A stretch of 64,000 nucleotides of DNA from assembly GCF_032854445.1 (NCBI RefSeq), contig NC_088305.1, positions 2,175,001-2,239,000 of the forward strand, read 5' to 3'. This DNA comes from Liolophura sinensis. Taxonomy: Eukaryota > Mollusca > Polyplacophora > Chitonida > Chitonidae. The stretch's first letter is position 1; every line of letters begins with the position of its first letter. The position numbers were made by a program, and so were the translations under genes. The notes beneath the pieces were generated by a model. It was not told the DNA's origin. It was given only the letters and a program-made list of their open reading frames with translations, and ran no database searches. Positions 1-64,000 of the stretch are shown here, piece by piece.

Positions 1-480
1 GTCCATTATCCAGGTATTTAGCACAGTCCATTAGTGTCCGCATTAACATTTGACATCTGACATGAAGGTAGATCTACACATATGTCCATTATCCAGGTAT
101 TTAGCACAGTCCATTAATGTCCTCATTAACATTTAACATCTGACATGAAGGTAGATCTACACATATGTCCATTATCCTGGTATTTAGCACAGTCCATTAA
201 TGTCCTCATTAACATTTAACATCTGACATGAAGGTAGATCTACACATATGTCCATTATCCAGGTATTTAGCACAGTCCATTAATGTCTGCATTAACATTT
301 GACATAAAATGAAGATCTGCAGGCATGCATTATCTAGGTACCTGTATTTTATAGCACAATTTATTAATGTTCTTATTAATAGCTGACTTAAATGTAGATC
401 TATGTCCATTATCCTGGTAAATGTGTTTAGCACAGTCCATATATGTCCTCATTAACATGTGACATAAAATGGAGATGTAC
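1..480. repeat. 83-bp tandem repeat, window edge
   Basis: GTCCATTATCC recurs at 1, 84, 167 and 250, giving an 83-bp period. The first three units are nearly identical, and copies degenerate after about 300. The array runs off the left edge, so its full size is unknown. Short open frames across it are by-products of the repeat. Confidence 0.93.
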
Positions 481-1632
481 AGCATCCTACATTGCTGAGT
501 CATTCTGTCATGACAATCACGATTTGCAGCGCTGGAAGTATGTCCAGATGTAGGTCATACAAGAACATGATCTGAGCTCATTGTATATGTAGTTCAGAAT
601 GGGAGGGAGGCCAGACATCTACTTAATAAAACCCTATCAGATCGACTTTGCTTTCTCACTTGATGTGAACAGACATGTAGTTCTGGACTATGACATGCGA
701 TGTCTCATCTCATTCCAACTCTACCTATTGCTCTGTCGTCACATCTTTAGACGGTATTACCCACTGAAGTTTGAATATATTTTATTTGGGTAAAAGATGG
801 TGAAAGGCAGCCTGCTAATTGTGAAATTCCCAGTAGGTTACCCTTATTCACCTTTATTTATAGTCTTCACATTTTTTGTGCAATATTCAGTACATGGTTT
901 TTAAGTTTAATACATCAACAACAGAGTAACATCATGGGCCTGGCTACTTACCTATTGTATACCTTCCAGGATAGCGCAGTGTTTAATTGTAATGGTTAAA
1001 ACCACCAATGGAATATTACATGTATTTTTACAGTATTTGACACGACCCCATCCAGGAACATAAATCTCTTGTAAGATTAACTAGTTTTCTATATTTTATA
1101 TATGCATGTACAAACCTATGCTAAGTTTAGTGAATTAACCCCACCGTACTGCAAAGCAGCAATATCAGTTAGTGAGACATTCTGCTCAGCCAAAAATATG
1201 TGTACTGGTATGAAAAAATAGTCTTAGAAGCTCTCTGTCTACAGTTACCCAAATCTATCAAACCTTGCATGTGAAAGAGTTACTTAAATTTCAGTGAAGA
1301 CCTGTCCACCTGTTTAAATTGATTTTGGAGGCAAAACTATTTTGATTCACTTGCCTAATTTCAGAGCTGCCAAAAAAAAAAGTATAATATTAACAAGCTA
1401 CACAGAATATGTTTGAATATTTTTGCAAACATGTGAAAAGCTTGAAGAATTGAAGTTATATCTGAATGGGCCAGTGCCTCGATATTACAAGTCTTTAGTC
1501 ATTAGACTTTAGTTTGTGTCACTACCCTTCCCTAGTCAACGTTCAGTGGGCTGGCACATGCATGTTGGTTCAGTCATTGTTATGGTGGTGATTTACACGT
1601 GATCAGTTTTTTGATTGCCTTTGAAAGAATCA
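481..1632. other. intergenic, no gene seen
   Basis: AT-rich sequence. The open frame at 599-793 has no recognisable domain and no splice or codon support. Confidence 0.6.
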
Positions 1633-1896
1633 ACTCAGTCGGTTAAAGCGCTAGCGCAGCGTAATGACCCAGGAGTCTCTCACCAATGCGGTCGCTGTGA
1701 GTTCAAGTCCAGCTCATGCTGGCTTCCTCTCCGGCCGTACGTGAGAAGGTCTGTCAGCAACCTGCGGATGGTCGTGGGTTTCCTCCGGGCTCTGCCCGGT
1801 TTCCACCCACCATAATGCTGGCCGCCGTCGTATAAGTGAAATATTCTTGAGTACGGCGTAAAACACCAATCAAAAAAAAAAAAAAAAAAAAAAAAA
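1633..1896 (+). mobile_element. SINE family A, nearly full length
   Basis: A tRNA-derived head (A box CTCAGTCGGTTAAAGCGC, B box GAGTTCAAGTCC) is followed by the family body and a poly-A run. It begins about 12 bp into the usual head, so it is slightly 5'-truncated. AAAGAATCAA lies on both sides (about 1623 and after the A-run), a likely target-site duplication. Confidence 0.9.
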
Positions 1897-3684
1897 GAAT
1901 CAAATAATATATTATATTTGCCACAGAAAGAAGTCTCATTTCATTTACATTTACATTACGCATGTTATGTACACATGTTTTCTATATTGCAATTTCATTT
2001 GTAACTTATTTAATTGGTCACAGCTTTATACCCTCTGCTTTTTTGAACATGCATCATTTATGTGCAATTTTACATTACACATTATACTTGTAGTTAGTAC
2101 AAGGTTTCAAGCTTTAATGTTTTAGTCCTGAAATACCTGGTCAAGTGCAATTTTGATCCAAGTAATGTATCTTTAGTATTACTGTATTGCAGGTTGATTT
2201 AATTTGATTGTATTCTGCTGCGCCAATCAGTCAAGGACCTATTAGGGCCATCTGCACAAACCTGTTTTTCTCAGAACATTTTTTGATGAATGAAGTTGTT
2301 TGGGATTTAACGCAGTAATCCATGTGGTTTACAAGAAAAGTTACCCAAACCTGTGTTATGAAATTTTGTAAAGGTGAGCTCAGGTTTAGCTGGATTTGCC
2401 TTTGCCTTTAGTTAGGAGGCTGACCAAATATCTCGCGAAGTGGAGTGTTTTCCTCAGTACTCAGAACTGTGATCTGTTAGAAAAAGGACTTTGGAGCATT
2501 TTATGAATGTAATGTACACAGAGATCTGTAACAGTCATGACAGCACATGCAGATATACAGGGATAAAACTTTTAGGTGTGCTTGATGAAATTATGTCACA
2601 AAATTTAGAGGGAAAAGATTCGGTTTACATGTCTTTAATTGCAGAATAATTATACAACATGAATCACCAATCAAATATGCAAATAACCCAAACTTTGCCT
2701 AAATACACTTGATGTACTTCATGTAATGCGTCGAAAGCTGGAAATGTGCAATCAAATTTGTGTCAGAGTCTGTTTACTTTAGTCATTGTTTTTCACACAT
2801 AAGGCTATTAATTACGTGCAGGTCTGGTGTAAATTGAGGTGTTTAAGAAATGTTGTGTGGGAAAAAGAGCTGTAAAATTTGCATTTAACGTTCAGACGCC
2901 AAAAGGCTGGATAATGGGCAATATTTGATAAGCTACATGGTATGTTTTCAAACTAAATGTGCACAATTATTACTGATTGTTAGGAAGTGCAAGTATTTTA
3001 GTTTTTTGTTATAGTGTATTTCCTGTAGTTGCATGTAAGTGGGAGAGATTGTGAGGTCTATTTTGAGCTTATATGAGTTCTTTTATTCCACTGTAGTCTA
3101 AAGTACTAGCTGTCCTCTCTGGGTTGACGCTTTCATTCATTTGGGAATTTATGCGACAATTTTGACTTGTGCCTTTATTTGATTTGTACCAACATTTGGC
3201 TTGCCTAAGATAAATGACCATTGCACGGACTGGGAGTAGGAGTTTGTTCGGATTTTACTGGGGACTACTCCGTGCATAGGGAGGAGCCACGGGAACGGAC
3301 TGCGAGAAAGGGTTTATACCTTTGGTTCTTCAGCTGAAACATGTTTCAGCAATGATCCAGCATTTGTATGTAATCTCTGACCAGCATGTATGAAAGTTTG
3401 TTAGATACAATATGTGCGGCCGATTTAGGAAAGCCATTTCTCACTGAGGCTAAAATTTTAAATTCCATTTTTTGGCCCTTGGAATTAAAAGATTCGCCAC
3501 CTCATGGAGTTTGTCTTAAGACAGATGTGTCGAAATTTCAACTTGCAGTACTATAAACTATGCATTGTGGCCAGGTTTCATGATTTGACTCAAGCGAGAA
3601 GTAGCGTTTTGAAATCAGGCCATGGTGTCGAGTTAAAACCCAGCCCTCGCTGGTTCAACTGGGTGTTTATATCCGGGGTTTTGT
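1897..3684. other. intergenic, no gene seen
   Basis: AT-rich, no long open frame, and no recognised exon on either strand. A piece near 3580-3670 resembles an eroded tRNA-headed SINE, but too weakly to delimit. Confidence 0.55.
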
Positions 3685-3749
3685 CACGTGACTGGTGAAG
3701 CGCTGTACGTGGCTGGTGAAGCGCTGTACGTGGCTGGTGAAGGGCTGTA
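3685..3749. repeat. 21-bp direct repeat, 3 copies
   Basis: The unit CTGGTGAAGCGCTGTACGTGG is present three times in a row, the last copy diverged. Confidence 0.85.
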
Positions 3750-5049
3750 GTTTACTTTAGCACACTAAATTCTTCCCCGTTATATAAATCAGAGGCATCG
3801 CTTGCAGTATTAAAGCTGCCGTTTGAAGGTTCCGTACAGTATTTGTTTCATATGCTTTACGCTTCACCTTTCATGCATGTAGCCTCTTGAATGAATAAAG
3901 GAATATTCTTTTACGCGCACACGCTTTGTTAACTTACTTTCCCTGCTGGAGGAATCGGTGACGGCTTGCAATATTTGGATACCTTCCAGAGCAGATTGAC
4001 TTCTACCACTGTGGCCCGGGTTCTGAATGAGGCTAACCGGGGCAGTAAAAGACTACAGCATAGAGAGTAGAGACGACCATGTGATTGTAGGCAAGTGGTC
4101 AGGCAACCGATAAAATCCGGCCTCTGTCGGTTTACCTCAGGTAGGGTTTTATTCTAACTGTTCATGTAAGTGCTTAAACAGTTGCAAATTACACGCCCCG
4201 TAACACTATGACCTAGCAGAATTAAGTAAGAGAAATGCAGCGATGGAACTTCGCATTTATTAGACGTGACTACAGTAGAATTACTCAAAAATGCCGGACT
4301 AAAACCAACGCCAAATCGGCCTGCATGACAAATCTGTGGAGTAAGCTGACAGCCGAACCAACCAACCCCAAATCCTCCATAAATACGACCAATTATAATT
4401 CATAAGATTTTCAAGAATATGAGTGCCCGAAAACCGCAACTTTCGTGCCCCAAAGGAACCGCGACCTCCTCGCCCGTGCAAAACATTTGGAACATTCGGA
4501 TCCGCGCCTTCCACGGCCTCCACGGGGTCACGAAGGGCGTGGAGTTCCAATGGAGACGGAGAGACGCGGGCCTCGCGGAACAGCGAGCCCTCACATCTTC
4601 CGTTGAGGCACGACCGTTGTGTTAATGGTCGCAGAAGTAGCGGTCAGTAATGGACACTTTCAGCCACCATAGTTGTCACTGTCGTGCGCTTGCATTAACT
4701 TAAGTTCATGGTTCATGTTTTAAATCCATTTTACACTTGACGTTTTTGCCTGTCATTTTGAACAATATACAGGTACTCCGTATTTGACTTCGTGTATGGG
4801 CCTATATATTGCGGATTACGCATGATGATTTGGCTACTTGCTAGCGCTAGGGAAGAGAGACAGTTACCTGCGCCAAACACTCCAGATATACTGTAGTTTT
4901 GTTTAAGCGTGATTGAAACTTTCCGAACTCGTTGGTCAGGCACCCGATTAAGTGTACTCCAACTTAACAGAAGAGGTGAGAAGAGACCCGTTTTGATGGT
5001 GACTACAAGTTCCAAAAACTTAACGTCATATACAGCAAATCCCTAAAAG
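3750..5049. other. intergenic with a CpG-rich core at about 4420-4630
   Basis: The stretch 4420-4630 is GC- and CpG-rich and open in several frames on both strands, unlike its AT-rich surroundings. It could be a small CpG island, a promoter or first exon, or a fragment of a mobile element. No protein family is recognisable in any frame. Confidence 0.35.
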
Positions 5050-6034
5050 AGTTGAGATGGTAGCTAGCCGTTTGTTTGACTGCTCTCATTGCGCAAGTCC
5101 CTGCTCCAGTGTTACTGCTTCAGCTTCAGAGGCATTGCATGGAATCACCCAAAACTCGTTCAGCATACTCTTGGTTTAGCGTTGTTGCTGCAGCTTTCAT
5201 AAACAGTTGAGCTAGCACCGATTCCAGTCTCATTGCAACTTCTCAAGTCTCTTTGCGCAGTTCCCAGATTAACAGGACTGGTTCCCGGTCCCGTTTGACT
5301 GCAACGAAATCCTGAAAGGGCTGAGCCGATACCCGGGTCAGAGGGACTGCTACTTCCCAAAAGAGTTGAGCTGGCACCCGTTCCCGTCTCTCTGCAACTT
5401 CTCTTGTGCAGTTACTGTACCTCCCCAGATGCACAGAGCTAGTTTCTCGTCCAGAGTGACTCAAAGGGAGCTAATTCGATAGCCGTTTCAGAGGGACATC
5501 AACTCTCCAGAAGAGTTGAGCTGACAAGCATTCCAGTCTCTCTGCATACTTCCAAAAGCTCATTGAGCACGTGCCCGGTCTGGTACAGTTACTGTAACTT
5601 CCCAGAATATTTGAGCCCCCAGCTCCCGTTCGAGTGTGGCTGCGCTCTCCCAAAAATCGATGACGGAGTAAACGCCCGGACAAGTCTGACTGTAACTTCC
5701 CAGCAGAGTTCACTGCAATTTCCCCAAATTCGTAAACTTTACGCCTGGTTCAGTGTTACTGCAACTTCCCACTAGAGGTCAGTTGATACCCGCCCCAGAG
5801 CAAGTATATTGAAAGTTTCGAGAGGAATTGAGATTGTTCCTTTCTCAATGCGACTAACTTTCTAAAAGACTTCCTGAACATATGCGCCCAATCCAGTGCA
5901 GTTACTACATTTTCACAGAAGAGTGGAGCTGGCGTCAGTTCTAGTGTTGAATTGAAATTTTCCAAAAGTAGGCGCTCGTTCCAGTGTAATTGCAATTTTC
6001 CAGAATCAAAAACTAAGCTGATACTCATTCCATT
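5050..6034. repeat. degenerate ~55-60-bp tandem array upstream of SLC6 exon 1
   Basis: Phrases such as GTTACTGCAACTTCCCA, AGAGTTGAGCTG and CACCCGTTCC recur about every 55-60 bp in shuffled, diverged order. Related phrases continue to about 7020, interrupted by the 36-bp and 27-bp sub-arrays and a SINE. Confidence 0.7.
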
Positions 6035-6420
6035 GTGACTGCGAGTACAGACGCCTCACTCAACGTTAGGCCTGCTGCGAATACAGGCGCCTCACCCAAC
6101 GTTAGGCCTGCTGTGAATACAGGTCCCTCACCCAACGTTAGGCCTGCTGCGAATACAGGCGCCTCACCCAACGTTAGGTCTGCTGCGAGTACAGACGCCT
6201 CACCAAACGTTAGGCCTGCTGCAAGTACAGACGTCTCACCCAACGTTAGGCCTGCTGCGAGTACAGGCGCCTCACCCAACGTTAGGCCTACTGCGAATAC
6301 TGGCGCCTCACCCAACGTTAGGTCTTCTGCGAGTACAGGCGCCTCACCAAACGTTAGGTCTACTGTGAGTACAGGCGCTCCACCCAACGTTAGGCATTCT
6401 TCAGTCTCCAAGAAGGGTTT
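6035..6420. repeat. 36-bp minisatellite, about 10-11 units
   Basis: The unit is built around CCTCACCCAACGTTAGGCCT and CTGCGAGTACAGGCG. Its length is a multiple of three, so frames stay open on both strands (6035-6460 on +, 6025-6558 on -). The + frame would give a repeating NTGASPNVRPAA peptide. No splice or start evidence favours real translation. Confidence 0.9.
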
Positions 6421-6454
6421 AGGTGAGGCATGTTTTAGTGTGACTTCCCAAAAC

Positions 6455-6592
6455 TGGTAAAATAGGCGCCCTTCCCAAAACTGGTAAAATATGCGTCCTT
6501 CCCAAAACTGGTAAAAAAGGCGTCCTTCCCAAAACTGGCAAAATAGGCGCCCTTCCAAAAATTGGTAAAATAGGCGACCGGTCCAGTTTTAC
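6455..6592. repeat. ~27-bp tandem repeat, 5 units
   Basis: CCTTCCCAAAACTGGTAAAA recurs directly after the 36-bp array with small changes. It is part of the same repeat-rich block ahead of the transporter. Confidence 0.85.
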
Positions 6593-6715
6593 ATTAACTT
6601 CCTACAAGAGCTCACTGCAATTTCCCAGAACTAGATGTGTAGGCGTCTCCCCATAAGAACTAAACTGATATATGGTACGCGTGCTAGTTTAACTGTTCTA
6701 TTCCACACTCATTGA

Positions 6716-6850
6716 TTTATTTATTTGATTGGTGTTTTACGCCGTACTCAAGAATATTTCACTTATACGAGGCCGGCCAGCAATATAGCGGGAGAAAACC
6801 GGGCACAGCCCGAGGGTAACCCGCGGCTATCCGCAGGTTGCTGGCAGACC
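6716..6850 (-). mobile_element. SINE family A, 5'-truncated, with target-site duplication
   Basis: The SINE body is in reverse orientation (TTATTTATTTGATTGGTGTT...), and its tRNA head is missing. The 13-bp direct repeat CCACACTCATTGA flanks it at 6703-6715 and 6851-6863. The intact duplication suggests a fairly recent insertion about 200 bp upstream of SLC6 exon 1. Confidence 0.93.
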
Positions 6851-7065
6851 CCACACTCATTGAGCCGGCATACCCGTTCTAGTTTGAATTCTCCCCACCT
6901 ATCAGTGAGGTTTGCGCATTATCACGGAAGGGTTTGTATTCGTTTCAGTGTATGTCTCGCCTGGCGTCCGGTCCATTGTCACTGTTAAAGCCCAAAAACA
7001 ACTGAGTTGACATCCCGTTTCAGTGTTTCGAAGAAATCTCAGTATCTAACCTCCGCAGCTGAAGA

Positions 7066-7195
7066 ATGGGCCGTGGACTAGCTGCTCGTGAGGCCTGGGG
7101 CAACTGGTGTGAGTTTTTCCTCACTACTCTTGGCTACATGGTTGGCATCGGCAATATATGGCGGTTTCCTTATATCTGCTACTCAAATGGTGGAG
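7066..7195 (+). CDS. SLC6 exon 1 (TM1)
   Basis: Encodes residues 1-43 with the TM1 signature [14 protein letters not shown], which in the family lines the Na+ and substrate sites. The donor is GGAG|GTGAGT, phase 1. The start is ATG 7066; TGA at 7060-7062 is in frame upstream. AG at 7063-7064 could also be an acceptor, in which case this is not the first coding exon. Confidence 0.88.
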
Positions 7196-10100
7196 GTGAG
7201 TGTAGATAGCTATTTATTCATTCACAAAGGGCTTTCCGCTCGCCAAAAGTAACATGACAATAATATTGAGTAACTTTTTTCTCGCCATACACCTACAGGC
7301 AAAGAAGAGATGTGAGTTTCACAGAGATTTGTTTGGTGTTCTACGCCGTACTCAAGAATATTTCACTTCTACGAAGAGTTTCGCAGAGAAGCTAAAGGTA
7401 AGATTTCCATCTGTTCACTGACATGGTTTTCGGTTGTATTCATTCTGTTTATCGAACTTTCAAGAGCGATATGGATCGAACAATGCAACTGTGACTAGTA
7501 TATATCTGAAATTATATAACGTAAACTTATATGTAAAATTATGACACCAAAAATGCAAATTGGCTTTGAAAAAATCTATTAAACGAATAGTATTTATGAC
7601 TTTCTATACACAAGGGGATATTCCGTCACCATTATCGCTTACACTTTCTATAAACAACGGAATATTCTCTCACTATTATCTCTTACACTTTGTTTAGACA
7701 AGGTGATATTCTCTCAGCATTATCACTTAAACTTTCTTTAGACCACGGGATATTCTCTCACCATTATCCCTTACACTTTCTATAGACAAGAGGACATTTT
7801 CTCACTGGCATTACACTTTTTATACAAGGCAATATTCCGTTATCTTTACCACTTAAACTTTCTGCAGACAAGGCAATGTTCCATCAGTTTTATCACTTAC
7901 ACTATCTGTACACAAAGGGATAATCCGTCACCGTTATCACTTACACTTTCTGTAGACAAGGGAATAATCTGCCAACGTTATCACTTACACTTTCTATAAA
8001 CAAGGGGATATTCCGTCACCATTATCACTTACACTTTTTGTAGACAAGGGGATATTCCGTCACCATTATCACTTACACTTTCAGTAGACAAGTTGATATT
8101 CCCTCACCGTTATCATTTAAACATTCTCTAGACAAGAGGATATTTCGTCAAGGCTATCACTTACACTTACACTATTTCGTCACCGTTATCACTCAGACTT
8201 TTTGTAGAAAAGGGGATATTCTCTCACCGTCATCACTTACACATCCTCTAGACAAGAGGATATTTCGTCATCGTTATCAATTACGCTTTCTAGAGACAAA
8301 GAGATATTTCGTACCGTTATCACTTACGTTTTCTGTAGACAAGGGGATATTTCGTACCGTTATTACTTACACTTTCTAGGGACAAGGAGGATATTCCATA
8401 TCGTTATCACTTACACTTTCCATAGACAAAAGGATTGTACCGTTATTACTTACACTTTCTAGAGACAAGGGGATATTCCGTACCGTTATCACTTACACTC
8501 TCCTATAATAGAGAAGGGGATATTCCCTCACCGTTATCACTTACACTTCCTAGTGACAAGGGGATATTTCGTACCGTTATCACTTACACTTTTTGTAGAC
8601 AAGGGGATATTTCGTCACCGTTATCACTTACACTTTCTAGAGACAAGGGGATATTTCACACCTTTATCACTTACGCTTTCTAGAGACAAGGAGGTATTTC
8701 GTACCGTTATAACTTACGTTTTCTGTAAACAAGGGGATATTTCGTACCGTTATCACTTACACTTTCTAGAGACAAGGGGATATTTCACACCTTTATCACT
8801 TACGCTTTCTAGAGACAAGGAGGTATTTCGTACCGTTATAACTTACGTTTTCTGTAAACAAGGGGATATTTCGTACCGTTATCACTTACACTTTCTAGGG
8901 ACAAGGAGGATATTCCATATCGTTATCACTTACACTTTCCATAGACAAATTGATTGTACCGTTATTACTTACACTTTCTAGAGACAAGGGGATATTCCGT
9001 ACCGTTATCACTTACACTCTCCTTTAATAGACAAGGGGATATTCCGTCACCGTTATCACTTACACTTCCAAGTGACAAGGGGATATTTCGTACCGTTATC
9101 ACTTACACTTTCTAGAGACAAGGGGATATTCCGTCACAGTCATCACTTACACTTTCTAGACACAAGGGGATATTCCCACACCGTAAATATCCTAACTTTC
9201 TAGACGATGACGCTAATTGACAATTATGCAACACTTTCTAGAGACAAGGGGATATTTCGTATACTTTTAAGACACAAGGTGATATTCCCACACCGTAAAT
9301 ATCCTAACTTTCTAGACGATGACGCTAATTGACAATTATGCAACACTTTCTAGAGACAAGGGGATATTTCGTATACTTTTAAGACACAAGGGGATATTCC
9401 CACACCGTAAATATCCTAACTTTCTAGACGATGACGCTAATTGACAATTATGCAACACTTTCTAGAGACAAGGGGATATTTCGTATACTTTTAAGACACA
9501 AGGTGATATTCCCACACCGTAAATATCCTAACTTTCTAGACGATGACGTTAATTGACAATTATGCAACACTTTCTAGAGACAAGGGGATATTTCGTACCG
9601 TTATCACACACACTTTCTAGAGACAAGGGGTTATGTCGTATACTTTTAAGACACAAGGGGATATTCCCACACCGTAAATATCCTAACTTTCTAGACGATG
9701 ACGTTAATTGACAATTATGCAACGAATATAAATACCCAAAAGGTTGTCCAGTATACCCACCGTACAAAAATATTTTCAAATACCATTTTCTCTTTAAAAA
9801 AATCTAAAAAAAATATTAAAGGCCATATTTTCAAATAAGTTTTGACCCTCCTTCATCTGATTTTGGCATCATTTTTTATGTTTTTTTTCTCCTTTAACAA
9901 GGATATTTAGGCTGTTCTATCTAATTGTCTCTCCATACTATCCGAATGTATAGGTACATAGGTATATAGATAACGCTCCTGTACTACAGTGTACATGTAG
10001 GCCTACTTGGTGATAAAGAGAGGGGCGTTTAAACAAACTTATGGTTTAAATAAATATTGCAACTCAACTTTTTCAGGAATGTCATATTAGGCACGTTTCC

Positions 10101-13100
10101 CCAATAGGTCAATTTTTATTGATTTATTTGTATTAATTATACTGATGACTAACGCTGGCTGACCGATTTTTCTTCTGCACGATCGCCACGATATGGTTGA
10201 AATATTGCCGACGTGGCGTTTAAGCCATTCATTCATGCATTCATTCTTAAACACGATAACTCAGGGTTACAAAAGATTACTTTTTATATGGAGTAAAACC
10301 AGAGCAGCGAGGACATTGTGAAGAAAGAAAACCCCATCGTTCTTGACAAGATATTTGCCACACCTCCTGACGTAATGGCGCGTGTCTCTAAACTGGTTTC
10401 GGAGCGAAAACTGGATTCGAACGTACGATATCATTTGCCTTTTTTGCTTTTCTGTCCATTTATGACATTTATGTTTGTGTGTTCCAAGAACAATGTCCTT
10501 GTTCCAGTTTTCCAGACGTGTTCATCTTTTTATTTTTGTTTATTTATTTGATTTACTTGATTTTTTGTTTTACGAAGTACACAAGAATACTCCCCCCATA
10601 CGGCGGCTGCCAGCATTATGGTGGGAGGAAACCGGGCAGACTTTCCCACTTCATTTTTGTGTACCACGTTTTGTTCTTCTCATTGCCAATGACTTGATCT
10701 TATGAAAAACCTTGTTTTTCAGGTGCAATTTCTTTCCATTTATCCTCGTTATGTTTGTGTGTATTGCCTTTTCTTTGTGTCAATGCAAATGTCTTGGTCT
10801 TGTGACAAACTTTGTTTGTACAGGAGCCTTTCTCTTTCTATTTATGATCATGTTTTTGACCGTGTGCCGTGATGGTGCATTTGGTCTTGATGTGATATGT
10901 GCCATGACCGTATCCTTTTGCCAGCTGTGTCTTGTAGATGTCTTCCTCCCTCTGTCTTACCCGTGTTTGTGCCCTGAGGTCATGGTTCCTGCATAAGTGA
11001 AATATTCATGAGTACAACGTAAAACACTAATCAAATAAATAAATAAATATAATTCCTGCTTTTACAAACTTTGAAACTTATCTTTTCATATCTTTTCTTG
11101 TAAATCTTACGTCCCTGTATGAACTTGCGACGTAGCCGACGTATTTTGTGAAAAAGTTGCGAAAAACGTGACTTCTCTCTTTATTTTGTGAAAGTGGTCC
11201 CTTATCTTGTGACATTTGTCTGTCTTTGGTGACAGTGGCCCCTCATCTCGTGACATATTCTTTTGCAGGTGCTTTTCTTATCCCATTTATCATCTTTATG
11301 TTTGTCTGTGCGGTGCCAGTGGTTTTTCTGGAAATGTCATACTCGCAGTTCGCCAGCTTAGGACCAGGCAGGGCGTGGAGGATCTGTCCCCTGTTTAAAG
11401 GTAACCTTTCACTTAAACAACCAATCAGTACGTTGTTTAAAGGTAACTTATCAGATAAACAACGAATCTGTATTCTGATTAAAGATAACTTATTGGTGAA
11501 AGAACGAATCTGTACATTGTTTAAAGGTAACTTATCAATGAAACAACGAATTTGTACGTTGTGTAAGGTAAGTTATCAATGAAACAACGAATCTGTATGT
11601 TGATTAAAGGTAACTTATCAGTGAAACAACGAGTCTGTACGTTGTGTAAGGTAAGTTATCGGTGAAACAACGAATCTGTGCGTTATTTAAAGGTAACTTA
11701 TCAGTGAAACAACGAATCTGTGCGTTGTTTTAGGGTAACTTATCAATGAAACAACGAATCTGTATGTTGTGTAAGGTAACTCATCAGTGAAACAACGAAA
11801 CTGTACGTTGTTTAAATGTAAATTATCAGTGAAACAACGAATCTGTGCGTTGTTTAAGGGTAACTTATCAATGAAACAACGAATCTGTGCGTTGTTTAAG
11901 CGTAACTTATCAGTGAAACAACGAATCTGTACGTTGTTTAAGGGTAACTTATTAATCAAAAAAACAATCAATAGGCTGTTTAAAGGCAACATAGCAGTGA
12001 ACCAACCGTTAGGTTGTTTTATGGTCATTTAACAATAAAACAAGCAACCAATACTAAATCAAATAAGTAACAGAAAGGGTTTGAGAAATTAATTTGTGGT
12101 TAAGAAGTATGGGTTATCATTTCTCTGTAGTCACCACGTCTAAATATGATTCAGCCGAAATGATTTTATTAGTTCACGTCTAAGCTGTTTAGTCAAACCT
12201 GCCTCGCGAGGACATTTAGTGAGCCAGCAGAACACATATTTCTTATGCAATGCAAGAGAGTGATGGTCCATTCGACATGACATTGTGCGCACCACACACC
12301 ACCCCCTTTGAGCTCGTATGTCATATTTTTTACGGTATCAATCTCTACGGGTCAGCTTTAAGTGGCAATGTGAACCGGCATACATTGGTTATACACTCCA
12401 CAAATCACATGTAGGTTCCATTGGCGAAAGTGTTTTCAAGTGCAGGATTTCCTCTTTTTGTAGTGTATGTCATCTGGTAAGTTACACAGTTAGATCTTTT
12501 TGTAAACGTTCAACAGTTACAGTACATGTTTTACACATATTATGTAAATGTTAACATTTTACAGTAAACATTACACATTTATAACATGAACTAATGCATT
12601 TTTTTTCTGAAGTTGTAATCGTTTACATCGCTATCGTATGAATCAGTAAACACGAACGCGCATAACCCACCTCCCACCCAAATAGCTGAACGTCCATATC
12701 TGACCACGTTAGACGCTTGTATTTTTTAGAATCCTGTATATTAATTCACTATTTTCCTGAAGCTGATAGGCTAACAACGACTACAGATCTAGGTTGTGTC
12801 TTTTTGAGTAATTCTTGCAGTCAAGATTTTACTCATGGACGTTTATCAAGATAAGTGTTAAGATTTACTCGAGGTAGTTTATCAAGTGTTAAGATAAAAG
12901 TTAACGTATACTTTTATGTGAAGTGAAACTTTAACAGTGTATATGTGAAACTTTACTGTAAACGTTTAAGGGAAAATTTTAACAGTGTGTATGCTATTTT
13001 ATTCTACATAACTTTATACTATATGAAGTTGCCCAACCACATTGAATATAAATCTGTTCTAAGGTGAGTTCATCAGCAAGGCTCTTCAAACACCAACTAC

Positions 13101-16100
13101 TCAAGCAATTAATCGTTCTATCAACCTAATTTAAGCCTAAGACAATCCGTACAAAAGGATTTCTGTGACTGTTTTCCAAGTCCGCCTTTTCTCCCTAGGT
13201 GTCGGTGTAGGCATGTCGCTGGTCATTGGCATTGTCGCTATTTACTACAACGTTGTCATCGCCTGGGCCCTCTACTACCTTTACATGTCACTCAGGCGAG
13301 AGCTTCCGTGGAACATGTGCGACAATAATTGGAACACGCCCAACTGCTCCCTACGCTTGGGTCACGTGGACAATTCAACCAATCACACATCGTTCCTTGT
13401 GTCTTCTGCTTCAAACCTCAACCAGTCGTTTCACGCCAAAACTCCGACGGAGGAATTTTGGACGTAAGTAATGTTTATGTTTATTTTTATTATTTTTTGT
13501 TGGCACTTGTAACTGATGGGTTTATTAAACTTTTTTAATTAATTTCAACTCATAAAGGTTTGAATACATCAACATTGTTTTATCGCACTGAATTTACTCA
13601 CCGGAATATTTTCCTGAGACTGTCTCGTTCAATATGGAATACTATTTGAATAAGAAATAAAAAAAAAATCCTAGCGTAGTCATGTATATATACGCGTATG
13701 CATACATTGCAACAGTTGTCACATGAAGTCTTTAATAGGTTTTCATGAGCCAACGTATAACAGTTTAAATTTTAAAGAAATCCTCAGGGCCTTGTTGAAT
13801 TTTAAACAAATTTTTTAAAGCACTTTAACTCATTTTATTCCACGGTAATCCAGCCACAGCTTTCACTGTAAAATCCACACTTTAAAACAGAGCATTAATC
13901 TCCCAACGTTACTGAAATAAAAATATAACCAAGGTTGTTAAACTAATCTGTATGAACCGATGTACATGTTTATGATAAATAATATTTCAAAGAATTAAAA
14001 CGTTTTTCTTTTCTTACAAATTGGTTTATTTAATTATTTGATTGGTGTTTTGCACCATACTCCGGAATATTTCACTCATACAACGGCGGCCAGCATTATG
14101 GTGGGAAGAAACCGAGCAGTGCCCTTGAGAAATCCACGACCATCCGCAGGCTGCCGCAAGACCTTCTCACGTACGACCGGAGAGGAAGCCAACATGAAGT
14201 GGACTTGAACCCACAACGCAAACGCAATTTTGAAAGGCCCTTGTGTCATTGCCCGTGCAGGCACGCTTACCACCTCTTCCTTCTTACAAATTGAGCTACG
14301 TTCTAAAAGCAACCTTTTAATTATCGACGTGTTTTTTGCATCCCCATTATGAATATATACTTTGTCTTTCCGTATTACGAAACTTAATTGTGGGCAATTT
14401 GAGAAACTTGCCTGTAGCCCTAAATATTCAGTGTGTTGGCCCCTCAGATCGTTCGAAAACCAGTATAATTCCTTGCGTAAGCCTGGCCAGTGTCACGTGG
14501 GATATAAGCTCTCTCGTTTTGCTAGTTTTTTTTCTCCTCTCTGATCACGCTGACACAACTGCTTTGGTTGTCTTAGGCATCACGTGTTGGAGATGTCCAA
14601 CGGGATAGAGACGCTTGGCAACATTCGGTGGCCGCTCTTTATCTGTCACGTGATCACCTGGGTTGTCGTTTTCCTCTGTGCGCTGAAGGGAATCAAGAGT
14701 TTCGGGAAGGTAACGCTCAGATTGAACAAAGTTGTCACTGTTACACGCAGATGCAGTAACACCACTAAATTTTTTTATTTATGTGATTGGTGTTTTACGC
14801 CTTACTCAAGTTTATTTCATTTTTAAGGAGGGAGGAAACCAAGCAGAGCCCGAGGAAACCCACTATTCACAGGTTTCTGCCAGACCTTCCCATTGATGCT
14901 CTCAAGCTTAGCTGTTAGCGCAACCGTGAGGTAACCGTGTATGATGTGTGTATTTCAGTTTCTGGTGCAGTGGTGAATAAATAATTATTTTTGAACACCA
15001 CATACAGGACGCTCTAAGCACTAGGCCACCGACGTAGCCTGAACACCACATGTAGTCCCAGCTAATTTTTAGATCTGGCTTTCTTTCGTTTTTGCGTTTT
15101 TCCCGCCCTTTGGTTGGGCGTGGGGAGTTATTTTGCAGAACTGGCTTACATGCTAGGTGTGTTTTGGGAAAAGCTGAAACTTTGCCCGATGAATACACTT
15201 GGAAACAGGGTAAGTCTTTTCCGGCTGTGTAGAAAGCTCAGTGATAATGAATTTAATCTGTGATTAAATTGAAAAATAATTGTGATGTAACGGGGTCATG
15301 CTGTGGCCTAACACCGTCTCTAATGACCGAGAAGCCTCGCCCTTGAACAGGTCTTGGATCTTGGAATTCCTGGTACAAAGCTATTATTATACCCCGCTGT
15401 TAGTTGCTGGCCGTGTGCAAATATACAAATTTATTTTAAATAGAGATGACCTTTCAAACAACATCGAGTGTGTCACGCAACACACCGGCCGGTACGTTTA
15501 CCTCCCCGAGTAGGTTAATATGGTTTCATGTTGTTTATGTCAATCAATAAAAGGATTTGATTTTGTTTACTTCTTAGGTTTGCTTTTGTGATATATATAA
15601 AGGTGAACTATCGGAATTTCCTCCAGCGATAAAAGTGTTATTTCGAAAAGTTTATAGATATCGCTTTGGTTTTTACATTTTGATAATTTACACCCAGACG
15701 CCGTGACGTGGAAAAAGAAACATTTGTTTCATGACGTTCCAGTCTGAGCTCAGCGGTAAGCGTCATAATGTGCAGTGCAATTTTACATTCTTGCGTCACA
15801 TAACAATGAGACATGACGTCATACATACGCAACTTTGAAATACCTAGGTCAACTGCACCGGAATAAGCTTTCCATCGATTGGACTAAAATGTATGACCGC
15901 TGTGGAGGGAGGGAAAGAGAACGACAGCCTAAAACTGCATGATGTATGCCGCTTTTGCCTCATTTTCTTCATTTTTTAAAAACAGAATAGACTTTAACAC
16001 TTTCGTCTTCGTGTTTGTTGAATGACCCGTTGCGATATCGGATTACACAACAAACACCGCTACACCTTAAACCCATCTAGTCTCTCCTTTAGACCGTCAC

Positions 16101-19100
16101 AGTTATCGCTGTATGTGTGTTCATAAAACCTGTACGAAGTACACACGTACTGCAATGTGACAGAAGAGAACGATGTGTTGTACTATCATTTGGACCGTTT
16201 GTGTAGCTCGTCCTCAAGTCTTCCAGTTGTTTGCCTTAACACATAAAGGCAAAGAAACCACTAACGTGAAGTTTATGTCAAATGAAAGACCATTAAACGA
16301 TGTTGATGATTTTTCGACCTAATACTTTGATTCTACGGTGGCCTTTTTTGGCCATATTGGAAGATCGGGTGTTCGGGTGTCGCCTGGGTAGAGTTTATTT
16401 AATGTTTTCAGACCAAATCTTCTCGCTTCCAGGTAGCTTACTTTACGGCGACAGCCCCCTACCTCTTGCTCATCATTTTGCTCATCAGAGGCGCCATGTT
16501 GCCGGGAGCCATGGACGGACTGAAATATTACCTCATCCCGCAGTGGGATAAACTGAAAGAGATCAAGGTCAGTCGCGTGGATAGTGCCCTGCGGACGGTG
16601 TTAGATAGGTTGTGCTATACGGACCGTGCTAGAATGGATAGTGCTATGCTGCGGTGTTAAAATGGACAGAGCTATACGAACCGTGCTAGAATGGATAGTG
16701 CCATATGGGCAGTGCTAGAATGGATAGTGCTATACAGCGGTGTTAGTATGGATAGTACTATATGGGCGGTGTTAAAATGGACAGGGTCATTCAAACGCTG
16801 TTAGAATGGTTTATGCTGTACGGACGGTGCTAGAATGGATAGTGTTATACAGGCGGTGTTAGAATGGATAGTGTCATTCAAACGCTGTTAGAATGGTTTG
16901 TGCTATACGGACGGTGCTAGAATGGATAGTGTTATACAGGCGGTGTTAGAATGGATAGTGATATACGGGCGGTATTAGAATGAACAGTGCTCTACAGGCG
17001 GTGTTAGAATGAATAGTGCTATACGGGCGGTGTTAGAAGGGATAGTGCTCAAATGCTGGGATGGCCGATGCTGGAATGGGCTATGTTGGAATGGGCGGTT
17101 TTAGAATAGACTGTATTAGAATGGCCGGCTTTAAACTGAATTGTGTAAAAATAGACAATTTCGGAATCCGTTATATTGGAGCATTAGACTGGTCACTGTG
17201 TTAACACGGGTTATATTTAAAATGAGCTTTATTGGATTAGGCAATAGTGGAATGGGCTGTATTTGAATAAACTTTTTTGCATTGGAATCTCGGTATTGGA
17301 ATTAGAGTGACTGAGTGAGTGGTTATGGTTTAAAGTCGTACTTAACAATTTATACTGATACCATACTGCACCATTATACTCATACAGGTCCACCACTCGT
17401 TGCACTATCCCCTTAATGCTGAACGCCAAGCAAGGAAGCTACAACTAGGCGAATCTAGACTAATATCGCAGATTGTATTACAATTATGTAGAGATTCTAG
17501 ACTAATATAGCAGATTGTATTACAATTATATAGGCATTTCTAGACTAATATAGCAGATTGTATTACAATTATATAGGCCCCCTAGGCGGTTCTAGACTAA
17601 TATAGCAGATTGTATTACAATTATATAGGCGGTTCTAGACTAATATCGCAGATTGGATCATAATTATATAGGCGGTTCTAGACTAATATCGCAGATTGTA
17701 TTACAGTTATATAAGCGGTTCTAGACTAATATCGCAGATTGTATTACAGTTATATAGGCGGTTCTAGATTAATATCGCAGATTGTATTACAATTATATAG
17801 GCGGTTCTAGACTAATATAGCTGATTGTATTACAGTTAACTTGTAATTGTCAGGTGTGGACGGCAGCAGCCATGCAGATCTTCTACTCTGTGGGATGTGG
17901 TGGGGGTGGGTCGGTCACCCTGGCCAGCTATAACAAATTCAACAACAATATCATCAGGTGAGAGCAGGCTCAATAATTTTTTTTTAGAGAGTGTAAGACC
18001 AGGGTCCAGTTGTCGAAACGGTTTTAAGACTTAATACCAGATTAAAATTTAAGCCAAGTCTTTAAATGTGTAAAATTGTGTAAACAGTGTAAAGTAAATC
18101 TGCTACTGTTATACTTTGACTTTGGCTATAACTGCACTGGTTGCTGATTTTGGCTAAAATTTTAAATATAAATTATGACTTAATACACTTATTAACTAAT
18201 ACACCTTCGAACAATTGGACCCAGGTGTTTTACTATCACTATTACACTGACATTGCGCTGACATTTTTCATGGAAGCATGAAAGGTTGCTTATGGTTTAA
18301 CACCTTTTTCATTTGTTGATCTATACAAAGGTGGTGGAGGAAACTGGAGCGCTAGGGGGAAACCTCCTACCTTCTGACAATCGTATGGCTCACAAACTTG
18401 CACTCCATGTTTCCTACGGACGCATTCAGAGTCCTTAAGGGAGTTCCCAGTGGCAATGTGACAGAATGACCTACCGCTAAAATGAGTGACTAAATTTCGA
18501 TTGCTATCTCCTGATCAGTCCGACCACGTATTTAAATGTGGGTGACACTGATTTGGCTGCAGCCTTAGGTTAGGCAGATTATTAGGCACTCGTTGAGGCG
18601 CGGTGGATTCCTCGCCCTACACGGGGTTATATTCCAGTGGAATCCGCAGGAAATGAAGCAAATAAAGTAATTATCATCCGTTTTATTCTTTAACAGGGAC
18701 GCGCTTCTCTTCCCCTTGATGGACACGGCTACGTGCCTGCTCTGCGGTCTCGTTATCTTCGTGGTTCTCGGGTACATGTCTCACGCTACAGGCTTGCCTA
18801 TAGACAGTGTCGTTGCTGAAGGTATATAAACCCGAATTATCCAGTATGTACACAACATATAGCACGCTACAGGCTTGCCTATAGACAGCGTCGTCACTGA
18901 AGGTATATAAACCCGAATCATCCAGTATGTACACCACATGTAGCACGCTACAGGCTTGCCTATAGACAGTGTCGTCGCTGAAGGTATATAAACCCGAATC
19001 ATCCAGTATGTACACCACATGTAGCACGTTACAGTCTTACCTATAGACAGTGTCGTCGCTGAAGGTATATAAACCCGAATCATCCAGTATGTACACCACA

Positions 19101-22100
19101 TGCAGCACGCTACAGGCTTGCCTACAGACAATGTCGTCGCTGAAGGTATATAAACCCGAATTATCCAGTATGTACACCACATGTAGCACGCTACAGGCTT
19201 ACCTATAGACAGCGTCGTCGCCGAAGGTATGTAGACCCGAATCATCCAGTATGTACACCACATGTAGCACGCTACAGGCTTACCTATAGACAGCGTCGTC
19301 GCCGAAGGTATGTAGACCCGAATCATCCAGTATGTACACCACATGTAGCACGCTACAGGCTTACCTATAGACAGCGTCGTCGCCGAAGGTATGTAGACCC
19401 GAATCATCCAGTATGTACACCACATGTAGCACGCTACAGGCTTACCTATAGACAGCGTCGTCGCCGAAGGTATGTAGACCCGAATCATCCAGTATGTACA
19501 CCACATGTAGCACGCTACAGTCTTACCTATAGACAGCGTCGTCGCCGAAGGTATGTAGACCCGAATCATCCAGTATGTACACCACATGTAGCACGCTACA
19601 GGCTTACCTATAGACAGCGTCGTCGCCGAAGGTATATAAACCCGAATCATCCAGTATGTACACCACATGCAGCACGCTACAGGCTTGCCTACAGACAATG
19701 TCGTCGCTGAAGGTATATAAACCCGAATTATCTAGTATGTGCACCACATATAGCATGCTACAGGCTTGCCTATAGACAGGGTCGTTGCTGAAGGTATATG
19801 CACGAGACTAATCCAATATATGCACTAGATGCAGCACGCTACAGGCTTGCCTGTAGACCGTGTCGCTGAAGGTAGGCCTATATAAAGGGGAATTGGCCAT
19901 CATGCACACTAGGTGTTGCATGCTACAGGCTTGCATATAGACAGTGTCGTCGCTGAAGGTTTATTAACCAGAAGTATTGCTTAGACACCAAGCAAACATG
20001 TTTCTCACTGTTTGCTGGGTTGTACTGTCATTAGAACCGACTTCAGCTGAAGACACATGTATAATATACCAAACGTATTCAGTCTGTAGCCTACGTGTCT
20101 TAGGCTACATGGCCACTTATAGCAGCTGTTGTCGCTGAATGTACATTAACCAAACGTATTCGGTCTGTAGCCTACATGTCTCAGGCTACATGGCTACCTA
20201 TAGCAGCTGTCGTCGCTGAATGTACATTAACCAAACGTATTCGGTCTGTAGCCTACAAGTGTCAGGCTACATGGCTACCTATAGACGTCTGTCGTCGCCG
20301 AATGTACATTAACCAAACGTATTCAGTCTGTAGCCTACATGTCTCAGGCTACATGGCTAGCTATAGACGTCTGTTGTCGCTGAATGTATATTAACCAAAC
20401 GTATTCGGTCTGTAGCCTACATGTCTTAGGCTACATGGTTACCTATAGCAGCTGTCGTCGCTGAATGTACATTAACCAAACGTATTCGGTCTGTAGCCTA
20501 CATGTCTTAGGCTACATGGCTACCTATAGCAGCTGTCGTCGCTGAATGTACATTAACCAAACATATTCGGTCTGTAGCCTACATGTCTCAGGCTACATGG
20601 CTAGCTTTAGACGTCTGTTGTCGCTGAATGTATATTAACCAAACGTATTCAGTCTGTAGCCTACATGTCTCAGGCTACATGCCTACCTATAGACGTCTGT
20701 CGTCGCTGAATGTATATTAACCAAACGTATTCGGTATGTAGCCTACATGTCTCAGGCTACAAGGCCATTTATAGCAGCTGTTGTCGCTGAATGTATTTTA
20801 ACCAAACGTATTCAGTCTGTTGCCTAATGCCCCAGGCTACATGCCTACCTATAAACGTCTGTTGTCGCTGAATGTATATTAACCAAACGTATTCAGTCTG
20901 TTGCCTAATGCCTAAATGCCTAATGCCTAAAACATATTTCTCACACTACTGTCGACCTCACTAGACGTCACCGATGATACATGTTGCCTGGACATGTATC
21001 ATTTCCAAATATTTTATTATACTTCCTCTCTACTTATACGTAAATAAATTTATTTATTTATTTATTTGTTGGGGATCTGCACCGTACTTAATAATATTTC
21101 AGTTAAACGACGGCGGCCAGCATTATGGTGGAAGGAAACCGGGCAGAGACCAAGGGAAACCCACAACCATCCTCAGGTTTCTGACAGACCTTTCTACGTC
21201 CAGCTGGAGAAGAAGTCAGTATCACAGATTGCCGCTTAGCGCTGTTATACGAAACATTCTTGACACATAGAAATATACGAAACATAGAAAATAACGTAGG
21301 AAATAAATAAATATTTGAGTTTTGAATCTGTATTGCGTGTTTAGGTCCGGGCATTGCGTTTATGGTGTACCCCGAGGCGCTAGCACAGCTGCCCCTGGCT
21401 CCCATGTGGTCCGCCTTCTTCTTCCTGGTGCTCTTCATGGTCGGACTAGACTCGCAGGTAAGTCATACCGTATAACGTATACCGTGAGTCCCAAAGACTG
21501 GTGACTGGCCAGGTTAGCCATTCAGGCCAGTCATATCGTAGGCCTATACATATGCCATCAGCCCCAGCTACCGTGAACTGACCGGGTTAGACTCGTGGGT
21601 CAATCATAACGTATACCTTATACCGTACAGCTTTTGGGGACTGGTCGGATTAGACAGTCAGACCTGTCATATCGAATAGCGTATACCCTGAGCCCCAGCT
21701 ACCGGGAACCGGACGTGCTAGACTCACAGGTCTGTCATATTGTATACCGTATACTGTATACCGAGCGCCCCAGAGACCGGGAACTGGTCGGCTATTATGC
21801 CAGGCTAGTATCACGTGAAGTGTCACACTAGTAAAACAAGGAGGTTAAAAATTTGTGACGTGATACACTTGGATTATTGTATCGAACATATCTAGATATT
21901 CTGAGATCAAAATACATAGTTTATGATAGTGAAATATGTAACAAAAAATTGTGAGACGTCAACGTTGCCAAACACTACCAATATAATCGATAAAACCCAT
22001 CTTAAATTTAAAATATCTGTATTCATTTAATTCTGGTTGAAATATTTGTTGGTAAACGGTGAACTTATTTTTGTACCGTTTTCTTATGACGACGACTTCT

Positions 22101-25100
22101 ATGAGGATTTGTAAGACAGGTCGCGATTCTCTGTCTAGTATGCTCTTTTTTCATGTGTTTTCGGTTTCACTAGCCTTGCTTTTGTGTTTTGTTTTCCATG
22201 TTATAGTTCGTCCACGTAGAGATCGTTGTTGGCTGCTTGACTGACATGTTCCCGCAGTACCTCCGGACTCGGAAGATGCTGACCAACAGCGTTTTTATCC
22301 TCATAGCCTTCTTCCTGGCTATACCGTGTCTCACTCAGGTAACTGAGAAACGAGACATCTATCCATAAATCACCTTACATCATACCCACCCCGCTCCCAA
22401 CCGTCTTGCCCCCGTTCCCATATCTAGATCGCAGTAGTAGGCCTAATTAGAAGCCTCTCCGCGAGAGCAAATCAAATTCCTACACCACAGACAAAGTGGC
22501 ATTACTCTGCATTACCACCCTGTGGATGCTGTGGAATCGTTTACAAATTGTGGATTACCACCAAACGTTTTGCGGATTGGTCCTTAGTTCCATGCCAGTC
22601 TGTGCACAAAATTTCATCCAAATTTCTTCATAACCTTTTCCATGAAATAGCTGACAGACAGACAGACAGACAGACAGCCAGACTGGCAGACAGACAGATT
22701 AACGCCAGCAGAAACATGCCGTCCTTGGCGGATCTAACCAGTGTCACTATGACGTAACTAATCTGGGTACATCATACCACACGTCATCCAGAATTCAGTG
22801 AATGAATTGTTAAACCGCTTTGTATGCGTCGCCGTGATGTTTTGGTTTTGAGATGATGGTGAATCGAACTGTTCAGCTATATACCATGCCAAATCTTTCA
22901 GTAAATTACTAATTGTGTACGCCACCGATACATCCACTCATGTATGATTCCAGATATGAACCGTTGGACAGTATCTCATTACCCAGGTCTACCTACATCT
23001 ACAAGAAAAAAAAATAAATACATAAATAAACAAACCAATACAAATATGGATAAAGAAATAAAGTTAAAATTACTCTTGACTGTGGACTGTATCTTTATTG
23101 TGGACAACCCAGTTTCCTTGGCCCACAGCCTGACTGATTTGAAGTAAATACTCAAATAGATAAATGTTTCATTTATGTTTTATTCTCCCCGGCAGGGTGG
23201 TGTTTACGTCCTCCAGGTTATGGACTGGTATGCTTTGGGCTTCAGTGCAACAACATTGGCCTCAGTGGAGATGCTGGTCATATCGTATATCTACGGTAAG
23301 AGATACATCTATATTAAAAGATACAAGTGGTGTAAGAGATACACGTACGGTAAGAGATATAAGTAGTGTAAGAGATACACGTGCGGTAAGAGATACAAGT
23401 AGTGTAGGAGATACACGTACGGTTAGAGATACATCCATGGTAAGAGATACGTGTACGGTAAGACATACATTTGTAGTAAGAGATACGTGTACGGTAAAAC
23501 ATACATTTGTAGTAAGCGATGCATGTACAGTAAGAGATATATTTTAACGTAACAGATACGTCTGTGGTAAGACATACATCCACAGTAAGATATACATCCA
23601 CCGTAAGAGACACATCTACAGTAAGAGATACATCCACGGTAAAAGACACATCTACGGTAAGAGATACATGTACAGTAAGAGATACATCCATGATAAGAGA
23701 TATAAGCAGTGTAAGAAATACACGTACGGTAAAAATACATCCATGGTAGGAGATACATGCACCGTAAGAAACACATTTGTAATAAGAGATGCATGTACAG
23801 TAAGAGATACATATTAATGTAAGAGATACATTATGTTGTGTCCTTTCAGTATTAAATAACGTGTTAACTCAACATTTAGTCTAAGTATTCATTACTCACT
23901 TATGGCTTCAATTTCCGCCAGATTTTCACATTTTAGAGCAATAACCCAGGAGGTGAAAACAGAGTGGTCGGTAATCACAATTCGCTCTTCGTGATGCTAA
24001 CGCTGGACACACTCGGTACGGAGAGTTGTGGACTGTAATTACCGAGTGACATTCTCTGTAAGAATGCTTCATCCGTTTATATTTGTGATTCGAAGTCGGC
24101 AGACCCCGCGAACAAACCAAAGACATTAAAATGGTACATTTAGCTGCCTCGCTTGGCTCTCAGCATTGAGATGTTAGAGCAAAGGAACAGGTTTTGGCTG
24201 TCCCTTTGTCAGTATAATGTGACTGGGTGGAGCAGGGTGGGGCGTCATGCCTGTTGTCTTCGGCATGATATGTGTACTTCAGTGTCAGCAGCGCTTTGGC
24301 TGCATGGAGTCATCCTGCTGTAATAGTCGAAGTTATCTATAAGTTATGGAAACGTTCTGTATAAGTTACTAATACGTTATGTATACGTCCAACTCTTTGG
24401 AATACGACATGTATGCACCCAAAATTGAAAAAAAACCCCAAAGAAACAAGCTTCGATAATTCGGCGTGTACCAGTGCTTTAGATAAATTTTCATACTCTG
24501 GCTAAATCGTCAAGGTGTAACAGGGCTATAGAGAGACAGTATAGGTGTACACACCTCGTCTACAAATGACTGACAATTTGCTATGCCCCAGCACGGCGTG
24601 AAAAAACTAAGCATACATTCATAGGTAGGGCCAACATATTGTGTAGTCATGTTTTTTATCTCTGAAGGAAGCCAGGCAGACCCTCGAACTCATATGAAGC
24701 AAGATTATTGATTATTGCGCATCAATCGATCAGCCAATAAATGTATCATCCCATCACTCACACATTCAATGTTTATCCTGTAGGAGTGGACCGATTGTTT
24801 GCGGACATTGAGGTTATGATTGGGAGGAAACCATCGAGAATCTGGAAACCGTTTTTATTGTTCCTTACTCCAGCCACAATTCTTGTAAGTATATAAACCA
24901 GTATTGCTTATTCATTGGGAATTTTGGGGCCGTGGCAGAGTGGTTAAAAGTGATTGCCTTACAATCACTAGAACACACAAGGGTGCGTCAGGAAAACTGC
25001 AGTTGGAAGACTGTTTTTATGCCCCAAAGGGAAAGCTGAGAAGCCTTTTTGTGCCTTTATGTGTTAGAACACCTCTCATACCACAAATTAATAGATGAAA

Positions 25101-27968
25101 ACAAAACGTTTCATGTATCCTTCAAGCTGCTTTCACAATGTGCGATTGTTGAGTCGAATTCGAGTAGTCTGATGAAAATAGGACATGCCACACTTCATGC
25201 GATGCCAGCATTCGACAAATCGCATCGTCGAATTCGACAAGTCGACACTATAACTCTCGTCGTATGAATGCGGCTTCAGACAGCTAAAAACGCCGGCTGG
25301 TCGTGACTGTCAGGCACTTAGGTCACGTGTTCTAATCCAACTCTCGTTTGTTGGGCTCTGATTTTGTCAGTTACTGGGTTAATGACGGTGGTTTGCACTG
25401 GGTGTTTCTCCACTCATAATCCTGGTTGCTGACCAGTGAAGCATTCTTGAGGACGGCGTTAAACATAAATAAATGAATAAATAAATGAACGAATAAATAA
25501 GTCAAGCCAATGAATCTGTTGTCTTCAGTTCATCCTGCTCAGCTCTATGGCCATGCACCAACCGGTACGGTATGGAGACTACAGTTACCCTGGCTACGCC
25601 ATCTCTTTTGGTTGGTTCACCGCCGTGGTGTCCTTGTTTCCCATTCCGCTTTTTGCTCTGTGGCAGATCGCGAGATCTCGCGGGTCTTTCATAAAGGTAC
25701 GTAGACATATATGTAAATAGTATATAAAAGTGTCGAAACTGACCACGATATGGCTTAAATACTGCAAACGTCTGTTTAAGGCCCGAGCTAATGCTGGTAT
25801 ATGATAGATAACCCGGAAGACAATTTTCAAAATCAGGAATCTTAATTTTCTAACAAGGATTCACAGGATGTATAGGTGTACTGCATCTATAACAAGAATG
25901 GAGATTTTAATTATGTGACTCTCCCTTTTGTGGATATGTCTGCCTGTACAGTATTTTAAGCATGTACTTTTATAATGCTGTAAAAGATGAATTTTTATGT
26001 GCATCTGTTTAACGGTTGGCAAAGGTCACTTCTGAACATTCTGAAGATTTATTGGTTGATTGATTGATGTATGTAAATTTTAACCTTCTATGGCGGTGAT
26101 TAGGGGCCGGTTTCATAAATCTTACTTAGTGTTAAAGGAGAAGAACTTAAAAACATGACACTTTAGGCTGAAAAGAGCACATTTTTTTCTGTCTGGTGGT
26201 ACCTGCTGCATAAGTTTTCGATTTTTCCTCGCCATACTGGTAAAGCCTGAAAACGGCCAGTGCGTCCTCCATCTTTAACACCCTGTAATTTATGCTGGAG
26301 GTGTGTTGCCTCTCAGCCATTGAGAGTCGTTAAAACTGCCGACTGGTTCGTGTAAACTCGGAACCTACGTCCAACATTCCGGTTTTCCGATCGTCAAGCA
26401 GGAAACGAACTGTACTGTTCGCTACCTGCTGGGAAGAAGAGTTCTACCGAAAATATACGAACTGCGCTTCGGCGGTCTCCGACGGAATTCTTCTCCTAAC
26501 ACAGAAGACTTCAGGACTAGTTCTGAGGCAAAATGGAATCGCCCACAGCGGATTTTGGCGCTGACTTATAAGCGCTGATTTATAATTTTTTATTGAGGTA
26601 CATATTAGAATTTTTTTGGCATGCACCTGCGAGGAAATGCATACTCTTTTCAACGGTATTTTATTGATCTTTAAATTTTCTTCTCCTTTAAGTTTCCCAA
26701 AGCTAAGAGCACTTTATATCTCTACAACAAACGTTTTCTTGGTAATTAAGGGCTTACTTAGCTAAGTGATCTTCATGAAACCTGCCCTAAGTTTGTAACT
26801 GGAGGAAGCCGGAGATCCTGGAGTAAACCATCGACCTTCGCCAGTTACCTGACAAACATCTTGATAAAACCGCAGCCAAATAAATGAGAGCTGGATTCGA
26901 ACATGCGACCTCATTGAGCCAGGACCTGATCGTAGCAGCGAGCCAGCCCTCTAACTATTTGAGCTGTGAATCGGAAGCCGAATGTTGAATCATAACTTTT
27001 CAGGGTTAATTCTTTCCATATTTGTCGTACTTCAGCCGCACTTTCTTTTCTGAGTGTTATACTTAATAGGCCAAATGCAGAAAAGTGGTACAAAGGAGGG
27101 ATGATGTTTCCCACTGACGATCTCAGTTACACCACAATTGGTATGCATAAGGCTGTTGTAAGCAAAACTGATGCATAACCTTATTAAACGAATGGCTGGA
27201 AGTATGCATAGCGATGGAATAGCGTATTCCGTAGTCGAAATACACTGGGTTTGCTGGTGTAAGTTATATACTTCCCGTGGGAGACTTTAAGGCTGATGGT
27301 AATACTATAGACAGTATCGTCAAATTTGCATGCTGTTGAAAGGATGCGGCATGGCTCCTAAGACAGGTTGCTGGCAAATCTTCCCACGTACGGAGAGGAA
27401 GCCAGCATGAGCTGGGTTTGAACTCACATCAACCGCATATGGTAAGATGCTCCTGGGTCATTTCTTCGCGCTGGCGTATTTATCTCCTTAGCTCAAAGCA
27501 CGCAATCAATCAACAAATTGAAGAGTCGACCAACTTTGTGATTATGCGGGCTAAATGTATAGGTATTATTGTATGTGATAATAATGACGATAATTATTTG
27601 ATAACCATTCACTATATTTTTTTATGGCCATTCATTATAATTAATTGATGACCATTCACTGTAAGTATTTGATGATCATTCACTGTGACTGTTCGATGAC
27701 CATTCACTGTAATTATTTGATGACCATTCACTATAATTATTTGACTATAATTATACATTTGCAGCGCGTGGTCCATTCACTGTCACCAAGCCGGAATTGG
27801 GGACCAAACAACATGGCGGACAGAGAGGTGTACATGAAGAGTTTACGGCGAGATGTAGGCAGTATAGTCGGCTGTTTCGGCAGGCTAAAGAAACCAGACG
27901 AGGGTTCCCATAGCAAGGCAGTTACCATGCAGATGATGGAAAAAGATGAAATAGTCAATAGTGTATGA
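7066..27968 (+). CDS. SLC6-family Na+/Cl--type neurotransmitter/amino-acid transporter (13 exons)
   Basis: Exons 7066-7195, 11269-11400, 13199-13463, 14577-14709, 16433-16567, 17854-17957, 18697-18821, 21345-21457, 22207-22338, 23196-23295, 24784-24884, 25529-25696 and 27765-27968 join in frame to 1842 nt (613 residues plus stop), close to the usual SLC6 length. The product should be a 12-helix plasma-membrane symporter that imports an amino acid or amine using the Na+ gradient. Family marks are GNIWRFPY in TM1, the EL2 cysteine pair C128/C137 with four N-glycosylation sequons, SYNKFNNN after TM6, GLDSQF at TM8 and NWGP near the C-terminus. It most resembles the glycine/GABA/taurine branch, but the substrate cannot be assigned. 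The N-terminus before TM1 is short (about 18 residues), and an in-frame stop lies just upstream of the chosen ATG, so an unseen upstream exon is possible. Introns 2, 5, 7, 8 and 10 start with minisatellites. Confidence 0.93.
7196..7599. other. SLC6 intron 1, proximal part
   Basis: Contains a 45-bp SINE-A fragment at about 7325-7370 (reverse orientation) and no exon. Confidence 0.6.
7600..9722. repeat. large ~43-bp minisatellite in SLC6 intron 1
   Basis: The unit is of the form AGACAAGGGGATATTTCGT plus ACCGTTATCACTTACACTTT. There are about 45 units, diverged on the left and homogeneous on the right. A ~129-bp block is duplicated at about 8634 and 8763. From 9181 a 112-bp higher-order unit containing CCGTAAATATCC and GACGATGACGCTAATTGAC repeats at 9181, 9293, 9405 and 9517, with another copy at 9672. 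Confidence 0.93.
9723..11268. other. SLC6 intron 1, distal part
   Basis: Holds a SINE-A fragment in reverse orientation at about 10540-10650 and a SINE-like tail near 10990-11055. Open frames at 10318-10996 are low-complexity and have no family match. Confidence 0.55.
11269..11400 (+). CDS. SLC6 exon 2 (TM2)
   Basis: Acceptor TTTTGCAG|GT and donor TTTAAAG|GTAACC, phase 1 at both ends. It encodes residues 44-87, [12 protein letters not shown] through RICPLFK. The usual TM2 tyrosine after AFLIP is Phe50 here, a position that contributes to Cl- binding in relatives. The last 20 bases of the exon are the founder of the array that follows. Confidence 0.93.
11380..12035. repeat. 42-bp minisatellite seeded by SLC6 exon 2/intron 2 junction
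   Basis: Each unit has the form GTAACTTATCAGTGAAACAA then CGAATCTGTACGTTGTTTAAAG, so it holds a copy of the exon end plus the donor. Exon GATCTGTCCCCTGTTTAAAG and unit AATCTGTACGTTGTTTAAAG agree at 16 of 20 bases. About 15 units. Read in the exon frame the exon's RICPLFKG recurs as RICTLFKG for about four units before a stop at 11580-11582. Confidence 0.93.
12036..13198. other. remainder of SLC6 intron 2
   Basis: AT-rich, no exon or recognised repeat family. Confidence 0.6.
13199..13463 (+). CDS. SLC6 exon 3 (TM3 and extracellular loop 2)
   Basis: Acceptor CTCCCTAG|GT, donor GGAC|GTAAGT, phase 1 to 2. It encodes residues 88-176. TM3 is followed by [16 protein letters not shown], matching the family's disulphide-linked loop (C128-C137). 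Sequons NCS136, NST146, NHT149 and NQS162 indicate a glycosylated outer loop. Confidence 0.94.
13464..14029. other. SLC6 intron 3, proximal part
   Basis: No exon or clear repeat. Confidence 0.6.
14030..14310 (-). mobile_element. SINE family A in SLC6 intron 3
   Basis: Reverse-oriented copy from TTATTTAATTATTTGATTGGTG through the body and a diverged head (GACTTGAACCCACAACG). It is older than the copies with intact target-site duplications. Confidence 0.82.
14577..14709 (+). CDS. SLC6 exon 4 (TM4)
   Basis: Acceptor GTCTTAG|G, donor GGGAAG|GTAACG, ends in phase 0. It encodes the end of loop 2 and TM4 ([20 protein letters not shown]), ending KGIKSFGK as in relatives. Confidence 0.94.
14710..16432. 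other. SLC6 intron 4
   Basis: Contains a degraded SINE-A copy in reverse orientation at about 14770-14950. The rest, including open frames at 14908-15832, shows no family. Confidence 0.6.
16433..16567 (+). CDS. SLC6 exon 5 (TM5)
   Basis: Acceptor CTTCCAG|GTA, donor ATCAAG|GTCAGT, phase 0 at both ends. It encodes TM5 ([20 protein letters not shown]) and the [17 protein letters not shown] loop typical of SLC6. Confidence 0.95.
16568..17060. repeat. ~32-bp minisatellite starting at exon 5 donor
   Basis: Units look like GTTAGAATGGATAGTGCTAT then ACGGGCGGTG. The first unit starts with the donor itself (GTCAGTCGCGTGGATAGTGC). About 15 units, decaying to the right until about 17240. Confidence 0.9.
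17445..17840. repeat. 43-bp minisatellite ending at exon 6 acceptor
   Basis: The unit contains GATTGTATTACAATTATATA and GGCGGTTCTAGACTAATATC. About nine units. The last one runs to within about 15 bases of the acceptor TAATTGTCAG at 17853. Several units carry TTACAG, an acceptor-like motif. Confidence 0.92.
17854..17957 (+). CDS. SLC6 exon 6 (TM6)
   Basis: Acceptor ATTGTCAG|GTG, donor ATCAG|GTGAGA, phase 0 to 2. It encodes residues 266-300, [19 protein letters not shown] then SYNKFNNN. Gln273 and Ser277 match conserved chloride-site residues. The glycine-rich unwound stretch of TM6 is unusually rich (GCGGGG). Confidence 0.95.
17958..18696. other. SLC6 intron 6
   Basis: No repeat array and no recognised element. 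Confidence 0.6.
18697..18821 (+). CDS. SLC6 exon 7 (TM7, start of extracellular loop 4)
   Basis: Acceptor TTAACAG|G, donor GCTGAAG|GTATAT, phase 2 to 1. It encodes residues 300-341. TM7 reads [19 protein letters not shown]. The family's Asn/Ser chloride ligands are Asp309 and Cys313 here. The last 40 bases of the exon founded the array that follows. Confidence 0.94.
18782..19975. repeat. 81-bp minisatellite seeded by SLC6 exon 7/intron 7 junction
   Basis: CACGCTAC recurs at 18782, 18863, 18944 and onward every 81 bp for about 14-15 units. The first unit is the exon end (CACGCTACAGGCTTGCCTAT through GCTGAAG) plus the donor and 41 intron bases. Later units keep GAAGGTATATAA or GAAGGTATGTAG. 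Long minus-strand frames (18683-19698) exist only because 81 is a multiple of three. Confidence 0.95.
20040..20960. repeat. second 81-bp array, diverged paralogue of the exon 7 junction array
   Basis: Units contain TACATGTCTCAGGCTACATG, CTACCTATAGCAGCTGTCGT and CGCTGAATGTACATTAACC, homologous to exon 7 TACATGTCTCACGCTACAGG onward and its donor, but starting further inside the exon. The donor's last exon G is replaced by T (GAATGTA). About 11 units. Confidence 0.9.
21050..21235 (-). mobile_element. SINE family A in SLC6 intron 7
   Basis: Reverse-oriented body (CGGCGGCCAGCATTATGGTG, AACCGGGCAGAG). The head is lost or diverged after 21200. Confidence 0.85.
21345..21457 (+). CDS. SLC6 exon 8 (extracellular loop 4b, TM8)
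   Basis: Acceptor GTGTTTAG|GT, donor TCGCAG|GTAAGT, phase 1 to 0. It encodes [13 protein letters not shown] and TM8 ending GLDSQ. The D377/S378 pair belongs to the Na2 site in relatives. Confidence 0.95.
21436..21825. repeat. ~65-75-bp degenerate array seeded by exon 8/intron 8 junction
   Basis: The exon end GGTCGGACTAGACTCGCAG plus GTAAGTCATACCGTATAACG recurs as CCGGGTTAGACTCGTGGGTC, GTCGGATTAGACAGTCAGAC and CGTGCTAGACTCACAGGTCT, each followed by TCAT and TATACCGTATACC-like text. Five to six units. Confidence 0.8.
21826..22206. other. rest of SLC6 intron 8
   Basis: AT-rich, nothing recognised. Confidence 0.6.
22207..22338 (+). CDS. SLC6 exon 9 (TM9)
   Basis: Acceptor ATGTTATAG|TTC, donor ACTCAG|GTAACT, phase 0 at both ends. 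It encodes [16 protein letters not shown] then TM9 ([17 protein letters not shown]). Confidence 0.94.
22339..23195. other. SLC6 intron 9
   Basis: Holds a (GACA)n microsatellite at about 22650-22700. No exon. Confidence 0.65.
23196..23295 (+). CDS. SLC6 exon 10 (TM10)
   Basis: Acceptor CCCGGCAG|GGT, donor TCTACG|GTAAGA, phase 0 to 1. It encodes [17 protein letters not shown] through [10 protein letters not shown], the standard TM10 pattern. Confidence 0.94.
23284..23830. repeat. 18-bp minisatellite seeded by exon 10/intron 10 junction
   Basis: The unit GTAAGAGATACATCYACG starts at the donor and copies the exon's last bases (ATCTACG). About 30 units. Many keep ACGGTAAGAG, a strong donor match. 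The exon frame reads on as [13 protein letters not shown] to a stop at 23364-23366. Period 18 keeps other frames open, which explains long antisense frames here. Confidence 0.92.
23831..24783. mobile_element. rest of SLC6 intron 10 with SINE family C remnant (about 24110-24640)
   Basis: TCAGTATAATGTGACTGGGT and GTCTTCGGCATGATA match the dispersed repeat seen again at 42755-43070 and 57445-57640. The tail AAACTAAGCATACATTCATAG is also shared. The copy is diverged. Confidence 0.7.
24784..24884 (+). CDS. SLC6 exon 11 (start of TM11)
   Basis: Acceptor ATCCTGTAG|GA, donor ATTCTT|GTAAGT, phase 1 to 0. It encodes [18 protein letters not shown] and the first half of TM11. Confidence 0.94.
24885..25528. 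other. SLC6 intron 11 with tRNA-like SINE head
   Basis: 24927-24990 (GGCCGTGGCAGAGTGGTTAA, then CTTACAATCACTAG) resembles a tRNA-derived SINE head of a second family (B). Its tail near 25440-25500 reads GGCGTTAAACATAAATAAAT. The acceptor stem does not pair into a functional tRNA. Confidence 0.6.
25529..25696 (+). CDS. SLC6 exon 12 (end of TM11, TM12)
   Basis: Acceptor GTCTTCAG|TTC, donor ATAAAG|GTACGT, phase 0. It encodes [23 protein letters not shown] compressed around the TM11-12 loop, then TM12 ([19 protein letters not shown]). Confidence 0.94.
25697..27595. other. SLC6 intron 12
   Basis: Includes a SINE-A fragment in reverse orientation at about 27365-27480 (GGAAGCCAGCATGAGCTGGG, GCTCCTGGGTCATT). 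The remainder shows no exon. Confidence 0.6.
27596..27745. repeat. 24-bp repeat next to SLC6 exon 13 acceptor
   Basis: TTTGATGACCATTCACTGTA recurs six times. The core CCATTCACTGT is also in exon 13 itself at 27773-27783, just inside the acceptor. Confidence 0.8.
27765..27968 (+). CDS. SLC6 exon 13 (C-terminal tail) and stop
   Basis: Acceptor ACATTTGCAG|CGC. It encodes the 67-residue cytosolic tail from [16 protein letters not shown], where NWGP matches the family's DWGP. Ends TGA 27966-27968. AATAAA at 28046-28051 is a good poly(A) signal. Confidence 0.92.
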   Translation, partial: RVVHSLSPSRNWGPNNMADREVYMKSLRRDVGSIVGCFGRLKKPDEGSHSKAVTMQMMEKDEIVNSV

Positions 27969-28045
27969 GATTTGGAAATAGGCCTCAGAAAACACGGATA
28001 TTTTAACAATAATAGGATAATTGTTTAACTACCATATACACAAGA

Positions 28046-28051
28046 AATAAA
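28046..28051 (+). terminator. poly(A) signal of the SLC6 gene
   Basis: AATAAA 78 bases after the stop codon, in the transcript sense. Confidence 0.7.
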
Positions 28052-29456
28052 GCCACGAGGAATGCTGTCATGGACTGTTAAAGGGGAATCTGTAGCAGAC
28101 AGAAAGATTGTAATTAAAAAAAAAAACATGAGACAGGCGATTGAAATTATTGAATGGAGACTGACATTTTGACGTCGTAGTTTCAAAGGAGACTGTTTTG
28201 TGTAGTAGCTTTCATCACGTTATGTGGGATATGTTTGCACTGGAGTTCTCTGTTAAGGATGAAACAAAGGCAAATCCCGGAAAAAAGGACGTGATTTGCT
28301 ACTGTTTAAGCATATACATGAACGGCTGGGATAAAACCTTAACTGAAGTTAACTGACAACAGGCCGTATTTCACCGCCTACATGTGGCCATTTGCCAACT
28401 ATCACCCCTGGTTTTACTACATATTGTTTTGTTATAAATCTTTTATTATATGTGTTACACATGTAATCAGTGGGCGACTGAGGGAGTCAGATCTAACTAA
28501 TATTTAAGTAATTACATGAACAATTAAACGGAATAAAACACTGGACCAGATTTCACCGGTTACACGTGGTGTTTGCCATTCATCACACCGTCGTCGCTGC
28601 TCTGGTTTGGCTATGCTCAACACGTGTATTTTGCAGTGATTTCGAATGTTTCAAACGTCACGATATTTAACCCGGGTTTACAATGTAAGCCAATCAGCGT
28701 CGATCCCTTATCCATTCATAAGTGACTTTAAAGGCAAGTTAAAGAGTATTGTGAAGTTTACTGCGGATCAAGCATCATTAAACACTTTGTAGAAAAATAT
28801 TTGGAAAAAATTCCTCAGTCTTGTGAAATGCCTTTAAAACTTTGAATTCTGTCTTAACGTTTCTGACCATGCATATTGGGACCAGTGACGTCACACCAGG
28901 ATTTTGCACGTAACACACATAGACTGCTATATTTTATCATTTTCAATGCATTCTTGTATATATCTATGTATGCGTTCCCCGAGTGAACCTCGAAATTAAA
29001 TATTTTAAGCAAAAAAAATATGGATATGACGTCACTGATACCCTCTGGGTTCCAACCGTCCATCGTAGAATCTGACGTTGTATATGACGTCACTGATACC
29101 CTCTGGGTTCCAACCGTCCATCGTAGAATCTGACGTTGTAAAACCATTTCACTCAATTGAATTAATTCTAAAAATCTAAATCGAACTACTTTTCTGGACA
29201 ATGTTTTTTATGGTTTTTCATTTGATGTACATACTTAACTTGAGTTTTTCTTTACTGTTACAATGGTCTGTTATCTTCATCGGCGATTCTGTTTCCTTCC
29301 AAATGTACTCTTATGGAATTGTATTTGTCATGTAGACTTGTATATAAGCTTAAATCCTGATAACGGTCCGCTCGCTGTAGTCATGTATAAGTGACCTTTC
29401 AATAAGATTAACAGAATGCAAAAGTTTCCACAGCAAGATGTATTATATGTATGCAG
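28052..29456. other. intergenic between convergent genes
   Basis: Two related dispersed-repeat pieces (GGCCGTATTTCACCGCCTAC near 28360 and AGATTTCACCGGTTACACGT near 28548) recur at 39570. A 58-bp direct duplication sits at 29025-29140. Confidence 0.6.
29025..29140. repeat. 58-bp direct duplication with TGACGTCA motifs
   Basis: Two near-identical copies start at 29025 and 29083. Each opens with ATGACGTCACTGATACC, which includes a palindromic CRE-type octamer. Confidence 0.9.
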
Positions 29457-29462
29457 TTTATT
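29457..29462 (-). terminator. poly(A) signal of the coiled-coil gene
   Basis: AATAAA on the minus strand, about 70 bases beyond the stop codon at 29530. Confidence 0.65.
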
Positions 29463-29529
29463 ATCGGCATGACGGAAAGAGGGGCAGAGACGAAACTGAC
29501 AGTGTATTAGTACGCTTATCAACATGGAC

Positions 29530-29705
29530 TCATCCACATTCGTCCCAGTCGAGCTCTGTTCCGGGAGTCACCTCTGTTTCGCTGTCGTCCTTCTCAAGAA
29601 CATTGGGCAGAGTGACAGAGTTATCTCCCTTGTCAGCGCCATCTAGCGGCACGTGTAATTTGTAATACTCGATCTTGATCACTGCGGGGTACGTGTTCTT
29701 GTACA
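29530..29705 (-). CDS. coiled-coil gene, last exon
   Basis: Acceptor AATTCCAG|TGTACAAG. It encodes YKNTYPAVIKIEYYKLHVPL and an acidic tail to the stop. Confidence 0.75.
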
Positions 29706-32013
29706 CTGGAATTCGAACGAAGGATAATTTAAAGAGGAAATACAAGAAAAGACTTTTGTTACTATTATTTACCAACTACAACAGCTGCAAATGGACTTTG
29801 GTATATTTCGAGATCAGGGAACCAAAAGCTTTGAGCTAGGTCTCTAGGTATAAATGTATGCTTTGAGTTTTACGTCGTACTTAACAATTTTTTAGTCATA
29901 TGACGACCAGCATTCATTCATTAGGTATACTGTGACAGGGCGAGTCCAAGTCGCCAAAGCTCTGCTGCCACTGAAGTATCATGGCGAACACACGTCAGAC
30001 ATGACACCCCACCCAGTCGCAATATAGGCCTACTGACACCGGGCCATGGTGTGACACAGCACTTGTTTCCCGACTTCGAAGCGGACGCTCTAACCATTAG
30101 GCAGCCGAACTGGTCAGATTCACACGACTTCGTTGCTTTTTTTCATTGACATTCCCTTGACATACGAAGGATTAACACCAAGATAGCTTGCTCATGTTTC
30201 CAGCCTTGCTTCCACATGACCTCTTTCTGAAAGCAAAGCTGGGAAGATACGATCTAGTAACACAAGATGAATATAAGCCGATAGTCCGTTACGTACTGCC
30301 GGTCCAACTTACCGCGGTCGAGTAGATCGGACCATCTTTTACTGCTAGGCCTCTGTAAATGTTCCACGGCCCGGGCCAATTCCTCCAACTCCGTGACTGA
30401 AGATATGACGAAAGGTTTAGACATTACATGTACATGAAAAGTTGACGGAAAATGTGTTCTTACGGAAAACTAAGATTTATTTATTTATTTGTTTCGTGTT
30501 TTACGCGATACTCAAGAAAATTTCACTTATCCGACGGTGGTCAGCATTGTGGTGGGAGAAAACCGAACATATCCTGGGTAGAATCCAGAAAACTAAGAAA
30601 TCTTAGGTCCTACGTATGACATGAAGACCATCCGCAGGTTGCTGTCAAACCTTCCCATGCACGAACGGAGGGGGATCCAGCACAAGCTGGACTTGAACTC
30701 ACAGCAACTGCATTGGCGCGACTGGAGAAAAGCCAGCTACCATGAGCTGGACTAGAAGTCACGGTGATCGCTTTGGTGAAAGGCTCCTGGGTCAAAGTAC
30801 TGCGCTAGCACGCTAACCACTCGGAGGCCTCCTATCGGTCTTTTAAGGTATCGATTTACTTGCTCTTACCTACTTGCAAAAGATTCATCAAACCTGAACG
30901 ACCTTTGAAGGCACTGATTTACCTGCGTCTTACAGACTTAAGGAGAGCAGTCCAACTCGGACGATCTTTGAAGGTACCGATTTACCTGGGTCTTACATAC
31001 AGACAGAAGAGTCGTCAACCCCGACTGATCTTTGACGGTACCGATTTACCTGCGGTTTACATACAGACAGAAGAGTCGTCAACCCCGGCCGATATTAAGG
31101 CACTGATTTACCTGCGTCTTACATACAGACAGATGAGTCGTTAAACCCGGCCGATATTTGAAGGTACCGATTTACCTGCGTCTTACATACACACGAGTCG
31201 TCAAACCCGGTCGATCTTTGAACAATCTATGAAGGTACCGATTTGCCTGCGTCGTACGTACAGACGAGTCTTCAGACGTGGCCGATCTTTGAACGTATCG
31301 ATTTTCCTGCGTCTTACATACAGACAGAAAAGTCGTCAACTCCGGCTGATCTTTGATGGCACCGGTGCCAATTTACCTGCATCTTGTATTCAGGCCTAAA
31401 GAGTCATCAAATCCAGTCGATCTTTGAAGGTATTCGATTTACCTGTGCTTTATATTCAGATAGAAGAGTTATCTTACCTTTCCTCTGCAGCTCCGTGCTC
31501 TGATGCTGACATTTCCCGAGGAGAAACTCCATTAACTTGGACATGAGCTCCAGCTCCTCAGCTGTGTATCCAATACGTTATAATTAATATTCATCCTGGG
31601 GACTGACTGATAACTACAGATGAGGGAAGAACTAAACATTTCTACTGAGTAAGTCTGTTCGTAAGTCAAAGTTGGAGCCCATAAGACTTGGAAATTGATA
31701 TTTTCATATAAAAGAGTGGTTGATGGTCATGTCTGGAGTTGGGAATCGAGTAGGTAGATTAACTTAGGACAAATACTAAAGTCGTTAGAACCTAAGGAAC
31801 GTTTTGCTTAAATGTATGTAGTGCTGGCTGTGAACTGGTCGGCGGTATTTAAGATAAAATAAACCGACACATTTTTTCCTATTCTGCAAAAAGTATCTAA
31901 CACATATATTCACCAGTACCTTTTCTGATGACGTCTTTCTCAGCGTTGCTGTTGGCGAGCTGTAAACCCTGGAATCGCTTGATGATTTCCACAGCTTTGG
32001 CTGCTGTGGACAT
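29530..32013 (-). CDS. small coiled-coil protein, family not recognised (4 exons)
   Basis: Exons in minus order 32013-31920, 31561-31478, 30396-30313 and 29705-29530 total 438 nt (145 residues plus stop). All junctions are phase 1 with consensus donors and acceptors, and the frame is continuous. The start MSTAAKAVEIIKRF is followed by a charged heptad-like helix (about residues 5-75: AEELELMSKLMEFLL, TELQRKVTELEELARAVEHL), then SDLLDRVYKNTYPAVIKIEYY and an acidic tail ending ELDWDECG. The pattern suggests a small subunit of a coiled-coil complex, but I do not recognise the family. An alternative is that the first ATG lies in an intron: ATGTCCACAG|CAGCC could be an acceptor, which would make an earlier exon necessary. 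Confidence 0.72.
29865..30115 (-). mobile_element. SINE family C copy in the coiled-coil gene intron
   Basis: Runs from a tail like TTTTACGTCGTACTTAACAAT to a tRNA-like head (GCTCTAACCATTAGGCAGCC), with CTGTGACAGGGCGAG inside. Diverged and reverse-oriented. Confidence 0.65.
30313..30396 (-). CDS. coiled-coil gene, exon 3
   Basis: Acceptor ATCTTCAG|TCACGG, donor GACCGCG|GTAAG. It encodes TELEELARAVEHLQRPSSKR then WSDLLDR. Confidence 0.75.
30475..30835 (-). mobile_element. SINE family A in the coiled-coil gene intron
   Basis: Reverse copy from TTATTTATTTATTTGTTTCG to the head (CTGCGCTAGCACGCTAACCA, GGAGGCC). An internal segment around the B box is duplicated, making it longer than the other copies. 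Confidence 0.85.
30870..31477. repeat. ~62-bp minisatellite starting at a coiled-coil gene donor
   Basis: GATTTACCTGCG recurs at about 30916, 30979, 31043 and 31105 and onward. On the minus strand the array begins at the exon 2 donor (GTAAGATAACTCTTCTATCT), and units carry ACGCAGGTAAAT, which resembles a donor. About nine units. Confidence 0.9.
31478..31561 (-). CDS. coiled-coil gene, exon 2
   Basis: Acceptor GATACACAG|CTGAGG, donor AGGAAAG|GTAAGAT. It encodes EELELMSKLMEFLLGKCQHQ and on to LQRK. Confidence 0.75.
31920..32013 (-). CDS. coiled-coil gene, putative first exon
   Basis: ATG at 32013-32011. It encodes MSTAAKAVEIIKRFQGLQLA and on to VIRK. Donor AGAAAAG|GTACTG. The start is uncertain, because the ATG overlaps an acceptor-like CCACAGCAG. 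Confidence 0.6.
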
Positions 32014-33940
32014 AGTGAAAAATGAGACACAGTTAGATCTAATCGTGTCCAAATCCTGTGACTCAAAGAATTGAAAATCTAATTACAAATCCAAACATTT
32101 ATAATTAGACATTACATTGTCCAAGTTCTAAGACAATTCTGACTATAGGAAATCTAAGTAAAAATCAATTTACATTTACATTTGGACAACAATATCAAAG
32201 GTCTAATTACAAATCCACACGGCTACAAAATTAGAGCTAACAAGTTTTGAGGCAATACTGAGAAAATATCGGAGCATAGCGAGACATTTACAAGTAGACC
32301 TAATGCGAGAAGACCTGTGAACAGTTATATTTACAGTTTGACATGTCATTGTCGAAGTTCTGAGAGAATTCTTGAGAACTGAAAATCTCAGGACAAATCC
32401 AGACATTTACAATAGAAGAGTTTCGAACCCTTTTATCGCTAAAGGTAAGAAAGTCATACTGCATCATATGATTTGTGAAAATGTTAGGCAAACTGTGTTT
32501 TAACTCGTGCTGAACGTGAATAAATGAGTCATAGACTGCGATTATCAAAAACTGCTGCTTCACTAATTGATCGGAGTTGAACATGTTCCACTTTTCCGCG
32601 ACTCTAAGCCTCTATATCGTCTCCATGCAGGTGCATGGATCTACGCTCGCTTACGCACACGTGATCACAGTTTGCCCACACAAGGACATTGGGATGCATA
32701 AGGCAACACTCCACAATTAATTACAAATGTAATCTCTTGCTACTATTAGATACATCTTCTTTCTTCTCCGTTTCGTTTTTTCCGCTTGTAAAGTGGTAAC
32801 ATTTTGTAGCAGAAGCTTCAAAGTTTCATTCTAGGTATAAATTTCTGTGTTTTTCAAAGAATGGCGGCAGATGCACTATAGACAAAAGAACTGAAAAGTC
32901 CTGTTTCACCGGCCTCTGTCTGGATGGGTTTGATCCCCTATAACCTGTTTGTCAATTTGTGAAAATCTTCAACGGTCAATTAACCCCTATCAGGAATTTG
33001 AGTGGAGTTGTCTCTGGGAACGATCGTTATCAGGCCAGGGGCATTCTGGGCTCGCAGATTTTAGGGACAGTCCTGTGAGACCAAAGATTAACATGCAAGT
33101 ATATGGGATATTAATTGTCGTGTGTGGCCATCACAGGTAAGAGGTCACGTGATAGTCACATTGCTACATCAGAGCTTACACTTTCCTGCGGTCGTAGTGC
33201 ACCTGTGCGCGCTGAAACAGAATCTGGTTAGACCGCTAGGCGACATAAACGTCACGCGCAGTTCAACTTTGTCTAATTGAAAGTAGTTGCTTAGGATCGC
33301 AAGCTGACCTACAAACGAATTTTTACTTTAACACAAAAAGTTGTCTTAAACTTTCGTGACAAAAAAAGAAAATTGAACATGGTAGCGTTTGATCTTAAAT
33401 CAAAGTTCAAGAACAATACCATAAGTTCAGACTTCATCAACATCTCCTTTCAGTCTTGAAACCTTTTACATTAAATCTGTAACCTGCATACTCGTGGTTT
33501 TCGCGAGATAAATTTGAATTTATCATGCTATACTCGGCGAGAAAGAATATGAAGTGAGAAAGAAAGACAGTGCAATGCATGAATGTTGGCCTTTAGTGTG
33601 AAGCACTGTATTATGTGGAGTCATATGTACCAGCAATAAATGCATCTTACAAGACATGGAATTCTGGGAAGTTAGACCAGACGTTGCCACGGATACGTTA
33701 CGATTCCCTCCTTTCCCCAACTGTTTACACGGACCTATAATAAAAGATTTCAAACAGAATTGAAGATAAACGTCATTAAATCTGCATTGAATAGTTGAAT
33801 ATTATTTGACGTCTGTTTACTATGAAATTAGAGAAACATTTAAGTAAAACATTATTCAAATAAACAATAAAATTAATTTAAAGGTATATATAATAATTAC
33901 GATGAAACAAACTTTAAATCAAAGTTAAATGACGTCAGTT
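32014..33940. other. intergenic, degenerate repeats, no gene seen
   Basis: 32080-32420 contains two diverged copies of a phrase like AATCCAAACATTTA, CATTGTCCAAGTTCT. Open frames in 32203-33753 have no family match. Confidence 0.5.
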
Positions 33941-33944
33941 GAGA

Positions 33945-34126
33945 CACTGGATACGTTTTGGCCACACAAGACCAAGGTAGATGTATATGAAGCAGCAAAA
34001 ATAGACATTATGAAGGAAAGCTAATGTGGGAATATCACTGGATACGTTTTGGCTACACAAGACAAAGGCAGATGTATATGAAGCAGCAAAAATAGACATT
34101 ATGAAGGAAAGCTAATGTGGGAATAT
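33945..34126. repeat. 91-bp direct duplication
   Basis: CACTGGATACGTTTTGG occurs at 33945 and 34036, and the full 91 bp is repeated with a few changes. Confidence 0.92.
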
Positions 34127-35879
34127 CACCTGACCAAGGCCATAACCTGATCGCAGACAGGAAGGCGTAAGGCAGAGTGGAGAGCAAGACCAAAACACTG
34201 TTGCTAAGGGAGATTCGGTCTACAGCGTGTTTGATTGGCTGAAACAGATGAAGTATTAAAGTACTGCCCGATCCTAACGATATACTCTACGCGTATAATC
34301 CGCCCATCCTAAACGCATCTTGATCGGATGTGGGGCGGATCCTAGGTGGGTCATACGGCCATGATGAGAGGCCCATGCGCTCATGGTGTTGGCCCGAGCG
34401 ATCATGATGTAGGCATCATCCTGATCGCATCTTACGCAGATCTTTGGTCGAACAGTACATGCAGTCTCGTTTAGACCGTTTTACCGCACTTTAGCCTTTG
34501 CCCAAACGCCAGGTGCAAACTTGACACGATGTATCTTCAGTTTGTATACCTGGTAAGGCAGACGTGGTGACGAGAAAAGTATCAGTGAATGGTCTATTAT
34601 TTGCCCAACTCTCACTCATTTAAGCCAGTAAAAAGATAAGTTAGCCCAACGCATGCCTGTCACGTTTCTCACAGAAGTTTATTAGCGTCAGTGGAAGTCT
34701 AGCCTAAAGTTGTAAGCGCGTTCCAGGACAACCGATGACGTAAGTTCTCACCAAAAGCTGTACTAATATGACAAATTAGCCATTCTTGGTGCCTGAATTA
34801 TCATGTATAATTTCTGTTATAACTATACACTATATTCAGCACCTAATAGCGAATAATTGCTAAAATAGTCAAAACTCGATCTGTCTATTATTATGATTAT
34901 GTGCGAATAAGGAACCACGCCCGGAACGATGCCGTTTGTGAATGCTCTATAACAAGGTTGGTGTCGATCAACGTGACATTTGTTGTAAGTTAGATGAGTT
35001 AATGGATAAATGTTTGTGTGCGTCACAAAACCATAGACTGATGGTGATGGTCAAAGCCTACGCCCATTTTACGCTGATGGTACGCTCATCTTGGCTGTAT
35101 GATCGGCGTGTGATGTGAACATCTTCCTGTAATATTACGCCATTCCTACGCGGACGATCTGACCCACATCCGTGCCAGATACATCGTTGGGGTAGAGCAG
35201 TACTGTATGCACAACGCAAAACAAGAAGAAAAACAAATTTATAATTAAATGGCAACTTCCAGAAGGAAAAATTCATATAAAATACATCACTCAAAGACAG
35301 CCACAACACGTTGTCGCATTAACAGGAAAACTTTCTATTCTGTAATCATTCTTGATGACTATAATCTCAGGTACACTCAAAAAATTAATCTGTAAAATTT
35401 AACAGAAAGTCTGTTTTCTGAGTTACCAGAATGTATTCTGTTATTACAGCATAACAATGTATCATATTCAATATAATATTCTGTTAATAGAGTCGTTATG
35501 TTGAATTAATGGAATATTTGTGTTATATTTAAAAGAATAATCTGACGCAATAACAGAATTTTTGTGTCGAAACAGAACAGTATACCAGCCGTAAACCAAT
35601 AACAACGTTCCAGGTGTCTTCTAGATGACTGAGTGAAATCGGTAACCAAATCATGTACCATGCTAGAGTATCAGTTGTCGATAACACAATATGCATCTCA
35701 GTTGCATTTTGATTGCAACTGTTCAGATACCCAACGTGGCGATCTAATTCAACAGGGTGCACACACAGCCCTAGTCCCGGGTTTAGCGGAATTAGACACA
35801 GTCATGAAGCAGAGCGCCAGAGATTCTGGACGCTCTGTCCATATTTACTTACAAGAGAATTATACTCATTGTAAAATTT
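34127..35879. other. intergenic, possible eroded transposon
   Basis: 34290-34450 and, inverted, 35040-35180 share loose similarity (ATCTTGATCGGATGTGG-like text). They could be the ends of a decayed inverted-repeat element. No coding sequence recognised. Confidence 0.3.
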
Positions 35880-36175
35880 AAGAAACTTGGATTGAAGTTT
35901 TTGCAGTAATAACTAGTGGATTAAAATCGTCAAACAACATGCAGGATCTGACAAATGCTATAAGGCGAGATGTGTACATGCCATATGCAGGGCCTCTTCT
36001 CATAGCGTCTGCGGGAGAGGAAACCGCTTTGGTCTTTGTACAAATATAGTCCAGATATGATGTACCATCTGGCGAGTCTGTGGTTTCCTTTAAATCCGGC
36101 GAAGGTGGGTAAATATCTTTCACAGCCTTTGCTATATATGGATCGTTTAAATAATACATTATGCACTCAGATAAC
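35880..36175 (-). pseudogene. reverse-transcriptase element fragment, frameshifted
   Basis: The minus strand reads KDIYPPSPDLKETTDSPDGT, then in another frame a LYLYKDQSGFLSRR-like piece, then back to PAYGMYTSRLIAFVRSC and FDDFN. This succession (IYP-ELxLxxTTES, SYLDL, PxYGVYxSQLVR-ARxC, DF) is typical of the region after the RT domain in a retroelement group widespread in lophotrochozoans. The frame changes show that it is dead. Confidence 0.65.
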
Positions 36176-36361
36176 TGATTATTTTTTTCAGAGTATATCA
36201 CAAATGAGAAACAAATGATAGACTGTTTACCCTGTCACCTGAATGAGGTTGATTGCAATGCAGCTGTGGTTGTGGCTGACGGATAAAACCCAGATTAACC
36301 TAATTTGTTTAATGTACAGAGCACACAACTTCTCAGATCGTCATTATTTTACTGGACCTAC

Positions 36362-36877
36362 CTGGATCAGATTAAACGATCTTTTCCAGATCCAGCTTGT
36401 TCCGTCTTTAAATCCAACCAGGTAACGGTATATTATCCTCGATCCCTCATCCCCTCCTAGCCAGTCCTTGTTCCAGGGTGCAACGCTTTCCCCCAGGATG
36501 TGTGGGTGGGGGAGGAGCGAAGTGATCCACTCCAGGATCACGGAAAACCTTGTGCCTTTGTCTTCCGAGGAGTTTCCTTTAGGGAAAATCAAACCGAACC
36601 ATCTTCTGTCAGAATACGTCGGGAGATCTGGGCTGGTTTCAGTTTTCCACGCATCGGAAGATACGAACGACAACCCAGTCCAGCGCTGGACAATAGACGG
36701 GGCTTGTCCTTCTCGGATAGGAGATTCAGCAACATTCGGTGTCCGACTGGATCTGACGACGAGAAAGCGGCGAGAGAATCCCCATCCTGTCATCACTCCA
36801 ACCGTACACAGCAAAGTACCCAGAGCTACTCTGTGCAACATGTCCTCGTCACTTTCACCAGCATCAACAGTGTCAAA
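36362..36877 (-). CDS. orphan exon, family not recognised
   Basis: The minus-strand frame is open from a possible acceptor (TTTTGTAG|TTTGAC at 36877) through ATG 36841 to an excellent donor, ATCCAG|GTAGGT, at 36362/36361. It would encode about 172 residues, with a hydrophobic segment HRVALGTLLCTVGVMTGWG and a tryptophan-rich end (GTSWIWKRSFNLIQ). I recognise no domain. Partner exons are not evident. Because other frames are also open on both strands, this could be chance or an exon of the gene downstream. Confidence 0.42.
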
Positions 36878-36971
36878 CTACAAAACTGAATAAGTATCTA
36901 TCCTGATCTACACTTGGTGGTAGCGACGTCGGCCATGTAAATATGTTTGCGTATCATGTATCCGTCAATTA

Positions 36972-36995
36972 TGACGTCATTAATGGGTGACGTCA
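36972..36995. promoter_or_regulatory. paired CRE-type TGACGTCA sites
   Basis: Two perfect TGACGTCA palindromes, at 36972-36979 and 36988-36995, are 16 bp apart start to start. A near-match, TGATGTCA, follows at 37038. They lie about 100 bp upstream of the orphan minus-strand exon, where a bZIP-regulated promoter would be placed. Confidence 0.45.
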
Positions 36996-37039
36996 TGCGC
37001 TAAAAACGAGGATTTTGTGTACATGACGGTCAATTATGA

Positions 37040-39950
37040 TGTCATTAATTGATGACGTGGTCTATCATTTTATCAATATTCAGTAACGTCACTGACGGCG
37101 AGGTACCCGTCTCACAAGGCGTACGTAGCCTGCTTGCCAACTCCATTGTAGCTACGATCTCTTGCAAGCAGATAACCGTGTAAGATACATGCGCGTAACG
37201 CATGGGGCGCTTTGTGAAATGGGTCACAGTTTTGTAGCCTTTGGCCTTGGATCTAAAAGTAAAAATGCATATTGAGGTTTCACCCCACAGGTAGACTAGA
37301 GTTTGTCTAGTAATTAATATAAGTGAGGTATTGCAATAATGCTAAGATTTTAATAATGACAAGCTGGGGCTAATGTAACATTAGTTCCAGTGACAAGTCA
37401 CATAGCCTGTATTACAGCAAGATTTCCTTTAACTTTAGCGACAGAAATTGCGCGATCAGATTAAAAACAGAGAAAATTCATTTGAAATAGCCGAAATTTC
37501 ACGATCAGTGTTCGGTATAGTGTATTTAAAACATCCCTTTCAGCACAGCCACTGGACTCTAGAATAATCGTTGGCAGGGCTGCAGCTTTACGTCAGGTGT
37601 TATGCAGGAACCTGATGGGGAAGGGAGGGCGGGGGTCGTTTCACCAAAGGTCTCTCCGGAATTCCTTAACTCCATTTAGCTCATGGCGTTGATGTACGTG
37701 AAATATTCTGGAATATCGCGTCAAAAAATGGCATTTTCAGAGGGAAATATACCATCAAATATTAAATGGTACCGGTACAGAAACTTTTTTTAGTAAAACA
37801 TCGTCCTATATAACTTCCAAACAAACTTGAAACACTTTCCTAAGACTTTTCCAAGAACTCTCAGAATCATGCTTAAGGAAATATGACGTCACGTTTTTCG
37901 GGTTAGAGGGCGTGTTGATCATTCATCTTGCGATATATCACGCAAAAGGTAGTACAGGCCTATTTAGACTCAAAGCAGAACCCTTGCGCTGAACATTCCA
38001 AACAGCACATAAATGCTCCCAAGCTCTCTGAATAGATTCCGATCGTTACGATGTCAAAAACGGAAGAAACACGGTATAAATGAGTGATCAAACATCAGCA
38101 AATCTACCCCACTACGAGTAGAGCCACCCTTGACCTTGTGACGTCACACCTTGTGAGATCACATTTGCTATACTTTTGCAACTTATTTCGATATTATTTC
38201 ATGCCCAAGAGTGTCTTTGCGACTGCAGTGACACAAATTTTTTCTGTAAAGTTACATACATGGCCTAAGAATGCTACAGACTGAGAAAATATGTATCAGA
38301 TATCTCATCGTAAACACCCTTTGATTTCCACTCCCGGAATGCAGAAGTTGTTTAGTTACTTCGTTTGTTTGAAACAGCAGATTGTGACACGAACTGTAGG
38401 GAACACGAACTGTCATTGCCCAAGAACCGCCACGAGGCCACGGGGCGGCCCTCCAGCTCTCAATTCACGCTTCACTTACAGGCCGCTGTGCGCGCGTGAT
38501 GCCCCAAGCATGCCGTACTTTGAATTTTCCCGTAACGGGAACTTTAACAAAATTTTGATTTTGATCTATGTGTTATCAATCGCTGTTTCTATTCAATATA
38601 ATTCAAGCTTTATTTATTTTTTCCCGAGATACTTTTTTTAAAACATAAAAGATTAGCTCGATTGTTACTTTCACCGGTGTTGAGCGACAGACTTCTCGTC
38701 ACGGCAACTCTGAACCGTGACTACTAAGGTCACAAGTTCGAATCTAACTATCATCAATTCAACAGCAGTTTTATGTCAGGGCTTTGTCATACGCGAACAA
38801 ATGTGTATGACCATCGTCGTATGAGAGGGAACTCTTTTAGTCTTGCGTTAATACCCACAAAAGAAGCTAAATACAAAAATTATTTTTTTATTTATTTTTT
38901 TTTTTTACATTTTTTTTACATTCAGTTACATTTGACTTCTAACTAAATCTCGTCGGCCTTTATTTTCCGAAAATTGTCAAATAGGAGAAATATATGGGGA
39001 AATTAGTCACTGGTCTAAATTGTCCGCCTATCAAAAAAGACAATCTTCGGCCATATTTCTAAATATAGCGACTTGAGTGAGTGGATGGTTGAAGGGAAAC
39101 CCGGAATAAAACTGCACTTTCGATTGTCCACTCAAAGTCATATACATGTCAGAATAGACATCTGGAAATCTCAACTTTATGTAGATGACGTCTAAAAAAC
39201 AGCACCATTGTTTCGACGTCGGTTATACCGCGGATTTTTGACAAAAAATCCACATTTGCTAATCAAGATATTTGTTTTTATCACGAAGAGCCTCCAGTTA
39301 CTACCGCACATTAAATATCAGAGTCGTATACCTGCATAAACTAGGATTCTGCTGACGGACTAAGCATCCCCCGAAGACTGCTCCTTTTGCTTTGTTTTAA
39401 AATGATTGTGGTGTTAAACATGATGACAACACAGCATTTTGAATATTTCTAAACCAGTGACGTCTAATAAATTGCAGATAACATCACTGCATTTTTTTTA
39501 CCTCATTCTGCTTAAGCCATGGTGCTAGGGGCGTTTAATTTGCTGCTATTTTTGCATTTAAAGTGACAATGGGCCGTATTTCACCGTTACGTTTGACAAT
39601 TTGCCAGCTATCACGCTGTCGTCGCTGCTCTGTTTTTTCTCTCTAGGCTGTAGGTCTTAATATATTGTACTATTTATAGCCTCAAAATGATTCAAAACTT
39701 TGAAGAAGTTAAAATGCAATGCAGCATTTAAGGAACTTCATTACCGACCTTGAACGGTAACATGTGCAAAAAAGAGGCTGGTGTCTCGTGAAAGAAAATT
39801 ATTTGGGGTATTCCAAAATAATAGCAAATATCTGACTGGATTTGAGATCACTGATTTTTACCAATAATCTCCCCTATAGCCTCTTCACACCAACCCAGTA
39901 AAAATAAACAACTGCCTTCTTTCATTATTATCGACGATATATTTTAAACA
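37040..39950. other. intergenic, no gene seen
   Basis: Contains SINE-like remnants (about 38690-38860) and the dispersed GGCCGTATTTCACCGTTACG piece near 39570 shared with 28360 and 28548. No recognisable exon. Confidence 0.5.
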
Positions 39951-40027
39951 GATCGTTGCACTGCAGCTTTTTTATAATATGCATTTTTTGGCAATGTTAC
40001 CTGCTAATAAAAACTATTATTGATAAA

Positions 40028-40275
40028 CTGATTTATTTATTTGATTGGTGCTTTACGCTGCAATCAAGAATATTTTATTTATACGACGTCGGCCAGTATC
40101 ATGGTGGGAGGAAAGTGGGCAGACCGTCTCACGTACAGCCGGGGAGGAAGCCAGCATGAGTTGTCAATATAGCCATAAAGTGCAATGTTATATACGACGT
40201 CGGTCAGTATCATGGTGGGAGGAAAGCGGGCAGACCTTCTCACGTACAGCCGGGGAGGAAGCCAGCATGAGCTGA
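40028..40275 (-). mobile_element. SINE family A with internally duplicated body
   Basis: Reverse copy whose segment TATACGACGTCGGCCAGTAT to AGGAAGCCAGCATGAG occurs twice (about 40080-40160 and 40190-40270), separated by AATATAGCCATAAAGTGCAA. That phrase recurs again at 40408. Confidence 0.82.
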
Positions 40276-41217
40276 CTTTGTGAAATGACATTAAATGACA
40301 TGTTTTCTTTGCACCATACGTGTTGATAGATTTATATTGTTAAGATATGTGTACATTCACTTGTTGTTTCAAGAAATCAACAATCCATTTTCCCTTCCGT
40401 CGTTAATATAGCCATAAAGTGCAATGTTATAAAAGAACTAAAACAACGTTGACCTGAACCAAGGAAACTGGCCTTGAACGCTTACAATAAAGGAAACCAG
40501 AATATTCTAAATACGCGAGTAAAGACGAATGCTTTGGACGACTGAGATTTTTGATTTAACAAGCATACTGGAATTATTGTTTTCGCAAAACATATCAGTT
40601 TAAACCATCTGAATCATGCTATGTCAATGGCTAAACCCATACATAAGAAGGCAAATCGGCAAATAGTTTCTTTGCAAATGAACTAAACATTGCCAAACTC
40701 AACCTTTTGGTCTGTAACTTGTCATCAATACCATACACAATGCAACAAATTACATGTCAATGCAACAAATCGTTTTTTAAAACTGTTAATGTTCACAACA
40801 CGCCAAAAACCGCCATAATTTTGGCCGAAAACACTTTAGCAAGTTTCAGTTCAGTACGAAGAAGTCTCCTATCTTACTTAGGACTCTGATGACAATAACC
40901 AGTTGACGACGATCGAATGACCGTTTGCGCAGTCTAACGTGTGCTGTATGACAGCATATCTTGGATCAGTATGCGGTGCATATGTGAGTGGGAATGTTCG
41001 CCAGTTATTTGTCACAGGCTGGTGGTTTATACCGGACACTCCAGTTTCCTCCTTCTGTAAAACTGACCACCATCGTAAAGTGAAAAAAAGCGTGGCGCTA
41101 AACATCAATCAAATAAGTAAAGATATAAATAAGAAGGGCCTTTTTGAATAAAAAAACAACTGACGGCCTGACAAACGAGGTGTAAACCAACAGACCAAAC
41201 CAACTATCGGTAGAGCA
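40276..41217. other. intergenic with an old SINE-like element
   Basis: 40940-41120 ends in GTGGCGCTAAACATCAATCA, the tail style of another SINE. No gene. Confidence 0.5.
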
Positions 41218-41715
41218 TTAATTGGAAGCAGTAATGAAAACGGAGACGTCTTTTGGATCGTACGATGTCATATGACGAACAATATCAACTATGAAAGGTT
41301 CCCTGCTTATGAAACTCTTTCCTTTGTTTGACAGCTGCTGGAAAACTCGGTCCAGGGTGTTCTCGCTGGTTTCACCTACTGCTCCGTAAAACACCTTTAG
41401 TTCCTCAAAGGATATCTCTCCATCTCCGTTCAGATCCAAACTGTCAAATAGGTCACTAGACCAGGCGCGAATCATTTGCACATAGTTCGGCATGTCTTGG
41501 CTCAACTCGGCACAAGTCGCAACAAATCGGTCCTCATCGACTTTTACCGAAGGATCGGGCTGAAGATACTTCATCCACTTTAGCCACTCCTGCTGGGTTT
41601 TTGCTGCTTTTTCCACTGAAGCTCCAGTTTTTGTGGATATGTGATGAGCGATTAGTTCCAAATCCTCCTGGGTAAGCAGACCATCTTTGCTAACATCAAA
41701 GAATCGAAATGCTAG
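41218..41715 (-). CDS. EF-hand protein, sarcoplasmic calcium-binding-protein/calexcitin-like, last exon
   Basis: The minus-strand exon starts after CCTAG (41715) or CTAG (41711), and its frame runs about 165 residues to a stop at 41220-41218. It has a first EF loop DVSKDGLLTQED, a degenerate middle site (PDPSVKVDEDRF) and a canonical loop DLNGDGEISFEE. The helices WLKWMKYLQP and VQMIRAWSSDLFDSLD fit the SCP/calexcitin fold, a cytosolic Ca2+ buffer or sensor abundant in invertebrate muscle and nerve. Those proteins are about 180-190 residues, so only a short N-terminal exon is missing. I could not find it within the window. Confidence 0.8.
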   Translation of the reverse strand, partial: LAFRFFDVSKDGLLTQEDLELIAHHISTKTGASVEKAAKTQQEWLKWMKYLQPDPSVKVDEDRFVATCAELSQDMPNYVQMIRAWSSDLFDSLDLNGDGEISFEELKVFYGAVGETSENTLDRVFQQLSNKGKSFISREPFIVDIVRHMTSYDPKDVSVFITASN

Positions 41716-41728
41716 CTAGGGTGAGAAT

Positions 41729-41770
41729 CGTTGCCGAGTTGTTAAAGTGCTTGCCTTTCAATTACTACAG
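41729..41770 (+). mobile_element. fragment of tRNA-headed SINE family B
   Basis: TTGCCGAGTTGTTAAAGTGC then CTTGCCTTTCAATTACTA matches the head seen in reverse at 44160-44220. Confidence 0.5.
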
Positions 41771-41926
41771 GTCAAATGAGGCGTTTAAGGTTTGTTTTAC
41801 AAAAGACTAACTAATATGCAAGATGGCTTTCTGCTTTTCAGAATAACGGCGTGAGTCTTCTCATCAAGGAAAACGCCGCCATCAGATGGCCTAAAATGGT
41901 AAAAGCGGCGTTATACCCAAGGAAAT

Positions 41927-41931
<5 letters not shown>

Positions 41932-42017
<86 letters not shown>
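41932..42017. repeat. (AC)n microsatellite, about 43 repeats
   Basis: Uninterrupted dinucleotide run. Predicted poly-CV frames across it are artefacts. Confidence 0.98.
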
Positions 42018-42021
<4 letters not shown>

Positions 42022-42204
42022 TGAAGGCGGATGTGCACTCTTGGAGAGAGTCGGAATCACTTATGTCTAACTGACACCTCCTGACTGTAGATATAATTTT
42101 CATCTGCCTTGGTTTCTCGAGATTTTTATTAATGATATCTCACGGGTCATCCAAGATCAGGTTAAGAATTTCTATAGTTTGCAGATTAAGGGAGTGCCGG
42201 GTCT

Positions 42205-42365
42205 ACAGATTTAGAGACTGATGGGATTACAAATTTAGAGACTGATGGGATTACAAATTTAGAGGTTGATGGGATTACAGATTTAGAGACTGATGGGATT
42301 GCAGATTTAGAGACTGATGGGATCGCAAATTTAGAGACTGCTGGGATTGCAGATCTAAATGTAGG
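42205..42365. repeat. 24-bp minisatellite, about 7 units
   Basis: The unit is GGGATTACAAATTTAGAGAC then TGAT. Its multiple-of-three length keeps the minus frame open (IPSVSKFV repeats). Confidence 0.92.
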
Positions 42366-42754
42366 CCCTGCCATATCTTTGGGTCTTTGTATCATAGCTC
42401 TGTTTTGTTACATGTTAAAGATAATACTTTTACAGGGTAAAAGAAATGATTCAAGTGAGAATATATTATTTAATTATGTACTTATTTGCTTCTTATTACG
42501 TGAGTCCCTCAGAACTGTGAAGTGTGTAACATCTCTGAATTTACAGTATTTTTATCTGGAGTAGAGTTAATGGGTAATGTGTGAGTTTTTCTTTGTTTTT
42601 ACTGCTTTGCATGGCCTGAATCATCCACTGTACACGTTTCTAGGTTGCGTGTTTTTTTGCTTGAAATCATTTTCTTCTTGATGTTTTACTGAGTAATGTT
42701 TTGTTCTGTTACTTTTGTTTGTATGTCTGCCAACTATTTTTATAGTATTCTCAA
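42366..42754. other. intergenic, no gene seen
   Basis: AT-rich, nothing recognised. Confidence 0.55.
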
Positions 42755-43070
42755 TGAAGTTGTTCGAAGTCGGGAGACGTGGGATCAAACCCGGAACGGG
42801 TCATATCAAAGATTTTAAAAGTGGTACTTGTTGTTGCCCCTCGTGGCGTTCAGCACTGGTCCGGTGTCAGTATAATGTGACTGAGTGTGGTGTCATTTCT
42901 GCTGTCTTCGGCATAATACTTTAGTGGAGGCAGCACTTTGGCGTACTCACCCTGACACAAGAAGACACAGTATATATACACACATCTAATGACTCCTTAT
43001 CATATTACCGAAAAATTGTTAAGTAAGACGTAAAACCTCAAGCATACATACATACGTACACTGGCGTTGT
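42755..43070 (+). mobile_element. SINE family C, best copy in the window
   Basis: Starts with a tRNA-like B-box segment (GTGGGATCAAACCCGG). The body has GGTGTCAGTATAATGTGACT, GAGTGTGGTGTCAT and TGTCTTCGGCATAATA, and the tail AAGTAAGACGTAAAACCTCA. The core at 42863-42896 matches the 38-bp satellite unit of 55190-56890 at about 31 of 34 bases. Confidence 0.7.
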
Positions 43071-44035
43071 AGTCTTATTTTGGAGTGAATCATTCTAATG
43101 AAGGAAACATTGGCGTTTTTTTTTTATTTTGCTGTTTGTCTTGATTGTTGTTTCAAGTGAAAGGAAGCACCTGACCAATGTTTGTGCCCACTGATAGACT
43201 ACCATTCAAAGTATCTTAAACCGGCATTAAATATATTTTAAGATTTTTTCAACACAATAAAAGTTTAGTGAAACTTCGCCTTGGCACAACCTCAGGACGT
43301 CTCCAATATTAAGAACAAGGTGACGTCACGTTCACTCTAGCTCTCTAGCGTTGAAGGTATTTTCCGTATAATAGTCTAAGCAGTTTAAGCCTTGTCTGGT
43401 GAGATGCCGTCTTCTCATTCCCATAAACCTTCGGCACCCCTAATGAGTGTTGCACTGACTGTGACATTTGTTTTTTAGAAACTGCTGACTAAATGCTAAA
43501 CTGAGCGACAAAAATGTATTTGGGGGAGATGAATGCGGTTTTGGCGGAGACGGTATGCTACTGCCTGAAAATAATTTGTGATACCATCGTTGAATATTGC
43601 ACATGCATCATGTAAATCGACTGATTTTACGTCTGTGGTGGTCCGTCAATGATACAAACCTGTCCCACAACACTTTGTATGATGACCCTTTGGCTACTCA
43701 AAACTAAATCGGTGTAAACGATCCTAAAATGGTGTCTTATTCAGTAGTTCTGTGTTATCATATATCATTTCATGGAGTAAACGGACAAAGGAGGCTACGT
43801 CACAGCTTAGGTCGTGCAATCTAATAGCAACGTGTGTGACTGGATAAAATTATCAGGATGGTGATTCACCCCAGCCATTTGTGCAGTATTGTCATATTGT
43901 TCTACGTGTTATTTGGTGAAATCTCATTAAAATAATAAAGTATGATACTTTTTAGAAACCTTGAGTATCATGATTTCGACTGAAATATGTTTTGGCCAGG
44001 TACTGTTTTGTCCTTTAACGCCATAATCAAGAATT
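43071..44035. other. intergenic, no gene seen
   Basis: No exon or repeat family recognised. Confidence 0.55.
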
Positions 44036-44225
44036 TTTCTCTCAGACGAAGGCTGTCAGTGTAGGGGTTCAGGAAACCAGAGTGCCCGGGTAATCCAAAG
44101 ACGTGGATATAACCACGCAGATATAAGTTAAGTGGTCAATTTTCTGCCTAAGACCGGCTTTGAACCCACACCTAGCCCTAGTGACTGAAAGACAAGCACC
44201 TTTAACGACCTAGAGATAGAGATTA
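44036..44225 (-). mobile_element. SINE family B, reverse copy
   Basis: Ends in a tRNA-like head read on the minus strand (AGGTCGTTAAAGGTGCTTGT, CACTAGGGCTAGGTGTGGGT). The body includes GAGTGCCCGGGTAATCC. Confidence 0.6.
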
Positions 44226-44879
44226 AAACGAAATTATAAAACAGACAGTCTTACCTGTTCAGGTGAGAATCATAAACGACGGAGTCGTCAATGCCCTTTA
44301 TATACTAGACGATGTATTATTCTGTTTTACACTGATTCTCATCATCTGCAGGTCATCTCCTGGTACATCACCTTGGGCAATCAGATACAATTTAAATATA
44401 CAAAGAGATAATTAAAGAGAGAACCCTTGTTCTTAATTGGATAGGAACCTCAGGGTATGTAATTGAAACGATGTAAACTAGAGCAGAACGGTTTGCGGAT
44501 CAGGCTGTAATCAGGCAGTTGTTTTTTGTTTGAAATAAAGATATTATTATTATTGTTATTATTATTACAATTATTATTATTTTTAAGAGCTAACAACACC
44601 CTAAGTAATAGGTCTTATAGTGCTGTACTTCTAATAACATGATAAAAAAACGCCCTTAGTGGTTATAACAAAGATAAGGAGATAAAAACCACAAGCTCAA
44701 ATGGTCATTATACCCATATGCAATCATATATGTAGGTCTATTTCGTCAAGGCTACATGCTTATATACGCTACCGTGGCCCATGCCTGTATGGGTTAGGGT
44801 TACAACAATATTGTATTTATAAGTCAACACGCTCGGTGTTTTCTGACAACAGACAAGCGTTATACCTTGTTATGGTGGA

Positions 44880-46340
44880 CAGTGCTACCTACAGATGTAC
44901 ACCTTTGATAATGCTATTCAACTTTTTCAATTTTGGGGTATTCATGGGATCAAATCACCATATAACAACATTTCTTCGTCTGGGTTACAACGTTTTTTTT
45001 TGTGGTATGTGGTAAATTCTGTACTCCAAGATGTTGTCGACAATTTAAGGCGACCCTCTGTCACCATATTTGTTTATTCAATGTGTAGACATTTTAGCAG
45101 CACTTATAAGGAACAATTAAGATTTTCCGAATTACCGTAGGCACTGCACAACACAAAATTAACCAATTTGCAGACGATACAGGTTTGTTTTTAGATGGTT
45201 CTGAAAATTCATTTAAGGCTGGCCGTTTCTAATTCTGACCACTTCAGTCGGATTTTCGGATCACAAACTAATTTAGATAAACGCAAAATAGTGTGGTTGA
45301 GAAGTCTAAACAAGGATAAGAAAAAAAGTGTGTCCTGATATAAATATAGAATGGACTTCCTATGAGCTCAGTGTTTTAGGCGTCACACTTTCCCAAGTGC
45401 ATAGATGATGTAATAAATATAAATTTCTCAGTTAAACTGCAAGAATTTGATTCACTCTAAGGACAATTTAGTAAAAGACTCCTCACACCGTTGCGAAGAA
45501 TAACTGTTGTCAGAAGCCTTGCGGTACCAAAGTTAAACCATCTGTTTTTCACTTTATCCTATTCTCCAGGCGATGTATTGAAGAGGTGGAACTCAATATT
45601 TCATCGTTTCGGTTGGAATGGATAATATCGAATAAAGCGAGAGCAATGCATGCTCTTCTCCGAAAAGAAGTTTGGAGGATTAAAAATCATTGATTTGTCC
45701 CTTTTCTTGAAGGCAGCAAAGATTGGGCGCATCAGACGCTTAATTCGGCCAACTCATTCTTGTTACAAGATTATTCTAGACAACGGGAAATGGCATGTAA
45801 TTTAAGAGATTGTGGCCCCTTAAAACTCATAAATATCAGTGACAAACTTAACAACCGTTTTTGGTCAGAAATTTTTGATTTTTGACAATGTTTCAAGAAA
45901 AACATATGTGTGACACCTGGGAATCGGCTGTATGCCATACAAACTTAATGGCACAATGATAAAATTAGAATTGCTATCAATCAGTGTTTTATAGACAGAT
46001 TTATTTTAAAGGTATCCGATATGTAAATGACCTCTTTGATACTAACGGCACAAATTTAATGAGATTTGATGAATTTAGGCTTAAATATGAAATTAACACA
46101 AATGTTATGCAATGAGCAAGTCTGACAAATGCTATTAAAAGTTATCTGCAGAACTTCAAGAACAGTTAAACAAAAATCCTGTATCCTATATTCCATACCC
46201 TTTCAGTTTTCTTTTGATTCACAGAAAAAGGCTTTAAGCCTTTTGGGTAAAAATTCATTCGGTTTAGGTCTTAAGACTAGCGAACCGTCTTTCAAACTAG
46301 CACAATATACATGTACAACTCGACCAATACAGCCTTGCTG
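44880..46340 (+). mobile_element. decayed L1-like non-LTR retrotransposon (RT region)
   Basis: Translated across several frames, the + strand reads TVGTAQHKINQFADDTGLFL at about 45146-45205, which includes the RT catalytic FADD motif. It is followed by LTPLRRITVVRSLAVPKLNH, then a KFGGLKIIDLSLFLKAAKIG-like stretch. Order and spacing match the RT and post-RT region of L1-clade LINEs. Stops and frameshifts are many, the 5' end is truncated, and no tail or target duplication is evident. Confidence 0.82.
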
Positions 46341-46429
46341 TGGAGGTATGTGTTGGTAGACCGCATTGTCTGTATGTACTCGGGTAATATCGTACTGCAG
46401 TGTCTACAGATGTAATAGTCTTTCGCCCA

Positions 46430-46835
46430 GTCGGTTTCTCATATCGTGTTGTAAGTCGTCAGGTTGGTTGTTTGTTCGAATTTTCGTTTGACTAGTGGGT
46501 TTCTCTCCAGTACAACCATTGTTCGGCGGATTTCTCGCCAGTATAGTCGTTTGCCCGGTGGATTTCTCTCCGGCCAGATGGCCTTCTTTCCAGTAAAGTC
46601 GTTCTTGCCAGTAAAGCCGTTGTTCAGTGTGCTTCTCGCCAGTATAGCCGTTTGTCTGATGGGTTTTTCTCCAGTAAGGCCGTTTACCACGATGGCTTTC
46701 TCTCCAGTGAAGTTGTTTGTCCGGTGGGCTTCTCTCTGTACAGTCCTTGTCCGGTGGGTTTCTCTCCACTACAGTCGTTGTCCGGTGAGTTTCTCGCCAG
46801 TATAGTCGATTGTCCGGTAGGTTTTTCGATCGATC
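46430..46835. repeat. ~36-bp degenerate minisatellite
   Basis: The phrase GGTGGGTTTCTCTCCAGTAC plus a variant of AGTCGTTGTCC recurs about 11 times. Open frames on both strands follow from the period. Confidence 0.88.
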
Positions 46836-47084
46836 AAAAATCCGATGTATGGTGGGTTTCTAATGAAGCTTTGTGTCCAGGAACTATAGAAGGAGGGTGT
46901 TTTATACAAGAAGCTGTCTACCTGTCTTGTGAAACAATAATTAGGTCTCTACCGGTGTATTTGTTAGCTTATAGGATTACCAAGGTAAAGAAGCTGTTTG
47001 CCCACTAATGTACTAGCAGCGACATTTACACACAGGGATACAAAAAAATTATAAGCTTTTGGCTTAGGATTATATAAGAAGCTG

Positions 47085-47545
47085 ATTGTGCTCAGGATTG
47101 TATATCAATGAAGCTGTAAAATCTACGATAATAGCAGAAGCTGTAAAATCCAGGATAATAGCAGAAGCTGTAAAATCCAGGATAATAGCAGAAGCTGTAA
47201 AATCCACGATAATAGCAGAAGTTGTAAAATCTACGATAATAGCAAAAGCTGTAAAATCCAGGATAATAGCAGAAGCTGTAAAATCCACGATAATAGCAAA
47301 AGCTGTAAAATCCAGGATAATAACAGAAGCTGTAAAGTTCAGGACAATAGCAGAAGCTGTAAAATCCACGATAATAGCAGAAGATGTAAAGTCCAGGATA
47401 ATAGCAGAAGCTGTAAAGTCCAGGAAAATAGCAGAAGATGTAAAGTCCAGGATAATAGCAGAAGCTGTAATATCCGGGATAATAGCAGAAGCTGTAAAAC
47501 CCACGATAATAGAAAAAATTATGTCCCTAATATTATAGAAGAATA
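47085..47545. repeat. 27-bp minisatellite, about 16 units
   Basis: GATAATAGCAGAAGCTGTAA then AATCCAG. A nine-codon period gives a VKSRIIAEA repeat on + and an AIILDFTAS repeat on -. Confidence 0.95.
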
Positions 47546-47769
47546 TGTAGACCCAAGATAATTGAAGAGGCCTTAAACCCATGATTTGAGAGGGTGATTA
47601 TTGGTGGGAGGGAGTTAGTGTACAAACTAATTTGTGCTTCTAGGATTATAGAAGAACCAGGAATATAACAGAATTCTTTTGTTTTTTCCAGGATTGTATA
47701 AATCACATTAAGCTGTAGACAATTTTGGAAAGAAAATTTTAAATAAATATTTTTTTAGTTCACTGGTGT
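47546..47769. other. intergenic
   Basis: Eroded continuation of the preceding repeat, no gene. Confidence 0.5.
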
Positions 47770-47945
47770 TTTACACCGTATACTTAAGAACATTTCATGC
47801 GCTTATACGCCATGAAATCAGCTTTTTCTCCGTATTTATTTATTTGATTGGTGTTTCACTTATACGACGGCGGCAAGCATTATGGTTGGAGGCAGAGCCC
47901 CAGGCAAACACACGACCATCCGCAGGTTGCTGCACCACCTTAGTG
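47770..47945 (-). mobile_element. SINE family A fragments
   Basis: Two overlapping reverse fragments: TGGTGTTTTACACCGTATAC at 47765 and TTATTTATTTGATTGGTGTT at 47836, the latter with CATCCGCAGGTTGCTG. Confidence 0.8.
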
Positions 47946-48239
47946 TATATAGTAGAGATTATAGCTGAGGGTTTAAAAAAAGAGGTAAATTGCCCAGGCA
48001 ACATGAGATGCCAGCCTCTGAACATCGAGATTACAGATGACGCTCTGAGGCTAGCTTCTCCGTGCCATTGACAAATCTGTGCATCCAAGGTTATGTAAGA
48101 ATTTCTGGAACCAATTTATCAATTATATTTCAACCTTTTCTACAACAGCCAAAAAATAGCTTTCAACTTTTCAATGTTCTAAAGGAGGTTCATTGTGTTT
48201 CAATCTGGTCCGTTAGTCGATGTTTTTAAATGGAAAGAG

Positions 48240-48509
48240 GGGTCGCCGTGGCTCAATTGGTTAGTGCTCTAGCGCAGCGTAATGACCCAGGAGCTTCTCA
48301 CCAATGCGGTCGCTGTGAGTTCAAGTCCAGCTCATGCTGGCTTCCTCTCCGGCCGAACATAGGAAGGTCTACCAGCAACCTGCGGATGGTCGTGGGATTT
48401 CCCCGGGCTCTGCCCGGTTTCCTCCCACCATAATGCTGGGCACCGTCGTATAAGTCAGATATTCTTGAGTATGGCGTAAAACACCAATCAAATAAATGAA
48501 TAAATAAAT
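48240..48509 (+). mobile_element. SINE family A, full length with target-site duplication
   Basis: Head GGTCGCCGTGGCTCAATTGG, full body and (AATA)n tail. The 12-bp direct repeat AAATGGAAAGAG is at 48228-48239 and 48510-48521. Confidence 0.95.
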
Positions 48510-48521
48510 AAATGGAAAGAG

Positions 48522-49074
48522 CATGGGTTAAGCACTGATCAGAGATTACAGACATAAAATAAAAAGGCAAAATGACTTAAGAATAATTAAAATGAGTGAG
48601 TGTTTGTTCTCCAGTATGTAATATAAATTATATTATAATGATAAGGCTGCATGTGAATTGCGAAAGTGTTGCCCACGTGGGCCTGTGCGTATTCTATTAA
48701 TTGTATTATTATTAACACATTAACACACAAATATTAATAGTAATTTCTTGGAATTTTATAGCGCTGTTTGGTAACATTTGTTAAAGACCACTACTCAGTA
48801 CATCAGAGTTTTTTTACAGGTTTGTCTTCAGACTGAAATTGAGACATGCGCGTTAATTATCTACACTTATATTTAACGTTGCTGGAGTAATTTTGTTGCT
48901 TTTCGACAAAGCCGTCATCTGTTCATTCAAGGGCGACAACTTTGTAGCCTCTGGTTTGAAGAGCTCCACAAAAAGAGGTAAATTAGGTCATTGTTTACAA
49001 ATGGCGCCCTAGATGACAGATAAATCTGTGTGTGTGTAATTTTTTATCGCTTGTGTCTGATATTTTAATGCAAA
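48522..49074. other. upstream region of FAM221A
   Basis: AT-rich. No TATA box can be confidently assigned. The 5' UTR probably lies in the last 100-200 bases. Confidence 0.4.
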
Positions 49075-49151
49075 ATGAGCGAGCGACAGTTCCATTTAAA
49101 ATTTGGCGGATCGGCAGCGGCGTCGGTGGATGCTTATCTGGAGTACAAAAG
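49075..49151 (+). CDS. FAM221A: FAM221A exon 1
   Basis: The start is ATG 49075 (CAAAATGAGC), followed by FGGSAAASVDAYLEYKR as in relatives. Donor AAAAG|GTATGA, phase 2. Confidence 0.93.
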
Positions 49152-52100
49152 GTATGAAAGCAGGAGACGGCAAGTCAAGTACCGAACAAACCGGCATTCT
49201 GACATAGCCCTGGAACGAGCGTTGTCATCCAGGGCTAATTCTAACATATGTCATCTTGCAAGACGGCCGAAAATCAGTGTTTTGTAATTTTTTCCCCACG
49301 ATATGTCTGGTGTGCTGTTAGGGCTCATGGGCATCGGGTAGGGTGATATTGAAGAACGTATTTAGATGCGTGAGAACGATAGACCCCTGCTGAGCACGTA
49401 CATGTAAAAGCAGCATCAGGCGAATGCCTCAAGGTGAAACCGCACTGAAATGCACGCAACGCTCCATTAAACTTTAGCCCTGGGTGACTCCCGTGGTCCC
49501 AGGGCTTATCAAACTTAAAGTTATCCTCTCTGTGAGAGTTCCCACGTCTGTTCTTAGTAAAACCCTTATATGGCTTGACCTGCATGGACCTTGTGTGAGT
49601 CTCTACTCCGATATTGATCAGATTCGGTAATGCAGTGATGTGAGAATCCTAACCAATATCGGAGCAAAGATGAGAAGCATAGTAGGACAAGGCACCGCCC
49701 ATTTCCCTACAACTCACAGGCTGTATTTGGAAATATTTTTGAGAATTACCATAAAGTAAAACATGATAAAAATAAAGTCTTAGAGTCTGTTAGTTTAGAA
49801 ATCTGTAGAAAAATCACTGTAAGTATATCTGTGTATTACAAACCTAACATTATCATTTAATTTTTATTAGACCTACAAAGTCCTCTTATCATTCATTTAG
49901 ATACAGGCAACAGTAATAATTTATTTTTCTTTCTTGTTAAGGATTGTTGGCGATGATGACGGAGGCAAACTCTTCACTCCTGAGCAATATGAAGCTTACA
50001 AGAAGAGAGTTCTGCCCATGGTTTGTTTAAACATATCTCTTTTTATTTTTGCTGTGGTTTTCAAATAACAAATGTACATTTGTCTGCCATTTGTGGGAAA
50101 GTCTGGCAGCAACCTGCAGATGGTCGTGGGTTTCCCCCAGGTTCTACCCGGTTTCCACCCACCATAATGCTGGCTGCCATTGCATAAGTGAAATATTCTT
50201 GAGTACGATGTGGAACACCAATCAGATAAATAAATAAATAAATAAATGAATACATTCGTCTGTAAAATGTGTTTTATCTGCTTTATCAGTTAACCACTGG
50301 CACCTGGTCTAACTATTACTTTATGGAAATCCAACATTATATCCCAATTTTCAGAATCAGTGATACACTAATTACATTAATTAAGAGATTTAAATGCTGT
50401 ATACGAGTGTACATTGATCATACATGTATACTGACCTTGCAGCGTGTCTATTCATTATGAAAGCTATCAGTAGCATTTTTAAATTTTTTTTTGACTTAAG
50501 CCGAAATCAGTGACACATTTACTCATGTTCCACTTAGTAATTAAAAACTGAGGCACAAACTGATTAGTTCAGATGTTTTGACACTGTCTGAGTTCACGTC
50601 AATTATATGAGAATGAGGACGCAGTGAAAGATTATGCATTCCTCCTGTGTACATTTATTCAGGTAAATTTGGGACCAATTTTCTGGCCCTATTTTCATTT
50701 CCATTTTCAGAGACTGGAGAATAGGTTGTATGTGGCCTGGGTGTCCCCTACCCTGATGGACTGTAAACTGATGGGACCAGAAACAGTGTGTTTTTGTCAA
50801 CACAGGTAAGCCCACATACACTATCCAATTCCTTCAACGGATACAGAATCGATTCTCATTGCCTCTTATACGGTACAAGATTAGGCAAGTCCAGGTTATG
50901 TCTTGCATAAGCTGAATTTTAGGTATGATACATTTATTCCAGTGTGACTAAGGCTGCAAGATTTAACCCTGGAAAGCCTATTGCTACTGTCATCTAATCA
51001 GTGTCGATTCTGTATTCCATTTTTAGACATCAAACCTTACTTCAGCAGGTTAGTAGTTAGAAGTGCATGCCTGGTATTAAAGGTGGCTGGGGAGAGACGT
51101 CTGCATTAGGTCTGACTCAGGCAATAGCTCACACCTAATGGGGTCGCCAGCCTTCTACAAAGGGAAGCAAACCTTGTAACTGATAAAACAGCAGTGCCCT
51201 CTATCTGTTTGAATAATAATGTCAGCTTTTATTATTCATGATTACTGGTGTTGGTATTGAAATCAGTGGTATTGTTATTTAAATAAGTAGAGGGCACTGC
51301 TGTTTTATTAGTTACAAGATTTGCTTCCCTTTGTACAGGGCTGGCGGACCCCATTGTGATTCTGTTACATTCTGTTACATAATACATTTGTCCTGTAAAA
51401 TGTGGCCTTTAAAAATTCAATTCAGGTTCCGTGAACACAAGACAGACTTCGACAAGATACCTGGGGAGCGCCCCATACACCTACCGTGTAGAGCGAAGAA
51501 GTGTCGATGTGCATCCTACCACTATGTACCTCTCAATGGCAGTCAGCCTATACGATGTCGTTGTAAACACTTCTCTGATGAGCATGGTGCAGCAGAACCA
51601 TATGATTGTAGATCAGGTATTGTATATGACATGTTATTTTTGCATGAGATTAAAGAGATTTCATTTAGTATAAAATAGAAGATTGCCAACTTGGACTTGT
51701 TTTAGCCATGCATTGATGAGCACAGGGAGAGGTGTGCTTTATAGCGCTTACCGAGTCTTTAAAATATTAACCCATATTTTAGTGTGAGTGCAATGCTTCT
51801 CAGTGAGTGAAGTGTACAACTGTAAATGATGAGGCACACAAGGTTTTATTGATTGGTGTTTTACGCCGTACTCAAGAATATCTCACTTACATGTGTACGA
51901 TGGAGGCCAGCATTATGATGGTTACGTGGGAGGAAACCAGTCAGAGACTTGGGGAATTCCACGACCATTTACAGGTGTGACCAGCATTATGGTGGGACTG
52001 TGGGAGGAAACCAGTCAGAGACTTGGGGAATTCCACGACCATTTACAGGTGTGACCAGCATTATGGTGGGACTGTGGGAGGAAACCAGTCAGAGACTTGG

Positions 52101-55100
52101 GGAATTCCACGACCATTTACAGGTGTGACCAGCATTATGGTGGGACTGTGGGAGGAAACCAGTCAGAGACTTGGGGAATTCCACGACCATTTACAGGTGT
52201 GACCAGCATTATGGTGGGACTGTGGGAGGAAACCAGTCAGAGACTTGGGGAATTCCACGACCATTTACAGGTGTGACCAGCATTATGGTGGGACTGTGGG
52301 AGGAAACCAGTCAGAGACTTAGGGAATCCCATGACCATCTACAGGTGTGGCCAGCATTATGGTGGGACTGTGGGAGGAAACCAGTCAGAGACTTGGGGAA
52401 TTCCACGACCATTTACAGATGTGACCAGCATTATGGTGGGACTGTGGGAGGAAACCAGTCAGAGACTTAGGGAATCCCATGACCATCTACAGGTGTGGCC
52501 AGCATTATGGTGGGACCGTGGGAGGAAACCAGTCAGAGACTTGGGGAATTCCACGACCATTTACAGGTGTGGCCAGCATTATGGTGGGACTGTGGGAGGA
52601 AACCAGTCAGAGACTTAGGGAATCCCATGACCATCTACAGGTGTGGCCAGCATTATGGTGGGACCGTGGGAGGAAACCAGTCAGAAACTTGGGGAATTCC
52701 ACGACCATTTACAGGTGTGACCAGCATTATGGTGGGACTGTGGGAGGAAACCAGTCAGAGACTTTGGGAATTCCACGACCATTTACAGGTGTGACCAGCA
52801 TTATGGTGGGACTGTGGGAGGAAACCAATCAGAGACTTAGGGAATCCCATGACCATCTACAGGAGTGGCCAGCATTATGGTGGGACTGTGGGAGGAAACC
52901 AGTCAGAGACTTGGGGAATTCCACGACCATTTACAGGTGTGACCAGCATTATGGTGGAACTGTGGGAGGAAACCAGTCAGAGACTTAGGGAATCCCATGA
53001 CCATCTACAGGTGTGGCCAGCATTATGGTGGGACCGTGGGAGGAAACCAGTCAGAGACTTAGGGAATCCCACGACCATCTACAGGTGTGGCCAGCATTAT
53101 GGTGGGACTGTGGGAGGAAACCAGTCAGAGACTTGGTGAGGCCAGCATTATGGTGGGAGGAAACCAGTCAGAGACTTGGGGAATGCCACTAGCAGTATTA
53201 TCATGAGTTTTCCTCATACAATGATTTCATACACATACATGCATGTACATGTACTTATGTCTTATCTTTAATACCTTACAGCAGGCTGTCAGTGTTCTGG
53301 TTTCTCCAGCTCCTTCACCTGTGGGTGCGGGGCACCCTACCATCAACACCACACCCTGGTGGAGACCAGAGAGGAGAGAGCAGCCCGAGGGCACCCGGTG
53401 GGGCGGGATGTGCCCTATCAGGCCATGGGGGGCCTCACAGGCTTCTCGTCACTGATGGAGGGCTACCTGAGGCTTGACCCCAGTGGATTAGGTAGGAAGT
53501 GTTATGTCGTTAGGACAAACATGTCTGAAGACTTTTGCACTCATGCCCGTCATGATAGAGGAGATATGCAACGTACTAGGAGAGCCCCAAGATTTTGAAA
53601 ATCAGGATATGTCAATTAAGAAGTCTCTCTTCTGTTAAGTCTGCTAGAGGGGGGCCTCCGTGGCTCAGTCGGTTAAAGCGCTAGCGCAGCGTAATGACCC
53701 AGGAGTCTCTCACCAATGCGGTCGCTGAGAGTTCAAGTCATGCTGGCGGCCGTACGTGAGAAGGTCTGCCAGCAACCTGCGGATGGTCGTGGGTTTCCCC
53801 CGGGCTCTGCCCGGTTTCCACCCACCATAATGCTGGCCGCCGTCGTATAAGTGAAATATTCTTGAGTACGGCGTAAAACACAAATCAAAAAAAAAAAAAA
53901 AAAAAAAAAAGTCTGCTAGAAGGGGTAATTGCGACACAGGATCCTCCGTGGCCTCTGTGGTTAGCGTGCCAGGACAGCGCAATGACTCAAGAGCTTGTGA
54001 CCAATGCGGTCACTGTGAGTTCAAGTCCATCTCATGCTGCCTTCCTGTCCGGCCGTATTTGTGAAGATCTGTCAGCAACTTGCAGATGGTTATGGGTTTT
54101 CCCCAGGCTCTGCCCAGTTTCCTCCCATCATAGTGCTGCCTGCCATCATGTAAGGGAAATATTCTTGAGTATGAAGTAAAACAACAATCAAATAAATAAA
54201 TAAAATCATTGGAACACCTCCCTTTCTGAACTCATGACATCATGTCGGGTGTGATTACACTGTTTTTTCACCTCTCTGCTTTGACCGAGCGAAACATCAT
54301 GTCTGGCGTCGGTATACTGTGCTGGCGTTGTACGTCATGTCTGGTGTCCTTACAGTTTTATCTTACCTCAATCCTTTGGCTGAGAGGGATATCATGTCTC
54401 GTGTCTGTATACTGTGTCATTACAGTTTTATCCTACCTCTATCCTTTGGCCGAGAGGGATATCATGTCTGGTGTCTGTATACTGTGCCGACGTTATACGT
54501 CCTGTCTGATGTCATTATAGTTTTATCGTACCTCTATACTTTGGCTGGGAGGGATATCATGTGTGGTGTCTGTATACTGAGCTGGCGTTGTACGTCATGT
54601 CTGGTGTCCTTGCAGTTTTATCCTACCTCTATACTTTGGTTGAGAGGGATATCATGTCTGGTGTCTGTATACTGTGCCGACATTGTACATCATGTCTGAT
54701 GTCATTACACTTTTATCCTACCTCTTTCCTTTGGCTGAGAGGGATATCATGTCTGGTGTCTGTATACTGTGCTGGCATTGTACGTCATGTCTGGTGTCAC
54801 TGCAGTTTTATCTCACCTCTATCCTTTGGCTGAGAGGGATATCATGTCTGGCATCTGTATACTGTGCTGGCATTGTACGTCATGTCTGGTGTCATTACAG
54901 TTTTATCTTACCTCTATACTTTGGCTGAGAGGGATATCATGTCTGGTGTCTGTATACTGGGCTGGCGTTGTACGTCATGTCTGATGTCATTACAGTTTTA
55001 TCCTACCTCTGTCCTTTGGCTGAGAGGGATATCATGTCTGGTGTCTGTATACTGAGCCAACATTGTACGTCATGTCTGGTGTCACTGCAGTTTTATCCTA

Positions 55101-58100
55101 CCTCTGTCCTTTGGCTGAGAGGGATATCATATCTGGTGTCTGTATACATTCATTGCGTGAGAACCTCAAGCAAAATGCATGGGTAGGACGTCACATCTGG
55201 TGGCAATATACTGTGACTGTGTGGGATGTCGTATCTGGTGTCAGTATACTGTGACTGAGTGGGATGTCATATCTGGTGTCAGTATACTGTGACTGGGAGG
55301 GACGACATATCTGGTGTCAGCATACTGTGACTGAGTGGGATGTCATATCTGGTGTCAGTATACTGTAACTGGGAGGGACGACATATCTGGTGTCAGTATA
55401 CTGTGCCTGAGTGGGATGTCATATCTGGTGTCAGTATACTGTGACTGAGTGGGATGTCATATCTGGTGTCAGTATACTGTGACTGAGTGGGATGTCATTC
55501 CTGATGTCAGGATCCTGTGACTGAGTGGGATGTCATGCCTGATGTCAGGATCCTGTGACTGAGTGGGATGTCTTGCCTGATGTCAGGATTCTGTGACTGA
55601 GTGGGATGTCATGCCTGATGTCAGGATCCTGTGACTGAGTGGGATGTCTTGCCTGATGTCAGGATCCTGTGACTGAGTGAGATGTCATGTCAGATGTCAG
55701 GATACTGTGACTGAGTGGGATGTCATGCCTGATGTCAGGATCCTGTGACTGAGTGGGATGTCATGCCTGATGTCAGGATCCTGTGACTGAGTGGGATGTC
55801 TTGTCTGGTGTCAGGATCCTGTGACTGAGTGGGATGTCATGCCTGATGTCAGGATCCTGTGACTGAGTGGGATGTCATGCCTGATGTCAGGATCCTGTGA
55901 CTGAGTGGGATGCCATGTCTGGTGTCAGGATTCTGTGACTGAGTGGGATGTCATGCCTGATGTCAGGATCCTGTGACTGAGTGGGATGTCTTGTCTGGTG
56001 TCAGGATCCTGTGACTGAGTGGGATGTCATGCCTGATGTCAGGATCCTGTGACTGAGTGGGATGTCATGCCTGATGTCAGGATCCTGTGACTGAGTGGGA
56101 TGTCATGCCTGATGTCAGGATCCTGTGACTGAGTGAGATGTCATGTCAGATGTCAGGATACTGTGACTGAGTGGGATGTCATGCCTGATGTCAGGATCCT
56201 GTGACTGAGTGGGATGTCATGCCTGATGTCAGGATCCTGTGACTGAGTGGGATGTCTTGTCTGGTGTCAGGATCCTGTGACTGAGTGGGATGTCATGCCT
56301 GATGTCAGGATCCTGTGACTGAGTGGGATGTCATGCCTGATGTCAGGATCCTGTGACTGAGTGGGATGCCATGTCTGGTGTCAGGATTCTGTGACTGAGT
56401 GGGATGTCATGCCTGATGTCAGGATCCTGTGACTGAGTGGGATGTCTTGTCTGGTGTCAGGATCCTGTGACTGAGTGGGATGTCATGCCTGATGTCAGGA
56501 TCCTGTGACTGAGTGGGATGTCATGCCTGATGTCAGGATCCTGTGACTGAGTGGGATGTCATGCCTGATGTCAGGATCCTGTGACTGAGTGAGATGTCAT
56601 GTCAGATGTCAGGATACTGTGACTGAGTGGGATGTCATGCCTGATGTCAGGATCCTGTGACTGAGTGGGATGTCATGTCCGATGTCAGGATACTGTGACT
56701 GAGTGGGATGTCATGTGTGATGTCAGTATCCTGTGACTGGGATGTCTTGTCTGGTGTCAGTATACTGTGACTGAGTGGGATGTCTTACCTGATGTCAGGA
56801 TTCTGGGACTGAGTGGGATGTCATGCCTGATGTCAGGATACTGTGACTGAGTGGGATGTCATGTCTGATGTCAGGATACTGTGACTGAATGTCTTTATGT
56901 TGCTTTGAGCCAAAATAATTAAACCTGCAATATAACCGTTTTTTAAGATTACATCAACCACACGTACATCAAAGCCAGTTACTTCTGACAGCCTTGAAAC
57001 AGCTCTTTATCTAGATTGCATCTGGTGAGAAAATGAGGCACATCTAACCTTCTTTATTGTAGTGTGACCTTGGCCAGAAGTAGTTTAATTTAATGTGACC
57101 TTGACCCAAAGAACCTCTAACCTGGTCTAGTTTAGACATTTCACCTTACTACAGTGTAAATAGTGAATGGAAGTTCTCTCATGGTTTTGTTGCAGGAGCT
57201 CCATCCCAAGAATTCTTAAATCAACCAATCACTGCATCAGATAACCCATTTCTGAGAGCTAATGTGGAGTCCATCAAAGCTGACAAGATGAAGAACAGGT
57301 CTGTGAAAGGTAGTTGAGTTTCATTATTGTCTGAGGTATCTTATTAAACCTTTGTATTAAACTTACAGATACCTACTCTGTGGAAGGTTTGAAGACTTAA
57401 AAATCGGTAACTTTTGTACTTCCGGTACCTCAGTTGCGATTGTAGTGCTCTCTTTGGCGTAGTGTCAGTATAATATGACTGGCTTGGTCATTGTGTCTGG
57501 TGTCTTTGACATGGCATTCCGGTGAGGCAGCACTACAAATATGCCAGCATTGTGTTAGGCCTGCTATAAGGAGACACTTGTGTGATATGACAGAAGTTGA
57601 AGGTGACGTTAAACCTGAATGAAACAAACAAATCAAAATCAATCCAAATTTACAACTTTTAAGATTTTAATCTCTTAAGCTCACTGAAGCATAATAAATG
57701 CCAGGTGGTGTAGAAAAGTTTTGGTGTGAAAATGAAAGTAAATGACCAAAACTTCAGGGAGAAAAGTGCATCTTTGAGACAAATAAATGTCATAAAATAT
57801 TTGTTTTGATTATTAAAGTTTTTTTCTAGTAGGATATCATCCTAGCTTCCAAATAAACTTCCAAATAAGACATCTTTCTAAGATCAGAAGAGCTCTCAGA
57901 ATCAGGCAAAATGTGTAGCTTAGTCATGGGACAAACTTTAGGTTATTTACTGTATGCAGAAGACAATTTCAAGGCATCATAATATCTGGCTAAATGAGGT
58001 TCCTAGTGGTAAACTTGTGAAGTGAAAGTGAAGCCTCGTGCAATGTAGCATCAGTTTTAATAAAGGGTAACATTTACAGACCCCATGATGTAGTTCAATG

Positions 58101-59324
58101 GATACAGAATTGATCTGTATCCAGACTATTCGTAGCTTAAGCTGAGTTTTAGGTATGGCAGATTCCTTCAAGTGTGGCCAAAGCCGCAGGGTGGAACCCA
58201 GGGAATCCATCTCCACTGTGAGCCAATCAGCGTGGATTCTGTATCTCTTTAATGTAGATTAGCAGAATGGCATTGCCAGCTCAGGCTATATCTGTCTCAT
58301 TGTCTTAATACTGTGCTACTGACACCTTTTATGTCTGTTGTATTTACACTTTAACTGAAGCCATTGAAGACACAGAGGCTTTATAAGCAAAACCACTCAT
58401 TAATACGACCTGATTCTATACCTTTACATTGTAATTTCCAGAATCTTCACAAGGTCATTTGGTGGATGAGGATTTGGCTGAGAGAATGTCGGCTTTGCGA
58501 CGCCCGGGCGAATCTGACATGGACTACTTCGAGAGGAGGTACCAAGAAAGGGTCAGTCAGACATTTTGTTCATTTTCATTTATCTATTTGATTGGTGTTT
58601 TACACCATACCCTAGAATATTTTGTTTGTATGATGGCGGCCAGAATTATGGTGAGAGGAAACCGCACGGAGCCCTAAAAGGAGCTGGACTTGAACTCACA
58701 ATGACCACAGAGTGAGAGGTCATGTGTGGTATTTAGATGGGATGGAAGATACTAGAAACCTTTGTGATATTTCTATAAAGAACAGTTTGTATTCCAAATT
58801 CCATAACTATATGTTATTAAATCAATGTGGAGTGGTTGTGTCGTGATGTCAGATATTTTTGTTTCTTCCTTTGTTGATTTTTCTTCTGGAAGGGAACATT
58901 ATTCTATTCATACATTTGAAAAAAAAAATTATTTGTAATAGAGCATTGTTGTCCTTGTCCAAAGAGAACGTAGATTTCAGGAATATTTGTAAAGGCACAC
59001 TGCTGTATGAAATAAAATACTTTTCGTCCATAGTTGAAGGCAGAGAAACGGCAAGCCAGAGATTTGCCATCCACAGATAGATTCTCCAAGGGCAAGAGGA
59101 TCACTGGTCCATCAACGTCTCAGGCCACGCCTTCGTCAGGGTCACACGCTCCGTCCTTGTCAATCAACAGTCATCAATCGTCCAGAAGTAACCAGTCCAG
59201 TTCTAGGGCCCCAGCCTCCACAAATAAAAGCCATTTAAAGACTCGATGCCCTCCACCCTCGGGCAAAAGCAAAGCCCCTTCAGGCTCTGGGTTACAGGCA
59301 GTTGGAAAAGGAGTTCATAAATAG
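49075..59324 (+). CDS. FAM221A: FAM221A orthologue (8 exons)
   Basis: Exons 49075-49151, 49942-50020, 50711-50805, 51426-51616, 53282-53491, 57196-57309, 58442-58551 and 59034-59324 join in frame to 1167 nt (388 residues plus stop). Vertebrate FAM221A (about 300 residues) aligns in order: VDAYLEYKR, IVGDDDGGKLFTPEQYEAYK, MDCKLMGPETVCFCQHR, YVPLNGSQPIRCRCKHFSDE, the Cys-rich CQCSGFSSSFTCGCG, AMGGLTGFSSLMEGYLRLD, and DMDYFERRYQER. The conserved cysteine clusters (residues about 79-165) suggest a metal-binding or structural module, and the molecular function of the family is not established. The C-terminus after residue 292 is a Ser/Pro/Lys-rich tail longer than in vertebrates. Introns carry two SINE-derived minisatellites. 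Confidence 0.95.
49152..49941. other. FAM221A intron 1
   Basis: No recognised element. The minus-strand frame at 49325-49585 has no domain match. Confidence 0.55.
49942..50020 (+). CDS. FAM221A: FAM221A exon 2
   Basis: Acceptor TTGTTAAG|G, donor CCCATG|GTTTGT. It encodes IVGDDDGGKLFTPEQYEAYK then KRVLPM, nearly identical to vertebrates. Confidence 0.95.
50097..50250 (+). mobile_element. SINE family A, 5'-truncated, FAM221A intron 2
   Basis: Body from GGGAAAGTCTGGCAGCAACC to the tail ACACCAATCAGATAAATAAA. No tRNA head. Confidence 0.85.
50251..50710. other. rest of FAM221A intron 2
   Basis: AT-rich, nothing recognised. Confidence 0.6.
50711..50805 (+). CDS. FAM221A: FAM221A exon 3
   Basis: Acceptor ATTTTCAG|AGA, donor CACAG|GTAAGC, phase 0 to 2. 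It encodes RLENRLYVAWVSPTLMDCKL and GPETVCFCQHR. Confidence 0.95.
50839..51018. mobile_element. MITE-like element with terminal inverted repeats, copy 1
   Basis: Begins GGATACAGAATCGATT and ends with the inverse GTGTCGATTCTGTATTCC. The inside carries AAGCTGAATTTTAGGTATG and GTGTGACTAAGGCTGC, shared with the copy at 58100-58246. No coding capacity. Confidence 0.8.
51137..51355. mobile_element. fold-back element with ~68-bp inverted arms
   Basis: Arms 51137-51203 (AATGGGGTCGCCAGCC...GTGCCCTCTA) and 51288-51355 are reverse complements with about six differences, separated by an 84-base loop that holds a smaller palindrome (GAATAATAA/TTATTATTC). It would form a long intronic hairpin ending 70 bases before exon 4. 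Confidence 0.92.
51426..51616 (+). CDS. FAM221A: FAM221A exon 4 (Cys-rich)
   Basis: Acceptor ATTCAG|GTTCCG, donor GATCAG|GTATTG, phase 2 to 1. It encodes CRAKKCRCASYHYVPLNGSQ and IRCRCKHFSDEHGA, the core of the family domain. Confidence 0.95.
51849..53180. repeat. 74-bp minisatellite grown from a SINE body
   Basis: A reverse SINE-A copy starts at 51849 (TTGATTGGTGTTTTACGCCG). From its CCAGCATTATGG segment the sequence repeats with period 74 (51981, 52055, 52129 and onward) for about 17 units. Each unit is CCAGCATTATGGTGGGACTG, TGGGAGGAAACCAGTCAGAG, ACTTGGGGAATTCCACGACC and ATTTACAGGTGTGA. These phrases correspond to the SINE's CCAGCATTATGGTGGGAGGA, AACCGGGCAGAG and CACGACCATCCGCAGG. Confidence 0.95.
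53282..53491 (+). CDS. FAM221A: FAM221A exon 5 (Cys-rich, tandem acceptor)
   Basis: Acceptor CTTACAG|CAG|GCTG offers two AGs three bases apart (exon start 53282 or 53285), changing the protein only by one Ala. It encodes CQCSGFSSSFTCGCGAPYHQ and GGLTGFSSLMEGYLRLDPSG. Donor GATTAG|GTAGGA, phase 1. Confidence 0.94.
53653..53910 (+). mobile_element. SINE family A, full length with target-site duplication
   Basis: Head GGCCTCCGTGGCTCAGTCGG, body and poly-A tail. AAGTCTGCTAGA(G/A)GGG lies at about 53637-53652 and 53909-53925. Part of the body before the B box is shortened. Confidence 0.95.
53946..54205 (+). mobile_element. SINE family A, older full-length copy
   Basis: Head CTCCGTGGCCTCTGTGGTTA, B box GAGTTCAAGTCC and tail AACAATCAAATAAATAAA. 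More diverged than its neighbour 40 bases upstream. Confidence 0.9.
54240..55150. repeat. 95-bp minisatellite, about 9-10 units
   Basis: TTGGCTGAGAGGGATATCAT recurs every 95 bp (for example 54832 and 54927). The unit core GTCTGTATACTGTGCTGGCG, TTGTACGTCATGTCTGGTGT resembles SINE-C text and the 38-bp array next door. Each unit includes a TTACAG or TGCAG acceptor-like site after TTTTATC-rich text. Confidence 0.93.
55190..56890. repeat. 38-bp minisatellite with a 456-bp higher-order repeat
   Basis: The unit is GTGACTGAGTGGGATGTCAT then GCCTGATGTCAGGATCCT, about 44 copies. A variant unit (GAGATGTCATGTCAGATG) falls at 55681, 56137 and 56593, exactly 456 bp (12 units) apart. The variants between these points repeat in the same order. 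Confidence 0.96.
56891..57195. other. end of FAM221A intron 5
   Basis: No repeat. Leads to the acceptor GTTGCAG at 57195. Confidence 0.6.
57196..57309 (+). CDS. FAM221A: FAM221A exon 6
   Basis: Acceptor TTGTTGCAG|GA, donor TGAAAG|GTAGTT, phase 1 to 1. It encodes APSQEFLNQPITASDNPFLR, conserved in vertebrates as a P-S-EFL-PITA motif. Confidence 0.94.
57445..57640 (+). mobile_element. SINE family C copy, FAM221A intron 6
   Basis: GTGTCAGTATAATATGACTG, GTGTCTGGTGTCTTTGACAT and the tail GGTGACGTTAAACCTGAATG match the copy at 42755-43070. Confidence 0.7.
57641..58099. other. rest of FAM221A intron 6, first part
   Basis: Near 57840-57910 the text CCAAATAAACTTCC...AAGA...CTCTCAGAATCA is shared with 37800-37870, an unnamed dispersed repeat. 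Confidence 0.5.
58100..58246. mobile_element. MITE-like element with terminal inverted repeats, copy 2
   Basis: Starts GGATACAGAATTGAT and ends with the inverse CGTGGATTCTGTATCT. The inside AAGCTGAGTTTTAGGTATGG is shared with copy 1 at 50839-51018. Confidence 0.8.
58442..58551 (+). CDS. FAM221A: FAM221A exon 7
   Basis: Acceptor AATTTCCAG|AAT, donor GAAAGG|GTCAGT, phase 1 to 0. It encodes MSALRRPGESDMDYFERRYQ, the C-terminal conserved motif of the family. Confidence 0.94.
58575..58720 (-). mobile_element. SINE family A fragment, FAM221A intron 7
   Basis: Reverse copy beginning TTTGATTGGTGTTTTACACC, about 25 bases after the exon 7 donor. The middle is deleted. Confidence 0.85.
59034..59324 (+). 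CDS. FAM221A: FAM221A exon 8 and stop
   Basis: Acceptor GTCCATAG|TTG. It encodes LKAEKRQARDLPSTDRFSKG then a Ser/Pro-rich low-complexity tail, stop TAG at 59322-59324. AATAAA follows at 59370. Confidence 0.92.
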   Translation: MKAEKRQARDLPSTDRFSKGKRITGPSTSQATPSSGSHAPSLSINSHQSSRSNQSSSRAPASTNKSHLKTRCPPPSGKSKAPSGSGLQAVGKGVHK

Positions 59325-59369
59325 TCATAACGGTTTCATGCCTGACTCGGTATGATGTACTGGTCGGCT

Positions 59370-59375
59370 AATAAA
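59370..59375 (+). terminator. poly(A) signal of FAM221A
   Basis: AATAAA 45 bases after the stop, followed by a T-rich stretch (ATCTTTTTTCC). Confidence 0.8.
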
Positions 59376-59567
59376 ATCTTTTTTCCAGTTCACTGGATCC
59401 AGAAATACGGCCTAATAAGCCTAATCGGTATTTCAGTAGCCTCACGAGTTCACGCAGGCTTGCACGTGACAAGACGAGGGCTCTCGCAAGCTGAATTAAA
59501 TGTACAGTCAAGTCTGGCCACATACCCCTACTAACTTTCCATAAGCGACAATGAGTCTCCTGTACAG

Positions 59568-59642
<75 letters not shown>
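59568..59642. repeat. (AT)n microsatellite
   Basis: Pure TA run of about 37 dinucleotides. The poly-YI frames across it are artefacts. Confidence 0.98.
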
Positions 59643-59646
<4 letters not shown>

Positions 59647-60065
59647 ATACAACAATGCATGCCTTCTTTGGATTACCCTGTACTAGTGCACACAGAAAGC
59701 ACATGTAGTGTGCATATGGCGTATGTTTATTTGCTCTCATTGGCCGCCCAGTGTTAAAGCATTACAATGGTTTTGCCACTTCACAGCGACCAGTAAGGCC
59801 CAGTTGTACAAAATAACATCACGACAGCTCTGCGGAAATACTCAGGCTATGTGGAAAGCTGGAAATTATACAAATCTCCAACGGATACAAGATCGCTGAC
59901 AGCGATTCAAAAATATCATTTTGCTATGCCATAACGTTGGGAGGACCATTTTCTTCACCCACGTCGTTTGTTACTAAAGAGATCACCTGGTCTCCAGCTT
60001 CCGATCCGTCTTAACTTTTTTTGTTTTTGTTTCAACCAGTGCAATGTTCGGTTACAATTCTATAC
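59643..60065. other. intergenic, no gene seen
   Basis: Nothing recognised. Confidence 0.55.
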
Positions 60066-60470
60066 AGGGGGCATCTGTGGCCGAGTGGTTAGCGTGCTAA
60101 CGACTGCATTTGCAGATTCTTCCAAACTCCTCGCAGTCAGAGCGCTGTCCACATTATGGTTGAATCCCGCTTATTTATTTCATTTTTTTTAAGCTTGAGC
60201 TGCTCTTGTGAAGTGAGGCGTTGTTTCGTGTATGAGGTAGTGTGTTCAAATCCAGTATTGCCACTGAAAGTACCGTTATGAAAACCAGTGACAATAGTGA
60301 CAATATTTACAAATGCCAGTACTTATACCTGTACATTCCCCCTGGTTCTGTCTGGTTTCCTCACACCGTAATAGTATCCTCCCATGCTGGCTGCCGTCGT
60401 ATTAGTGAAGTATCCTTAAGTATAGCGTAAACATTAATCAAATAAATAAACAAATAAATCAATAAATAAA
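60066..60470 (+). mobile_element. divergent tRNA-headed SINE
   Basis: Head GGGGGCATCTGTGGCCGAGT, then GGTTAGCGTGCTAACGACTG. The distal part (CCATGCTGGCTGCCGTCGTA, AGCGTAAACATTAATCAAAT) is the family A tail. The centre is replaced by unrelated sequence. Confidence 0.75.
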
Positions 60471-60995
60471 TATACATATACAATGTATTTATGCTAAATA
60501 GTTGGTCTTTATGCACGCATCTTGTTGTTTCCCTGTAAACGTTATTGTGCAGAAAAGTTAAACAATGCCTTATGCATATATTGTTACCGTCCATTGTACA
60601 CGTGACCTCCATCAATCTTTTCTTGTTTTAATTAAAAAACAAAAGTGCGGGATTTGATTTAGAAATGATGAAATGCCAAAAATGAAAGCGACCCCGTGGG
60701 ATATGTTCAGTTTTCTCACCCAAGTGGTCAAGTCGCCGCCATCTTATTGATTTTCTCAGTAAGATTGCTTTGCTTGTCTGTTATAACTTGTATGATTCTC
60801 ACTAATTTGACGTGAATTCTCAGCCTAGTCATTGAGGTTTCGTTTCGTGTAATCTTGTGTGGCTGGTATCCCATTTACTTGCTCACTTATATATGCGTGT
60901 AAAATATGAAGATTGATGATAAGAGAGAAGTCAGTTTAATATCTACAGAGTTGGATCAAGGCTTCAGATGGGTTTAAATGAACCTAGGTATTTGT
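60471..60995. other. intergenic, no gene seen
   Basis: Nothing recognised. Confidence 0.55.
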
Positions 60996-60997
60996 TG

Positions 60998-61205
60998 TAA
61001 AATTTATTTATTTATTTCATTGGTGTTTTACTCAAGCATATTTCACTTATACGACGGGGGTCAGCATTATAGTGGGATGAAACGGGGCAGAGCCCGGGGA
61101 AACCCACGACCATCCACAGGTTGCTGGCAGACCTTCCCACTTACAGCGGGAGAGGAAGCCAACGTGAGCTTGACTTGAACTCACAGCGATCGCATTAGTG
61201 AGAGG
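60998..61205 (-). mobile_element. SINE family A, first of a tandem pair
   Basis: Reverse copy from TTTATTTATTTATTTCATTG to GAGAGGCTTCTGGGTCATT. The distal head is missing. Confidence 0.9.
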
Positions 61206-61214
61206 CTTCTGGGT

Positions 61215-61412
61215 CATTATTTATTTATTTATTTGATCGGTGTTTTACGCCGTACTGAAAAATATTTCACTTATACTACGGCGGCCAGCATTATGATGGG
61301 AGAGCCCCTCGGAAACCCACGACCATCCGCAGGTTGCTGCAGGACCTTCCTACTTACGGTCGCTCTAGGTCATTACACTGCGCTAGCGCGCTAACCAACT
61401 GACTCACGGAGG
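61215..61412 (-). mobile_element. SINE family A, second of a tandem pair, with head
   Basis: Reverse copy from TTTATTTATTTATTTGATCG through CCATCCGCAGGTTGCTGCAG to CGCGCTAACCAACTGACTCA then CGGAGGCC. Head present, part of the body deleted. Confidence 0.92.
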
Positions 61413-61925
61413 CCCCTTGTAAAAGAATAAATAGGTGGATGTACGTGTGGACTTACTTATTTGACTGATTGTTGCTTTGAACCATATATGGGCAGAGGAA
61501 ACATGAGTGCCCGGGGTAAACCAACGATCTTTGTCAAGTTACTGACGATCTTCACCACGTGTAACCTACATGTGATGCAGCATTGCACGTTGAATGAGTA
61601 ATGGTCAACAACAAACGTTAAGACTGCCCAATCAGCTACCCGAACGTCCGCTTGCGGTCACCACGGCCCATACAGGCCTTTCAGAACTGTCGATTAAGAA
61701 CACGTATTTGACCAATGATAATCAATTTTGTTGCAAGTATATGTCGGTCAGTCTGATGTCCCACACATTGGTTACAAATGTTCAATTGTTTTGTGACGTC
61801 AGTGGCTTTCACCGGGAATGGAATGAAAGTAATATCACGTGAATGGGAGGTGGGACGTACATTGGATGTGGTGAACACATTCACTGGCAAAGAAAGCGGT
61901 AGAATGACGTCACGCATTAAATTAT
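61413..61925. other. intergenic, no gene seen
   Basis: Includes a weak SINE-like stretch at 61440-61570 (GAGTGCCCGGGGTAAACC). No gene. Confidence 0.5.
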
Positions 61926-61929
61926 CCCG

Positions 61930-62160
61930 GTTGCCTCTGTGGGGGTAAGCTCGCCAGCGCGGCACAATGAAGCAAGAGTCTCCCACCAATGCTGTCACTG
62001 CTCGTGCTGTCTTTCTTTCCTGCCGCACGTGGGAAGGTCTTCTAGCAACCTGCGGATGGTCGTGGGTTTACCCCGGGCTATGCCCGGTTTCCATCCACCG
62101 TTGTATAAGTGAAATATTCTTGAGTATGCCGTAAAACACCAATCAAATAAATAAATAAAT
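61930..62160 (+). mobile_element. SINE family A, divergent head
   Basis: GTTGCCTCTGTGGGGGTAAG, then GCACAATGAAGCAAGAGTCT. Body CAACCTGCGGATGGTCGTGG, tail CACCAATCAAATAAATAAAT. Confidence 0.88.
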
Positions 62161-62261
62161 AATCTTTTGGTTGTATCATTCATTGGCCATCAGTGGCGCC
62201 ACTGAGTACGGAAGGTGAATCCATCCTACGTCTATCACAGCAGTACAGTATAATTAAAGAC

Positions 62262-62672
62262 GTACAGCATAGCAAGTAAGACCAGAACAGCGACCACGAC
62301 AGTGTGGTAGACGTAGAGCATAGCAAGTAAGACCAGAGCAGCGACGACAGTGTGGTACACATACAGCATAGCAAGTAAGACCAGAGTAGCGATGACGACA
62401 GTGTGATAGACACAGAGCATAGCAAGTAAGACCAGAGCAGCGACGACGACAGTGTGATAGACGTAGAGCATAGCAAGTAAGACAAGTTCATCGACGACGA
62501 CAGTGTGATAGACGTAGAGTATAGCAAGTAAGGCCAGAACAGCGACGACGACAGTGTGGTAGGCGCAGAGCATAGCAAGTAAGACAAGTTCATCGACGAC
62601 GACAGTGTGATAGACGTAGAGCATAGCAAGTAAGACCAGAGCAGCGACGACGACAGTGTGATAGACGTCCAG
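62262..62672. repeat. 51-bp minisatellite, about 8 units
   Basis: AGCATAGCAAGTAAGACCAG, AGCAGCGACGACGACAGTGT and GATAGACGT make up the unit. Since 51 is a multiple of three, two minus-strand frames stay open with hydrophobic repeat peptides. AGCAAGTAAG looks like a donor, so an origin at an exon edge is possible but cannot be shown. Confidence 0.92.
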
Positions 62673-62721
62673 GTCTGAGTTTAGTCTTTGACAGATTCAT
62701 AATCCTGAGGTCTGGATGTTT

Positions 62722-62850
62722 TACTTATTTATTTATTCATTTGTTTCATTGTTGTTTGAAACCGTACTCAAGAAAATTTCACATATACGACGGCGGCCAG
62801 CATTTTGGTGGGAGGAAGTTGAGCAGAACTGACCGGGAAAACACTTTTGA
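62722..62850 (-). mobile_element. SINE family A fragment
   Basis: Reverse fragment TTTATTTATTCATTTGTTTC to CGGCGGCCAGCATTTTGGTG. Truncated. Confidence 0.82.
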
Positions 62851-62856
62851 TGTTAC

Positions 62857-62857
<1 letters not shown>

Positions 62858-62920
<63 letters not shown>
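62858..62920. repeat. (AT)n microsatellite
   Basis: Pure TA run directly after the truncated SINE. Confidence 0.97.
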
Positions 62921-62928
<8 letters not shown>

Positions 62929-62929
62929 T

Positions 62930-63785
62930 ACCTAATAGAGTAGGGTTGAAATGCTTTTGGATCAATCTGTAAGTCAGTACGGGCATCAGTCTCCTCTAAA
63001 ACAATGTCAAAAGCTCAGTCATCATGAGCGACAAGCGAAAACAGCATGCCAACAGTTAGGGGTGAGTGGAGGTTTTTAACAAATAACAATAAAATGAATG
63101 AAACAAATGCATTTTGCTCAACAGAGATTTTCTTGATGAAATGAGTAGGTTAACCTGTAACGGTAGACCGTACAAAGTCAGCTTGAATGTTCCGGGAGTA
63201 TACTTCAAAGCGTCAAAACAGACATTCGTATACCAACCGTCAACCTGGGTGAATGTTTCTCTGTGTGACACGGATAGGCGTGATGAATAGGTCTACAAAG
63301 ACACTGATAGGTCTACTCATAGACAAAAGACTGGTCAGTGTTCCAGTTTTGCATGTGTTAATTCATAAGCGCGATGTGTGATCAATGCAACCTTCGAACC
63401 CTCGAGGTAGAGAGACTTCAACATTTCATGGAAAACGGCAGGAAACAAGTAAATAACGCTCGAAAAGTAATATGACTAGTTTGTGCCACGTAAAGGTACC
63501 ACAAACGGATAAAACTCACAAGTTTTTGATAATTTTACATGTTATCTGTTTTACCTAGAGTAACAGCCTTGTATACGCAATATCAATGTTTAAAATGCAG
63601 TTTAATTCTGTCACGAGTTTCACTGTAAGACAACAGTATATAGCAGCAACTCCGGCTTCTCGATACTTCACCTTATGTATCCTTCGTCGGCTTTAGGAAA
63701 TGGATCCGGATATGTGAAGTCATGTTTTGACGTGACGATCACATGTGTTATTAACCTTGCAGACTGCTCTACCTTTGCCCTGCAG
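62930..63785. other. intergenic or intron, no gene seen
   Basis: No recognisable exon before the acceptor at 63785. Confidence 0.5.
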
Positions 63786-63942
63786 ACGTAAGTTCCAGGT
63801 GTGCTTTCATGGACAGGTGGACTCCTTTTGGGCCATGGCAGAAGTGGTGCGGGAGTGTCTAGAACTGACCGGGGCAGGAGAACCGCTGAAGGTTTCCAAG
63901 AGACCCCTGCCCCCGCCGGCGCCCCGGGGTATCATTTTGAAG
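63786..63942 (+). CDS. internal exon of an unidentified gene, cut by the window edge
   Basis: A strong acceptor (CTACCTTTGCCCTGCAG) and donor (TTGAAG|GTAAGG) bound 157 nt coding RKFQVCFHGQVDSFWAMAEV, then VRECLELTGAGEPLKV and a proline-rich KRPLPPPAPRGIILK. Codon use and CpG content are coding-like. I do not recognise the family. The earlier AG at 63763 is an alternative acceptor that would extend the exon upstream. Confidence 0.6.
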
Positions 63943-64000
63943 GTAAGGTAGACATATGGCTCCATAAACAGCACTGTAAATTAATTATTGGATGCCATAG

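Follow-up and report, generated by a model that had tools for sequence, protein, structure and literature searches.

Why should minisatellites in several introns of a single gene take in the exon–intron junction itself, so that their units carry copies of the end of the coding exon and of the 5' splice site? The question is raised by a 64,000-nucleotide stretch of the genome of the chiton Liolophura sinensis (the window), in which an earlier note, made from the letters alone, described arrays beginning at the donor in five of the 12 introns of an SLC6 transporter gene, four of them with the exon end in each unit.

The SLC6 gene and the age of its introns

The gene is intact. It has 13 exons separated by 12 GT-AG introns and a 613-aa open frame, whose glycine-transporter-like product matches the Pfam SNF family with an E value of 1e-181 and has GlyT1 as its best solved relatives (Table 1). 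A spliced aligner, supplied with the model's own protein and positions 11001–29000, recovered the boundaries of exons 3–12 as well as the points where exon 2 ends and exon 13 begins, which is a consistency check of the aligner and not independent proof. Exon 1 lies outside 11001–29000, and the check therefore did not extend to the 5' boundary of exon 2.

Genome matches suggested about 33 SLC6 gene places, of which 13 were modelled in full. These paralogues yielded 129 predicted introns; 17 lying off the 12 conserved positions were left out, and 112 were counted. All 12 intron positions of the window gene, with their phases, were found again among the 13 paralogues, and 79 of the 112 paralogue introns are without a TRF array of at least 2.5 copies. 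The recurrence of all 12 positions shows that these are old introns, in which the arrays are of later date.

Table 1. Features of the SLC6 locus, in window coordinates
Feature	Position	Strand	Basis
SLC6 (GlyT-like) gene	7066..27968	+	Open frame, Pfam SNF, GlyT1 likeness; consistency check by spliced aligner
SLC6 exons 1-5	7066-7195, 11269-11400, 13199-13463, 14577-14709, 16433-16567	+	
SLC6 exons 6-10	17854-17957, 18697-18821, 21345-21457, 22207-22338, 23196-23295	+	
SLC6 exons 11-13	24784-24884, 25529-25696, 27765-27968	+	
Intron 1, degenerate copies of exon 2 start, x3	10445..10856 (~10445, 10712, 10802)	+	
Intron 2, donor-spanning array, 42 bp x14.7	11392..12006	+	TRF, junction test, unit alignment
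Intron 5, array, 29 bp x16.4	16578..17049	+	TRF, junction test
Intron 5, second array, 43 bp x9	17446..17838	+	TRF; placement test
Intron 7, donor-spanning array, 81 bp x14.8	18774..19973	+	TRF, unit alignment
Intron 7, second array, 81 bp x10.3	20068..20907	+	TRF, unit comparison
Intron 8, degenerate donor-spanning repeat, 5 units of 63-75 bp	21440..21786	+	Junction test, unit alignment
Intron 10, donor-spanning array, 18 bp x30	23289..23831	+	TRF, unit alignment

Repeats at the splice junctions

Comparison of the last 25 exon and first 35 intron bases at each donor with the rest of that intron revealed self-similarity above all of 200 shuffles in introns 2, 5, 7, 8 and 10; the junctions of the other 7 of the 12 introns did not beat all 200. 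In introns 2, 7, 8 and 10, the exon tail, the donor and the intron start together form the repeat unit, so that the claim of the earlier note, that arrays begin at the donor and copy the exon end, holds for these four. The exon bases copied number at least 9, 48, 11–20 and 7, and the donor GT is retained in 12 of 14, 14 of 14, 2 of 4 and 26 of 29 copies, respectively. Intron 5 does not follow this pattern: the likeness runs from +10 onward, 10 bases past the donor, and neither the GT nor the exon is copied.

The second array in intron 7 is a diverged relative of the first, in which the exon-tail-like part is retained and the donor context is altered, the last exon G having become T. The degenerate repeat of intron 8 is absent from the TRF listing. 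On the acceptor side, the second array of intron 5 ends 15 bases short of exon 6 and copies nothing of the acceptor side beyond positions -50 to -15, and the TRF array of the final intron ends 20 bp short of exon 13. The copies of the exon 2 start in intron 1 include the acceptor in the last two (~10712 and ~10802), the third being marginal with a score of 31 against 29 for the best of 300 shuffles. The earlier note mentioned neither these copies, nor the second array of intron 7, nor the arrays that end near exons 6 and 13. TRF arrays make up 34% of intron bases in this gene, against 17% across all 14 genes. The longest repeat run in its introns extends over about 2.1 kb.

The authentic junction is the first unit on the donor side or the last on the acceptor side. 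Because the reading frame is intact through the outermost donors, we infer that the outermost splice site is the one used. The inner donors nearest to the true one would keep the frame in introns 2 and 10, and use of an inner donor in intron 7 would lead to an early stop.

Independence of the arrays

Pairwise comparison of seven units (21 pairs) gave no match above all 200 shuffles, and a common origin of the arrays is ruled out by their mutually unrelated sequences. The units of introns 2 and 7, the two used as probes, have no other match in the 609-Mb assembly, and a dispersed satellite was rejected as their source on these grounds. A literature search with a 21-base piece of a dispersed element returned no match. 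Moreover, the paralogues bear arrays of their own at the same old introns. The proposal that these are independent events is thus supported.

Paralogues and other loci

Among the 112 paralogue introns, junction-crossing duplications affect 5 donors and 7 acceptors. They include a donor array of 38 bp x32 in intron 10 of the paralogue at C8:50.10 Mb and an acceptor array of 44 bp in intron 9 of that at C8:50.21 Mb; one paralogue array retains GT in 29 of 31 copies. Both 5' and 3' boundaries are therefore affected, in the paralogues and, through the degenerate copies in intron 1, in the window gene, and with acceptors duplicated about as often as donors, the original rule of seeding at donors proves too narrow and a donor-only rule was discarded.

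Fourteen extra SLC6 loci, two of which (L012 and L027) gave no junction, contributed 31 donors, 1 of them spanned by an array, and 26 acceptors, none of them spanned. At L011, an SLC6 locus of this set, intron 2 carries a donor-spanning array of 45 bp x9.7. The units of the window gene's three TRF arrays (18, 42 and 81 bp) are multiples of 3. Of nine units from junction-spanning arrays outside the window, only the 45 bp of L011 is such a multiple and the 8 from the paralogues are not, and frame preservation was rejected as the cause of unit length. A hot donor at intron 10 was considered and not adopted: donor repeats with different units occur at 3 of the 9 intron-10 donors counted, which comprise 7 full introns (window gene included) with L006 and L010. 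FAM221, the other multi-exon gene modelled in the window, contains large arrays, none of them at its 4 donors or 4 acceptors; its model was made by eye, with a family match in the first two exons only.

Arrays at junctions compared with chance

Under a placement null, 11 of 56 arrays in all genes span a junction where 4.0 are expected (~2.7-fold, P 0.0014); the starting set numbered 60, from which 4 arrays were left out for having fewer than 2 copies. The paralogues alone give 8 of 44 against 3.4 expected (P 0.016), an excess that is weaker at stricter copy cut-offs (P 0.069 at 3 or more copies, P 0.13 at 5 or more); their donor side alone shows no excess (3 versus 1.7, P 0.24). Across the genome, splice-like motifs at tandem spacing are 2.3 to 4.6 times commoner per occurrence than controls: 6.1% of donor-like 9-mers are paired at 25–54 bp, compared with 1.3–2.5% for three controls, and 3.0% of acceptor-like motifs are paired at tandem spacing, compared with 1.3% for the control. 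Among the first 100 listed places, loci in C1:1-5,472,700 number 14 for the donor motif, 4 for the reversed motif and 6 for the GT-to-GA motif. Donor against reversed motif in this segment alone gives P 0.07, and the segment is not typical, since <1% of the genome accounts here for 100 of the 2057 donor pairs. Overall, seeding at splice junctions, or retention of repeats there, seems some 2 to 3 times more frequent than uniform placement predicts, and a junction-linked seeding bias is plausible.

Origin of the arrays

The arrays are probably 'mirages', that is, minisatellites begun as short tandem duplications straddling exon–intron junctions. Most likely, tandem duplications across splice junctions are tolerated and have expanded like ordinary minisatellites. 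A duplication of tens of bases would arise by replication slippage, template switching or staggered-break repair, and would survive when the exon-adjoining copy retains exon, frame and splice site. The extra copies would thus end up inside the intron, where the array could later grow, shrink and homogenise as any intronic minisatellite does. No function is needed for the arrays. Counting against this explanation are the single spanned junction of the 14 extra loci, the lack of a donor-side excess in the paralogues, the fading of their overall excess at stricter cut-offs, and FAM221, whose junctions bear no arrays.

Two readings that are both compatible with 'mirages' differ only on the excess. 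On one, placement is by chance in a genome rich in minisatellites, and the SLC6 gene is an extreme picked by eye. The doubled share of arrays in its introns, the 4.0 junction-spanning arrays expected in any case, the fading of the paralogue excess at stricter cut-offs and the absence of junction arrays in FAM221 all fit this reading. The excess both in the paralogues and over all genes, together with the genome-wide pairing of donor-like and acceptor-like motifs, argues against it, and we consider it a possibility to be taken seriously, if on balance doubtful. On the other reading, birth is directed to junctions by a process tied to splice sites, such as co-transcriptional stalling, R-loops, nucleosome edges at exons or breaks. 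It would account for the joint excess of donor and acceptor junctions and for that of both motifs at tandem spacing. The excess is nevertheless modest, and that of the motifs may in part reflect arrays and true splice sites both sitting in genes. Moreover, GC skew on the sense strand does not differ between the 11 arrays that span a junction (mean 0.057) and the 49 others (0.075), which counts against the link to R-loops suggested at the outset. We hold directed birth to be unlikely, though not greatly so.

Selection for decoy or redundant donors, kept for splicing control, was also among the original suggestions. GT does persist in most copies in introns 2, 7 and 10 and in the paralogue array described above, and in these three introns the donor 9-mer is on average slightly better conserved than the remainder of the unit (0.905 versus 0.887, 0.952 versus 0.918 and 0.828 versus 0.824). 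Ranked by conservation among the 9-base windows of the unit, in the 5 of 7 arrays that could be ranked (two others had one or no usable copy), however, the donor window came 14th of 42, 12th of 81, 9th of 18, 60th of 68 and 25th of 38, never best. The donor context is changed in the diverged intron 7 array and acceptors are copied about as often, and this selection finds no clear support and is very unlikely. An assembly artefact, with repeats collapsed or invented, would fall where assemblers fail, namely in tandem arrays; it too is unlikely, indeed highly improbable, given PacBio HiFi data at 14x, whose mean read of 8,347 bp exceeds any array in the window, and ordered variants among the units. 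Hardly credible is the view that the introns themselves were born when a piece of exon containing AGGT was duplicated in tandem (Rogers-type intron gain). It would explain the exon tail and GT within the units, and has precedents in intron gain reported for potato RdRp and proposed for human boundary repeats. Against it, all 12 positions and phases recur among the paralogues, so that none of the introns is new, and most paralogue introns have no array.

If the junction excess holds genome-wide, minisatellite birth would be tied to gene architecture, and the old question of whether junctions attract tandem duplication or only tolerate it would become testable. The arrays would then also offer a natural series, running from 2 to ~30 near-identical donors, in which to study how the spliceosome selects the outermost one, and a reserve of preformed splice sites through which exons could lengthen or introns split. 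We put forward only tentatively, as somewhat short of an even prospect, the wider view that throughout this chiton's genome minisatellites are born or retained preferentially at both junction types, leaving hundreds of 'mirages' and, with them, standing reserves of such splice sites within introns. On this view introns in several phyla would commonly grow by way of 'mirages', which would be no peculiarity of amphioxus.

Comparison with known systems

Minisatellites inside SLC6 transporter introns have human counterparts in the VNTRs of SLC6A4 (STin2) and SLC6A3 (intron 8). To our knowledge, neither contains a copy of an exon end with its donor.

Boundary-spanning repeats are a known oddity that has seldom drawn notice, and lancelets provide the best descriptions of it. 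The view that no described process produces such arrays was mistaken as regards the phenomenon, 'mirages' in amphioxus and boundary minisatellites in humans having been reported. In human genes within segmental duplications, internal tandem repeats at exon–intron boundaries, with ~30-bp units and about 4 copies on average, are described as creating novel introns and alternative transcripts (PMC2812944). The chiton arrays resemble them as minisatellites at such boundaries, and differ in lying within ancient introns that show no new exon edge. In potato RdRp, as reported, a tandem duplication over an intron–exon boundary supplies extra splice sites and leads to intron gain; boundary-crossing duplication with extra splice sites is common to both cases, whereas the chiton SLC6 gene has gained no intron.

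The closest likeness is to the amphioxus 'mirages' of Adh3, TnC, the globins BflGb6 and BflGb9, and PGBD5. As described, these are minisatellite-like tandem duplications over the exon–intron boundary, at 5' or 3' ends, with units of 10 to ~160 bp and splicing reported as normal; length polymorphism and somatic instability are reported for Adh3, and the generating mechanism is called unclear. Here too, tandem units span the boundary and copy the splice site. A unit composed of exon edge, splice site and intron edge is found in introns 2, 7, 8 and 10 and not in intron 5, and the sizes in the junction-spanning arrays (18, 42, 63–75 and 81 bp) lie within the amphioxus range. Unlike the amphioxus examples, the present ones occur in a mollusc, with four donor-spanning arrays in one 12-intron gene and up to 30 copies there and 32 in a paralogue, and their excess over a placement null has been measured. 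Repeats of this kind may be frequent in this chiton.

Repeats at the splice donors of the window gene

The window (C11:2175001-2239000) belongs to an assembly of 609,464,459 bases in 632 contigs, and the best solved relatives of its SLC6 protein are GlyT1. Each donor region of the gene, taken as 60 bases (25 exonic and 35 intronic), was compared with the remainder of its own intron and with 200 dinucleotide shuffles. Those of introns 2, 5, 7, 8 and 10 score above all 200 shuffles; this was not found in the remaining seven of the 12 introns. An earlier note had placed the starts of tandem arrays at these five donors, which holds for introns 2, 7, 8 and 10 but not for intron 5. There the similarity begins 10 bases past the donor, and therefore the copies contain neither exon sequence nor the GT. 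Thus four of the 12 introns carry donor-spanning arrays, and in a fifth the array adjoins the donor. Unit-by-unit alignments bear out the further statement that the units of those four introns copy the end of the exon, and comparison of 21 pairs confirms that units from different introns are mutually unrelated. Intron 7 also holds a second, diverged 81-bp array. Probes made from the intron 2 and intron 7 units found no other match in the assembly in a search that skips very common words.

Features of the window and of one SLC6 paralogue
Feature	Position	Strand	Description	Evidence
SLC6 gene	window	+	13 exons, 613 aa	Pfam SNF 1e-181
36-bp array	6039-6395	+ (frame)	about 0.7 kb upstream of SLC6 start codon; sits in 147-codon open frame (12-residue repeat)	
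112-bp repeat, x4	9151-9597		resembles a higher-order version of the intron 1 array, whose units are 43-44 bp	
Copies of exon-2 start, intron 1	about 10445, 10712, 10802		degenerate; third marginal	
Intron 2 array		+	donor-spanning, 42 bp unit: exon tail, donor, intron start	unit-by-unit alignment
Intron 7 array		+	donor-spanning, 81 bp unit: exon tail, donor, intron start	unit-by-unit alignment
Intron 8 array		+	donor-spanning, 5 degenerate units of 63-75 bp: exon tail, donor, intron start	unit-by-unit alignment
Intron 10 array		+	donor-spanning, 18 bp unit: exon tail, donor, intron start	unit-by-unit alignment
EF-hand protein ORF	41218-41715	-	165 aa	Pfam EF-hand_7 8.6e-12
FAM221 intron	51907-53182		74-bp minisatellite, perhaps a SINE fragment made tandem	unit by eye like piece of the window's dispersed SINE-like element ('ccagcattatggtggga...')
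FAM221 next intron	54270-56888		two arrays side by side (95 bp x7.7; 38 bp x44), hundreds of bases from modelled junctions	
L038-L039, SLC6 paralogue	G000:C8:50214001-50234000	-	intron 1 with 5.3-kb array, 57 bp x93	

Acceptors and SLC6 paralogues

The degenerate copies of the start of exon 2 in intron 1 are the acceptor-side counterpart of the donor arrays. The same comparison, now with 60 shuffles and a required z of more than 4, was applied to the 112 introns of the paralogues that occupy conserved positions; six donor and eight acceptor regions proved to be duplicated. The junction itself is crossed in five of the six and seven of the eight, respectively; the other two are intron 4 of the gene at C8:50.18 Mb, with similarity from +4, and intron 2 of that at C10:16.0 Mb, in which only -33 to -17 is covered. 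At these settings the window gene gives 5/12 donors (four crossing) and 2/12 acceptors (one crossing). Intron 10 of the C8:50.10 Mb gene has 32 units of 38 bp, including 20 exon bases, with the GT retained in 29 of 31 copies, and in intron 9 of the C8:50.21 Mb gene 44-bp units copy the acceptor and up to 27 exon bases in at least 12 stretches. At 14 additional SLC6 loci, a TRF array spans one of 31 donors (locus L011, 45 bp x9.7) and none of 26 acceptors. The donor-specific rule proposed earlier does not survive the crossing of seven acceptor against five donor junctions in the 112 introns, and we conclude that the rule concerns splice junctions, not donors.

Donor-spanning repeats occur in intron 10 of the window gene and of two SLC6 loci elsewhere, L033 and L045, sharing a conserved donor and differing in unit length (18, 38 and 67 bp). 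A hot spot or chance is possible.

Excess over chance placement

For TRF arrays with two or more copies, the null took out the grown array and let a seed of unit length u land at any point in the intron or within u bases upstream of its donor or downstream of its acceptor. In the window gene, which was chosen for this trait, 3/12 arrays are donor-spanning where 0.30 are expected (P 0.0028); 0/12 are acceptor-spanning. Among 44 paralogue arrays, three span donors (1.7 expected, P 0.24) and five span acceptors (1.7 expected, P 0.026), giving a combined P of 0.016, which becomes 0.069 with three or more copies and 0.13 with five or more. Over all genes, 11 of 56 arrays span a junction where 4.0 are expected (P 0.0014). 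The excess is modest and dependent on the cut-off, and it looks real. FAM221, the second multi-exon gene that could be modelled in the window, has large arrays, none of them at junctions of a by-eye model that has a family match in its first two exons only, some exon ends about one base off and shifts in its joined frame.

An annotation-free probe of the genome counted motif pairs 25-54 bases apart per single occurrence. The donor motif MAGGTRAGT gave 2057 pairs in 33,488 occurrences (6.1%), and the controls 598 in 24,245 (2.5%; reversed), 545 in 22,979 (2.4%; GT changed to GA) and 380 in 28,700 (1.3%; reverse of the latter). The acceptor-like TTYTNCAGG gave 2042 in 68,095 (3.0%), against 484 in 37,096 (1.3%) reversed. 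Tandem recurrence is 2.5, 2.6 and 4.6 times higher than the controls for the donor motif and 2.3 times higher than the single control for the acceptor motif, in counts of splice-like motifs rather than proven splice sites, to which large arrays contribute heavily (most of the first 100 acceptor pairs listed come from one array). The excess could in part reflect a shared concentration of arrays and true splice sites in genes. Judged by the first 100 matches listed, C1:1-5.47 Mb contains 14 loci with the donor motif, and 4 and 6 with control motifs. Extrapolation in proportion to the pair counts points to some 290 donor-motif loci against about 96, an estimate that is rough and starts from an atypical region.

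Origin of the repeats

A purpose-written spliced aligner placed the window protein on 13 SLC6 paralogues (200 kb of DNA). All 12 intron positions and phases recur, every one of them being shared by at least 3 and at most all 13 paralogues. The introns are therefore old, and the arrays were added later. Birth of the introns through tandem duplication is excluded for the window gene by the same recurrence of all twelve positions. A tandem duplication across a junction would be harmless while the copy adjacent to the exon remained in use, the extra copies becoming intron. The frame of the window gene is intact via the first donors, and we infer that the outermost splice site is the one used. Unit lengths of junction-spanning arrays need not be multiples of three.

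The earlier note had offered selection for decoy donors and a link to R-loops. Five arrays could be ranked; in none of them is the donor 9-mer the best-conserved window, though in three it is slightly better conserved than the unit mean, and it is changed in the diverged array of intron 7. The inner copies thus appear to be under no clear selection as donors. GC skew gave no hint of R-loops.

Comparison with known systems

The earlier note knew of no described process that seeds satellites at splice donors; as a phenomenon, boundary-spanning tandem repeats are already described in amphioxus (PMC3087553, PMC3902484), under the name mirages, in Adh3, TnC, globins and PGBD5, affecting 5' and 3' boundaries with splicing reportedly undisturbed. 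Other reports describe exon-intron boundary minisatellites forming novel introns in human genes within segmental duplications (PMC2812944) and a potato intron made by one boundary-crossing duplication (PMC4974935). In the literature searched the name mirage is confined to amphioxus, and the matches listed, from coverage mostly outside subscription papers, include no mollusc case of boundary repeats. By its sequence structure the chiton SLC6 gene fits the amphioxus definition of a mirage. What is new here is the phylum, the density within one gene and the measured junction excess.
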